Shown: piece by piece, positions 1 to 48,856 of the stretch | How positions within the stretch are numbered: position 1 is the stretch's first letter | Layout: each line of letters starts with the position of its first letter | Program-made: the position numbers and the translations under genes | Notes under the pieces: model-generated | Seen by the model: only the letters and a program-made list of their open reading frames with translations | What the model was told of the DNA's origin: nothing | Databases searched by the model: none | Source: a virus | Length of the DNA: 48,856 nucleotides | Virus record (IMG/VR): IMGVR_UViG_3300021964_000115 | Span: 1-48,856 of that record | Direction: 5' to 3' (one strand)

Positions 1-229
1 TAGCATCATTAGCTGGGTGGTCGAGAGCACCAACTAACGAACGGTCACCAATCTTCTCTTGGATAGCTTGAACTTGTGCTTCAAGAATCTTACGAGGGTA
101 GATTCTACCGTTGTTGTTCTGCTCATCGCATTGCTGGAACTTGCCTCGCAGACGAAGACGGGAATTACCTTCAGTGCCTTCCTTAATAACTTTAACTTGT
201 TCTAAAACATTACACTCAACGAGTAACAT
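1..229 (-). CDS. 21: Prohead core protease, gp21-like (N-terminal 76 residues, runs off window)
   Basis: This is the 5' end of a gene that continues past the left edge, so only the first 76 residues are visible. The ATG at 229 opens a frame reading MLLVECNVLEQV. It then has the block NGRIYPRKILE (about residues 42-52) and GALDHP (about 68-73). This NGRIYP...GxLDHP arrangement is the hallmark of the T4 gp21 / S80 prohead protease family. The His of the DHP block is the likely catalytic histidine; the rest of the active site lies off-window. In T4 the enzyme sits in the prohead core and cleaves scaffold and capsid proteins during head maturation. The gene lies 8 nt after the preceding basic prohead-region gene, matching the T4 order 67-68-21. 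The identification is secure; the missing C-terminus cannot be assessed. Confidence 0.85.
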   Translation of the reverse strand, partial: MLLVECNVLEQVKVIKEGTEGNSRLRLRGKFQQCDEQNNNGRIYPRKILEAQVQAIQEKIGDRSLVGALDHPANDA

Positions 230-237
230 AATAACTC

Positions 238-636
238 CTATTTTTGTTTACGAGACCAGTATTTCTTGCTCTTGAATTTACCGGTCGATTGCTTACCATG
301 CCGTACTAATGTCCGCACAGCATATTTTTTCACATCTGAAAACTTAGAGGGGATACTACCTGGGGAAAATCCCTTAGCTACACGACCTCCAACTTCTTGT
401 TCATCGTCCTTGCCCCACTTACGCTTAGTGATAACATAAAGACGATTTGAGTTCTTAGTAGAGAATATTTGACCCACGTAGCCCTTCTTCAAGGCAGTTG
501 TAATGGAATCATAAACCTTAACACGGGACTTGGAAGCCTTGGTTTTAGCTCCACTTTTTTTCATTTTGGACCTACCTTCGGCAGAGCCTTGAGCTTTGCT
601 AGCCCTGGTTTCTTTTATTACCCCTACGAGATCCAT
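238..636 (-). CDS. Small basic protein upstream of the prohead protease (gp68-like by position)
   Basis: The protein has 132 residues, starts MDLVGVIKETRASK and is very rich in Lys, Arg and Ser, especially at both ends (final residues KSKKYWSRKQK). The start at 636 is chosen because AAGGAAG lies about 8 nt upstream; an earlier in-frame ATG at 675 would extend deep into the preceding gene. The first 38 nt overlap the end of that gene, and the start codon is the last base of a run of eight A. It lies directly before the gp21-like protease, the place of gene 68 (prohead core protein) in T4, so an internal head or core role is likely by context only. I see no domain or motif that proves it. Its basic charge could suit packaged DNA or the acidic neighbouring proteins. 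Confidence 0.6.
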   Translation of the reverse strand: MDLVGVIKETRASKAQGSAEGRSKMKKSGAKTKASKSRVKVYDSITTALKKGYVGQIFSTKNSNRLYVITKRKWGKDDEQEVGGRVAKGFSPGSIPSKFSDVKKYAVRTLVRHGKQSTGKFKSKKYWSRKQK

Positions 637-1009
637 TTTTTTTCTTCCTTGTAGAATAGCCAGTGCCAAGACCACCCACGGTACTTATTTCTTGCATAAC
701 TTCTTTAGCTTCCTTTAGAAGTTGTTTTAAATTCTCAACGAGAGACTCTAATCTTTCTTTTAAGATTGTAGCCTCAGTAATAGGTTCAAACACAGGCATC
801 ATCGCCTGCTTCTTCTCAGGATCTGAAGACTCTGTGAGAGCATTGTTGAAACCTACTATTTGATCTACAAAGGCGTCGGGCACAACTACGGCTTTGAGAC
901 CATCATCAACAATACGATCTGATCCAACAGCTACAACCTCCTTCACAGGGGGCGTAGTGCTAAGAATGCCCTCTGTGAGGGCTAATAAGTCTTTCGTAGA
1001 GGAGCCCAT
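599..1009 (-). CDS. Putative prohead-region protein with C-terminal coiled coil
   Basis: The protein has 136 residues and I do not recognise its family. Residues about 78-108 form a likely amphipathic helix or coiled coil rich in Leu, Glu and Lys (KERLESLVENLKQLLKEAK). It ends in a short basic tail (TRKKKNGSRRGNKR). The start at 1009 has a GAGGAG-type ribosome site inside the end of the upstream gene. It lies between an acidic gp67-like gene and the basic gene before the protease. T4 has only genes 67 and 68 in this place, so this cluster holds one extra small gene. A role in the scaffolding core is inferred from position. The basic tail overlaps the next gene and contains a homopolymer of eight A, which could permit slippage. 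Confidence 0.6.
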   Translation of the reverse strand: MGSSTKDLLALTEGILSTTPPVKEVVAVGSDRIVDDGLKAVVVPDAFVDQIVGFNNALTESSDPEKKQAMMPVFEPITEATILKERLESLVENLKQLLKEAKEVMQEISTVGGLGTGYSTRKKKNGSRRGNKRNQG

Positions 1010-1015
1010 GCTGGC

Positions 1016-1324
1016 TTACTCCTCTTCGTATTCTTCCTCAAAGTCCTCGTCGTCGAACTCTTCTTCCGACTCCTCCAGGTATTCACCTTCCATTTCGAGG
1101 GCTTCGTTGATTGTGCCAAGAATAAAGTTAACACACTCTTGCATGTTTTCTTCTGGGATCGGATCATCTAACTCCGACTCACAAAGAGGGCAAACGTGCT
1201 CTTCAGTTTGAGCTTCTTCAACAACCTCAACTTCCTGAGACTCTTTCAGACCCGTGTTCAAGGCAAGTTGGTTGGCGGCAAGGATCTTGCCAACAAAATC
1301 ATCATCAACATTAATGTAACGCAT
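1016..1324 (-). CDS. Small acidic prohead core-like protein (gp67-like by position) with a CxxC motif
   Basis: The protein has 102 residues. It has a single CPLC pair at about residues 45-48 and a strongly acidic C-terminus (last about 25 residues mostly Glu and Asp). The ATG at 1324 has CAGGAG 6 nt upstream, one of the clearest ribosome sites in the window. It is the first gene after a 53-nt gap, so it probably opens the head-core transcript. T4 gp67, the acidic prohead core protein encoded two genes before gp21, has the same position and charge. The CxxC is not part of the T4 gp67 picture as I know it and may bind a metal only if it pairs with another chain. Head-core function is inferred; the charge pattern and position are seen. 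Confidence 0.6.
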   Translation of the reverse strand: MRYINVDDDFVGKILAANQLALNTGLKESQEVEVVEEAQTEEHVCPLCESELDDPIPEENMQECVNFILGTINEALEMEGEYLEESEEEFDDEDFEEEYEEE

Positions 1325-1350
1325 AATAAACTCCTGTATGTATATGTATC

Positions 1351-1360
1351 TAGTTTATGT
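1351..1360 (-). promoter_or_regulatory. Possible late promoter before the prohead cluster (ACATAAACTA)
   Basis: The only notable gap in the left third (1325-1377, 53 nt) contains CATAAACT on the minus strand, two mismatches from the T4 late consensus TATAAATA. It is 27 nt before the ATG at 1324, with CAGGAG between. Placement fits a late promoter, but the match is weak. Confidence 0.25.
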
Positions 1361-1377
1361 AATTAAAAGCAATAAAA

Positions 1378-4047
1378 TTATATATTGAACTTCGTGACGT
1401 TCTTCCTGTCCTGGGTCGTCACAATAGTTTTAGAATCTTCTGCAATAATACGAGACGAATTGTCCGACCCGTTCTCAATATTTTCAATCTGTATGCCTCC
1501 GCGTAGACCGTTGGCGATATCTAAAATAAGCTCTTTGGATGAATCATAGAACATCTCCCCTAATCTCGTAATAGGCATTCTGCTGAAAACATCATACCAT
1601 GTTATAGACGTTGCATTATATGTGGAGGAGAGATAGTCTACCACCTCCCTCAACATGTAAGCCGTACCATAAGCGGATAAAGGTGTCGAGCCGGATGTGT
1701 AAGTAGACGCGCTAGCAGAGTAAAAAGTATCTATGAAATCAAGCTCAGAATATTGATAACCTATATTTTGATCGTCCGCCGACTCACCTATACCTACTCG
1801 ACCTACTCCGTCCTGAAGTTTTAAACTATATGCTCTAAACATCGGAGCAGGCTTACTGTCTATAGTAGCGTCTGGGGCAGGAAGAACAGATAAGGTCCTA
1901 ACATGCGTGTCTCCGTAACTGACGAGTTTAGAACTTCCGTTGAACGGATTATACTTACCTCCTGCCACAGGAGATACTACAAAGCTGAACGGAATATTTC
2001 TAACAAACCGAGACCCAATACCAGAGAACCCATTATCATTGAATCCTTTCATGGTGAAGTCATTCAACGAAGCTACAAAAGAAGAAGTATCTAAAATATA
2101 TCTGTATAAGGGATCTCGATAATCAACACATAACATCACAGTGTTAAGTGCGTTATTATTCATATGGACTTGTATGTCCGAGCTAGCCGTTAGTCTTGAA
2201 TATGTTGCGCTGTAGTTCTCTACTAAAGAATCACTAAAGTAATCACCAACAACTGAGCTTAAGTTGATAGCAAAGAATAAAGGTTGAATACTATCAGCAC
2301 CTGAATCACCCACAACAAACTCATGTTTATTCTCTGCGGATGACGCAGAGATCTTAATAGCTGGATCAATGTCTAGCATCTCTAAAACTTTTACTCGCAC
2401 AGGAGCAGGCGCATAGTAAGCATCAGTGATGATATTGTTAGTCTGAACCGCGACTCCTTGAGAGTTTAAATCGGTAGCGTCTATGTAGTAGCCTCCACCG
2501 TTACCTATGTTGAGCTTGTCGGGAGCACCTATGCTCGGAACAGTTATTTGATCTAACGCTGTAATCTTATCAACTTGAAATCCTTCATTAGGTACGCTAA
2601 GTTCCTTAAGAGTTCCATCAAGAGTTGTAACATTTACACCCATATTCAAATCCTCATTTAGAGGACGCATTCTATTTATTTGAAAGTTTCTCCAATTTGA
2701 AGATTTGTTATTTTGAAAGGTGTATAAGTTATTAATCAAGTAACTGATGGCTAATCTATCTGCATACTCTTGCTCATTAGGCTTTTGTAAGACATCGAAC
2801 TTATCCGAAAACTGACTCTCAGCAATTTGAATGTAGTAATCTACATCAAACTCATCCAAGGTGCCTTCTAAGATATGCTTCCTTACAACGTTTAAAAACG
2901 TAGAGACTCCAACCGGCCTACCCCCTACGTGTCGAATATACTCAAAAGCATTTACGAGCCTAGGGCTTAAACTCCTTAGTATGTTTTCATCAGATAAGTT
3001 TTGAAGAGTGCTCTCTCTCCAAGAATCAGTGCCTTCTCGATTACTAAGTAGCTCCGCAATATCAAGGGTTATTTCTCTGTTTAATGCTTTTGAGTTGTAG
3101 TTGTTAGGGACAAGTTCAGTGCCTTCTTCCGACTCAGACTTGAAGAAATTAAAGTCTGGATCAAATAAGGTGGGTTGAACAATGCTTCTGTTAATATCTC
3201 TAAAATCTTCCTCTTGCACTAGCTCCTCAGCGGTTATAACCCTAGCATTCATAGCTTGCTGGTTCTCAGTTATTTTCTTAGACTCACTATCAGCTTTAAC
3301 GGATAATGAAGGGGTTGCAGGTTGCGAAACTTGTATAGACGGAGCGGGCTCTATAGGATCTCTTGATGTCAGGGGTCTAATAAGGGATGGTTCAGAAGGT
3401 AAACCTGTAGTTGGTCCTTGGCCCTGGCCTCCTGTGGTTTGAGGAGGGCATGGTAAATTAGTAGAAGCGAAGGTAGGACAGGAAGACAAACACTGATTTA
3501 TAGTTGTGTAGACACAAGCAGGATCAGTAACCACTACGCCATTAGATGAAACAAAATTAGGACTACAGGGGACACAAGACTGCACAACCCCTGTAATAGT
3601 TGCTTGGTTTAGTGGTAAGTTTTGTTGACCTGGGCAAACAGAAACACTATCTGCTTGGCATTTATAAAACCCACCAGTTTGAGGGCCTTGAGCCGCAGGT
3701 AAAGGCGCTGGAACACCTGGGATTGTAGGTGGTGGTGCAGTCGGACCTCTAACAGGACCTCCTGTGATTGGACCTCTAGACGGGCCTCCTGCACCTCCCC
3801 CTGGGTCTGCCGGTGGGGGCGGTGGCGCAGGTCCTGCCGGTGCCGGAAATCCAGGTCCAGGCCCTGTCGGTGTAGGTATAGGCTTTGGTTGAGAAGGTAT
3901 GAAGGGAGGGTCAGGAGGATCAGGAGGTGATGGAGTTACAATAACTGGAGATAATGGAGGCTCGCTTCCTCCCCCACCTGGACCTTGAGTTCCAGGCAGG
4001 AAGCCTCTACCGCAAGGATAAACAGTCGGATCGCCAGTTACAACCAT
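1378..4047 (-). CDS. Large structural protein with Pro/Gly-rich and Cys-rich N-terminal region
   Basis: The protein has 889 residues. Residues about 15-130 are a Pro/Gly-rich low-complexity stretch (for example GPAPPPPPADPGGGAGG). Residues about 130-205 are Cys-rich, with several CxxC or Cys-Pro pairs (CPGQQ, CVPC, CLSSC, LPCPP). The remaining roughly 680 residues look like a folded, beta-rich virion protein. It is the last member of the long peripheral baseplate/fibre operon and starts 8 nt after the previous stop, without a clear ribosome site. A tail-fibre or tail-associated role is inferred from size, operon membership and composition. The Pro-rich part could be an extended stalk and the cysteines could form disulfides in the mature virion. 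I do not recognise the family. Confidence 0.65.
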   Translation of the reverse strand: MVVTGDPTVYPCGRGFLPGTQGPGGGGSEPPLSPVIVTPSPPDPPDPPFIPSQPKPIPTPTGPGPGFPAPAGPAPPPPPADPGGGAGGPSRGPITGGPVRGPTAPPPTIPGVPAPLPAAQGPQTGGFYKCQADSVSVCPGQQNLPLNQATITGVVQSCVPCSPNFVSSNGVVVTDPACVYTTINQCLSSCPTFASTNLPCPPQTTGGQGQGPTTGLPSEPSLIRPLTSRDPIEPAPSIQVSQPATPSLSVKADSESKKITENQQAMNARVITAEELVQEEDFRDINRSIVQPTLFDPDFNFFKSESEEGTELVPNNYNSKALNREITLDIAELLSNREGTDSWRESTLQNLSDENILRSLSPRLVNAFEYIRHVGGRPVGVSTFLNVVRKHILEGTLDEFDVDYYIQIAESQFSDKFDVLQKPNEQEYADRLAISYLINNLYTFQNNKSSNWRNFQINRMRPLNEDLNMGVNVTTLDGTLKELSVPNEGFQVDKITALDQITVPSIGAPDKLNIGNGGGYYIDATDLNSQGVAVQTNNIITDAYYAPAPVRVKVLEMLDIDPAIKISASSAENKHEFVVGDSGADSIQPLFFAINLSSVVGDYFSDSLVENYSATYSRLTASSDIQVHMNNNALNTVMLCVDYRDPLYRYILDTSSFVASLNDFTMKGFNDNGFSGIGSRFVRNIPFSFVVSPVAGGKYNPFNGSSKLVSYGDTHVRTLSVLPAPDATIDSKPAPMFRAYSLKLQDGVGRVGIGESADDQNIGYQYSELDFIDTFYSASASTYTSGSTPLSAYGTAYMLREVVDYLSSTYNATSITWYDVFSRMPITRLGEMFYDSSKELILDIANGLRGGIQIENIENGSDNSSRIIAEDSKTIVTTQDRKNVTKFNI

Positions 4048-4055
4048 GTGCCATA

Positions 4056-6707
4056 TTATCTACAAGTAATAGTAGGATCGTTTGTTCTCATCTTAGCCCC
4101 GTTAGAACCAAAAGACTCCTGAATCATATTACCATCAATGCCAACAACTTCCCATTGAACCGATGGGTAAACTAAGGGGACAACGGGGTTAAGGTAGGAT
4201 GGTTGTGTGTATCTGGAATCAGTTGGCTCAATTTCTTCTAAGCTGATCCCGCTCCGAATCGTATTTAAACGACTATCGAAAGCCGCTCTTCGGGGTTCCG
4301 GCTGTGCGTTATTAGAATAACCGGCGGCATCACATCCATAAGTACCCCAGGGGCCACCACCGATTAACTGCATTTGTGGCTGGGCGAACCCTGCCCATAG
4401 TTCTGCGTTATTTCTACTTGCCCAGGGCTTTATATTACCATAATCCAATTCTGTCCCCGCCCACGCTACGCATATAACGAAGTAATCTTTGTACTTTTGA
4501 ACCCAAATACCGTTGCTTGCACGAACATTATTTTCTATCGCCGCTCGCGTATCGCATAATGGAATGCAGTGTAAAAGTTTAGCATTTACATGATAATCAT
4601 TAACCCAAGGAGTATTATCAAGATTTAACTTTATCCTTTTCCTTACAAAGTTAATTTGGACATTTCTATTATTGCCATTTGCAAAGGCTGGGTTTACCGT
4701 AAGTTCACCCCTAGGCCCTAAAGGTATGAGGCCATTGTTGTCACCCCACCCATACATGGCAAATCTATCAAATCCGTAAGTATCTCTAATATTCTCTATG
4801 TTTTTATTTTGGCCGTCGTCAAGATTCGTTATCCAAGGAGGCATATACTTGGCATGACCGCCCGCTCCTCCATACTCTCCCATACCAGGAAGTCCGACGT
4901 TAATGTGATCACAAACACGATCACCTGTATATTCACCCTCGTTATACCAAAGGGCTTTATCCCAATCAGGAAAATAAGGAATAGAGCCTGCTGGATATCC
5001 GAATTCAGATTCAATTAAGTCTACAAACTGATTCATGGTGGCATTAGTAATACCACCCGCTGTAGAAGTTTTAGCGTGTTTTATTAAAGCCCCTTCAGGA
5101 CCCCAATAACCACCACAAATATTACCAGCGGCAATGACTCTAGTGCCGTTAGATGTGCCTGCTGTAGCAGCTACAGTGGGCGCGGGCGTAGAACTGCCCA
5201 TAGAATCAATTCTGTTTCTAAGATCGCTGTAGACCTCCTTACGAACTTTCTCTAACTGAGCCTCAGTAACGACAGGGTTAGCTATAGATACTTGAGGGGT
5301 AGCCGCAGCAATACCCGCTCTTTCATTGTAAGCTAATTCAGAGGTTCTAAAGAAGGGTCTAATATCAATGATGTCTTCATTAGTGATTAGATCCGCAATA
5401 GGACCACCTGGGGTTTGAACTCTAATGTAAGCAATCGGAAGAATAGATTGACCGATCAAAGGGAAAGCGTTAGTCTCAAGGTTCTCAGAAAGAACCGGAG
5501 CCAAGTTCATCAGATCGTCAGGCGACGGGAAAGAGCCCCGTATGACACCGGCAGATGTCGTGAACCCGTTGTTTGTGCCATTCTCATCGCCAGGGTGAGC
5601 CAACATAATCGGTACACCATTAAGATCTTGAAGATCTACCCTATCATCAGCATTATTATTGTTTGTGGATGTTTGCCTCGATATACCAACACCAGCGCCC
5701 TTAAGAATGCCAAGAGTAGGTTGAGTAAGTCGAGTCGGATTTCCATTAGAATCAAACTTAGGGATTGTAGTAGACTCTTCATCGACAGCTTTAGAGTAAA
5801 TGAATAGAAGGTCGATTCTCTGATTAGCATTCAAAGGGTTCTGATTGCCATCAGCATCTACGTAAAAGAAATCAGCGGAATCAAAGTCTGGAATAGTGAT
5901 CTCTAATTCTTCTGCAACATCCACAACAGAGGTTCTAATCGCTCCACGCCATCTTTTGATAAACTCAGATTCGATCCGACCTTGCTGACTACCAGAAGGT
6001 CTCTCACCAAGAGTGTAAACGTTCCTGATAAGAGTTAAATCCCTAGTGGTATCAACTGTGTTATACTTCAGTATAGCGCCAATGTAATTTGGGTATAATG
6101 GCCTGTCATCGGGACCGAAATCTCCATCAAGCTGACTGTAACCGGGAGCACTAACGTTTAATAGGTCAGGACCATTACGGTGGCTTATCCCATCCCCATC
6201 ATCAAACGGAAACACAAACGCTCTTTCAGCAAGGCCATTCATGTTCAAAGCATCGCCCTGAAGTCCGTTTTGGAACTCAGCGAGAACTGCGGAAACAGAT
6301 CCAATGTTTGTCTGAACTCTCCAGGTGTTAAGGTCAGAGATAGTTCCGTCATTATTTACTGTATTGCTGAATCCAGTAATCTGTTCAATGACCTGCAAAG
6401 GTGTAAGATCATAAGCATTGTTGATTCTGGCAGTATACTTACCCGGCTTAACTTTAACCTTACGGTCGTTACCTGTGGCATAGGGTTTTAACTCAGAGAA
6501 CCCAGATCTGTCAATTTCTATCTCCTTCTTATTGTTTTGACGACTAATAATACCATCAACTTGATCTTTTAAGAACCTCTGAGATTCTTCCAATTGCTTG
6601 ATTGGAATATTGTCAACTTCAAAGTAATAAGGATCATTAGCCTTAAAGTGCCTAACAGGATTCACGAAAGTGTAAGCCGTGTCGTAGTATCTAATTTCAT
6701 TAACCAT
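4056..6707 (-). CDS. Baseplate/fibre-associated structural protein with an FEVDNIP N-terminal anchor
   Basis: The protein has 883 residues. Near residues 26-40 it reads ANDPYYFEVDNIPIKQLEE, which resembles the start of the next gene upstream (FYNWEQDNLPLHDLDE), so both probably dock by a common N-terminal module. The middle is predicted beta-rich. The last roughly 330 residues, rich in Gly, Asn and Trp, look like a separate compact domain. The ATG at 6707 overlaps the previous stop (TAATG), with AAGGA 7 nt upstream and a late-promoter-like CATAAATA about 24 nt before it. The family is not recognised by name; a peripheral baseplate or fibre role follows from the operon. Confidence 0.65.
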   Translation of the reverse strand: MVNEIRYYDTAYTFVNPVRHFKANDPYYFEVDNIPIKQLEESQRFLKDQVDGIISRQNNKKEIEIDRSGFSELKPYATGNDRKVKVKPGKYTARINNAYDLTPLQVIEQITGFSNTVNNDGTISDLNTWRVQTNIGSVSAVLAEFQNGLQGDALNMNGLAERAFVFPFDDGDGISHRNGPDLLNVSAPGYSQLDGDFGPDDRPLYPNYIGAILKYNTVDTTRDLTLIRNVYTLGERPSGSQQGRIESEFIKRWRGAIRTSVVDVAEELEITIPDFDSADFFYVDADGNQNPLNANQRIDLLFIYSKAVDEESTTIPKFDSNGNPTRLTQPTLGILKGAGVGISRQTSTNNNNADDRVDLQDLNGVPIMLAHPGDENGTNNGFTTSAGVIRGSFPSPDDLMNLAPVLSENLETNAFPLIGQSILPIAYIRVQTPGGPIADLITNEDIIDIRPFFRTSELAYNERAGIAAATPQVSIANPVVTEAQLEKVRKEVYSDLRNRIDSMGSSTPAPTVAATAGTSNGTRVIAAGNICGGYWGPEGALIKHAKTSTAGGITNATMNQFVDLIESEFGYPAGSIPYFPDWDKALWYNEGEYTGDRVCDHINVGLPGMGEYGGAGGHAKYMPPWITNLDDGQNKNIENIRDTYGFDRFAMYGWGDNNGLIPLGPRGELTVNPAFANGNNRNVQINFVRKRIKLNLDNTPWVNDYHVNAKLLHCIPLCDTRAAIENNVRASNGIWVQKYKDYFVICVAWAGTELDYGNIKPWASRNNAELWAGFAQPQMQLIGGGPWGTYGCDAAGYSNNAQPEPRRAAFDSRLNTIRSGISLEEIEPTDSRYTQPSYLNPVVPLVYPSVQWEVVGIDGNMIQESFGSNGAKMRTNDPTITCR

Positions 6708-9700
6708 TAGTTATCCTTCTTAAGATCAAAGTTATTTATGGACGCAACACCCTTGCCGTAATCATAATCACTATAAGAGTCTCCACCAAAATCTTTAACT
6801 CCATAATAGCCCTGAACAATCTTTGCTAATCCAGACTTACCAACGGTATTATGTTTTGCATTTGCGAAGGTATTGAGCGCAGAGTCGTCAAGAACCGCTC
6901 TGGTGGAGTTTGGGTTAGCTAACATCGAAGATGCGTAGTAGAAGCCAGAAGTTTGAACATTGCCATTAGCATCTCTTGTGAGGATACTAATGTGGTTAGA
7001 CGATGCTCCAAAGAGTGAATCAACTGTTGAAGCTATGAGGTTGCCAGAGAAGTTATAACCTTGAGCGAATACTTGTCTAGCCCACCCGTCAAGATCATTA
7101 TTAGCATCATTTGCAACCATGAAATTTGTAACAGGATCAACCGAGAAGTATAACCTAAATGCTCCAAAGTTCTCACCACTGGCAGACCTTCCAAAAGGAT
7201 TATCCTCAGACTTCCCGTAGTAATCTAGGACCGACAAGCTGCTAGTGTCGGGTGTCGATATAGGTGCCGCTGAGACGCCCCACGAACCAGAAGGCCCATG
7301 GTAACCGCTATCTCTAGGGTGAACACCACTCACAGAGATGTAAGAAGCTTTAAGCAACGACTCATCAGCGATATTCCAGATGAATAATCTAGAGCAGTCA
7401 GGACCTTCTAAGGGAGCAGTGCCATCAATATCGTAAATAACTGAAGATGTTGTGGGCCAAGTTGCCGGGAAGTGAACATTGTTAGTTTGCACTAAACTGT
7501 TCTCAACAGCCCTAAGGCACATACCTCCAGTAGATATATCGGATATTGCATTATTCATATCATGAAGATATCTACGAGCAACAGTAGCAACAGTAGGTGA
7601 CATGCTTACAAAAGTGTATTTACTATTACCTGTCGGCAAAGTGGGGTTATCAACCACAGCAGTTGCATCGATATTTGCATTCGGATAGAATTGAACAAAC
7701 CCTGCGCTGGCATAATTATCCATAGCGGATAACTCATAATCTTCATTCAGAATAACGGAGCTTCCGTAAGAGCCTCTAGTCCACTTGTTCTGATAGTCAC
7801 CCACGTTTTCTATTAAGATATTAGAGTTCCTATTCGCCACCAGACAAGCTCTTGTAGAGTGAAGCTCAACCATGGTGTGGTTGTTGGGGTTTGAAAGATC
7901 AAAAGAAGACACGAGAAGATTCCCGCTGTCGGTTTGTAAAGGTGTTATCTCAATGTTGGAGTTGTTTTCAGCAAGAGCGTTGACCCCAAAATTGACAGAA
8001 ACTGTTGGACCTTGAATTTTGATAGTAGATCCATTATTAGCATAAAGTCCAGCAAGGTTTGTATTGTTACCTCTAGAGTGAGGACCTTTAAATACGTTTG
8101 CGTAATTCTCGGAACCCCGTAAGTATAACGTAGAGTTATCTTCAACACGAGCACCTAAACCGTATTGAGCTAAACCGTTAGTAACACCAGAAGTTGCGTC
8201 TTCTCTATTAATGTGAGCATGGATTAAATCAGCAGTAGAGTCTTTTAACTGTATAGAAGGTAATATGTCAGTGGCGTCTTGACCTCTTCCGAAGCAGCCA
8301 CTAGTGTAAACCATGCTGAATAAACTAGGCATCGAGCTTGTGTATAAAGGCTCAACTACTGAGTTATCACAAACTATATCTTGCCCATTCTTAATACAGG
8401 CGATCTGTGATTCGTAGAAGTTTTCAACTGAGGTCACCGTGCTTTGAAGAATACTAGCATACAGGTTGTTGTTGTATGTTAACTTTGAGTTAAGTAAGTT
8501 CAGTCCTGTAGATTGGTTGAATCTAGCTGCTAAACTATCAATCTTAACATCAGAGTTAGTGGAGTCTAAACCAAAATAATTACCATCAAGAAGAACTCTA
8601 CCATCATAATCTAATACACTATTCTCAAGCTTAATACCTGCCTCTGTGTTGAGTTCAGAGAATATTTGAGTAGCATCAAACCATCTGGCATTTGCTCCGC
8701 CTGTAGCAACTCCGTTAAGTTCTGTTCTTCCACCTGTGATCAAGGAGTTGACAGCGTGAATACCTATATCATTCCTAGAGAAACAGGTTAATGACTCCTG
8801 AGAAGGGAGAGCTATTGAACTCCCAGGAAGAGTGACTCGTAAAAGTAATAAGTGACCATTGTATTCACTCACATTGGCAGAAGCCTCTAACGACTTTTCA
8901 ATGTCTCTATCATAAGTAGATTTAAAGTTGATCTTAGAGTTTTCTGCAAAAATACCAGCACCGTAAGAACTTTGAGTATCGTAAGATAAAGTCTTGCTTT
9001 CGAAAGGAACGCCGGTTCTTACAGAATTAATAACTTCGTAGTTTCGGTATGCAACTATACCTCTTAAAATATTAACTTCAGAGTTGTTAGCGTATAATCC
9101 AGCCTTGTTGCACCTAGACACAGAACAACGCTCCAGGTTGACCTGGGAGTTGGTGATTTCTATACCACGGTCAGTTGTGTGCTGACCGTCAATATTGAAG
9201 TTTCTTATATAAACAGGACCGTTGCATTCATTTACCTTAATGTAATCTAAGCTGTTAAAGTAAGAAAACGACATGGCTCCATATGCAGGATCCTCATCGT
9301 CTGTACCATTACCCCACTTCTCTTCAAGGTTCGTCAACAAATTAGTGGTGCTTACATCATAAACAGAATCACTATTATTCTTTTCAAAAGGTTCAAAAGA
9401 TAATCCACTAATAGTTCCACTTATTTCAGTGGCAGACTTGTCCCAAGGATCAATAGTACTACTAAGGCCAACCGACAATCTATTATTTACTTGATCACTT
9501 CCTCTCTTAACAAAGACGTATGGGTTTGCGAATCTAACATCTTGCACCCAATCCCCGGCTGTGGTCCCCGAGGCCACTCGTATCTTATTACCATTCTCTT
9601 GCCTTGTGTAAGCATACGATAAAACGTGATCAGTTGCAGGGTTAGGTCCTGCTAAGTTATTCTTTAAGTAGGCTTCAGCAAGCGTCCCAGCAATCCTGAT

Positions 9701-10198
9701 TGAAGAGGCTAAATTGTAGTCGGAAAAAGAACTATCGTATTGAAGTTTATTATACTGATCTCTCGTTGTGTCTAAGCTTCGAGGATATGCGAAGGCACTG
9801 TTTCTGTTGATAATCTCTAAAGCACCGTTAGGACCAAACGCTTTATTAGAAAGGTTTAACCCGCCTAAATTACCAAAACTAGCAACCTCAATTAATATCG
9901 GACAATTGATAACTTCTGGGAGAGCATCAATGCAAGCACTTAACGTAGTGAAGTAAAGAGGATTGCACGACGATGTAGCATCAGCAGACACGATAAACGA
10001 CATACCCGTAAGGGCAGATGTTGGGTGTCCGAACTTCTCCCACAGAAGGTGAGTACGCTCGTCTAAATCGTGGAGAGGTAAGTTATCTTGTTCCCAATTG
10101 TAAAAGGAACTAGCATCATACTTAGTAACCTTATCAGTCCAGCAGGCTAAAAGGTTATTAGATCCACCTGATACATATACGTCGCTTGGGTTTAACAT
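6707..10198 (-). CDS. Giant beta-helix tail fibre/baseplate protein
   Basis: The protein has 1163 residues. The N-terminus carries FYNWEQDNLPLHDLDERTHL (about residues 32-51), a probable anchor module also seen in the following gene. From about residue 300 to 880 short turns of the form (N/E)NS(x)(V/I/L)xIxx recur (NNSEVNILRG, ENSKINFKS, VNSLITGG, ENSVLDYDG, LNSKLTYNN, DNSTLYLRG). Asn-ladder turns of this kind are typical of a right-handed parallel beta-helix, the pectate-lyase-like fold common in phage fibres and depolymerases. No catalytic residues can be assigned by eye. It starts 1 nt after the preceding stop. A fibre or tailspike role is likely; enzymatic activity on host polysaccharide is possible but unproven. 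Confidence 0.7.
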   Translation of the reverse strand: MLNPSDVYVSGGSNNLLACWTDKVTKYDASSFYNWEQDNLPLHDLDERTHLLWEKFGHPTSALTGMSFIVSADATSSCNPLYFTTLSACIDALPEVINCPILIEVASFGNLGGLNLSNKAFGPNGALEIINRNSAFAYPRSLDTTRDQYNKLQYDSSFSDYNLASSIRIAGTLAEAYLKNNLAGPNPATDHVLSYAYTRQENGNKIRVASGTTAGDWVQDVRFANPYVFVKRGSDQVNNRLSVGLSSTIDPWDKSATEISGTISGLSFEPFEKNNSDSVYDVSTTNLLTNLEEKWGNGTDDEDPAYGAMSFSYFNSLDYIKVNECNGPVYIRNFNIDGQHTTDRGIEITNSQVNLERCSVSRCNKAGLYANNSEVNILRGIVAYRNYEVINSVRTGVPFESKTLSYDTQSSYGAGIFAENSKINFKSTYDRDIEKSLEASANVSEYNGHLLLLRVTLPGSSIALPSQESLTCFSRNDIGIHAVNSLITGGRTELNGVATGGANARWFDATQIFSELNTEAGIKLENSVLDYDGRVLLDGNYFGLDSTNSDVKIDSLAARFNQSTGLNLLNSKLTYNNNLYASILQSTVTSVENFYESQIACIKNGQDIVCDNSVVEPLYTSSMPSLFSMVYTSGCFGRGQDATDILPSIQLKDSTADLIHAHINREDATSGVTNGLAQYGLGARVEDNSTLYLRGSENYANVFKGPHSRGNNTNLAGLYANNGSTIKIQGPTVSVNFGVNALAENNSNIEITPLQTDSGNLLVSSFDLSNPNNHTMVELHSTRACLVANRNSNILIENVGDYQNKWTRGSYGSSVILNEDYELSAMDNYASAGFVQFYPNANIDATAVVDNPTLPTGNSKYTFVSMSPTVATVARRYLHDMNNAISDISTGGMCLRAVENSLVQTNNVHFPATWPTTSSVIYDIDGTAPLEGPDCSRLFIWNIADESLLKASYISVSGVHPRDSGYHGPSGSWGVSAAPISTPDTSSLSVLDYYGKSEDNPFGRSASGENFGAFRLYFSVDPVTNFMVANDANNDLDGWARQVFAQGYNFSGNLIASTVDSLFGASSNHISILTRDANGNVQTSGFYYASSMLANPNSTRAVLDDSALNTFANAKHNTVGKSGLAKIVQGYYGVKDFGGDSYSDYDYGKGVASINNFDLKKDN
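6731..6740 (-). promoter_or_regulatory. Possible late promoter inside the tail operon (CATAAATAAC)
   Basis: On the minus strand CATAAATA differs by one base from the T4 late consensus TATAAATA. It lies 24 nt before the ATG of the 883-residue gene, leaving room for a short leader with the AAGGA ribosome site. It falls within the 3' end of the upstream gene. Only motif and spacing support it. Confidence 0.3.
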
Positions 10199-10199
10199 A

Positions 10200-10814
10200 T
10201 TATCCGAATGATATTGTCCATCTAAACACTAGAGCAAAGTCGTCTGTTTTCCTAATGTTACTAAAGTATCTATATGCTGCTAAAACTGAAGTCTCTGTAG
10301 CATTAGCTTTTGGATTCTTAATAAACAATCCAATTTCATTTAGGCTTGCATCTGACCCATCTCTTGTTAAATTATTACAAGAGTCTTCGTCAATGAATAT
10401 AGTATACCTAACCGTGCGGTCATCTATTTTGGTGACCTTGTTAAAAGGTATTTTAGCATACCACTCACCAGTTGTAGTAGCTATATCATTGGCCCAGCGA
10501 TAACCCGAAACAACTTCCAAGTTACTATCTGCTGTCCCAATGTATTCATTCTGGGATGAGAGCGCACCCGATAAGTCTGTAGTGCTGCTCACCTGGAGAG
10601 CCGTGCCGCCACTAACCCCAAGCTTCACCCTATCAACTTGGTAATCAGTAATTACATCAGATCCGACCCTACCATATAAGTGAGCTAAAGCCCAACCGAA
10701 GCCAGATACAATGACGTTGTCTTCATCATAAACAAGCTCCTCCTGACCATCAACGACCTTGTGAACCGTTAAGTGTCCTTTTATACCTAATTGACTTGTC
10801 AGTGGTTTAATCAT
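10200..10814 (-). CDS. Tail/baseplate accessory protein
   Basis: The protein has 204 residues. It contains NVIVSGFGWALAHLYG (about residues 33-48), a pattern I associate with small baseplate or fibre-base proteins, and ends in a beta-strand (FRWTISFG). The adjacent upstream gene starts MIVRGFGEVLTDVM and ends with a similar strand, so the two may be distant paralogues. The ATG overlaps the previous gene by 4 nt, showing translational coupling in the tail operon. No enzymatic motif is seen. A linker or adaptor role between baseplate and fibres is an inference. Confidence 0.6.
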   Translation of the reverse strand: MIKPLTSQLGIKGHLTVHKVVDGQEELVYDEDNVIVSGFGWALAHLYGRVGSDVITDYQVDRVKLGVSGGTALQVSSTTDLSGALSSQNEYIGTADSNLEVVSGYRWANDIATTTGEWYAKIPFNKVTKIDDRTVRYTIFIDEDSCNNLTRDGSDASLNEIGLFIKNPKANATETSVLAAYRYFSNIRKTDDFALVFRWTISFG

Positions 10815-11824
10815 TTGAAATCAAAACTTAATGAAATTACTACATTATTAGCGTTAAGCCCAAGACTTAACCCTGGGAAAGTTAAGTAGTCTCGATGGTA
10901 TAATATATCATCTAATAGCGTAGCTTTGGCAACTAATTTATACTTTCTGTTATTATTTAGAGCATCCCAACTATATGGAGGTGTTAATCCTGATGCTAAC
11001 ATGTCTTTTAGATCCAGACAGTAAACTCCTATATGTTTTACACCGCCAAAAGCAGCCAGAGTTACAGCGTCACCCCTAAGCAATCGAGCATCTAACTTTA
11101 AGGACCCGTCAGAAACTTGATATGAAGTTCCAGATAAAAGAACAGCACCGTTAGAGTATTCAGGCGTTCCTCCGTAATCAGACACAGAAGATGGGCTGAC
11201 TGTGAGATACCCATTCTCATCCATCAATTGATTATTATTAAAGAAACTGCTTACGTAGCCACTATAGATGAATGAGCTATTCTTATCGTAGAATCTAAAT
11301 GCATAATCTTCAGCGCCTGCTGAAGGTACAAACCCACCTACAACATTCCATATAGAGCTAAGATCAGAGTTTATACCAGCGTTAGGGTAATGTCCTAAAT
11401 CAGGTAATGAACTAGCGTATTGATATGTGTACAAGTTAGTAGAGGACGTTGAACCTCGTTCTAACCTTAAATCCTCAACTGAAGGATCATTAGGGACTGA
11501 ATTATAGGTAGCTGAATATTGCAGATAGGTTGCCGATGTAACATATGAAGACGCTCCATTTGCAGCATTAGATCCTAAATTAATTATGGTTAGATAACCT
11601 GAGTTGTAAGAGCTAGCTCCTGAAGCAGAATCGCCATTTACATAATGAGTGCTGGATATTGAGTGAGAGTGTCGAGTGAATCCTTCAGCATCCTTACCGA
11701 ACGTGACGGCTTGGAAAGTGAAGTTTGAAGCATCAAGGATTGAACTGGCAGAAGGAATATCTGCCAATGCAGGATTGACAGTCATTACGTCCGTTAAAAC
11801 TTCTCCGAAACCTCTAACAATCAT
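10811..11824 (-). CDS. Tail/baseplate structural protein, Ser/Tyr/Gly-rich
   Basis: The protein has 337 residues, rich in Ser, Tyr, Asn and Gly, consistent with a beta-sheet virion protein. It starts MIVRGFGEVLTDVMTVNPAL and ends with alternating hydrophobics (NNVVISLSFDFK), resembling the smaller gene that follows. It overlaps both neighbours by 1 and 4 nt, inside the block of very large peripheral tail proteins. No named family is recognised. It may be a baseplate or fibre subunit; that is inference from context. Confidence 0.6.
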   Translation of the reverse strand: MIVRGFGEVLTDVMTVNPALADIPSASSILDASNFTFQAVTFGKDAEGFTRHSHSISSTHYVNGDSASGASSYNSGYLTIINLGSNAANGASSYVTSATYLQYSATYNSVPNDPSVEDLRLERGSTSSTNLYTYQYASSLPDLGHYPNAGINSDLSSIWNVVGGFVPSAGAEDYAFRFYDKNSSFIYSGYVSSFFNNNQLMDENGYLTVSPSSVSDYGGTPEYSNGAVLLSGTSYQVSDGSLKLDARLLRGDAVTLAAFGGVKHIGVYCLDLKDMLASGLTPPYSWDALNNNRKYKLVAKATLLDDILYHRDYLTFPGLSLGLNANNVVISLSFDFK

Positions 11825-14800
11825 TATACTGGAATCCTAACTAAAGTTTTGTAAGCATCCCCGGTCCCATAAGCAACTTCAATTAGCCCATCAGGGAATC
11901 TGTATTCAATCCTAGAGCCACCCTCAGACTCCATTATAGTCTCCGTCTTAGCTTTATCTCGGCTTGCATATGCTGTCGCAGCGTTCTTTCCTGCTATGTC
12001 ATTGAAGTGCTTAAATATATCAAAAAGATCTTGCTTAGTAAGCTCTAAGCGATATTCTAAACAACCTCTCTTGAGATCATCTAAAACACATAAAGGATCA
12101 CTCTTAGTACCCGCAGCAAAGATTTCAGAAAGCCTCTTCATCGTCAAGTCTTGAACTTCAATATTTTCAAGAAGCATAAACTCATCAGGTTGAGCCCCGT
12201 TAGACATAAAAACTTCAATCACGTAGTTTTGATTTAATCTGTGTAATTGCTGGTAGTCGTTTTGATAATCTATAGGCAATCTAAGATCTCTATTCCTAGT
12301 ATTAAAGAATACGCTAAAGTCATCCACATCTTCCTCAGATAAACCTATAACCGGAGAAGTTCTTGTCACTGCTTGATCTAAACATGCATACTGTGAATTA
12401 CTAGATTGAGGATCATGGGATCTAGAAGCTACACTCTTAACGTGAGCATACTTATTGATCATATCAGATCGACTGATTAATTGATCGTGCTGAACCCAAT
12501 CCCCTGCCGGGTTAAAGCTCCACATCTTACCGTCTTCTGGCTTAGTGTGAATCCAGATACCCATGCTTCTACCACCTAGGGTAGTACCATCATCCCTACT
12601 TATGATACCGCTTATACTAACTCTGAACTCATGTTCAGGCGATAAGAAGTTGTTAGCTATGGGGTGAGTCGATTTTGCTGCGTATTTGGACAGGTCAAAC
12701 CTCACTCTCGTCGCTGCGTTTACGCCAGCCCTCATTAAGATTACTGTATTGTCGTATAAGAATGAGTCTTCGTAAGAAGCTCGCTCAGACTCTGGGATTC
12801 TCATGATTGAGAAAGAACTATCGGCCTCTGTACCTGAGGTAAGAACTAACTCAACCGCATCAACAATACCAGAAGAAACTCTTTCAGGAGTTCCAAGATA
12901 CATGCTGGTTGCATCTGAAGCTGTATATGAACCTGTGCCGGTAAATGGAGCACTCTCCACAGTGATTCTATCTGGGCTTGCAAATGACGAAGCCACTAAA
13001 CTAGTAACCGAACCTAACTCCTCAAAATCGTGGTTATACAGAAGAGGGCCGAAGGTGTGAGAGAAAAGATTTGCGCCATCTTGTTTCTGGACATCGGAGC
13101 TTAACCTATGCCATTTAAAGTTCTCTTGGTATATGCGGTATAACCTATGAAGGTCTCTACCAAACTCAAACCTGTAATAATCATCAATCGTTGCTGGGAA
13201 TGTATATCCTTCCCTGTTTTCATTTGTAGAGCTAGCAGTGTAGGACCGATACTCTCCTTGAATTAATGCAGAAACTCTTTCTAATTCAGATGTGAGATCA
13301 GCGATATAATCAAAGTCTGGCTCTTCTAAGCTTTCAGCAGTTCGTAAAGCGTCAGTCAGTGAATTGAAATAAGCTTCGTTTGCAGATGTAGCAGCAGTTA
13401 CTTCAACTTCGCTTTTCAACCCTTTCTTACCCTCTTCAATACGGTGCATGGTTGCGTATATACCAGGAAGTTGACCCCTATCAATAGCATACTTAGAATT
13501 GAATGCTTCAACATATCTTGCAATATTGAAAGATCTAGCCAATGTTGGAACAATGGTAGAACTCATACTAGTCATCTTAATTTCCAGCGTTTGCCAGAAA
13601 CTGTCCCCCTCAGCGATTGGCCCGTATGCAGAGGTGTTTGTGTAACGACTATCTATGGACTTGAAACTATCTCCAGTCTCACCTATGTGCGAGCTTGCAC
13701 CATAATGAGACCAATATTTTGGATTTACTGGTGTGGTTCCATTGTCCGCGTATTGAGGATTTCTATTAAGAATTCTTTGAGGATAGCTAAACTTAATACC
13801 ATCCTCGGTGTATAGTGACAGGTTGTGTGTTGCGATATCTAATGCCACTAGGTAAGGGTCATACGTTAAGCCTGCCGCTCCTGCCATCACAGAGTATACG
13901 TTAGAGTTAGTACATTTAAGGATTTGAGGTTGATTAATGTAATTACCTCCGTAGCCTCTAAAGTTAGGAGGGTAGACATCTGCCGCGCTAGCTGCGGCTG
14001 AGAATGACTGAGACCATGAACCATTGTAATAACATTTAAAGTCTGCCACTTCTCTATCTCTGGCTGCATTAATGACCGACGAGTAGGGTGCTCTAGCTAC
14101 GGATAAAGAGTTTGCAGTAGAGTCTATGTTATTTTTAAACCTATCAAAATAAACATAAAGATAGTTTTCCCCTGTATCAGGATCAGCGCGTTTAATTATG
14201 GCAGTATTTGGAGGACCCATGATGGCCCCTGAAGCCGTGTAGTTATCGTTCGGTATGTTATTGAAAGGGAGCGTAACTAAGTATCCGCAGTCAGAAAAAC
14301 TTAAACCTTGATCATCCGACACAAGAAGTCTAGCTGCTCTCTTATGCCTTTGTTCTCTAATAAAGTTTCTAGGGCCGTTACATTCTGAAGGCACGCTGTT
14401 AGAAGATGCCGGTCCTGCTCTACCCCAGTTGCCCTCTTCAACATACAATCCGATCAGGAGTAAATCTTCATCAGAATCATAGTGGACTGTTTGAGGGTGA
14501 GCCAATCGAATGCCCGAGTTTTCGTAACCAGAAGGCCCCCCATAATTAGCAACCGATGAGAATACTATTGAAGAAAGGAAATTTCCAGCATTATCCTCAA
14601 CAGCTTGTGAAAAACTAGAACCATTCAAGTCATTACTGAGTTCACCACTAAAGTAGGAAGGCTTTTTTCCTAAGATATCAGTATATCTAAAGCTGCTTAC
14701 TAACGTCGCTGATGCTCCGGTGTCGTAGATATCAAAAGGAGAACACCAACCTCTAGCTCCTCGATCTAGATCAGCCTGCCTATCTACAAAAGGAGAAATG

Positions 14801-16038
14801 ATAGAACTGAAAGGATCGTCCAATGAGCCTTCCGTTACAACAGGGTAAGGTCCGTTATTAGTTATAAACCTGTAGCCCCCGCCAGATAATGGCAGAGAGT
14901 AGGTTCCATTATCCATCAAGTGAGGAACACCGCTTGCATAAGTTTGAGGGGCAGAAACTAAAAGTTCTTCCGAACTCTCTTGCGTGAGATATTGTATCGC
15001 CTCACCTACTAAATAATTAATATCACCCATTTCTTGGAAATAGAATGCGTTGTAGGGAGTATCAGTATTGATTGTTTGTTGAGTCCATTCATTTACGTCA
15101 GCATCGTATGCCCAAATCTGACACCCTTTTGGATTCATCACGGATACAACTACATGATCATCAACCGTCTTAATGTCATTAACAACATAACTTTGTTGCT
15201 CACCAAAGCCGTTATCATTAATCTGAGTCCATGCTTCTCCACTAACTGGTGATCGCCACACCTCTGTTCCACTAAGGGAGTTATGTGTAGCTGCGTATAA
15301 GTAACCATCATGGTAGTGTATCTTGTTGATAAACCTGTTACCTCCTGAGCCGTAGCTTAATGGAGGAGCAAATTGAGACATCACACTACCATCATACTTA
15401 ATTAACCCAGAGGGCGTGAATGCTCCAGCGACAGTGCTCGCTTGATATGCTTCATTCTCCAACACCGAAGCGAAAAGAGAATCTCCGTCGGTAGTCATAT
15501 CAGTCCAGTGGGCTGTGTTGACGTAAGAAAGAACTATGTCAGTTCTTCCGGGGTATTTAGCAGGGCTACGGGGCGTAATGACTGTTTCCCAACCGCTTGC
15601 GGTTAACTTTACAAGCTCATACCTACTACCTGCCGCATAGATCTCGTCATTGTATTTTATAACTTTTCTAATATAGTTATTATTAAGGTTTACAGAACTA
15701 TCCCCTAAACCAGTATCAACCCACTTTATAGAATTGTTAGACCATACCTGACCTTTTCTATTATTCCCAGCATTGTACTCGTCACCCACCCCAACATACA
15801 GCGTGCCATTATCTACAAGTATGGAGTTCATAGACTTGAAGTTCTGATTCTCCAAGTTATCTGTTATTCTTGAAAACGTCCCATCAGCCTCATACTGCCA
15901 AATATGCGCTGACTCATCTAAAGAAGTATCACTACCGATGTAGAGTTTTGTGCCGTCAGTCGCCACACACCTGAACCTAATAGTAGGATCTGTCGTGACG
16001 TTATTGACACCTATAACTGTGAAATCAAGATTAACCAT
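11824..16038 (-). CDS. Giant tail protein with N-terminal beta-propeller-like repeats
   Basis: The protein has 1404 residues, the largest in the window. The first roughly 350 residues contain repeated units of the type (D/N)G(T)LY(V/I)(G/A)...W (TKLYIGSD, GTLYVGVGD, DEIYAAGS, GYLYAATH), which suggest a beta-propeller of Kelch or sialidase-like type. A central region (about residues 860-960) has helical, Glu-rich stretches. The C-terminal part is mixed alpha/beta and ends YKTLVRIPV. It is preceded by the sole 12-nt gap in the distal tail operon, and that gap is a leaderless-type element (CTAATATAGTAA). A fibre or receptor-recognition role is likely. The family is not known to me. Confidence 0.65.
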   Translation of the reverse strand: MVNLDFTVIGVNNVTTDPTIRFRCVATDGTKLYIGSDTSLDESAHIWQYEADGTFSRITDNLENQNFKSMNSILVDNGTLYVGVGDEYNAGNNRKGQVWSNNSIKWVDTGLGDSSVNLNNNYIRKVIKYNDEIYAAGSRYELVKLTASGWETVITPRSPAKYPGRTDIVLSYVNTAHWTDMTTDGDSLFASVLENEAYQASTVAGAFTPSGLIKYDGSVMSQFAPPLSYGSGGNRFINKIHYHDGYLYAATHNSLSGTEVWRSPVSGEAWTQINDNGFGEQQSYVVNDIKTVDDHVVVSVMNPKGCQIWAYDADVNEWTQQTINTDTPYNAFYFQEMGDINYLVGEAIQYLTQESSEELLVSAPQTYASGVPHLMDNGTYSLPLSGGGYRFITNNGPYPVVTEGSLDDPFSSIISPFVDRQADLDRGARGWCSPFDIYDTGASATLVSSFRYTDILGKKPSYFSGELSNDLNGSSFSQAVEDNAGNFLSSIVFSSVANYGGPSGYENSGIRLAHPQTVHYDSDEDLLLIGLYVEEGNWGRAGPASSNSVPSECNGPRNFIREQRHKRAARLLVSDDQGLSFSDCGYLVTLPFNNIPNDNYTASGAIMGPPNTAIIKRADPDTGENYLYVYFDRFKNNIDSTANSLSVARAPYSSVINAARDREVADFKCYYNGSWSQSFSAAASAADVYPPNFRGYGGNYINQPQILKCTNSNVYSVMAGAAGLTYDPYLVALDIATHNLSLYTEDGIKFSYPQRILNRNPQYADNGTTPVNPKYWSHYGASSHIGETGDSFKSIDSRYTNTSAYGPIAEGDSFWQTLEIKMTSMSSTIVPTLARSFNIARYVEAFNSKYAIDRGQLPGIYATMHRIEEGKKGLKSEVEVTAATSANEAYFNSLTDALRTAESLEEPDFDYIADLTSELERVSALIQGEYRSYTASSTNENREGYTFPATIDDYYRFEFGRDLHRLYRIYQENFKWHRLSSDVQKQDGANLFSHTFGPLLYNHDFEELGSVTSLVASSFASPDRITVESAPFTGTGSYTASDATSMYLGTPERVSSGIVDAVELVLTSGTEADSSFSIMRIPESERASYEDSFLYDNTVILMRAGVNAATRVRFDLSKYAAKSTHPIANNFLSPEHEFRVSISGIISRDDGTTLGGRSMGIWIHTKPEDGKMWSFNPAGDWVQHDQLISRSDMINKYAHVKSVASRSHDPQSSNSQYACLDQAVTRTSPVIGLSEEDVDDFSVFFNTRNRDLRLPIDYQNDYQQLHRLNQNYVIEVFMSNGAQPDEFMLLENIEVQDLTMKRLSEIFAAGTKSDPLCVLDDLKRGCLEYRLELTKQDLFDIFKHFNDIAGKNAATAYASRDKAKTETIMESEGGSRIEYRFPDGLIEVAYGTGDAYKTLVRIPV

Positions 16039-16050
16039 TTACTATATTAG
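16039..16050 (-). promoter_or_regulatory. Leaderless-type promoter element CTAATATAGTAA before the 1404-aa gene
   Basis: The gap between the stop at 16051 and the ATG at 16038 is exactly this 12-mer. It matches the element before the plus-strand genes (for example CTATTATAGTAT at 34781) in sequence and in its 12-nt distance to the ATG. There is no ribosome site at the normal distance (the only purine-rich GAGG is 17 nt away). It could be a -10 box for a leaderless transcript of the fibre genes. Confidence 0.35.
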
Positions 16051-18384
16051 TTACCATCCTCGGACAGGATACGTGCTACTAACAGCTACTCCATTATACA
16101 CATTGTCTGAAAACAAGTTCTCGCATTGAGCGTAAACGTCAGCCACATCTAAGTGCGAGCCTACAGGGACATACTGATTGCTTGAAGGGTTTAAACCCAA
16201 CGGTAAGAAGTCACTATTTTCTGTTGGATAGTTTTGCTTTGGTACTGGCATATTGAAGCCAGTTCTATCATAATAACCTTCGAAGGGCATAATCTTAGAG
16301 TAGTCTCTACGTCTTGATGTGTTTCTAGACACGGAGCCAATAGAGGATACATCTAGTAATTGAGGAGATACTAAGGACTGTGTAGCGGCTCTGCCGATAG
16401 CATCGCCACCCGTATTTATACCCCTCTTATAAGTGTCTAAGAATATACCAGAAGCAAACGTATTGTTACCTGCTGCCACCTCAATCTCTTCCCTGGGGAA
16501 GTACACTATTGGAAGTAAGCAATCATCACTTGGAGTTAGATAGTCTGGGTTAGCAGATACTTCTAAAGATATTAAAGGTATGGCGTGTGCAGGGGAAGAC
16601 TTAGCAACAGCTTGTGACACAAAATTAACAGCATCTCCACCCTCAATACTGTCTAAGTTTTCCTTGGTAAAATCAAACTCCGAAGCATTAAGAACTAGTT
16701 TAAAGTGCGACGACTTACCAGACCACAAGGAAGCATAGTCGAATCGATTATCGTTTAGATTTCTTATCAAACTATCCAGATTTGGAGGAGCATTGTATCC
16801 TGACGTAAAGATCAGCATAGATCCAAGTCTAGGCTCATCATCATCTGTTAAAGCTTTAGACGTTATGTATGAACTAACTTGTAGTGCAAACTCATCCCTA
16901 ACACCAAAGCAGGCTAATCGATCAGCTATGAACCCTACCATGTCTTGATTTATTTCAACGTTAACATAGTATGGATATTCCTCAAACGGAGGTATTGAAT
17001 AGTCCCTACCCCTATAGTTAAATACAGACTCATATTCAGTGAGCCATGTATTTATTGGGAATCTTTCTGGGAATTGTACAATTGTATCTAAGAGAATCTT
17101 ATCAACAGCTAACCTAACGTTATCATCCATACTCGAAGTAGAGTAGTGATAAATGTCCATGTCCGCAGCCTTGTCTACAGTCCAAGTATCAAAGCTTCTC
17201 AGAGACGAAGACTCAGTAGCTAAAGCGTAGTATATTAAGTAAGGAACGTAGGACTCCCAAAGCTCAGTAACCCTACCTTCGATTGGAAAAGTATCCTTAG
17301 GAAAGACAGTGTTGATAGTGCTTTGAATAGATTTCTTTGTACCTATTGATTTGTAAATACTAACTGCATTCCTAAGCTGTAAACGCCATCTCTCAGGGTT
17401 GTCTCCAAAAAGATCCCAACCTATCAACTGAGAGATTAGAGGTAAGTAATCGTCCGGGCAATCATCAATATCATAAAGAGTTGAGATCTGCTCTGTGTCG
17501 TTGTTGATATCAAATGCAAAGAAAGATAAAGCCCTAATCAATCTAGCGAAAGGTCCATACTCAATCTTTGAAGTAGATTTAAGATTGCTCTCTATGTAGG
17601 TATCAAACTTATCCCTAACTCTAAAGTCTGAGCTATCAGCAAATAAAGGAGAATAAATAACATCATTCCAAGTTTTCAGTTTATCCAACTGCTGAGTTCC
17701 ACTTAGGTCAGATCGAGTTCCGCTAGCGAATATGGCAGAGGGGTAGTATTCCCCTGAAGCGTTTCTCCATAGATATTCACTGAGTCCGTTGATGCCGTCA
17801 TTAAGTTTAACTGGCTTGCCCACGTACAGACTACTAACAAGAAGATCTCTAACATACGAAGACGGATTATAGGTGGGTCCTGAAGTATTTAAAAAGTATA
17901 GCCAAGAGAGATTAGATATTAAGTAATTATGGATAGCCGATGAGTCTCCGATATCTGCGAAGACTGTGGTATTAGGATTATTAAGATCTATCGCAGACAA
18001 CAGTGTGGTCTCAACGTATTGAGAAAAGGCATCTTGAGATTTAAAGTCTTTGAATCTCGTATCAAAATAAGACAGGACTTTGTCTTCAAAGCTCTTTGTA
18101 GTTACGTTGGTAAGTTCATTCTGCTTAACAAAATAAGGAGCTATACCGCTAATAGTATTAATACTACTAAAAGGAGAACCCTCAACAGCACTTACATTGA
18201 GAACGCTAGAAAAGTTAGAAGCGACATCAATGTGTGTGTTGATGATAATATCTACAGGATCTTCAGTTTTAGGTGTGCCAGATACATCATCCTCGTAGAG
18301 GTAGCCTGGGAGAATATACTTCAGTGCTTCAAAGTAATTTCTCTTAAAGAAGTTTTGATTCCGTAAGTAAGTCTTACCAGACAT
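16051..18384 (-). CDS. Baseplate wedge protein, gp7/gpI-like
   Basis: The protein has 777 residues. Around residues 307-356 it reads CPDDYLPLISQLIGWDLFG, then an Arg-rich helix, then YKSIGTKKSIQSTINTVFP. This LPxLxxxxGWD...R...YKxxGTKxxI pattern is the signature of phage P2 tail protein I, whose fold is part of T4 gp7 in the baseplate wedge. In contractile tails this subunit pairs with gp6 (baseplate J) to form the wedge. Here it directly follows the gp6-like gene with a 1-nt overlap, as expected. It is shorter than T4 gp7 (about 1030 residues) and much longer than P2 gpI, with large unassigned N- and C-terminal regions that may carry fibre attachment. Confidence 0.75.
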   Translation of the reverse strand: MSGKTYLRNQNFFKRNYFEALKYILPGYLYEDDVSGTPKTEDPVDIIINTHIDVASNFSSVLNVSAVEGSPFSSINTISGIAPYFVKQNELTNVTTKSFEDKVLSYFDTRFKDFKSQDAFSQYVETTLLSAIDLNNPNTTVFADIGDSSAIHNYLISNLSWLYFLNTSGPTYNPSSYVRDLLVSSLYVGKPVKLNDGINGLSEYLWRNASGEYYPSAIFASGTRSDLSGTQQLDKLKTWNDVIYSPLFADSSDFRVRDKFDTYIESNLKSTSKIEYGPFARLIRALSFFAFDINNDTEQISTLYDIDDCPDDYLPLISQLIGWDLFGDNPERWRLQLRNAVSIYKSIGTKKSIQSTINTVFPKDTFPIEGRVTELWESYVPYLIYYALATESSSLRSFDTWTVDKAADMDIYHYSTSSMDDNVRLAVDKILLDTIVQFPERFPINTWLTEYESVFNYRGRDYSIPPFEEYPYYVNVEINQDMVGFIADRLACFGVRDEFALQVSSYITSKALTDDDEPRLGSMLIFTSGYNAPPNLDSLIRNLNDNRFDYASLWSGKSSHFKLVLNASEFDFTKENLDSIEGGDAVNFVSQAVAKSSPAHAIPLISLEVSANPDYLTPSDDCLLPIVYFPREEIEVAAGNNTFASGIFLDTYKRGINTGGDAIGRAATQSLVSPQLLDVSSIGSVSRNTSRRRDYSKIMPFEGYYDRTGFNMPVPKQNYPTENSDFLPLGLNPSSNQYVPVGSHLDVADVYAQCENLFSDNVYNGVAVSSTYPVRGW

Positions 18385-19994
18385 TAGACGTATTCTACTC
18401 GTATAGTTAAATTATTTAGCTGAACGATCTCGTTGAACCCCACCTTAATAGGTTGTTCAACATTATCTACCTGAGCGTATCTAATATTTGTCTCATCAGA
18501 TAAGAGTACTCTGATAAGGTCTTGAGGAACAAAAGGCTCTGCGAAGTCAGTATTATCCATATTCATGTAGTTTAATATGGATGTCCTAGCAGATTGAATA
18601 AGCTGTGATTCACTCCTCTTAAACTTCTCATCAATATTAATTGTAACAACCAAATCTAAAGTTCTGATTAACCCGTCAACCACAACGATCTCATCAGTAA
18701 TCATCTTTTTAGATTCTAAAGATTCTAAAAGCTGTCTCTTGTATTCTTGAGTGGCTCTTCTAAGCTGAGTATCAGATGCTCTCTCTAAAACAAAAAGATC
18801 GATGATGTTAGCAGATGAGAAAGCCCTTCGAACGCTAGCCGTCGCTTTACCCGTAGAACCATAATTAGAAGCAAAAGTATTAGCGTGGGCCTTAAAGTCT
18901 TGAAGAGTTACCAACCTGTTCTGGGTTCTAAAGAATAAGGGAGCATACCTCTTAGCTTGGTTGACCGATTCAGCATTTCTACCTCCAGTAGCGACACTGG
19001 TGTTCTCTATTGTGCAAGTAATTCCAGTCTCAGTAGTAACCCCGTCTGTGGAGTTTATCCTACCTTGAGCGTTAATTACGCCCTCAGCGATATTGCCACG
19101 GGTGCCTCCACCAACTCGATAAGTTACAACATACCTGTCTCCAAGCGAAGGTGAGGCTCCTATTGTATCATCTCCAAATAATACTGAAGCTCTAAAGTTT
19201 TCATCAGTAGTTATTTGAAATACCTTATCACCCTGCCCTGATGCAAAGTATATATTCTCCTCTTCTTTATAGATGCCTTCAGTATTAGATTCTCCAGTAA
19301 TGTAGACCTGGGCACTCTTTTCTACGTAAGGGAATTCAGATAAGTTGATGCTCTTAACATCATTTGGTCCGGTAAACTCACCAGTCTCAACAACTAATGC
19401 ACCCTCAAGAAGGACAGCATTCGATACCGTAACTACAGAAGAATCAGGATTAACATCAAATTCTAAATCTTCACTTAAAGCATTCAGATCAACAGTGCCG
19501 TTAGAGTTAACCTTATACAAGGTGTAAGTTAATGTTCCTCCGTCCTCAGGCGAAGTTATGCTTATAGACCTGTTAGCAGCAGGTACAATCGCTTTATTGG
19601 GGTTAGGAACATCAGGACCCACAGTATAAGTTATTGAAGCATTAGCAGCGGCGGAAATAGGACCCTTCATTCGAACGCCGACGACTTCTAACAACCTCTT
19701 AATGCTATCTCGGCTCCTGGCCGTCCCAATGTAGTTCTCGTTAGCAAGATAATCAGATTTATTAGATTGAATGTGCCCAACGGCAGCCATCATCTCAAGG
19801 AGAAGAACACCAAAGTCGGAGCTTTCAAAGTTGTTGTAGTCTAGAGGGAAAGTAGATCTAACATACTTCAACAAGTTAGCTCTAAGAGTTTCAAAGTCGG
19901 AAGAGGCATAATCAATAAGCTTCTGCTTATTGTCTAACTTCGATGGAATCAACTTTAAAAAGTCTGAATTAACTGTCCCCGAAAAAGCTACCAT
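18384..19994 (-). CDS. 6: Baseplate wedge protein, gp6/baseplate J-like
   Basis: The protein has 536 residues. The N-terminus (FLKLIPSKLDNKQKLIDYA, then SSDFGVLLLEMMAAVGHIQS at about residues 58-77) and the following ANENYIGTARSRDSIKRLLE are diagnostic of T4 gp6-like / baseplate J proteins of marine T4-like phages. The protein forms the iris-like wedge dimer that surrounds the hub. It ends in a predicted small domain resembling the C-terminal part of J proteins (VVDGLIRTLDLVVTINID). T4 gp6 is 660 residues; this is moderately shorter. It lies between gp25-like and gp7/gpI-like genes with 1-nt overlaps, exactly the conserved wedge operon. Confidence 0.85.
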   Translation of the reverse strand: MVAFSGTVNSDFLKLIPSKLDNKQKLIDYASSDFETLRANLLKYVRSTFPLDYNNFESSDFGVLLLEMMAAVGHIQSNKSDYLANENYIGTARSRDSIKRLLEVVGVRMKGPISAAANASITYTVGPDVPNPNKAIVPAANRSISITSPEDGGTLTYTLYKVNSNGTVDLNALSEDLEFDVNPDSSVVTVSNAVLLEGALVVETGEFTGPNDVKSINLSEFPYVEKSAQVYITGESNTEGIYKEEENIYFASGQGDKVFQITTDENFRASVLFGDDTIGASPSLGDRYVVTYRVGGGTRGNIAEGVINAQGRINSTDGVTTETGITCTIENTSVATGGRNAESVNQAKRYAPLFFRTQNRLVTLQDFKAHANTFASNYGSTGKATASVRRAFSSANIIDLFVLERASDTQLRRATQEYKRQLLESLESKKMITDEIVVVDGLIRTLDLVVTINIDEKFKRSESQLIQSARTSILNYMNMDNTDFAEPFVPQDLIRVLLSDETNIRYAQVDNVEQPIKVGFNEIVQLNNLTIRVEYV

Positions 19995-20437
19995 TATATT
20001 CTAACCCCAATATTGAAAGCTGTCGCAAGTGTATCTCTAATAGAGCAAAATAAATTAACCTTCAACTGCCCAGATCTTGTTTCAAAAACTTGAAGCTTTC
20101 CTACTGAAACTGTGCTAAGGTATCTACGTATGGATGTCATGACCTCTTCTTTTATTGTAGAGAAAGTAACCTCATCCAACGGCTCCATGAGGAATTTTCT
20201 AAGATTACAACCGTAATCAGGTCTCATAAACCTTTCTCCTCTTTCTGTCCTAAGTAAAGAGGATAGGTTGGACTTAACAAGATCCAGATTAGTAGATTTA
20301 CTAAAGTAACCATTTTTAGGGTCACTAGGTATTGGGTATCGTAACCCTATTAAAACAGGATCCTTTAAAACGGTTGCATTTTGTATTATCGGAGGAGCGA
20401 CGGTTCCGTAACGTGTAACAGTGGTTGAAGTAGTCAT
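19994..20437 (-). CDS. 25: Baseplate wedge protein gp25
   Basis: The protein has 147 residues and ends in the gp25/W family core. The block LLRTERGERFMRPDYGCNLRKFLMEP (starting about residue 57) matches the conserved T-x-x-GER-x-x-x-P-x-x-G signature, followed by an amphipathic helix and two strands. In contractile injection systems gp25 holds the wedge to the sheath and is the most conserved baseplate subunit. Length is normal (T4 132 residues). It overlaps the gp6-like gene by 1 nt. There is no clear ribosome site before the ATG, so it may depend on translation of the preceding gene, which ends 1 nt upstream. Confidence 0.9.
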   Translation of the reverse strand: MTTSTTVTRYGTVAPPIIQNATVLKDPVLIGLRYPIPSDPKNGYFSKSTNLDLVKSNLSSLLRTERGERFMRPDYGCNLRKFLMEPLDEVTFSTIKEEVMTSIRRYLSTVSVGKLQVFETRSGQLKVNLFCSIRDTLATAFNIGVRI

Positions 20438-20438
20438 T

Positions 20439-23072
20439 TTAATCTAAATCAATATTCTTAAAGAATTTCTGGGTGGCGTTATAGTTATTTAGTACCTCAC
20501 CATCGTTCAAGGCTCTAGTATAGAATCTACAACAGCCTAAGTAACCTCTTAGGCCACTTATCTTACCTCCATACTCACCGCCTAAGAAGTTACCTTCAGG
20601 GTTGCCATCAGTGTAGCCTCCACCAAGAATCCAAGGTGTAAAGTAAGTATCTAAACCAGGACCAGCTTTAGCATCAGCAACTGAACTTGCGTTCACACTA
20701 GACGCATCATATTTAAAAGAGTTATTCTGGAATACAGAAGGCGTTTTAAATACCTCACCCGCACGGCCAGTTCCGAAGACCGACCTGTAGCTGGAGGTTG
20801 CAAAGTTAGTCCCATCAAGGTAAACCTTAACATAATCTTCAACGGGGTTTACAACTAATGAAAGCTGGCAGAATTCATTCTCACAACTAGAAAGAGCACG
20901 ACCCTCAATAAGATCATTTACAGGCACCTTCATACCTCTCCAAGTGTCTCGATTACAGTTAACAGTTCTATCCGCAAGGAACCCAACTGTGGAAGAATCG
21001 TAAGATTGAGTTGGTAATAAAACTAATTGAAGATTAGAGGTAGGATTGTCGCTACTAGAGTTACTAGGAAGTTCACCTTCAGTAAATCTCCTGTCACGAG
21101 TAAATCCATAAATCAAACCTCTAGTAATTCCCGTACCACTGTCTTGTCTAAGGTTGTCTATGTTTGGCTGAGGAGTCTTGGAATCACTTATACCCGTGTT
21201 TTCATTAGCCAAAATAACCCTATACAACGCTGACGTATTGGCGTCACCAACGGTGTATCCATTAGTAACATCATTAAGGTCAGGCATATGAATCCAAGTT
21301 TCAAACGAAGCACCTTCAGGTTTGTAGAAAAGATCCTGAAGCTCACTGACCTCAGGTAATTTAATGTAACTACCTATTGAAGATACGACATCATTATCGT
21401 CTGTGCTTAAGTTACAAATACCATCGAGTTTAGCAATACCTAACCCCTTATCAAATATAGAAGATGCCGTACCTACAATTTGCCCATTGTGAGAATTTCC
21501 GAGCCTGCTACTATTGTGAAGTCCGAAATCAACCCCAGAGGTTACACTAGTCTGAGCTTTAAGATAATTGTATAACGCTGCAAGGCCGTTTTCATTGATC
21601 CGAGTATTGATTTGAAGACTAGGTGCCGATGAAGCAGGCGCGTCATCAATGATCTCACCTCTTGCAATGTTAGCAAGGAGGATATGATCTAAGAATACAG
21701 AATCGTTAGACTCAATCTTCTCAGTAAACTTAACATCAAGAGGTAGAACAACACCAGTTACATCTGCCTGATCTAGAACGATGCTTCTTTGATTCTCGAT
21801 GTCTAATAAGAAATTAGAACCTGCAAGGTATGAGAAATCATTAACCGGAACATTACCCGGTGTGTATAATGCTCCTTTCCCTAAGAATACCGGAACTTTG
21901 ACTGCTAGCTCTATTTGCTTCTTTCTCTTGTTTATCTTTTCTTGGAAGTGAGATGTCTCAGAAAACATCACTTGCCGCATGTTATCGATAACAGCAACCG
22001 AAGACCCAGCATCAATCAACTCTTGAAGCTCAGAAGAAACATCGAAAACTTTCCTATCCTTCTGGCCTTCCAGAGACAGCAGCAACTCGTCCTGATCATA
22101 GAATCGAGTCATAGATCTAGAGTTGTCTAGAATATCAGGGTCTAAAATATTATTAAAGTAATACTGTAGATCCTTTGAAGTTGTAGGGATACCTCTACCA
22201 CCAAGGCTAGGGTCAAACTCTAATTTCCAAAGGTCGCCATTAGGGAATCCACCCTCTGTCACCGCTAAGGCTTCTTCTCTTTCCGAAAGTTCGATAAGTG
22301 CTGGTTCTATCCCGTTAGCTTGAGAGTCGTAGTAAAGACCATCGATAGAAAGTACAAACTTACCAGTTCTAGATCTTGGAGGTCCTGCCTCTAACCTGAA
22401 GACAGACTCAGTTTGTTCAAATAATTCCCCTGGCTCAAGGAGAGGATTAACAGTTCGTTGATAAAGTGTATCATCAATATTAGCTAACTGAGCGTTAGCT
22501 AAATTTACAAAGTTGCTTGCAGCCTCAGCCGTCGCCAGCGTTGAATTAAACTGATTTCCTATAAGATCATCATAACCAGCAGGGTCTAAGGCTGCTAACT
22601 CTTCTCTCCTAGCAGACGCCGAACCATTTTGGTAGTCTAGGAAAGTTTTGTATTTCTCCATACAATCCTTTGCAGCAGCGAATCTATTACCTAAATCATC
22701 TGCTGCTTGAGCAGCCCCCGCAGCAAACCCTATAAAGGTTCCGAGTGCTTCTGTTACCCCATTAATAATGTCTAACCCAAACATAGAGGTCTCAGAGAAA
22801 AATCCAAAGAAACCATCTCTGTCTGGGAATAAGGATATGCCAAGAAGATCTCTGATCTCCGAGTTAACCTTCTTAATCGCAGCATCGGCCAACATCGTTC
22901 CATTCTGAATTGTTTGGCGCATTGCTAATAGGATCGGAGAAGGTATCAACCCTAAGACATCAGATGCCAAACCTAACATGCAGCTAGGAACTCCAAACGC
23001 GGAGCCTAGCGATTGCGTGACACTCGCTCCCTGGCCCGCCTGTTGTAAAAATGTTCTTGCGTCAAAAGTCAT
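20439..23072 (-). CDS. Baseplate-region protein with C-terminal LamG/concanavalin-like domain
   Basis: The protein has 877 residues. The N-terminal roughly 150 residues are helical and Ala/Gly-rich (TEALGTFIGFAAGAAQAADD) and could contact the hub or a membrane. The C-terminal third (from about residue 570) has the features of a LamG/concanavalin jelly roll: GASFETWIHMPDL, an internal KVYLDGTNFA strand, then SGLRGYLGCCRFYTRALNDG and YNATQKFF at the end. The last block is the classic (G)x(I/L)xxxxxYxRALxxxE(V/I) signature. Such domains bind glycans. It lies between the spike gp5 and gp25 with coupled starts, a place with no equivalent in T4. A baseplate adhesin or reinforcing subunit is likely; its binding target is unknown. 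Confidence 0.7.
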   Translation of the reverse strand: MTFDARTFLQQAGQGASVTQSLGSAFGVPSCMLGLASDVLGLIPSPILLAMRQTIQNGTMLADAAIKKVNSEIRDLLGISLFPDRDGFFGFFSETSMFGLDIINGVTEALGTFIGFAAGAAQAADDLGNRFAAAKDCMEKYKTFLDYQNGSASARREELAALDPAGYDDLIGNQFNSTLATAEAASNFVNLANAQLANIDDTLYQRTVNPLLEPGELFEQTESVFRLEAGPPRSRTGKFVLSIDGLYYDSQANGIEPALIELSEREEALAVTEGGFPNGDLWKLEFDPSLGGRGIPTTSKDLQYYFNNILDPDILDNSRSMTRFYDQDELLLSLEGQKDRKVFDVSSELQELIDAGSSVAVIDNMRQVMFSETSHFQEKINKRKKQIELAVKVPVFLGKGALYTPGNVPVNDFSYLAGSNFLLDIENQRSIVLDQADVTGVVLPLDVKFTEKIESNDSVFLDHILLANIARGEIIDDAPASSAPSLQINTRINENGLAALYNYLKAQTSVTSGVDFGLHNSSRLGNSHNGQIVGTASSIFDKGLGIAKLDGICNLSTDDNDVVSSIGSYIKLPEVSELQDLFYKPEGASFETWIHMPDLNDVTNGYTVGDANTSALYRVILANENTGISDSKTPQPNIDNLRQDSGTGITRGLIYGFTRDRRFTEGELPSNSSSDNPTSNLQLVLLPTQSYDSSTVGFLADRTVNCNRDTWRGMKVPVNDLIEGRALSSCENEFCQLSLVVNPVEDYVKVYLDGTNFATSSYRSVFGTGRAGEVFKTPSVFQNNSFKYDASSVNASSVADAKAGPGLDTYFTPWILGGGYTDGNPEGNFLGGEYGGKISGLRGYLGCCRFYTRALNDGEVLNNYNATQKFFKNIDLD

Positions 23073-24160
23073 TAGATAGATCCTATGGGGTCATCATAGT
23101 CATTTCGAACAATAGAGGGATCTGTTCTTGATACAGGATTTAATTGTCCTATCTCAGGATTAACAGCAGTCCCTCCAGGCCCCGTGTTGTATATCATTTG
23201 ATTATCATTGTGAAGAATAGACTGACCTCTCAAATCTAAGATAGAGCCGCCCACCTGAGCCGTGCCGTTAGCGACAATATTTAAATTATTTGTAGCGGTC
23301 ATATTTATATTGTTAGCTTGTATGTTCAAATCTTCCGATGTCACAATAGTAACTTTACCCTCACCGTTGACTTGGATTGTAGCCCCTTGAGTAATTATAT
23401 TTACATGACTATCAGAACCAAGGGCAGCTAAATCAATATTTCTTTCCCTGCTTTTAAGTCTGATGTTACCATACTTAGTACCATCTATAGCGTAGGCACC
23501 TGTAGAATTGTTTTCTATTAGATAATCTCCTCCGTCTTTAATCTTCCAAAGAATATCAGAGTTAGTGCATTTATACTGCTGTTGATTTATAGTCTCAACA
23601 GAGAGAGATCTCGGAGCATGGTAGTCAGTGCCCTTGGAATTATTCAGAACTATATGATCACCTTGATTGTTTGCTATCTGAATACCTCTATACCCAACAG
23701 TTACTTCGTCACCACTCTCCGACTTCAAAGTAACGTTATTACTTATTTTACTAGTTGAATACTCTCGGTGTATAATTAAACCGGCTCCAGCGCCGTTTGT
23801 GAATGTTTGAGTTACAGGAGCATAGGTGTCATCAGAATACACTTTCGCCTTAGAGTCACCTGTCCTAATCGGTTCGAAGTTTTCGTTACTTCTGTTGCCA
23901 GTCTCTTTTGGCTGATTTATAATAGAATTTAAATAGTATATTGATTCTTCTCCGCACTTTGGGAACTCGTTGTAGGCACACATCACTTGTGTTCCTACTT
24001 CTGGGAGAGCGATCATGCCTCCTGCGTTAGCCCTGTAGAAGGGGGATGTGTATGTTACTCTCACAGGTTCATTATTGGCGTGATCAGGGAAAGCTACCTT
24101 GAGAGTCCCAAGCTTATCAACGTCCGTATTACTTTTAACTATCCCTACTAGTATTTTCAT
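23072..24160 (-). CDS. 5: Tail spike/puncturing protein, gp5/VgrG-like without lysozyme domain
   Basis: The protein has 362 residues. The N-terminal roughly 95 residues form the OB-fold of gp5/VgrG proteins (LVGIVKSNTDVDKLGTLKVAF, then GGMIALPEVGTQVMCAYNE). The rest has short strand repeats (VTIVTSEDLNIQANNINMTA, NLNIVANG) typical of the gp5 C-terminal triple beta-helix needle. T4 gp5 has a lysozyme domain between the two parts; no such domain, cleavage site or Glu-based active site is visible here, and the total length leaves no room for it. It overlaps the giant hub gene by 4 nt, as expected for hub and spike made together. Cell-wall digestion must be done by another protein or is not needed. 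Confidence 0.85.
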   Translation of the reverse strand: MKILVGIVKSNTDVDKLGTLKVAFPDHANNEPVRVTYTSPFYRANAGGMIALPEVGTQVMCAYNEFPKCGEESIYYLNSIINQPKETGNRSNENFEPIRTGDSKAKVYSDDTYAPVTQTFTNGAGAGLIIHREYSTSKISNNVTLKSESGDEVTVGYRGIQIANNQGDHIVLNNSKGTDYHAPRSLSVETINQQQYKCTNSDILWKIKDGGDYLIENNSTGAYAIDGTKYGNIRLKSRERNIDLAALGSDSHVNIITQGATIQVNGEGKVTIVTSEDLNIQANNINMTATNNLNIVANGTAQVGGSILDLRGQSILHNDNQMIYNTGPGGTAVNPEIGQLNPVSRTDPSIVRNDYDDPIGSI

Positions 24161-27100
24161 TTACCAAACTTCCTTTCGTATTCTCTAATGTCTTCATATA
24201 TTTCTTTTCTATTCTGTCCGGCAAGACCAGTATCAGCTAATAAAAGTCTAATTCCAAAAAGCAAATCTGCGAGGTCAACACCCTCTAAACCTTCCCAAGC
24301 TTTTTTATACCTCTCTGTGCCAAAGACTGGCTCATCTAAACCAAATTGTTTTTCGTAAATACCTTTAAAGGCTCTAGATGCTGAGGTAATTCTACCTTCA
24401 GGTATTATTGGCTCATTACTGGATTCTACGGCTTCCTCAATTTTTGCAGGAGATTGATTTAATTTTTCCTGTGCGCTATCTAATTGTTTTTTGTAAAACT
24501 CTCCAAGAGTAGGATCAAGTTGTGACATTTCCCCAGGAACTCCCTTCTGAATTAGTGTAAACTCTGAATAAGCTGAATCTTGGCCTAAATGGTGTTTGTA
24601 CCCTATTATACTATATTCATTGCTAAATATAGATAAAGGTTTTTTATCTCTTTTGTGAATATCTGAACCTAATACTTGATTTGGATTACCATATAAGAAA
24701 CAAGATTCATTTATAAAGATATCTGAATTAAAGAAAGGTAAAGTTCTAATATTTACATTAAATATAGACTGATTTATTTTCTGCATCAGGTTACTTTCTG
24801 CATTCATTATCTTCCCTTGCTCAACTTTCCTAGTAACACTGATCGCTTCGCTGCCCAACACCTTGAATATTAAAAGCTCATAAAAAGTGCTTAATTTCAT
24901 TTCTTGCCTTTCAGCTTCTCTAATTAACTCCATTGCGTAGGTGTCGTCCTCCCTAATTAATTTATCTGCGGTAGCTATGATACTTCTCTTATCTCCTGCC
25001 TCTTCCTCTCTTAGCTGTTGGGCTAACGTATCTATAAAATCACTTTTTATAGAGTTATCTCTTAGTATTTGAGTTACATTCTGAGGACCATACTCATCTA
25101 TTAATCTATATGCGGATTCATTAACTACATTTAGTAGTACGCCAACGTAAGGTTTACTATCAAAGTTAACCTCTAAAACATTTGAGTTTCTAGTATTATG
25201 ACTAAATATGATCTTGTCAGAAATATTACTAACCCTTTTTCGTTCAGCTATCTTTCTAACTTCAGGTTGCTCTCCGTATGAAGATACTCTTGATTTACGG
25301 TTCTCCTTAAGATAGTCATTAAGGACTCTGGTATAAGCTCTCCAAGAATCAATGAAGCTGTCGTTGTCAATTGGCAGTGGATCATTACACCAGCCACGAC
25401 GTTCACGGCTACCCAGATCTGCTACTTCAGCATTATAAGGATCTATCTTCCCTATCAGTGAATCATCTAACGCTGGCTTTGACCTGTATATTAGTTTAGT
25501 AATTAAATTTTTTCTTCCAAAAATAACAACTGGCCTAGAGCCATCACTTATGAGTCCGGCAGAATAAAGCATATTTACAATCTTCATATTACTTTCTTCA
25601 TAAAGTGTGAAGTCTGCGTATTTATCTGAAAATAAGTTAACTCTTTTAATAAATTTGGAAAGAGGTCTTAGGAGAACTGGTGTCTCCTCGTCGTCTTTCT
25701 TAAGTTCATCACCCATCGAAAGAATCATTTCCCCTAACTCTAGCTCTTCTAAATTTGCATTCCAATCAATATTCATAGGAGTTGGCTTGCCTGTGGGAGA
25801 TCCATAAACGTTTAAGTCGTCATATAATTGAGAACGCATGGGGCCTTCAATAGCCTCCCTAAGAGGTGTCCCAGGATCTCCAAGAGCAAGGTTCAGCTTA
25901 TCAAGACCCATATCTAATAACTTTTGTAAACCTCCGGGCATAGCCATTGCATCCGCAAGCAATGGTGAAAAGTAATTTACTGCACTAAAAGTTAGACCAT
26001 CCCTATCAAGTACAGGTTGAAGCTCTTCAAGCAAGGTGCCTTCGCTACGTCTCGCCTTAAGCTCTTCTATCGTTAATTCTGATAAACGGCGCCTCTGCAA
26101 TTTTTCTCGTATTGTTTCAGCATCATCGAAGAAACCGGCTCTGGGTCTCTCATCAGGTTGGCCCGCAATTAATAACGCTCTTTGCAACTCGTCTAACTGT
26201 CTGTTCCTGTCTTGTAATTGATCTTCTAAAGAAAAACTTCGTGATGCCGCTCGGTCCTCATTTGGATCAAACAACTGCTGATTAAGCATACGAGCCCTGT
26301 ATGCTCTACCCGCTCTTGTAAGAGATTCCGAAATAATTTGAGATCCTTTTTCTTTTAGAAATTTCGCTAGTTTTGGTATATTTCTTCTCGTTGTTTTAAG
26401 ACTTTCCTTGATAAACTCTGGGGTATATGTCGCTGTAATTCCTAGTTTATTTAAATTTGAAGAAACACGAGCAGTTAGCTCTCTTCCTCTGAAGGACTTT
26501 CCACTTTTAGATATAACAACATCACTTTCAACTATAGATGGAGTGAAGGTCATTGTGTCTCTATTCTTTGAAAGAGGCTTTTCAATCTTATCTAAATCAT
26601 CATCAAATAATACAAGTATATTACCCCTAGGAACATTAGAATATACTTTAATCAAATAAGACAATATTAATTTTCTAATAACATAGTTCCATTTTATATT
26701 CTTACCATCTTCTCGTGGCACTAGCGGTTTTACACCTTCATAGTCCCATACGTTATCTCCCTGCACCGTCCTGTTTTTAGTTAATTCAATTTTTATAGAA
26801 GCGACGCACTCATCTTTTATACCAAGAGTGCTTTCTCTAGTATTGAATACGCTATCTCCTACCTTTGTAGTAACATCATACAATGCCTTGTTAGTAAAAG
26901 ATTTTAAAGTATCAAGACTTGGTGTAAACAATAATTCCAAATCTCGAATACCGTCAGGAGTCAGTCTAAGGTTTGCGTCTGCTAGATTGATTGCGTAAGG
27001 CCCTGACCAGGATCGAATATCATCCCCCATCCCGTAAGTTACATAAAACACAGGGCGTTGACGAAACAAGAAGTCCAACTCCAGTTCAGGTCCTAATATT

Positions 27101-27405
27101 ACAGACTGCTCTTCCATTCTACGCAGAACAGCTTCAGTCCAACCGTTAGGAGCTATCTGGAAAAATTCAAGTATTCTATTGGTTTCAATAAAACGAGCAC
27201 TGACATAGCTTTTGCCATCAGCTTGAAAAACAGAATCCATGCTTATGAACTCATTGTTTATACCAGGAGCTACTATAAATGTATTAGGATCTTCAGACGA
27301 TCTAAAGTCTGAAAACCTCGACTTGGTTTTTATTTTACTAAAGAAAATATCATCGATGACGTTAGGATCTCTAGTTATAATGATATTATAAGGCTTACCA
27401 GTCAT
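24157..27405 (-). CDS. 27: Giant baseplate hub protein, gp27-like
   Basis: The protein has 1082 residues, nearly three times T4 gp27 (about 391). The N-terminus contains a hub-type block (RPVFYVTYGMGDDIRSWSG, about residues 116-134, then LTPDGIRDLELLFTP). The C-terminal part has NVNIRTLPFFNSDIF and IIGYKHHLGQDSAYSEFTL, recalling the second gp27/gpD barrel. The large middle is helical and charged, including a coiled-coil-like stretch near residues 385-460 (LEDQLQDRNRQLDELQRAL). The extra mass suggests a hub with an additional collar or anchor for peripheral proteins. It sits between the gp53-like LysM gene and the spike, as in other contractile phages. Assignment is strong for role, weak for the middle domain. 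Confidence 0.75.
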   Translation of the reverse strand: MTGKPYNIIITRDPNVIDDIFFSKIKTKSRFSDFRSSEDPNTFIVAPGINNEFISMDSVFQADGKSYVSARFIETNRILEFFQIAPNGWTEAVLRRMEEQSVILGPELELDFLFRQRPVFYVTYGMGDDIRSWSGPYAINLADANLRLTPDGIRDLELLFTPSLDTLKSFTNKALYDVTTKVGDSVFNTRESTLGIKDECVASIKIELTKNRTVQGDNVWDYEGVKPLVPREDGKNIKWNYVIRKLILSYLIKVYSNVPRGNILVLFDDDLDKIEKPLSKNRDTMTFTPSIVESDVVISKSGKSFRGRELTARVSSNLNKLGITATYTPEFIKESLKTTRRNIPKLAKFLKEKGSQIISESLTRAGRAYRARMLNQQLFDPNEDRAASRSFSLEDQLQDRNRQLDELQRALLIAGQPDERPRAGFFDDAETIREKLQRRRLSELTIEELKARRSEGTLLEELQPVLDRDGLTFSAVNYFSPLLADAMAMPGGLQKLLDMGLDKLNLALGDPGTPLREAIEGPMRSQLYDDLNVYGSPTGKPTPMNIDWNANLEELELGEMILSMGDELKKDDEETPVLLRPLSKFIKRVNLFSDKYADFTLYEESNMKIVNMLYSAGLISDGSRPVVIFGRKNLITKLIYRSKPALDDSLIGKIDPYNAEVADLGSRERRGWCNDPLPIDNDSFIDSWRAYTRVLNDYLKENRKSRVSSYGEQPEVRKIAERKRVSNISDKIIFSHNTRNSNVLEVNFDSKPYVGVLLNVVNESAYRLIDEYGPQNVTQILRDNSIKSDFIDTLAQQLREEEAGDKRSIIATADKLIREDDTYAMELIREAERQEMKLSTFYELLIFKVLGSEAISVTRKVEQGKIMNAESNLMQKINQSIFNVNIRTLPFFNSDIFINESCFLYGNPNQVLGSDIHKRDKKPLSIFSNEYSIIGYKHHLGQDSAYSEFTLIQKGVPGEMSQLDPTLGEFYKKQLDSAQEKLNQSPAKIEEAVESSNEPIIPEGRITSASRAFKGIYEKQFGLDEPVFGTERYKKAWEGLEGVDLADLLFGIRLLLADTGLAGQNRKEIYEDIREYERKFGK

Positions 27406-27406
27406 T

Positions 27407-27697
27407 TTAAATATCTAATATTCTTATCCTATCTCCCACGTTTAACTGCTGAAAAGGATCTGATATGTTATTAGTCCAACAAATCAGCCAATCTAGATCA
27501 GGAGACTCGTAGAATAAATCAGCAATCTTATCAGCGCGGTGTTCAAATCCTGGGGGAATTCTGCCTACCTTGTAGGAGGCTGACGAGATAGTATTTAAGT
27601 TATCTCTAAACTGTAGGGAGTTAAGACTAGACGCCACCTCTTTACCCTTATGAATCACTCGTAGATGACCTAATTTTAAATGATTTTTATAGTTCAT
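27407..27697 (-). CDS. 53: LysM-like baseplate protein, gp53-like
   Basis: The protein has 96 residues. Residues about 41-94 show a LysM-like fold: YKVGRIPPGFEHRADKIAD, then LDWLICWTNNISDPFQQLNVG and a final RIRIL. The pattern of a helix, W-x-I/L-x-x-x-N-x-I-x-D/P and L-x-x-G-x-x-(I/L)-x-I is shared by T4 gp53 and the LysM tube-binding subunits of contractile systems. It links the wedge to the tube end. T4 gp53 is 196 residues, so this is a reduced form, close to the LysM core only. It overlaps the gp48-like gene by 4 nt (ATGA). Confidence 0.75.
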   Translation of the reverse strand: MNYKNHLKLGHLRVIHKGKEVASSLNSLQFRDNLNTISSASYKVGRIPPGFEHRADKIADLFYESPDLDWLICWTNNISDPFQQLNVGDRIRILDI

Positions 27698-28794
27698 GTT
27701 ACAGAAAAGTTCTCCCTACCTATCAAACCGTTTTGAGGATCTAAGTCATTATTACTTATAATAGACTCCCAACCAGTTAGGTTGTCTCCACTCTCGATTT
27801 GACCGGCTACATAAGATCCAAAATTACCAGTTCTAGACTCAACGAGCGAGAGCGAGACCTCTATTCTTTTAGGTGTCAGCGTTTCAAGCTCGTAACCTAC
27901 CTCATCTAGTATCCGTATATTATAATCCTCCATTAAGCAAGGAACGTTGTTATACATAGCTCCATGCGTGAGTCGTATGACCGGAGGTCCATAAAGTGTA
28001 TTTCTAGAGTTGTTTAGAACGGAAGCTCTTATCAGATTTACCCAAACATAAATCAAATCTAAATACTTATCTAGGTCTGTGACCCTACTTGATCTTTGTT
28101 CAAGCTCCAGCCCAAAGTCATTAGCAATCGAGGTTACAACACTGTCAGCTTCCTGTTGAGCAAGTTGAGCGTTTGTAATCTTGCCTATAAGCTTCCTGTA
28201 ATAGTTCCTATGAGTTAACGCATACTGCTGCCCTACTTCATTTATCTTTTGATCTTCGTTGCCTAAGAAATCATTTGCAGCTACCTCATCCTCAGCCTCT
28301 TGAAGTCTTACTCTAGTTTCTTCACTGATACTGGCATTACGACCAAAAGATTTGCTGTAAGATTCGATTGATTCCCGTATGGCTTCGGCTTCTTCTTTAG
28401 ATTCTCTACGAAGATCAAATAACTCCTTTGATCTCTCTCTGTCTGTGAAGAATAAGTTAAACTGTCTTCTAAACATATCACGAATACCTTCTTTGATATC
28501 CATCTCCATGACATGTAAGAGAGTAATGTTGAATACTACTTTTATTCTTCTAGACTTCGCACCAGCATACGCAAACAATTCCCCTGCACGACCAATAAGT
28601 TCATAGTTGTTTAAGTTGGCTCTTCCTATTTCGTTTATCTGAGGATTTTCGAGAAAGGGAATAAATGTTCTTATGACTCGTCCGTTTGATTGTGGGAACT
28701 CCAAAGCCATATGAGATCTTTCATGCAAGAATCTTTTATTTACTTTAGACTTCTTTCCGAAGTCTTTAAACTGATCTTTTAAGAAAGTTACCAT
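27694..28794 (-). CDS. 48: Tail tube initiator / baseplate tube cap, gp48/gp54-like
   Basis: The protein has 366 residues, the same size as T4 gp48 (364). The N-terminal block HMALEFPQSNGRVIRTFIPFLENPQI and NYELIGRAGELFAYAGAKSR, together with the C-terminal RLTHGAMYNNVPCLMEDYNI and RIEVSLSLVE, give the split-barrel tube fold used by tube-initiation proteins. A long helical insert (about residues 110-230) separates the halves. The gene has a GGAGG site 8 nt before the ATG and overlaps the tape-measure stop by 1 nt. Order tape measure, gp48, LysM (gp53), hub, spike is typical. I cannot decide between gp48 and gp54, and only one is present here. Confidence 0.7.
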   Translation of the reverse strand: MVTFLKDQFKDFGKKSKVNKRFLHERSHMALEFPQSNGRVIRTFIPFLENPQINEIGRANLNNYELIGRAGELFAYAGAKSRRIKVVFNITLLHVMEMDIKEGIRDMFRRQFNLFFTDRERSKELFDLRRESKEEAEAIRESIESYSKSFGRNASISEETRVRLQEAEDEVAANDFLGNEDQKINEVGQQYALTHRNYYRKLIGKITNAQLAQQEADSVVTSIANDFGLELEQRSSRVTDLDKYLDLIYVWVNLIRASVLNNSRNTLYGPPVIRLTHGAMYNNVPCLMEDYNIRILDEVGYELETLTPKRIEVSLSLVESRTGNFGSYVAGQIESGDNLTGWESIISNNDLDPQNGLIGRENFSVT

Positions 28795-30455
28795 TATCTA
28801 ACCTCCGTGGTTCTAACTCTAGAACCCCTTTGAATATTAGCAGTAGAAAGAAGCTCTGCGATATAGTTTAAAATGTCTGCATTTTCTTTATAATCAATCA
28901 TATTTCTAGATCGAAGATATCCAAATATGGATTGAGCACGTTGAATTTCCATTGAAGATTCCTTTGCCCTAGCAAGATTCTCTTTATCTTTCTCTCTTTG
29001 ATTTATTTCAGTGTCAGCTTTAGCACTTTTTTCAGTATTATCCGCAACTTGAGCTAACAAATCTTTAGATCGGTCTGCTATACCTTCAAGTCCCCCAAAG
29101 TGGTTAACCAGTCCACCAATAGCTGCACCAAACACTGCGCCTACAGGACCCAAAACAGCTAAACCTAGAGAAGCACCTCCTAATGCCCCTTGCTCTACAC
29201 TACCCTGCTCGAACATAGAAGCGCCATAAAGACCGGCGGCTGCACCACCAACTCTTGATACCCCACCAGCAATTTTCATAAAACTACCCGCACGGCTAGT
29301 GGGTAGAAGTCCTAATAACGCTCCAAAAGCCATAGTTTGATCTGTGATACTCTTAACTAGATTTGTATCTATTTCTCCTAGCTTGCCTAACATATCTATG
29401 GCAGTCTCATCATAGAATTTCCTCGCTCTCTCATTAATATTTTGGAAGTTGTTAAAGGTATCGTCGTCAGTCTTCTTCATCTCCTCAGAAAGCTCATAGT
29501 TACTTTGAAGTTGCTTTCTAAGATTGAGCAGTTCGTTTACTGCACCCGCTCCCCCTAAGCCTGATAATCTAGCTGTTAAACCGGCTCCAATTGCAAGAGG
29601 ATCATTACCTCTAAACCCTTCGGCCATCATTGCAAGGTTATCAAGAATTGGGGTGAGGTCAGAGATGTTTAAAGCCTGACCAGCCCCAAGTTTAGCGCGG
29701 GCCTGTTGTGCTCCAAGCCTTATAGCTGGGTCAAGAGTTGCAAAATCTCCTGTGACAATCTTGAGAAGACTTCTAATTGCGCCCTCAGATGCCTTGCCTC
29801 CAGTTCGACCCATAAGCTGCATGGTTATGGCTTCTAAGGAGGCAGTAGATTTCGCGCCGAAGAACGAAGACTCTTCGAACACATCCCGCAAGCTGTTTAC
29901 AGAGTTTATAAGTTTTTCATTTGATACGCCATACTTATCACTTACTTCTTTATTGACTCTATTCACAGTCTCTAAGGCATCAATATTATCTCCTGTAAGG
30001 AGGAGAAGGTCAGAGTTCATACGAGTAAGTGCTTGAAGGTCCTGACCCGTAGCTATCATTTCCTCGCTCAACTCCATTAAAGCGGGAGTTTGAACTCGAA
30101 TACCTGATTCGAAGTTAGCAGCGATAGCGTCAATTAGTTTTTGATTACTTACTAAACCCTTACTGAGAACGTCAGTATTCTTGTTTACAAATTTAGTAAG
30201 CTTTTCGTTTGTAGTTCCCAGAGCAAGGGCATACCTATTACTCTGGTCTAATCTAGTTATGGAATCCTGAAGCCTAGTTATGGGGTTTGCGAACTGAGTG
30301 GCAGCAGCAGCTACCTGACGAGTGGCTTGTACAACACTCAGATTGAGCTTTCTAATAGCCTGCGTGTAATCAATAAGCTCTGACCGGACATCAATATCAA
30401 CTCTCTGTGTCCTGTTGTTGTTATTATTGTTTCCGCCTACGTTAGTGCTAGTCAT
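28794..30455 (-). CDS. 29: Tail tape measure protein, gp29-like
   Basis: The protein has 553 residues, close to T4 gp29 (590). It is mostly helical. After a poly-Asn N-terminus (residues 9-14), residues about 30-360 are long amphipathic helices with many Ala, Leu and Gln. Residues about 370-455 are hydrophobic and Gly/Ala-rich (AGGVSRVGGAAAGLYGASMF, LGPVGAVFGAAIGGLVNHFG), the usual membrane-active segment of tape measures. The C-terminus is helical and charged. The protein sets tail length and is ejected with the DNA. It starts TAATG with the preceding gene and precedes the gp48-like cap by 1-nt overlap. For a tape measure of this length a tail of roughly 80-90 nm would be expected (about 1.5 angstrom per residue). 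Confidence 0.75.
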   Translation of the reverse strand: MTSTNVGGNNNNNNRTQRVDIDVRSELIDYTQAIRKLNLSVVQATRQVAAAATQFANPITRLQDSITRLDQSNRYALALGTTNEKLTKFVNKNTDVLSKGLVSNQKLIDAIAANFESGIRVQTPALMELSEEMIATGQDLQALTRMNSDLLLLTGDNIDALETVNRVNKEVSDKYGVSNEKLINSVNSLRDVFEESSFFGAKSTASLEAITMQLMGRTGGKASEGAIRSLLKIVTGDFATLDPAIRLGAQQARAKLGAGQALNISDLTPILDNLAMMAEGFRGNDPLAIGAGLTARLSGLGGAGAVNELLNLRKQLQSNYELSEEMKKTDDDTFNNFQNINERARKFYDETAIDMLGKLGEIDTNLVKSITDQTMAFGALLGLLPTSRAGSFMKIAGGVSRVGGAAAGLYGASMFEQGSVEQGALGGASLGLAVLGPVGAVFGAAIGGLVNHFGGLEGIADRSKDLLAQVADNTEKSAKADTEINQREKDKENLARAKESSMEIQRAQSIFGYLRSRNMIDYKENADILNYIAELLSTANIQRGSRVRTTEVR

Positions 30456-30844
30456 TACGCTTCAATACTTATCTTTAATATGTCTCTCAACTTTGCTACG
30501 TTCAAAGTTCTAAAGTTTTGTTTACCTAGAAAAGCCCCTAAAATTGCTGGCGAGTAATAGTCACAGGCATTTTCATTGTTGTACAAGTTATTTACCACTA
30601 GAGAAAACATTGCCTCTGATAAACTCATTAGCATAACAAAATTTAGTAATGAATTGTTCTTACTAGACAAGAACAGGCCATCACTCGTCCTTCTGGACGA
30701 TACCACTAACCCATACCGAGTTGATCCAGCATAACTAACCTGAATCAGATCACCGGGCCTTAGACCAAGATAAGATGTCTCCACAAAACTATACGTATAC
30801 TCGGAGAGGTTCTGAGAAAACTGATCGTCTAATTTCCTTTCCAT
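30455..30844 (-). CDS. Small protein with SH3-like N-terminal region, before the tape measure
   Basis: The protein has 129 residues; I do not recognise its family. About residues 25-60 (LGLRPGDLIQVSYAGSTRYG, then LVVSSRR) look like an SH3-like barrel of the type that binds a strip of protein or nucleic acid. The C-terminal half is helical (LMSLSEAMFSLVVNNLYNN and RTLNVAKLRDILKISIEA). It is the first gene of the tail operon and overlaps the tape measure by TAATG, so a chaperone or tail-assembly role is plausible. In T4, gp28 occupies a comparable place between gp27 and gp29, but no sequence evidence links them. No clear ribosome site is seen before the ATG. Confidence 0.55.
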   Translation of the reverse strand: MERKLDDQFSQNLSEYTYSFVETSYLGLRPGDLIQVSYAGSTRYGLVVSSRRTSDGLFLSSKNNSLLNFVMLMSLSEAMFSLVVNNLYNNENACDYYSPAILGAFLGKQNFRTLNVAKLRDILKISIEA

Positions 30845-30904
30845 TGTAATAATTTAGTAAATATTAGATATTTAGTGTTTTTCTAGTATCGTCTTCTTCT
30901 ATAA

Positions 30905-30914
30905 CTATTTATAG
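30905..30914 (-). promoter_or_regulatory. Bidirectional promoter-like palindrome CTATTTATAG between divergent genes
   Basis: The 10-mer reads CTATTTATAG on the plus strand and CTATAAATAG on the minus strand. The minus reading contains TATAAATA, an exact match to the T4 late promoter, about 61 nt before the tail-operon ATG at 30844. The plus reading ends 4 nt before the ATG at 30918, where a -10 box would give a leaderless transcript. No other promoter candidate exists in the 73-nt intergenic region. Confidence 0.5.
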
Positions 30915-30917
30915 AAT

Positions 30918-31208
30918 ATGAGCACGTTAGAAGAGGATTTAGTTGAAACTATTGATTTACTTAACTTCACTTTCTCTAGTGATTTTATTGATAAGTGGAG
31001 TTTTAAGTATGGTAAAAGATTACCTAGTCTATATCAACTTAGATTACTTAAGTCTTTAGATACAAGAAAACCACTAAAACTACAGACAGTCTACAAATTC
31101 CTGGTTGTAGATTCTGGTTTTAATGAAGAGGTTATTAAATCTTTCTTAGAAGATATTGATTACGAGATTTACTTCCCTATCATTAAGGGGAGAATAATTG
31201 ATCTCTAA
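30918..31208 (+). CDS. Unknown small protein, divergent from the tail operon
   Basis: The protein has 96 residues, acidic and helical with many Leu, Phe and Tyr. It begins MSTLEEDLVETIDLLNFTF and ends FPIIKGRIIDL. No motif is recognised. The ATG has no ribosome site but is preceded at 12-13 nt by CTATTTATAG, as for other plus-strand genes here. It ends tail-to-tail with the nuclease gene (4-nt overlap). The segment FNEEVIKSFLEDIDYEIYF could be a protein-interaction helix. Because it shares the plus-strand element with primase and UvsW, I infer it is expressed with the replication genes, possibly as a small regulator or a loader; that is speculative. Confidence 0.55.
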   Translation: MSTLEEDLVETIDLLNFTFSSDFIDKWSFKYGKRLPSLYQLRLLKSLDTRKPLKLQTVYKFLVVDSGFNEEVIKSFLEDIDYEIYFPIIKGRIIDL

Positions 31209-31984
31209 ACCTTCTTCTTAAGCTCTTTCTGCTCGTCGATTCGCTTACAAACAATTTCTTCTGAGTTGAATTTAGGACAAGCATCCTTATACTCGCACCA
31301 GTCACAGAAGATGTTCTCCTGAGCCCAGAACTCATCCTTCTTCTTCTTTCGGATACGCCAGACTTTCTCAGTCTGCATCTTCTTCCAACGTTCGATCTGG
31401 AATCTAGTGAACTTTACAGCCACGAAGTTTCCCGTGACAGGGTAGTAGTGAGCACAGTAGATCTTGTCGTAAGGAACATCGTAGAGCATGTGGATAGCCC
31501 AGGCGTAACCCTTTAACTGATTATCATCCATGAGGGTCTTCTTCTTCTTTTCCCTCTTAGAGGTCTTGTAGTCCACAACCAGATATCCACCGTCACTACC
31601 TTTGATGACACGGTCGATGACACCAATGAAGTTAATGTCGTGCTTCTCATCGAGAGGAACATTGACGGTTTGTTCAGTAGACATCGTCTCACCAAGACCG
31701 TTGTTCCAAACAATGAAGTTCTCCAGGCAGGACTTCATCCTATCGTTCTCATGGAAGGGAACTTTGTAAGTTGCACGTTCCTGTTCCGCGATCTTAAGCA
31801 AGGACTTCATGTCCTTCTCTTTATAGCCAAGCTCAAATATCTTGTGTATAAAGGATCCGAAGTTCAAAGCGTCTTCATTCTTCGAGCCGAATCCCGGCAG
31901 CTTTAAGATGTATTTCAGTCTGTACTTCCACAGGCACTGGTCTATAATGTCACTCTTAGAGGCACTAATACTATTTATGAACAT
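31205..31984 (-). CDS. Cas4/RecB-family PD-(D/E)XK nuclease with Fe-S cysteines
   Basis: From the ATG at 31984 the protein has 259 residues. It carries FGSFIHKIFELG (RecB-family His motif), GVIDRV followed by LVVDYKTSK (the acidic and D-x-K catalytic residues), and a QLKGYAW block (motif QxxxY). One Cys near the N-terminus (DQCLWKYRLKY) plus FCDWCEYKDACPKF near the C-terminus gives the C...C-x2-C-x5-C set that holds a 4Fe-4S cluster in Cas4 and AddB nucleases. Such enzymes resect DNA ends. No CRISPR array or Cas1 is visible. A TTG start at 32023 and an ATG at 32002 are alternatives. I chose 31984 because AAGGA lies 10 nt upstream and homologous domains begin about there. It diverges from the primase. 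Confidence 0.75.
   Translation of the reverse strand: MFINSISASKSDIIDQCLWKYRLKYILKLPGFGSKNEDALNFGSFIHKIFELGYKEKDMKSLLKIAEQERATYKVPFHENDRMKSCLENFIVWNNGLGETMSTEQTVNVPLDEKHDINFIGVIDRVIKGSDGGYLVVDYKTSKREKKKKTLMDDNQLKGYAWAIHMLYDVPYDKIYCAHYYPVTGNFVAVKFTRFQIERWKKMQTEKVWRIRKKKKDEFWAQENIFCDWCEYKDACPKFNSEEIVCKRIDEQKELKKKV
31971..31982 (+). promoter_or_regulatory. Leaderless-type promoter element CTATTTATGAAC before the primase
   Basis: This 12-mer sits immediately before the primase ATG at 31983 and has the same spacing and similar sequence as the elements before 30918, 34793 and 43805. It overlaps an alternative ATG (31977) and lies within the nuclease reading frame on the other strand. Confidence 0.35.
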
Positions 31985-32933
31985 GGGCTCTGATTCCTTC
32001 ATTAGAAAATACTGCTTGGACAAGTTCCAGTCTAATTATAGACTCCAGAGCGACGATACCGAGCTTGTAGTTCCCTCTATCTTTGTAACAAACGATTACA
32101 AACGTCACATGTCGATCAACATGGAGACGGGACTGTGGCGTTGCTTTAAGACTGGTGAGACTGGTAACTTCCTCAAATTGTATGCTGTCCTTGAGAAGTG
32201 TAGCTACCGTGAAGCATACGAGAAGTTTGTCTTCGAGGACTTCATGGCAGGCTACAAAGGTCGGAGGCCAGTCGAGCAGTTTGATCCGAATGAGATTGAT
32301 TCCGACCTCGACGAGTCACAACACTTTGAGGTTGTTCACGACCACCCCTTCGTGCAGTCGCGTGGAGTAGATCAGTTCAAGTTCTACACGGCTACGGGTG
32401 GAAAGTATAAGGGCAGGCTGATCATTCCATTCATCAACCGGAACGGTAAGCTCTTCTACTTCCAGGGTCGAGCATTGGGTAATGAGCAGCCCAAGTATCT
32501 GAACTGCAAGAACCTCAAGAGTTCTCAGGTCCTATACCCGTTCGATTACGCCTCTCAGGAGCCCCTGTACGTCACTGAGGGCGTCTTTGATTGCCTTAGC
32601 CTACAGGCGGTAGGGTTGAACGCTACGACGACTCTAAGCTGCTTTACGAGCCGTGAGCAGATCCTTCAACTTAGCCAGTATACAGGACCACTCGTTTGTG
32701 CTTTCGATAATGACGAGGCAGGAACTAAGGGCCGTAAGAAGTTTATGGACCTCGCCCACTGGATCAGGAGAGATGACCTGTTCTCAGTTGTGCCTACCGC
32801 TCCCTATAAGGACTGGAATGAGATGCTCGTTAAGAAGGGATCAGACTTCTTGAGAGCGGAGGCTGAGAAGATCGGTAAGCTAGATGCACTTCACCTAATG
32901 TATCTAGCGTATGATAAAGGCCATGTCATTTGA
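31983..32933 (+). CDS. DNA primase with TOPRIM domain and degenerate zinc-ribbon
   Basis: From the ATG at 31983 the protein has 316 residues. Residues about 195-250 hold the TOPRIM domain: the LYVTEGVFDCLSL block supplies the catalytic Glu, and LVCAFDNDEAGTKG supplies the D-x-D metal-binding pair. Residues about 35-90 (MSINMETGLWRCFKTGETGN) match the core of a CHC2 primase zinc-ribbon, but only one Cys remains, so the zinc site appears lost. A middle block (GRLIIPFINRNGKLFYFQGRA) is the usual DnaG-type N-terminal catalytic region. It makes RNA primers for lagging-strand synthesis. It is shorter than T4 gp61 (342). Its end overlaps the convergent structural gene by 30 nt. The start is shared with the divergent nuclease (CATG); an ATG at 31977 is an alternative. 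Confidence 0.8.
   Translation: MGSDSFIRKYCLDKFQSNYRLQSDDTELVVPSIFVTNDYKRHMSINMETGLWRCFKTGETGNFLKLYAVLEKCSYREAYEKFVFEDFMAGYKGRRPVEQFDPNEIDSDLDESQHFEVVHDHPFVQSRGVDQFKFYTATGGKYKGRLIIPFINRNGKLFYFQGRALGNEQPKYLNCKNLKSSQVLYPFDYASQEPLYVTEGVFDCLSLQAVGLNATTTLSCFTSREQILQLSQYTGPLVCAFDNDEAGTKGRKKFMDLAHWIRRDDLFSVVPTAPYKDWNEMLVKKGSDFLRAEAEKIGKLDALHLMYLAYDKGHVI
32029..32044. repeat. Perfect 16-bp inverted repeat with TATAAT on the minus strand
   Basis: AGTCTA-ATTA-TAGACT is a perfect palindrome. Its minus-strand reading contains an exact TATAAT (32040-32035), 12 nt before the TTG at 32023 and about 51 nt before the ATG at 31984 of the nuclease. It is inside the primase coding sequence. It may be the nuclease promoter or an operator; a good -35 box is not seen. 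Confidence 0.35.
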
Positions 32934-33845
32934 TACGATGGTCTGGTTCAGAGCATTGAACTTAAGTCTTGCGACATAGGTGCCCGTCATAGAACCCAGA
33001 GTCCCGTCAAGAAGGCTTGGGTGGGTCTTGAGAGTTTCTGTATCAAATGTGAATATCACTGTGTTTTCAGATGTGGTATCCATCAATCCAGAAGTAGCAG
33101 AGTAACCAGAAACTTCAACTCTTGCATCAAGATTACGATCCTGATTCTTCTTGTAGATTTCAAGCATTGGGTCTGTGACTAAGGATTGCTTGAAGAGATT
33201 CACTATGCTGCGATCTATATTGGCGTTCTCAAGCGTAAACTCATTGGTAAATTTGAGATCAACTTTCGAGCCCAGCACAAGGTAATTGTTCTCAAGTCGA
33301 GTCGCCACCCGGAACAAAAGAGGTTCGGTGACACCGAAGAATCTATCTTCAGTGAGCGTGAACTCATTGATGATAGTGTCTAAGTCAGATCCCGTATTTC
33401 TCTTAAGAGTCCAAACATCAATGTAGTCCCCTGTGGCAGATACTCTGTTCAAGATGGTGGTATCACCAGAAAGATTAAATACGCCATAAGGAGTATCTTG
33501 CACATCATTTAAGACAACTGCATATTTACCAGTAGAAAGTTTATAGATGCCCGAAGCTTCTTGCACATTGTAATTGCTAGCATCAAAAGAACTAGAATTA
33601 GTGAGAGAACTTTCGTTTGAGAAATGCATCAACACATTGCCGCTAGCATCAGGGCTGATCTCTCCGTCAGCAGTGATTACAGAACTCGGAGACTGGTTAT
33701 TAGATGCAGCAAAGATAGATACACCACTGATCTCATAAGGATCAGCATATTGCCCATCATTAATGAAATATAGTAAGAGCGCAGTTGGACCCAACACAGT
33801 GGGCCGTTCATATCTTGTGGTAACTTGATTTCCGTTGATTTTCAT
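32904..33845 (-). CDS. Structural protein after the gp51-like gene
   Basis: The protein has 313 residues and looks like an all-beta virion protein: many Ser, Thr, Asn and alternating hydrophobics. It opens TTRYERPTVLGPTALLLYFI, then FNLSGDTTIL and STGKYAVVL, and closes ARLKFNALNQTIVSNDMAFI. I do not recognise the family. The ATG has GGAGAG at a good distance and lies 1 nt after the gp51-like stop, so it is in the gp26-gp51 operon. Its 3' end overlaps the convergent primase by 30 nt. A baseplate or tail-associated role is inferred from context; Ig-like domains are possible. Confidence 0.6.
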   Translation of the reverse strand: MKINGNQVTTRYERPTVLGPTALLLYFINDGQYADPYEISGVSIFAASNNQSPSSVITADGEISPDASGNVLMHFSNESSLTNSSSFDASNYNVQEASGIYKLSTGKYAVVLNDVQDTPYGVFNLSGDTTILNRVSATGDYIDVWTLKRNTGSDLDTIINEFTLTEDRFFGVTEPLLFRVATRLENNYLVLGSKVDLKFTNEFTLENANIDRSIVNLFKQSLVTDPMLEIYKKNQDRNLDARVEVSGYSATSGLMDTTSENTVIFTFDTETLKTHPSLLDGTLGSMTGTYVARLKFNALNQTIVSNDMAFIIR

Positions 33846-33846
33846 G

Positions 33847-34062
33847 CTAACTCTCCAGCTTCTTCACTTCCTCGGCGTAAAAATTAGTAAAGGCTAAACG
33901 TTCCTTTTGAGTCATAGTTTTCACATCCGAATAAGATAAGCCTACCTTATTTACTAATATATACGCTTGGTAAAGAAGATCCTCCGAGGATAAACTGTTA
34001 GTTAGCTCACTGAAAAAAAACCGACATTCATAGGGACTGACATTGTCTCCTCGTGAGTGCAT
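33847..34062 (-). CDS. 51: gp51-like tail assembly protein (probable frameshift partner of gp26)
   Basis: The open frame has 71 codons from an ATG at 34062, which directly follows an in-frame TGA and has no ribosome site. The last 55 codons, from residue 17, are likely the functional part, reached by -1 frameshifting from the gp26 gene at 34014. They are helical, with GLSYSDVKTMTQKERLAFTN near the C-terminus, like the T domain of lambda-type tail assembly chaperones. In T4, gp51 is a small protein encoded next to gp26 and needed for baseplate hub assembly. Overlap with gp26 is 61 nt. A separate product from the ATG cannot be excluded but looks poorly translated. Confidence 0.65.
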   Translation of the reverse strand: MHSRGDNVSPYECRFFFSELTNSLSSEDLLYQAYILVNKVGLSYSDVKTMTQKERLAFTNFYAEEVKKLES

Positions 34063-34757
34063 TCAGGGCATTCAAATACAAACTTAGGATTTACCCCATA
34101 TTCTGCTTTATTTATCTCAGCCATTAACTTTTTAATATCCTGAAGGTGCATCCTCTTCAATGCCTTAGATATAAAAACTGGATCTTGGTTGCCATTGATA
34201 GAAACAACGAATCGATACATATTCTTGTATATCTGGTCTGCGTCAGTTAAGAAGAACTCCTCCTTGCTTCTAGGAAATCTAACTTCAGCATCTACACCAA
34301 GTCTTGGGAGTTTAACCTTTCTAGGATCTTCTAAATCGTCAGGAACTTGAGTCATATTAAGGTGATTAGAGAGACTCAAGGATGTCTTAATATCGGAGGA
34401 GCACATGGGGCAAGTTATATTGAAGTCGTAACTATCACCATACGAAACCTCACGAACCTTCATCAGAAGAAACATCTTATCCATGGAAAGCAACTCATCA
34501 ATATTGACGCCCTCAACAGACTTCTCAAGTAGTTTAGAAACCACATCTGACTTAGGGTCTCTATTACTTAAAATCTTCTGTTCATCTAAAAAAGTTAAAG
34601 GTTTGATCTCGACTCCCTGGAAGCCTTCATAAAACTTACCTTTTGAAGGTAGGTCTACAATGTTTAAAGTATCATCCCCTGAGTTTGAGAATAGCTCATT
34701 AAGAGCGTCCTCTCTCGGATCCCCAGAACTGCCAACTATCTGTTTGTTTTCACTCAT
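34002..34757 (-). CDS. 26: Baseplate hub assembly protein gp26-like with two CxxC pairs
   Basis: The protein has 251 residues (T4 gp26, 208). The N-terminal part has LPSKGKFYEGFQGVEIKPLT and the block LLSMDKMFLLMKVREVSYGD, which match the T4 base plate protein family found across marine T4-like phages. Two CxxC pairs, CPMC near residue 115 and CPEC near 235, probably bind one zinc and are common in this family. The start has AGG at 7 nt. It ends at a run of eight T that allows -1 shifting into gp51 to give a 303-residue fusion. The minus-strand promoter-like CTATAATAGT is 24 nt upstream. It is divergent from UvsW, which in T4 lies close to the 25-26-51 cluster. Confidence 0.8.
   Translation of the reverse strand: MSENKQIVGSSGDPREDALNELFSNSGDDTLNIVDLPSKGKFYEGFQGVEIKPLTFLDEQKILSNRDPKSDVVSKLLEKSVEGVNIDELLSMDKMFLLMKVREVSYGDSYDFNITCPMCSSDIKTSLSLSNHLNMTQVPDDLEDPRKVKLPRLGVDAEVRFPRSKEEFFLTDADQIYKNMYRFVVSINGNQDPVFISKALKRMHLQDIKKLMAEINKAEYGVNPKFVFECPECTHEETMSVPMNVGFFSVS
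34014..34020 (-). other. Programmed -1 ribosomal frameshift site, T TTT TTT
   Basis: In the gp26 frame the codons read GGT TTT TTT TCA, so bases 34020-34014 form the heptamer T TTT TTT, a standard X XXY YYZ slippery sequence in phase. Slipping back one base gives TTC AGT GAG CTA in the gp51 frame. The product would have 248 residues of gp26 plus 55 of gp51. This is the arrangement of the G/GT tail chaperones in lambda-like phages. The total run is eight T (34013-34020). Confidence 0.6.
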
Positions 34758-34780
34758 ATTACGCCTTTGTTGTGATAATA

Positions 34781-34792
34781 CTATTATAGTAT
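34781..34792 (+). promoter_or_regulatory. Bidirectional promoter-like element CTATTATAGTAT between gp26 and uvsW
   Basis: With three preceding bases it forms ATACTATTATAGTAT, an inverted repeat with one central mismatch. On the plus strand TATTAT ends 5 nt before the UvsW ATG, which has no ribosome site, implying a leaderless transcript. On the minus strand CTATAATAG lies 24 nt before the gp26 ATG, with a ribosome site between. The 35-nt intergenic region holds no other signal. Confidence 0.45.
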
Positions 34793-36175
34793 ATGAAGAT
34801 AGTAGTGGGTAACTTAACGTCTACCTTAGAAACAGATAATCCTAAGATAATATCCGCTCTGAGAAACAAGTATGCTTTCTCAGTCCCAGGCTACCAATAT
34901 TCTACTGCTTACAAGAGGAAGACATGGGATGGGAAGAAAAGATACTTCGGAGCTAACGGTAAGTTTAGAACTGGTTTACTTAGACGTATTGTAGCAGATC
35001 TAAATGAGATTGGAGCAACTGATATTGAATGGGAAAATAAGCCTGAAGAGCAAGAACCCTTCATCCCCTCAGTTGGTAACTTTGAGTATCGTGAGTATCA
35101 GAAAAAGGCTATCTATCAGTGCCTTAAGAAGCGTAGAGCTATCGTAGACAGCCCTACGGGGTCTGGTAAGACTCTCATCATGGCAGGATGTATTGCTGCG
35201 TTACAACACGATAAGGATATTACAGCAGTTGTCTTGTTCCGAGAAAAGGGTATCCTCAACCAGACTTACGAGTTCTTCAAGCGGTGTGGGATTCGTGATC
35301 TCGGATACAATTCAGGTGAAGGATTTATTGATGGAAAGATCATGCTATCCACAGTTCAAAGTATTGAGCGTATAGTGGATACACACCTACAAGCTGATTT
35401 GCTTATGGTTGACGAAGCTCATCAGTTCTGCAAGGGAGAGACCACCATAGCAGCCGTTGAGAGCTTCCCTAACGCCTCCTACAGGCTTGCATTTACTGCT
35501 ACCCCTCCAAGGGAGAAGGCAAAAGATATCAACGCTAGGATGGTCCTAGAGGGCGCATTTGGCCCCGTATACACGACACGCACGGCAGAGGATCTGATTA
35601 AGGACGGTGCCCTTGCAAAACCTATCATTCAGATTGTGGATAACACTCCAGTCTCATCTGTGCCTGACGACCTTTCCTATCTTGAGATATACGAAGAGTG
35701 TATCGTAAACTGTGACAGGCGCAACGATAAGATCAAGACAATTGTATCAAAAGTATACCAGTCTAACCCTAAGGCTAAGATCCTCATACTTGTAAAGAAC
35801 TTGCAACATGTAGAAAACCTACAACAGAGAATCGACAACTGCTACACTATTGAGGGTAAAGATGATATCGACAGTAGATATGATATCATTAACAAATTTG
35901 TAAAGGATGATAAGCCTGCTACTATTGTAGGAACAAACGTCATGCAGACTGGTATCAGTATTGACGAGATCAGTCATATGATCAATGCTAGAGGATTGTC
36001 TGGTGAAGTTCCGACATTGCAGGGTTTAGGTCGAGGTATTCGTAAAGCGAAGGGGAAAGACGAGATGTATTTCTACGACTTCTATGACCGTATGCCATAC
36101 CTTGAGAATCACTCCAAGCAAAGAATACACCACTACGAAACATTAAAGTTTGAGGTTCACAATGTCAGATTCTAA
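34793..36175 (+). CDS. uvsW: UvsW-like superfamily 2 DNA helicase
   Basis: The protein has 460 residues (T4 UvsW, 503). The N-terminal domain (about 1-85, including the WDGKKRYFG and FRTGLLRRIVADL blocks) has the UvsW pattern of G-x-W-D-G followed by a strand. The helicase core has Walker A SPTGSGKT (about 120-127), a DEAH box (LLMVDEAH, 203-210), motif III TATP (about 235-238) and an Arg-containing motif VI (QGLGRGIRKAKGK). In T4 this enzyme remodels recombination and replication forks, including R-loops. It starts at ATG 34793 with the leaderless-type element and overlaps the next small gene by 14 nt. Recombination helicase function is confident. Confidence 0.9.
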   Translation: MKIVVGNLTSTLETDNPKIISALRNKYAFSVPGYQYSTAYKRKTWDGKKRYFGANGKFRTGLLRRIVADLNEIGATDIEWENKPEEQEPFIPSVGNFEYREYQKKAIYQCLKKRRAIVDSPTGSGKTLIMAGCIAALQHDKDITAVVLFREKGILNQTYEFFKRCGIRDLGYNSGEGFIDGKIMLSTVQSIERIVDTHLQADLLMVDEAHQFCKGETTIAAVESFPNASYRLAFTATPPREKAKDINARMVLEGAFGPVYTTRTAEDLIKDGALAKPIIQIVDNTPVSSVPDDLSYLEIYEECIVNCDRRNDKIKTIVSKVYQSNPKAKILILVKNLQHVENLQQRIDNCYTIEGKDDIDSRYDIINKFVKDDKPATIVGTNVMQTGISIDEISHMINARGLSGEVPTLQGLGRGIRKAKGKDEMYFYDFYDRMPYLENHSKQRIHHYETLKFEVHNVRF

Positions 36176-36407
36176 GATATTAACTAAAGAAGCACAAGTT
36201 GACACGATCAACAAGATTACGAAAGATCAGCAAAACATGATTGACGGATGCATTGATGCTCTTAAGAGCGTTAAGGATGGTAAGAAGATTGATGAAGCTA
36301 CTCTTCGAAACTTGAATAGCATCATGAGAGAGTTAGATTCCTTGCGTGAGTTGTTCTATACTCGCCTATTCAACTCTCTTAAGCGTGGTGATATGCTTCT
36401 GGGTTAA
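36162..36407 (+). CDS. Small helical protein after UvsW (UvsW.1-like by position)
   Basis: The protein has 81 residues, almost all helix: LTKEAQVDTINKITKDQQNM, then DATLRNL-like segments and LDSLRELFYTRLFNSLKRGD. The ATG at 36162 has GAGG 6 nt upstream inside the UvsW gene; a TTG at 36150 is a weaker alternative. Stop of UvsW and start of this gene overlap by 14 nt, so they are translated together. In T4 a small gene (uvsW.1, 76 residues) also follows uvsW and is connected to its nucleic-acid binding. Similar size and place make that comparison attractive, but I see no sequence motif that settles it. Its stop is 3 nt from the convergent lectin-fibre gene. Confidence 0.6.
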   Translation: MSDSKILTKEAQVDTINKITKDQQNMIDGCIDALKSVKDGKKIDEATLRNLNSIMRELDSLRELFYTRLFNSLKRGDMLLG

Positions 36408-36410
36408 CTA

Positions 36411-38612
36411 TTATTGAATATAACTCTCACCCCGGTCAGTTGCCGTGTGAGTTATCTTCCGATAATCCCAATCTAGAAATAATTCATTTCCACCGCTTGT
36501 AAAGGACCCTGGGCCAGCTAGACTCCCATTTCTAACACTAAGTGTAAATCCATACCTACTTGAAGTTGGAACATTATGTGTGCTTATCAAGTGAGTGGCC
36601 ACCGAACTGCCATCAATATAGAAATCAAAAGTTTGCCAATTCTCATCAATCTTAATTTGCAAGACTTGGAAAGATTCTGGCGTAGCAGAAATACCCGTAT
36701 CCGTATTTGAGGATACGGTAAACCATCCAGTTATTGCTTGCCAATTAGAACTACTATGGTCGTATTGAAACCATGCCCCTGCGTTAGGGTGTAGGTTACT
36801 GCTGTTAGACCTGTTGTGAATACCCATTGTTATCACACCTTCATTAACGCCAGTTGTCCAAGCACCACTAGGGCAAACCCTTGCAGCAAAAGAAACTCCG
36901 CAAGTGCTTGGGGCTACGGTGGAATCGTAAGTCATTACTCTGGACTGAGAGTTAGTAACACTGGTTGATGTCTTCAAACGAAGAACACCTATACCATATT
37001 CGGTAGTGTTCATCGTAACTAGGTTTGAGTCTTGAACATGTGATGCGCCCCCAGCTAAAGAAGGAGAATATCCATTGTTGCGAACATCCAAACTTAACCA
37101 GTCAGAAAAGTGAGTAATACAAGTAGGTCTGCTTGGCCCTAAACGAGTAACCTCAATATCTTTAGTATTAATCTCATTGTTGACTGTAAGTGCCGACATG
37201 GACCTCGTGCCAGCAGATAAGACATATTGAGTGTGGTCATCGTCGCCAAGTCCAGATAAGGTGCTGTGCTTTAATGCTGACACAACATAACTGCCCGTAG
37301 ACCTATCATATAATACTGTTTGAGCATCAGGGATATCCAAGGGAGGATTATCTGAGTCATTGACATCCCCTAACCCGCCGAGATCTATTCTACCAGCAGC
37401 ATCCGAATTAGTTTGAACCTCAGATAAAGTTCTAGGTTGCCAATATGTTCCATCATACTGAAGTAGATCTCTAACTACGGGAGCAGCCGTCACATTAGTG
37501 GTATCTTCTAGGTTAGCATTTGTTCCTAAGAAAGTCTCAGAGTTAGGGGTAATACTGACATCGTTAAAAGTCGATCCATTTACCCTAACTAAGTTGCCAT
37601 CAGAGAGTGAGGTGTTTAAATTATTCGGAGATACCGCATTGTCTACGTCTTCTATGAATGCTGCATCTGCCTGAGCTTGTGTGTAGTAGTTGCTAAACAG
37701 TGTAGAAGAAGCAACACTAGATGTAGCACTCGCGCTGTCGGATATCAGGATATGGTTAGCATCAACGTTTGCAAGCTTGGCAGTTGTCTGCGTAAACTCA
37801 TTAGTACCAATAGTAGCATTACCTACAACATCTAAGTTATTGGGAATGTCGTTGGATCTACCAACACCTGTTACTTTAATGACACCATTGGTAGCGTCAA
37901 CAACAGACACGATTCCGATATTCTGAATCAGGTCCGTAGCTCCTGTTGGCTTATCCTTAGTTATACCCCCAGCAGTGGTGGCAACATAGACTGGCTTCCC
38001 AACGGTCATACCGTCAGTATCAAGACCTATGGCTCTTCCGAAAGATACGATTTTACCATTATTTCCATTAGATATAGCTGCGGGAACTAGCCCCACTGCG
38101 GGCATCTTATTTGAATCACTAGCATCGGCTTTTGCAACTATGAATCTGCCACTCCCCGTGTCCCCTGTCACATAAACAACGTCACCCTTTGAAAGATTTT
38201 CGCCAGCTTCAACCAACATGTATAGCTGGTCAGGGAACACAACTTCTAGTTTAGTACCATCCCACTGTGCAATAGCCCCCTCATCATTAGCATCAAAATA
38301 AGGATCAAGCTGCATTATACCTGCATCAGATGCAGCACTAGCAAGGTAAGTGGTTCCACCAGTATTTATAAGGAGATCGCCAGGGTCACCTGTTGGGAGA
38401 GTGGGAGTTCCTCCACCACCACCAGCAGGTAAAGTAGACGGACACCAAGACCCATCAGAACCACCACTCCAAACTAACCCCTGACCCTGACTAGGAGTAG
38501 AAGAGCACACATCACCTACATCGCTGAGGTTAAGCTGAAACTCAATCAGACCCTCTGCATTGTTAGTAGTGTCGTTGTATCTAAGCGCAAGAGGTATTTT
38601 GTTGTAACCCAT
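36411..38612 (-). CDS. Fibre/adhesin protein with C-terminal lectin-like domain
   Basis: The protein has 733 residues. It has a Gly-rich linker near residues 65-75, a jelly-roll or decoration-like part (LVEAGENLSKGDVVYVTGDT, about residue 130), and a fibre motif LSGLGDDDHTQYVLSAG (about residue 460) common in phage tail fibres. The last roughly 230 residues form a concanavalin-like domain (ITHFSDWLSLDV, WFQYDHSSSNWQAI, FQVLQIKIDENWQTFDFYID, WDYRKITHT). The start has a perfect AAGGAGG 5 nt upstream. It lies between a head-like gene and UvsW, away from the main fibre cluster. It may decorate head or tail, or bind host glycans; placement after the portal region slightly favours a capsid or neck fibre. 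Confidence 0.65.
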   Translation of the reverse strand: MGYNKIPLALRYNDTTNNAEGLIEFQLNLSDVGDVCSSTPSQGQGLVWSGGSDGSWCPSTLPAGGGGGTPTLPTGDPGDLLINTGGTTYLASAASDAGIMQLDPYFDANDEGAIAQWDGTKLEVVFPDQLYMLVEAGENLSKGDVVYVTGDTGSGRFIVAKADASDSNKMPAVGLVPAAISNGNNGKIVSFGRAIGLDTDGMTVGKPVYVATTAGGITKDKPTGATDLIQNIGIVSVVDATNGVIKVTGVGRSNDIPNNLDVVGNATIGTNEFTQTTAKLANVDANHILISDSASATSSVASSTLFSNYYTQAQADAAFIEDVDNAVSPNNLNTSLSDGNLVRVNGSTFNDVSITPNSETFLGTNANLEDTTNVTAAPVVRDLLQYDGTYWQPRTLSEVQTNSDAAGRIDLGGLGDVNDSDNPPLDIPDAQTVLYDRSTGSYVVSALKHSTLSGLGDDDHTQYVLSAGTRSMSALTVNNEINTKDIEVTRLGPSRPTCITHFSDWLSLDVRNNGYSPSLAGGASHVQDSNLVTMNTTEYGIGVLRLKTSTSVTNSQSRVMTYDSTVAPSTCGVSFAARVCPSGAWTTGVNEGVITMGIHNRSNSSNLHPNAGAWFQYDHSSSNWQAITGWFTVSSNTDTGISATPESFQVLQIKIDENWQTFDFYIDGSSVATHLISTHNVPTSSRYGFTLSVRNGSLAGPGSFTSGGNELFLDWDYRKITHTATDRGESYIQ

Positions 38613-38622
38613 TTACGCCTCC

Positions 38623-40419
38623 TTACGTCTTGTATTGCTCAGGATCTTCCTCTTCCTCATCTTCGTCTTCTTCCTCTTCTTCTTCGTCTTCTTCGTCTTC
38701 AAAGTCTCCTTCCGGCTCTTCCTCACCTTCTTCTTCATCAGGCTTAATGTCAGCTAACAAATCTTCGAGTTTAGAAAGAAGAGAAGTTAAATCATCTTGC
38801 TCCATTTCTTCCGGCTCTTCTTCGCCTTCGTCCTCCATGGGCTCTTCTTCACCCATTTCTTCTTCACCCTCAGGCTCTTCCTCAGGCATTTCCTCAGGCA
38901 TTTCTTCGCCACCTTCAGCAGCAGCCTCTTCATCAGCGACTTCACCCTTCACTTCTTCAGCAGCTTGCTCGGCGTCCATATTAGGCTCCTCCATGCCAGC
39001 TTCCTGATCGCTGTCCATATCATCAGGACTACCTAAAGGCTCCTCAGGACCTTCTTCATCGCCTTCCATACCCTCCATATCCTGACCATGATCTTGGACT
39101 TGATCGGCAGCAGTTTCAACAGCAGGGACAAGCATCTTTAACACATCACCAATCTTACCGAGATCATCAGCAACCTTTGTAAAGTCCATGTAATCCATAA
39201 GGTTAGCTTCATTCAGCGTATCGCCATGACCCGCATCTTGGAAAAGCTCCTCAAGGAAAACAGCGAGATCAATCGACTCAGCGCCATTCTTTGTTTGCAG
39301 TGTGTTAACAAACTCCATTAACGTCTTCTCAATGATCGAACCCGTAGGAGCGTGCTTCGCAATCTGAGCGAGGATTTCACCTTCAGTCATAGCCAGTGTT
39401 CTGAAAGTCGGAACCTCATCAAGCTTACGAACGTCGATGCCATACTTCTCATTCAGGACATCCAGAACGTATTGCTTGATTGGCTTCTTCATCTCGTAGA
39501 TCTTACCGGCAAACTTGTTAAGATCCTTTTGCGAAGTCTTGATCTCGTTCATCGACAACGAGTTATGTAACAGGTTGGTGATCTGCTTCTTAGTCGCCAG
39601 GGCGAGGTAAGGAGCGTCCGAGATTGTTTGAGCAACTTGATGACGAACCGAATCAATATCACTCTCAAAGATCATCGAAGCGAGATCTTGAACGCTGTTG
39701 CTGTCAATCCAGATGTTATCGAAGTTTTGCTTGGCTTCGAGCAGTTCTTTCTGGATAAGCTCTTTTCTGCAAAGGTGCTCGTAGAGGTTGGTCTTACCAA
39801 TAAACTTAACTTCGATTTCCTTCGCCTCTTGAATCTGATCGACTGTTCTCTTAGGCAGATCAAAGCTAGTCGAAACAAGGTTGACAAGCTTCATACCAGT
39901 CTTCATACCAGTCGATTGCAGCATCTCCTCATTTTCCTTGAGGAACGTCACTAACTGATCTCTAATCTCATTGACACGTTGAAACTCCTTCGAGGAGGTG
40001 ATCTTAGTGGACTCACCAAATCTTTGAGTCTTCTCTTCGAGTCTGTTCTTGATTCTTTCGTAGGTGAGCTTAGTCTCATACATCGAAAGGATCTTATCAA
40101 ACGAACCCTCAGCCGACTGGTAATCGTCTTCCATCAGGTTTGAGAGGACATTCAGCACCTTCTTATCGGTAGCTTCCTCAAACGCTTTCTTGTTGTTGAG
40201 AATATCAGCATCCTCCACCACAATCTTAGTCAGCTTTAAGGTCGGCTTGAAAGCATACTTACCACTAATCACCGAACCATTCTCGGTCAGGTAGGTTGCA
40301 ACACCATCCTCAACAGAGAACAGTTCAACATTCTCTCTCAGAGTACGAGCTAAGTAATCACCAATCTTGATCAGGTTACTAAACTCTTTTCCACGATTTT
40401 CAATCAGATTCGTTAACAT
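38623..40419 (-). CDS. Large helical protein with extreme acidic C-terminal tail, downstream of portal
   Basis: The protein has 598 residues. The first roughly 430 are helical and mixed in charge, with several coiled-coil-like stretches (KELIQKELLEAKQNFDNIW). From about residue 440 to the end it is very acidic low-complexity sequence, mostly Glu and Asp with Met, Pro and Gly, in repeats like EEMPEE. It follows the portal, where T4 has the small acidic core gene 67, and precedes the lectin fibre. An internal head or core role, or a DNA-mimic function in packaging, is inferred. The ATG lacks a ribosome site but has TATATTTATT before it. A hairpin terminator separates it from the portal. The family is not recognised. 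Confidence 0.65.
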   Translation of the reverse strand: MLTNLIENRGKEFSNLIKIGDYLARTLRENVELFSVEDGVATYLTENGSVISGKYAFKPTLKLTKIVVEDADILNNKKAFEEATDKKVLNVLSNLMEDDYQSAEGSFDKILSMYETKLTYERIKNRLEEKTQRFGESTKITSSKEFQRVNEIRDQLVTFLKENEEMLQSTGMKTGMKLVNLVSTSFDLPKRTVDQIQEAKEIEVKFIGKTNLYEHLCRKELIQKELLEAKQNFDNIWIDSNSVQDLASMIFESDIDSVRHQVAQTISDAPYLALATKKQITNLLHNSLSMNEIKTSQKDLNKFAGKIYEMKKPIKQYVLDVLNEKYGIDVRKLDEVPTFRTLAMTEGEILAQIAKHAPTGSIIEKTLMEFVNTLQTKNGAESIDLAVFLEELFQDAGHGDTLNEANLMDYMDFTKVADDLGKIGDVLKMLVPAVETAADQVQDHGQDMEGMEGDEEGPEEPLGSPDDMDSDQEAGMEEPNMDAEQAAEEVKGEVADEEAAAEGGEEMPEEMPEEEPEGEEEMGEEEPMEDEGEEEPEEMEQDDLTSLLSKLEDLLADIKPDEEEGEEEPEGDFEDEEDEEEEEEDEDEEEEDPEQYKT

Positions 40420-40441
40420 AATAAATATACTTGTTCCAAAA

Positions 40442-42259
40442 TTATTTAGCCCCGTCTTTCGGGGTTATTTTATTAAAATGCTGTTTCTCACTCATCTCTT
40501 CAAGCAGTTTGATCAATTCATCATCACAACCAGACTCTATAGCAAGAGATTTCATAGAGTTGTAATCTAAAGATTCAGCAGCAGTTGGGGGTGTGTTCTC
40601 AGCCGATTCCATAGGAGGCCCTGGTGGTTGTCCCATATCACCAGCCATAGGATCACCCATTGGAGCCCCACCTGGAGGCATCATGCCAGGAGCCATCATC
40701 ATCTGACCAAAGACCGGATCCTTTTGATCCTGCTCAAGACCCTTCTTAGCTTCTTCAATCTCACTGTCAGACATCTGGTAGTAATCCTTGTAGATCTTCT
40801 CCATTGGGAAGATCATAAGACCCTTAACAGCTTGGACAACACGAGCCTTCTGCTCATCAGTATCAAGCATTCGCTTGAGAGCCATGTCGGAAGGAGCAGG
40901 AAGCTTAATCTTAAGTTTAGAGATAAGTGTGGTTGGGAAACCCTTAAGCATTAAGTGTCTCTTAGCAATAGTCTCTAAACCAAGCTCAATCGACTTTTGG
41001 ATTCTGGTGATAACTCTGGCAAACTTAACATCAAGCTGCGACAGGTTAGCTTTACGCTCAGGCGATTGATCTTTCTCAACGATGTAATCCTTCGGAATCT
41101 TAAGTGCAGCAAGCAACTTATCTCTAAAGTATTTCACATCGTCAACCTCACCAAGGTTTTCAGCACCCGGTAATGTATCAATCTTAGTGCCAGTGCCCTT
41201 ACCATTTACAGCAATGTAGAAGTCTTCATCAGCAGCTAATGCATTGAAGTTTTCTTCAATGTTACCCGTTTGCGAGTTGTAGCTCTTACGCTTCTTAAAC
41301 TTATCCATCTGCTTCTTGATATGCATCTCAGCCTTAGAAGCAGGCAGCGAACCCGTATCAATGTAGAAGATACGACGCTCAGGAGCACGCACAAGACGAT
41401 AGATGAGCATTGCGTCTTCCATCATCTTCAGGCTCTTATAGGTCACTCTAGCAGCCGCAGCAACCGACTTACCGTAGGGATAGTGTGTTGGGTCAGAGGT
41501 GTGAAGTCTAAAGTGAACAATCTGACCAGGATCTAAGTTAATGATGCGAGAGTCATCTAAGTAAGGACCAACCGAACCATAAGTGCTCCAATCGTTTTTC
41601 TCTGGGATCTCCTGTAAGAACTGCTTCAGGTAACCAAACTCATCTTCAACGCGGAAGATAAAGTTAGGGTTGAGAATCTTAATGCGCTGAATACCACGCT
41701 TAATATTGTTAAGGTCAACAATCGTCTCAAGGAAGATGTCACCATATTTAACAACGTTTCTAGAGATGTCCCAAAGGTAGCGAGTCATGTTAACTTGCTC
41801 AAACATGTTCTCAACCTCAGACTTAGTCATCTCATCGTCAGTAACAATATCCCATGCTGTGCCGTCAATGTTCTCCTGCGTGCAGTCATCGCTGTAAATG
41901 TCGAACGCGGACGAGATCTCTGGGTATCCGTCCATATCCTCATATTCTTTGTATCGCTTCTTGCGATCAAACTCAATTTGAGGGAGAATTGGATAATAAG
42001 TTTTCTTGTGACCAAACTCCGAAGGAACCTTGATAATATCCTTCGACTGAACAGTGTCGCCTTGAAGTGGACGAGGTGGATCAATCCTTCTCTTGGTAAC
42101 AGGATCTTGGATCTTGTAATCAGGATGATCCTCAACTTCACGAGAGAAGAACTTCTTAAAGAATCTCCCTATGAGCCCGTAGGGCTTGTTATACGGTTGC
42201 ATCGGGTCTGCAAACTGCGTATATCCTTCACCACCTTCTCTTAATTTCTTAGCAGCCAT
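40442..42259 (-). CDS. 20: Portal protein, gp20-like
   Basis: The protein has 605 residues (T4 gp20, 524). N-terminal part RPLQGDTVQSKDIIKVPSE and YPILPQIEFDRKKRYKEYED; wing and stem typical blocks DMDGYPEISSAFDIYSDDCT (about 106-125), GYLKQFLQEIP, YPYGKSVAAAARVTYKSLKM and RAPERRIFYIDTG. The block KYFRDKLLAALKIPKDYIVE is the strongest portal signature. The C-terminus is Met/Pro/Gly-rich (MMAPGMMPPGGAPMGDPMAG). It forms the dodecameric DNA channel at one capsid vertex and binds the terminase, whose gene it overlaps by 19 nt. The extra C-terminal length is mostly the low-complexity segment. The terminator hairpin sits on its last codons. Confidence 0.9.
   Translation of the reverse strand: MAAKKLREGGEGYTQFADPMQPYNKPYGLIGRFFKKFFSREVEDHPDYKIQDPVTKRRIDPPRPLQGDTVQSKDIIKVPSEFGHKKTYYPILPQIEFDRKKRYKEYEDMDGYPEISSAFDIYSDDCTQENIDGTAWDIVTDDEMTKSEVENMFEQVNMTRYLWDISRNVVKYGDIFLETIVDLNNIKRGIQRIKILNPNFIFRVEDEFGYLKQFLQEIPEKNDWSTYGSVGPYLDDSRIINLDPGQIVHFRLHTSDPTHYPYGKSVAAAARVTYKSLKMMEDAMLIYRLVRAPERRIFYIDTGSLPASKAEMHIKKQMDKFKKRKSYNSQTGNIEENFNALAADEDFYIAVNGKGTGTKIDTLPGAENLGEVDDVKYFRDKLLAALKIPKDYIVEKDQSPERKANLSQLDVKFARVITRIQKSIELGLETIAKRHLMLKGFPTTLISKLKIKLPAPSDMALKRMLDTDEQKARVVQAVKGLMIFPMEKIYKDYYQMSDSEIEEAKKGLEQDQKDPVFGQMMMAPGMMPPGGAPMGDPMAGDMGQPPGPPMESAENTPPTAAESLDYNSMKSLAIESGCDDELIKLLEEMSEKQHFNKITPKDGAK
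40450..40464 (-). terminator. Terminator-like hairpin at the 3' end of the portal gene
   Basis: CCCCG-AAAGA-CGGGG on the minus strand forms a 5-bp GC stem, followed by CTAAATAATTTT. It overlaps the last codons of portal, and the stop codon lies in the A/T tract. Read on the plus strand, the same hairpin has an even better tail (TTATTTTATT), so it may also stop antisense transcription. The stem is short, so only partial termination is likely. Confidence 0.45.
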
Positions 42260-43806
42260 TCAAGTTTCTCTTCTGTTAGACCTTGCGTAGATGTCTTCAA
42301 CTTATATGTATGAGCGTTACGGATGGCTGGTGGGATATAAGTATCATCTTCTGCCTTTTCTATGTAAGCATTCCCTCTTAAGTTATTAAAAATGTTAATA
42401 GCAGCGGCGAAGGACATAATTAAATCGTCATGACAGTTAGTATCAGGCTTAACCTTACCCGTCTCTGGGTCAATAATGAATGTTAAAAGCTCATTAACCA
42501 GTCTGTCCGAACTAATTAAAACTTTACCTGACCTAATATTGTGTTCGAGATCGGCCAATAAAGTCTCTTTATTTTTCTGTGTAATCATAATTCCGATCTC
42601 TCGTTTGTCGTCCATCACCAGATTTTCATACTCAAACTCCTGCTGAAGGAAGTAAATTAAGTTGTTGCCGATTCCATTCCGCTCAGGACACACAAATGCA
42701 GTGTTGTAAAGCCTAGCCTCATCTGCTATGATTTTAGCGAACTCATTGATAGGCGTCCTGTTGGAGTAGAACTCAGCCACCTGTTTACCATTATAGATGT
42801 CGATGATGTGAAAAGCTGAGTAATCACGTTCACGACCAATTGACGGGTCAGCAGCTAAGACATATTCGTGGTTAGGTTGTGGATCCTCCCAAATACGCAT
42901 ACGGTTGTTATATTTGATCCAGTAATCTTTATTACAGTTTTCTTTTAGATTACGAAGAATCTCACCCTCAATATAAGTCTCACCTGTGCCTAAGAAGCTA
43001 GCCTCATATTCCTGTAGCCACTCTTTGTAACTGTGTTTGCGGCGAGTTTGCTCTTCCCACTTGTCTACATTGATTGGAGGGTTGCACGATTCCATTTGCT
43101 CATAGAGCCACTCAAACCCGTCATGCCTTTTATATTCTGGGTGCTCTTGCCATTTAATATCAATGGGGTGGAATCCGTTGTCACCTTCCATCGCCTGCGT
43201 ATACATCTTATGGAACCAGTTACCAATACCATTAACCGTAGACAGGCACACCACACGGCCACCAGTGGACGTTGTAGGGCCTACAGCGGCCCAAATCGTA
43301 TCAATGTGCTCAATGAACGCTGCCTCATCTAAGATGAGCAGAGAAGCCGAAATAGAGCGTCCAGACTGCTTGCCTGAAGCCTTGGACTGAATAGATGATC
43401 CATTTTCAAAAGAGAGAGTGTGGTCATTGTCTCTGGTAGTCTTAGGCTTCATCCAGAACGGTAACTCTTCATACATGATCTTGATACGAGAGATAACTTC
43501 CTTTGCTTCTGCATCACCTTTAGACAATACAGCAACTCTCTTGTTTGTACCAAAGATGCAAAAGTGTAACGCATAAGCTGCCATCAATGTTGTGCAGCCA
43601 GCTTGTCTAAACTTACGTAAGATGGTTAGTCGATAGTCTTGGAACTCATCAAGGATACGGGACTGGAAGGGGTAAAGTTTAAAGTTTACCATTCCACGCA
43701 TTGGGTGAACGACCTTGATGTAATTGTTTGTAAAATATTCGCAACTACGAGAACATTTCTTAAATTCCTCTGCGATGTGCTCCAGGTCTTCGCTATTATT
43801 ATTCAT
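42241..43806 (-). CDS. 17: Terminase large subunit, gp17-like
   Basis: The protein has 521 residues (T4 gp17, 610). The ATPase half has a deviant Walker A KFRQAGCTT (about 65-73), where the Lys is shifted to the front instead of the usual GKT, and a Walker B LLILDE (156-161). Motif III is VVCLSTVNG. The RNase H-like nuclease half has LAADPSIG (Asp about 320), VCPERNG (Glu about 375) and NCHDDLIMS (Asp about 460/461), the expected acidic triad. It packages DNA into the prohead and cuts the concatemer. Its ATG shares bases with the divergent glycosyltransferase start (CATG 43804-43807). No terminase small subunit is found upstream, and no ribosome site is visible. Confidence 0.9.
   Translation of the reverse strand: MNNNSEDLEHIAEEFKKCSRSCEYFTNNYIKVVHPMRGMVNFKLYPFQSRILDEFQDYRLTILRKFRQAGCTTLMAAYALHFCIFGTNKRVAVLSKGDAEAKEVISRIKIMYEELPFWMKPKTTRDNDHTLSFENGSSIQSKASGKQSGRSISASLLILDEAAFIEHIDTIWAAVGPTTSTGGRVVCLSTVNGIGNWFHKMYTQAMEGDNGFHPIDIKWQEHPEYKRHDGFEWLYEQMESCNPPINVDKWEEQTRRKHSYKEWLQEYEASFLGTGETYIEGEILRNLKENCNKDYWIKYNNRMRIWEDPQPNHEYVLAADPSIGRERDYSAFHIIDIYNGKQVAEFYSNRTPINEFAKIIADEARLYNTAFVCPERNGIGNNLIYFLQQEFEYENLVMDDKREIGIMITQKNKETLLADLEHNIRSGKVLISSDRLVNELLTFIIDPETGKVKPDTNCHDDLIMSFAAAINIFNNLRGNAYIEKAEDDTYIPPAIRNAHTYKLKTSTQGLTEEKLEWLLRN
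43793..43804 (+). promoter_or_regulatory. Leaderless-type promoter element CTATTATTATTC before the glycosyltransferase
   Basis: This 12-mer directly precedes the ATG at 43805 with the same spacing as the elements before 31983 and 34793. It lies within the first codons of the terminase gene on the other strand, in codons for Asn, so coding sequence partly constrains it. Confidence 0.3.
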
Positions 43807-44518
43807 GATATATTTTTCTGTTTGTAGTAGAACAGGTAAACAACCTAACTCTTTAGCTAAACTTATTAACTATTCTAACCGTAATGAGTTTACTAGAATT
43901 AATATTACTTATGATGCTCCTTCTATTTATGAAGGTCACAAGAAGAATATAGAGTTCTTTAAGACCTTAAATATGGAAGATAATGATATTATAGTTTTGT
44001 GTCATGATGACATTGATATCATTTCTAACCAAGAAGATCTTCTTAAATATTTAGAAGTCACCAGAAAGCCTAATGTTGGTTTTGTAGGTATCGCTGGCAG
44101 CACCTACCTACCTCATGATGGTGCTTGGTGGAATGCCAGAAGCACAAATGATGCTCGTGGGTTTGTATTCCAAGGACAGAAAGCAGAGACCATGATGCCT
44201 AATTACTTTGGTAAGTCTGGTCAGGTAGTGGTTCTTGATGGTTGTTTTCTTGCTATCACCTATGGAAATCTTAAGAAGATTGGTATTGACGAGCCAGAAT
44301 ACCTTGAGACTGGATGGGACTTCTACGACATCCACATGACCTACAAAGCACATTTAGATGGTTTTTCTAACTATGTCGTGCCTATAATTGCTATGCATGA
44401 GTCTCCAGGTCAGATGCGAGAAGGTTGGTATACAGCAAAAGAAAAGTTCATGAGGCATCACGCATCAACGATCAGGTATTCAAAGCTACCTACAGATAAG
44501 ACACACGGATTACCTTAA
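43805..44518 (+). CDS. GT-A glycosyltransferase, StrF-like (Glyco_tranf_2_5 type)
   Basis: From ATG 43805 the protein has 237 residues. It starts with a strand (MIYFSVCSRT), then IIVLCHDDIDII (about 62-73, the D-x-D type metal motif), VGFVGIAGSTYLPHDGAWWN (about 91-110), VVVLDGCFLAI (about 141-151) and GWDFYDIHMTY (about 170-180), ending with a conserved His (IAMHESPG). This order matches StrF-like glycosyltransferase family 2 proteins. It transfers a sugar from a nucleotide donor; target may be phage DNA, virion protein or host surface. It overlaps the next membrane-protein gene by TAATG. Upstream in-frame ATGs lie inside the terminase antisense and lack homology, so the start at 43805 is preferred. 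Confidence 0.75.
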   Translation: MIYFSVCSRTGKQPNSLAKLINYSNRNEFTRINITYDAPSIYEGHKKNIEFFKTLNMEDNDIIVLCHDDIDIISNQEDLLKYLEVTRKPNVGFVGIAGSTYLPHDGAWWNARSTNDARGFVFQGQKAETMMPNYFGKSGQVVVLDGCFLAITYGNLKKIGIDEPEYLETGWDFYDIHMTYKAHLDGFSNYVVPIIAMHESPGQMREGWYTAKEKFMRHHASTIRYSKLPTDKTHGLP

Positions 44519-44829
44519 TGGAATACTTAGTAAGCGTTTTAGTTTGGATGTTGGCAGTCTACGGCATGACCACCATCATTGTCAGTTCTACTATCATGGA
44601 ACCTGTTCGCAATCTCATTACTGCTTGGGTTCCTCCTCTTGGAAAGCTAGTTAACTGTATGCTTTGTACAGCCTTCTGGGCAGGGGTATTCTGGGGTATG
44701 ATGTATTGGAATCCCTTCTCTAAAGCAGAGGGTAATATGTTCCTGCACGCCCTATTTGCAGGCTGTTTCGGATCCGCTACTACGTGGTTGATCTACCTCA
44801 AGTTCTTCCCTCTAATGCAGGGTAAGTGA
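44518..44829 (+). CDS. Small membrane protein with three predicted segments
   Basis: The protein has 103 residues. Hydrophobic stretches at about 4-25, 43-64 and 76-97 suggest three membrane passes. A CMLCTAFWAGV block (about 47-57) at the start of the second resembles small phage/bacterial membrane proteins of the DUF1360 kind, which I recall only in outline. The two cysteines could bind a metal or form a disulfide. It starts TAATG at the glycosyltransferase stop, so the two are co-translated. A role as a membrane partner for the glycosyltransferase, or a holin, is possible. The GC-rich and AT-mixed 3' end runs to 44829 and faces a minus-strand mini-ORF. Confidence 0.6.
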   Translation: MEYLVSVLVWMLAVYGMTTIIVSSTIMEPVRNLITAWVPPLGKLVNCMLCTAFWAGVFWGMMYWNPFSKAEGNMFLHALFAGCFGSATTWLIYLKFFPLMQGK

Positions 44830-44835
44830 GGGTAG

Positions 44836-44895
44836 TCAACAACCACCAGCGCAGTTCGTGACGGGACGGATACCAAACTTAAGTTTAAGTAGCAT
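44836..44895 (-). CDS. Candidate 19-residue Cys-containing mini-ORF (coupled to fibre gene)
   Basis: ATG 44895 lies one base after the fibre-gene stop (TAATATG), and the frame ends at TGA 44836. The peptide is MLLKLKFGIRPVTNCAGGC. It is basic, with an NCAGGC C-terminus. It fills most of the 67-nt gap between convergent genes. The 12-bp palindrome AAACTTAAGTTT lies within it. Such a short frame is easily random; only its exact coupling and the dense C-terminal motif argue for a gene. Confidence 0.3.
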   Translation of the reverse strand: MLLKLKFGIRPVTNCAGGC

Positions 44896-44896
44896 A

Positions 44897-46141
44897 TTAA
44901 TACACTCTTATATAGGTGTTACCGAAATCTATTGTTACGTCTGTTGTAGCTGCTATAAACTCGTATGCTCCTAAAGTAAATGGTGAAGTTCCTCTACTTG
45001 TATTCGTAACATCCACTGAAGGCATTGTAGAATTGCTAACGAAATCAATGCCTAGAGAGCCTTCTACTTGTCTGTAATCTCTTTCTCTTGAATTCTCGTC
45101 ATCTTCAACAAAAGAGACTGTACCACCAACTGCACTTCCATCATAAGTATAAGTAGTATTGTAATTTATATTACTAGATGTGTATGTCGGATTAATACAG
45201 GTTGGTGTACTTTCTCCGAATGTATTCTTAACAGTTGTTTCAGATTGATTAATTGTTGAGTCAAAAAGATTAACATATTTTGTCGCACTCGCGAAAGAAG
45301 TCGTAAAATCACTCTGACGTACAAGATTCTGATCCCATATAGTACCACTAACATTTAGTCTAAAAATAGAATCCTTGCCAGAGTTTGGTAGTTGGCTAGC
45401 CATTCTTATTCCAGCATTGACAGTAGAAATAGTTCCCGAAGTGAGTTGTTGATGAGTAACTCCAATCAAGTTTACTTCAATCTCACATTGTTGTCGGGGA
45501 CTTGCCGGAAAGTATAAAAAAGGATTGTAACTGCCTTGCTCTATAACACAATTTATAAGATTAGTTGTGTTCTTACCTATAGCTGACACCTCTCCTGTGG
45601 AGGGGTCTATACTTTCAAATCCTGCGTAGTTAGTGAAAAATGTATTAGGGACGCCTGTTAAATTAGTGGCATGTGTAAACATACACCTTTCAAAAGTTAA
45701 AGTTCTTTGATATTGACCTGAGTAGCCTGAAGTAGAGTTAAATTGATTAAAGAACATACTTCGATTAGTACTGGTGCCTGAGTATATTAAATCTCTAAAC
45801 GTTATGTTTACGTTCTGATCTCCAAAAGAATACCAACTAAGATTAGCGGTTACTGTAAAACTAGTTCCCGCACTTGTTCCTCGATCTGCACTAGTCCAAT
45901 ACCCTTCATGGGAATCTTCTCCCCTAACAATAATGTCAAAGTCTGTAGTGGAATTCCACGGAGGAAATGTCGAATTAAAATAATGAGTTGGTCCGTTTAA
46001 AATTACAGCCTCAAGCACATCACCATTCGACATGGCGTTCGCACTGGTAGATTGCCACAAAGCTAGTGTAGCAAAATCACCTCCTGAAAGGTCACCACCA
46101 TGCACCCCGGACACACCAATTGTATCAGTATAAGTAGCCAT
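44897..46141 (-). CDS. Fibre/adhesin protein with a single copy of a modular beta-rich domain
   Basis: The protein has 414 residues, rich in Ser, Thr and Asn, probably a beta-solenoid or jelly-roll fibre. It begins MATYTDTIGVSGVHGGDLSG with GGDFATLALW at about residue 21. It ends with a C-terminal unit (YDGSAVGGTVSFVEDD, RDYRQVEG, then a R-G-x-SPF-x-LGAYEF block). The same start and end blocks recur in the upstream gene, so this gene is a single-module paralogue. The ATG has a strong AGGAGGAGG upstream and lies just after the preceding stop. A receptor-binding or fibre role is likely by composition and context, though no homologue is known to me. Confidence 0.7.
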   Translation of the reverse strand: MATYTDTIGVSGVHGGDLSGGDFATLALWQSTSANAMSNGDVLEAVILNGPTHYFNSTFPPWNSTTDFDIIVRGEDSHEGYWTSADRGTSAGTSFTVTANLSWYSFGDQNVNITFRDLIYSGTSTNRSMFFNQFNSTSGYSGQYQRTLTFERCMFTHATNLTGVPNTFFTNYAGFESIDPSTGEVSAIGKNTTNLINCVIEQGSYNPFLYFPASPRQQCEIEVNLIGVTHQQLTSGTISTVNAGIRMASQLPNSGKDSIFRLNVSGTIWDQNLVRQSDFTTSFASATKYVNLFDSTINQSETTVKNTFGESTPTCINPTYTSSNINYNTTYTYDGSAVGGTVSFVEDDENSRERDYRQVEGSLGIDFVSNSTMPSVDVTNTSRGTSPFTLGAYEFIAATTDVTIDFGNTYIRVY

Positions 46142-48856
46142 TTATTCTCCTCCTCCTATCACAGGTATAAGCCTTTGCCTGTTGTTAGATATCCTATATC
46201 CTACTTGAAGCACTAACGGACCTCCGAGGCTCTTGAGGAAGTCTTCTACCTGTTGAAGAGTAATAGCAAAAGCTCCTGCATCATAAGGACTGTCACCTCT
46301 ATCATTACCTGCTAAGTCTAATCCACTGAGATTAAAGGATGAGACATATCCCGATGCAAAATTGTCTTCACTCCCTACAAGTCTATAGTTATTGACTCCA
46401 CTGGATCCATCTACAAACGATACAGTGCCAGCAGATACAGATCCATCAAAGTTGAATGGAACTCTAAAGGAACAATTAGTAAGGGCCGAAGCCCATACGT
46501 TCCAAGGTTGATAAAACTCAACAATTCCAGATGATGAATCTCTATATTCAGAGGGTAAAGGTTCAATGACCCAAGTTGAATACCTATCCTGACTAGCAGG
46601 GGTAGCAATAGAATCCCCCGCCCCATTACTGAATATGCAGTCAACAAACTTTGAGTTATTTACTGCTGTAGTAGTGTCATCAGGATACCGTGCCGCAGCG
46701 AAGGCATATGGAGCATGTAAAGACAGTCCTCTTCCAACACCAGCATAATACAATAACCCTGCATGATCAACTTTAAGTTGATTAAGTATCATCGCGTGCC
46801 GACCGTCACTAAACCAAGAGTTTATAAATGTACACCCCTCAGTTTGAAAGAATGCGCTTGCTTGAGTATTATTTTGGTGTGAATACACGCATAACGACCC
46901 GTTATAACCGACACCATCCGAAGAAGCAGCACCTACGTAAAGACAGTTTTTGTGAATACTTTTACTAGTTCCTCTTTCTAGTATATTTAAATCTTCATCT
47001 GTAATTCTTTCATAGTTATTATCCGTCATTAACTCATATGTTATTGAAGACAGGCCGTCATCCATGCGTGCCATAAAGTTTTCAAAGGTATAAGTGTGCT
47101 CAGGAGCAAAATAACCTGGGGTGGTATAATTTGAATTATGGGTAGGAAATACGTAAAAGAGTCTCCGATTGAGAGCATTCCCACTAACAACTAAACTTAA
47201 GTCCTTTACTGTTAAGTTAAAGGAATTCTTACCAGAGCGTAGACTCGCTCCGTATGTTGATCCGTTTATAGCAAGGATAGCACCTTCATCCCAATTACCA
47301 TTATGAGGCGTCTGACCTGAATAGACAAATGATTGATTTACGTTTGCACTTACACTTCCAACAGTGCCATTAAAGTTAATAGAGGCATCAGGAGCGTGTA
47401 TCTCTCCGCTCTTAAGCTGAAGCGTGTGAGTTTCTCCATTTAATACGTTAGCATAGAAGTGATCATTAAACGACCACAAAAACAAGGTGGCATACTCAGC
47501 AGGGAAGTCTACACCGCTAGTTCCAATCTTGTAAACCGTATTTTTATCTGATATACTTTGATAAGCTCCTGCATCCCTTTGATCAGTTCCCCCTGGTCTC
47601 TTATAGCCTGTGATGTCTTTGTAAGGCAACTCACCGCTAGTCATGTATTTGACAGCAAGGTTATCAAGATCTGGTACAAGTCTGAAATCATTGGTAGAAC
47701 TAACGAAAGATACCTGACCGCTTTTTACTGATCCATCGTAATTGAAGTTAACATCAAACGTGCAGTTAGTATGGTCTGTACCAAGAGAGTATTCTTCATA
47801 ACTCTGAGAGTTACTAAATATATTGTCAACTGCGGTGACATTATAACGTGACGCAGGATAATTTAAGAGTCTCTGGGCATCATTCCCATGCATATCGAAT
47901 AGACAACCTGATATACGGTAATCAGAACTGCCATTAGGAGAGATGTAACCAGCTACTCGATGATAAAAAGTAGATCCTACAAAATTGTGAGCTACGTTAG
48001 GGCCTTCTCGCCCAGATTGATAAGGTGTAATTAGACCAGAATTATAATTAGAGTTTCCGCTTACAACTGTATTAATTATATTGATTGTATTAAGACCGAA
48101 TTCCCCGGTTTGTTCATTATTAGCTAGCAAGTTTGGGTAAGGCCAACCTAAGCCTCTAGCAGTAGAAATTAAACATCTGTCAAAAGTGTAAGTGCAATCG
48201 TGCGCTGCATCTCTAATCTCTCTAGATGCATTAAAGTGTGCCCAATTTCTGTGATAAATATTAGAACTAAAGACTAAGTCTTTAAGTTCAAAGATAACAT
48301 CTTGTTTTTTTAGTTTGGAGCCAACGACTCCCCACCATTGCTGATTTCCAAGGAATTGGGTTTCTATGAATCTAGCACCTGTGTCCCACTCACCGTCTTG
48401 AATGGTATCTCCTCTTACAATCCATTTCTGATCAACTTCTAACAGAGGATTATTCCCTATGTTAACTATGAAATCATGTTCTTGATTCTGAAATGCAAGA
48501 TCAAAGGTCTGACCATTAACTATTTTATCGCCTGAAGCGGCATAGAATAAAGCAACAGTTGCATGATCAGCACTAACCCCATCAACACCACTACCAATCA
48601 AAGCACTAACCACACTATCGCTATAGGATTGGAATGCACCCGCATCTGTCAATCCTGGTCTTCTTCTACCTGCAAGGTCATAATTAGACGTATTAGATAC
48701 GTTCATGTACTGAACAGCAAGGTTATCAGGGTCTGCTACGAGTCTGTAATCCTTAAAAGAACTTGCACCAGCATTGTCTACAAAGTTTACTTGTCCACTC
48801 GTTACTGTTCCGTCGAAGTTGAATGGAACTCCGTAGGATACATTTGTTTTAGTTTG
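46142..48856 (-). CDS. Multi-module fibre/adhesin protein (5' end off-window)
   Basis: The frame is open to the right edge, giving 904 visible residues; the ATG at 48706 is internal, since the in-frame sequence upstream (GVPFNFDGTVTSGQVNFVDN) is the end of another module. At least two full modules of about 350-425 residues follow, each starting with a GV(x)G...(D/E)(Y/H)AT(V/L) block and ending in FDGSV-x-SG-x-VSFV, YRLV or FRLV, then a DLAG-x-x-R or DITGYKR and DAGAF/Y block. A short C-terminal tail (about 40 residues, LVLQVGYRISNNRQRLIPVI) follows. Tandem beta-rich modules suggest a long fibre. The number of upstream modules is unknown. Confidence 0.7.
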   Translation of the reverse strand, partial: QTKTNVSYGVPFNFDGTVTSGQVNFVDNAGASSFKDYRLVADPDNLAVQYMNVSNTSNYDLAGRRRPGLTDAGAFQSYSDSVVSALIGSGVDGVSADHATVALFYAASGDKIVNGQTFDLAFQNQEHDFIVNIGNNPLLEVDQKWIVRGDTIQDGEWDTGARFIETQFLGNQQWWGVVGSKLKKQDVIFELKDLVFSSNIYHRNWAHFNASREIRDAAHDCTYTFDRCLISTARGLGWPYPNLLANNEQTGEFGLNTINIINTVVSGNSNYNSGLITPYQSGREGPNVAHNFVGSTFYHRVAGYISPNGSSDYRISGCLFDMHGNDAQRLLNYPASRYNVTAVDNIFSNSQSYEEYSLGTDHTNCTFDVNFNYDGSVKSGQVSFVSSTNDFRLVPDLDNLAVKYMTSGELPYKDITGYKRPGGTDQRDAGAYQSISDKNTVYKIGTSGVDFPAEYATLFLWSFNDHFYANVLNGETHTLQLKSGEIHAPDASINFNGTVGSVSANVNQSFVYSGQTPHNGNWDEGAILAINGSTYGASLRSGKNSFNLTVKDLSLVVSGNALNRRLFYVFPTHNSNYTTPGYFAPEHTYTFENFMARMDDGLSSITYELMTDNNYERITDEDLNILERGTSKSIHKNCLYVGAASSDGVGYNGSLCVYSHQNNTQASAFFQTEGCTFINSWFSDGRHAMILNQLKVDHAGLLYYAGVGRGLSLHAPYAFAAARYPDDTTTAVNNSKFVDCIFSNGAGDSIATPASQDRYSTWVIEPLPSEYRDSSSGIVEFYQPWNVWASALTNCSFRVPFNFDGSVSAGTVSFVDGSSGVNNYRLVGSEDNFASGYVSSFNLSGLDLAGNDRGDSPYDAGAFAITLQQVEDFLKSLGGPLVLQVGYRISNNRQRLIPVIGGGE

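Follow-up and report, generated by a model that had tools for sequence, protein, structure and literature searches.

Gene Organisation at the Locus

The window, i.e., the whole 48,856-nt stretch of viral DNA analysed here (IMG/VR record IMGVR_UViG_3300021964_000115, positions 1 to 48,856), represents part of a T4-like marine phage genome and encodes, among others, a terminase, the portal protein gp20, a UvsW helicase and gp25 (Table 1). At the place of a baseplate hub protein lies a gene for a 1082-aa protein (24157-27405), for which Pfam and PHROGs returned nothing significant. The locus considered here comprises, on the minus strand, a gp26-like gene whose product belongs to the family PF12322 (T4_baseplate; E = 1.5e-17, 64.5 bits against a curated cut-off of 24.5, profile positions 6-218 of 219) and to phrog_150 (E = 6e-17). 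Its 3' end reads GTC GGT TTT TTT TCA GTG AGC TAA, where a T TTT TTT heptamer stands in the gp26 phase within a run of eight T (T8). Following a tandem slip on this heptamer, the -1 frame would read TTC AGT GAG CTA ACT and onwards to a stop codon at 33849-33847, and the predicted long form would be composed of 248 gp26 residues and 55 extension residues. As such, the original prediction of an in-phase slippery heptamer, an ORF in the -1 frame overlapping gp26 by 61 nt, and products of 251 and 303 residues was right in coordinates, phase and lengths, and direct reading further confirmed that the only ATG of the second ORF (34062) directly follows a stop codon and is preceded by no Shine-Dalgarno-like motif.

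The start of the next gene, immediately past the stop codon of the extension, has a similar counterpart in the marine loci L133 and L142. A tape measure gene had also been placed downstream; a probable one exists, assigned by position and composition and with no sequence match in phages, but it is not adjacent, some 3.4 kb including opposite-strand genes lying in between. This interval holds the 313-aa gene, an opposite-strand primase-like gene (31842-32933), a PD-(D/E)XK nuclease gene (31205-32023) and small genes, where an adjacent layout is the usual one.

Table 1. Coordinates of the features discussed, in the window and in the loci with a putative +1 site
Feature	Sequence	Position	Strand	Basis or remark
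gp26-like gene, 251 aa; predicted short tail assembly chaperone form (TAC-N, G-like)	Window	34002..34757	-	PF12322, phrog_150
Slippery heptamer T TTT TTT, gp26 phase, part of T8 (34013-34020)	Window	34014..34020	-	Invariant in 19/19 distinct relatives
0-frame stop TAA, 9 nt 3' of heptamer	Window	34002..34004	-	
-1 frame extension, 55 codons + stop, FSELTNSLSSEDLLYQAYILVNKVGLSYSDVKTMTQKERLAFTNFYAEEVKKLES; T-like / T4 gp51 C-terminal domain	Window	33847..34014	-	pN/pS 0.17; hhalign chain via bridging loci
Predicted -1 frameshift product, 303 aa (TAC-NC, GT-like; putative functional counterpart of T4 gp51)	Window	33847..34757	-	
Mechanical -1 frame ORF from ATG 34062 ("gp51" of the original prediction)	Window	33847..34062	-	Start codon absent in 12/19 distinct relatives
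Region of strongly reduced synonymous change, ~80 nt from heptamer; candidate frameshift stimulator	Window	33934..34014	-	pS
Next gene, 313 aa, unknown function; start 1 nt past the extension's stop codon	Window	32904..33845	-	
Probable tape measure protein, 553 aa	Window	28794..30455	-	Position and composition only
Terminase	Window	42241-43806		
Portal gp20	Window	40442-42259		PF07230, 1.5e-82
UvsW helicase	Window	34793-36175		
gp25	Window	19994-20437		
Putative +1 site	L033 (SP-15)	6680-6720		
Putative +1 site	L031 (LIS04)	6670-6710		
Putative +1 site	L036 (GXN1)	6700-6740		

Slippery Site and -1 Frame in Close Relatives

Scanning viral contigs provided 26 metagenomic relatives retaining the 3' end of the gene, corresponding to 19 distinct sequences (window included) that are 63-100% identical. 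T8 occupies the same place in all 26, while the codon before the T run varies (GGT, AGT, ACT or AAT, and TCT or GCT in cyanophages) yet always ends in T. Among these close relatives, the 0-frame tail FFSVS and its stop are conserved, and the -1 frame is invariably open for 55-57 codons past T8. An in-phase T TTT TTN is rare, with only three occurrences in the 16,154 codons of the window, T8 being the sole one on the minus strand.

Past the 0-frame stop, pN/pS amounts to 0.17 in the -1 frame, against 1.34 in the 0 frame and 2.08 in the +1 frame, a pattern indicating purifying selection on the -1 frame. In twelve of the 19 distinct sequences, the stretch from the nearest upstream -1 stop to the heptamer contains no ATG, GTG or TTG and, in two loci (L024 and L026), the -1 frame opens just 6 nt before the heptamer. 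These sequences share with G/GT-type pairs a -1 ORF under coding selection, in most of them without a start of its own. A chance overlap of frames was considered and rejected on account of the selection on the -1 frame and of an internal control, i.e., a second in-phase heptamer (T TTT TTA) at codon 55 of gp26, which occurs in the window sequence only, whereas the 3' heptamer is kept in 19 of 19.

Synonymous Constraint Around the Slip Site

Pairwise synonymous change stands at 0.85 in the gp26 body and 0.59 in its last 18 codons. On the 3' side of the heptamer, it falls to 0.00 over the four dual-coded codons and 0.20 over the next 23 codons, then returns to 0.68 beyond; the lowest 23-codon window is the slip site itself (0.11), compared with 0.73 for the lowest elsewhere in the gp26 body. 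Since dual coding covers the first four codons only, the next ~70 nt must be conserved at the nucleotide level for some other reason, most simply as a candidate RNA element promoting the shift. Upon folding with RNAalifold, the constrained segment gave weak hairpins, one of them a 5-bp stem (AUCCU/AGGAU) that has a single compensatory pair, and no clear stimulator structure. Two other candidates were discarded, namely (i) a T4-type late promoter as the source of the constraint, no motif recurring upstream of other genes, and (ii) a pseudoknot in which the hairpin loop AACYRRC would pair with a downstream UUAGU, where reading of the alignment revealed loop variants without covariation.

The -1 Arrangement in Other Phages

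The in-phase heptamer is found in all 79 cyanophage-type gp26 genes, as T TTT TTC in 75 and with TTG or TTA as the last codon in two each. At these loci, at most one sense codon precedes the gp26 stop, the -1 extension is 60-67 aa long where complete, and a start codon upstream of the heptamer is present in none of the 79. In KVP40-like vibriophages, GAT TTT TTC is followed by a -1 extension, as are T8 in phage C48C1 and an in-phase T TTT TTN in jumbo phages. The same arrangement occurs in the single-cell marine virus AG-345-D19, XacN1, 121Q and relatives, LR756511 and relatives, as well as in a marine clade comprising L133 and L142-L147, in which the extension forms a bridge from that of the window to the others. 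No relatives were found in bacterial genomes.

The conservation of the slippery site in homologues, which the original prediction proposed as its check, is therefore borne out in the close relatives (26/26), the cyanophage loci (79/79) and the KVP40-like, jumbo and single-cell marine phages, most of them without a start codon for the second ORF; a conserved slippery site is another feature shared with G/GT-type pairs. In 121Q and the vibriophages, an ATG overlaps the gp26 stop (TAATG) and the ORF is annotated separately, and these phages may have added a separate start beside the frameshift. As for genomic position, SP-15 and LIS04 have gp26 flanked by the genes for tail tube and tape measure; in vibriophages, the tail tube gene lies on one side and a large tape-measure-sized gene on the other. 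Lambda G/GT and P2 E/E' are placed likewise.

T4 gp26 and gp51

Both T4 gp26 and gp51 match PF12322 (8.8e-64 and 3.9e-52, respectively) and each other (2e-6), and along the 282 positions of phrog_150 gp26 covers 14-235 and gp51 13-280. Judged from these alignments, the two proteins are paralogues, gp51 being a gp26-like body plus the extension, i.e., a permanently fused long form. The designation of the short ORF as gp51 consequently holds for the C-terminal part only, T4 gp51 being a full gp26-like body with its extension. In T4, genes 26 and 51 lie on opposite strands and are divergently transcribed, so that their joining by frameshift is impossible.

Regarding the extension itself, hhalign related the gp51 C-terminus to the cyanophage extension (94.8%, E = 5e-8) and to the set from Schizotequatrovirus vibriophages and marine phages (95.7%, 9e-9), and the bridging clade to both the window extension (95.9%, 6e-9) and the T4-like set (68%, 5e-5). 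Between the window extension and the T4-like set, the profile match is weak, be it direct, i.e., without the bridge (E = 0.0098, a value reached by 2 of 60 column permutations), or with the bridge (E = 0.004, reached by none of 100). Homology of the window extension with the gp51 C-terminal domain thus appears established through intermediates, the direct comparison being weak.

In complete or large records, PF12322 is present in a single copy wherever an out-of-frame extension exists and in two copies in all T-evens. The FF residues are mostly kept in T-even gp26, where they are coded GAG TTC TTT GAG (L037 3803-3850; 3' ends of gene 26 in L118-L127); with these codons the slippery run is gone, and none was found in gp26 of T4 and nine others. 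GAG TTC TTT GAG would then be the vestige of a lost slippery run and, in the simplest history, duplication would have replaced frameshifting in the T-even line. This order is favoured by single-copy frameshifting genes in many more distant lineages; the reverse, where frameshifting arose after a two-gene state, is formally conceivable. Of note, gp51 of one T-even (L126, IMGVR_UViG_2974754850, record 125062-125666) is split into two frames of 126 and 153 codons, either by mutation or by sequencing error.

Structure and Comparison With Known Systems

The AlphaFold (AF2) model of the window gp26 has a pLDDT of 80, with the SP-15 baseplate hub subunit as best match in BFVD, and that of the gp51-type protein a pLDDT of 85. 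Fold matches in BFVD comprised T4-like gp26/gp51 and unnamed proteins only, and PDB returned no match, whether to the gp51-type model by fold or to the gp26 family profile by sequence. In PDB and BFVD, gp26 showed neither homology nor a shared fold with any known TAC protein, lambda gpG included. In view of this lack of solved-structure match, the likeness to lambda G is claimed for mechanism and arrangement and not for descent.

The frameshift products gpG/gpGT of lambda and gpE/E' of P2 were reportedly described by Xu, Hendrix and Duda in 2004. Like the predicted pair of the window, they are two products of one gene, arising from a low-level -1 shift near its 3' end, and they are encoded within the tail assembly region. 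Unlike them, the window pair does not immediately precede the tape measure gene, and for gp26 the searches gave no sequence or fold relation to gpG. Closer at hand, T4 gp26 (TAC-N) and gp51 (TAC-NC) share with the window the same body family (PF12322, phrog_150) and an extension homologous via intermediates, but T4 relies on two duplicated, divergently transcribed genes without slippery site, where the window phage has one gene and a -1 shift; T4 gp51 has been reported to be absent from the virion (PMC3004832). In cyanophages and KVP40-like vibriophages, gp26 and a short gp51 correspond, as in the window, to a single-copy gene with a -1 extension of ~60 codons after an in-phase T TTT TTC; the window differs by T8 instead of T6C, its proteins are about 15-25% identical to theirs, and its extension is linked to theirs through bridges. 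Phages SP-15, LIS04 and GXN1 have the same gp26 family and an out-of-frame C-terminal extension, the next gene downstream being the tape measure in SP-15 and LIS04, but their extension lies in the +1 frame (NCC CGA TTY) and that of the window in the -1 frame.

Proposed Mechanism and Alternative Explanations

The gp26-like gene is very probably a single tail assembly chaperone gene, from which a -1 shift would yield a short and a long form, i.e., a TAC-N/TAC-NC pair. Most ribosomes would stop at the 0-frame TAA and release the 251-aa TAC-N, and a minority would move back by one base at T TTT TTT, probably aided by a nucleotide-level element in the next ~80 nt, to produce the 303-aa TAC-NC, which ends in a helical domain. 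On the model of lambda G/GT, the tape measure would be coated by the short form, and the extension would bring in components of the tail tube or hub; the two forms would depart before completion of the virion. In T-evens, the same two products would come from the duplicated genes 26 (short) and 51 (long), the slippery site having decayed. We infer the ribosomal nature of the slippage, its efficiency and the chaperone action; the frameshift reading draws on the conserved in-phase site, the -1 coding selection, the missing start codons, the gp51 homology via intermediates and the copy-number complementarity.

Missing start codons weigh against the alternative that the second ORF is a separate gene, whether translated from the ATG at 34062 or by ribosomes re-initiating past the gp26 stop. 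The in-frame ATG of the window and the TAATG just past the gp26 stop of the separately annotated ORF in vibriophages and 121Q speak for it, but the window ATG has no Shine-Dalgarno-like motif before it, 12 of 19 relatives and all cyanophage loci are without a suitable start, and it is the slippery run that is kept everywhere and not the ATG, which leaves this alternative highly improbable. Since long runs of T or A permit transcriptional slippage, the -1 frame might instead be read from transcripts in which RNA polymerase has slipped at T8 and added a base, a reading to which the invariance of T8 in the window clade lends some weight. Other phages with this arrangement nonetheless have runs of only six T, the next base being C, G or A and the phase exactly X XXY YYZ, and such runs are usually too short for slippage of this kind, and the T-final preceding codon is what tandem codon slippage requires. 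The T6-type relatives thereby argue for ribosomal slippage as the shared mechanism and, even if transcriptional slippage at T8 could contribute in the window clade, it is very unlikely to be the explanation by itself. Homopolymers of eight are also error-prone, and an assembly or sequencing error might have broken one continuous frame; agreement on T8 between 26 independently assembled contigs, the conserved 0-frame tail and the same arrangement at T6C in distant isolate genomes make this almost certainly wrong.

Variants in the +1 Frame and Possible Routes to the Long Form

In SP-15, LIS04 and GXN1, the gp26 extension follows NCC CGA TTY in the +1 frame and resembles the -1 extension of LR756511 (69.5%, 4e-5); between SP-15 and LIS04, its pN/pS of 0.23 marks it as coding. 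In-frame start codons exist upstream of this extension in the three phages, for which we infer +1 decoding. Within this one chaperone family, frameshifting appears to have changed direction. In LR756508 (L032 4710-4830), a gp26 without T run is followed by a +1 frame extension (PSDYSGKLQQEIQQLIYYSNGG...), and this phage may represent another +1 case with a different shift site.

On balance, we lean modestly towards a scheme where the long form in the T4 family would be reached by three routes, namely (i) a -1 shift in this phage, cyanophages, KVP40-like phages and jumbo phages, (ii) a +1 shift at NCC CGA TTY in SP-15, LIS04, GXN1 and perhaps LR756508, and (iii) duplication with loss of the slippery site in T-evens, the C-terminal domain being kept and the decoding swapped, and with the -1 shift of the window clade helped by a conserved RNA element of ~80 nt of a new form. 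The +1 variants offer a natural comparison for the replacement of a frameshift mechanism.

Relation to Previous Work

Frameshifting of the G/GT type was described as widespread "except T4" (Atkins et al., 2016; PMC5009743). The chaperones serving tail assembly in T4-like phages have since reportedly been identified (Vladimirov, Gautam and Davidson, 2022; Virology 566:9-15, 10.1016/j.virol.2021.11.003). Of two papers citing it, the PRFect paper refers to it for T4-like phages with one short and one fused long gene and no frameshifting (PMC10885494), and the Adele paper for -1 signals of the poly-T type in the chaperone genes of T4-like phages (PMC12846349). The link of T4 gp26/gp51 to chaperone frameshifting is already published (Vladimirov et al., 2022). 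The connection to G/GT put forward in the original prediction is thus right as to mechanism and arrangement, though not new, with T4 itself using no frameshift and with gpG homology absent in PDB and fold searches. Gp51 of cyanophages and marine vibriophages was noted to be without its first ~200 residues (Sullivan et al., 2010; PMC3037559), which the frameshift would explain. What is new, as far as the literature covered shows, is the divergent T8 lineage, the constraint on some 80 nt past the heptamer, the comparison of copy numbers and the description of +1 variants.

A deeply divergent, uncultured marine T4-like lineage would accordingly use the standard tail-chaperone frameshift known in most tailed phages, and T4, which has long been cited as the exception, probably represents a derived state. 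At the level of genome annotations, the second ORF is often missed or given a wrong start.
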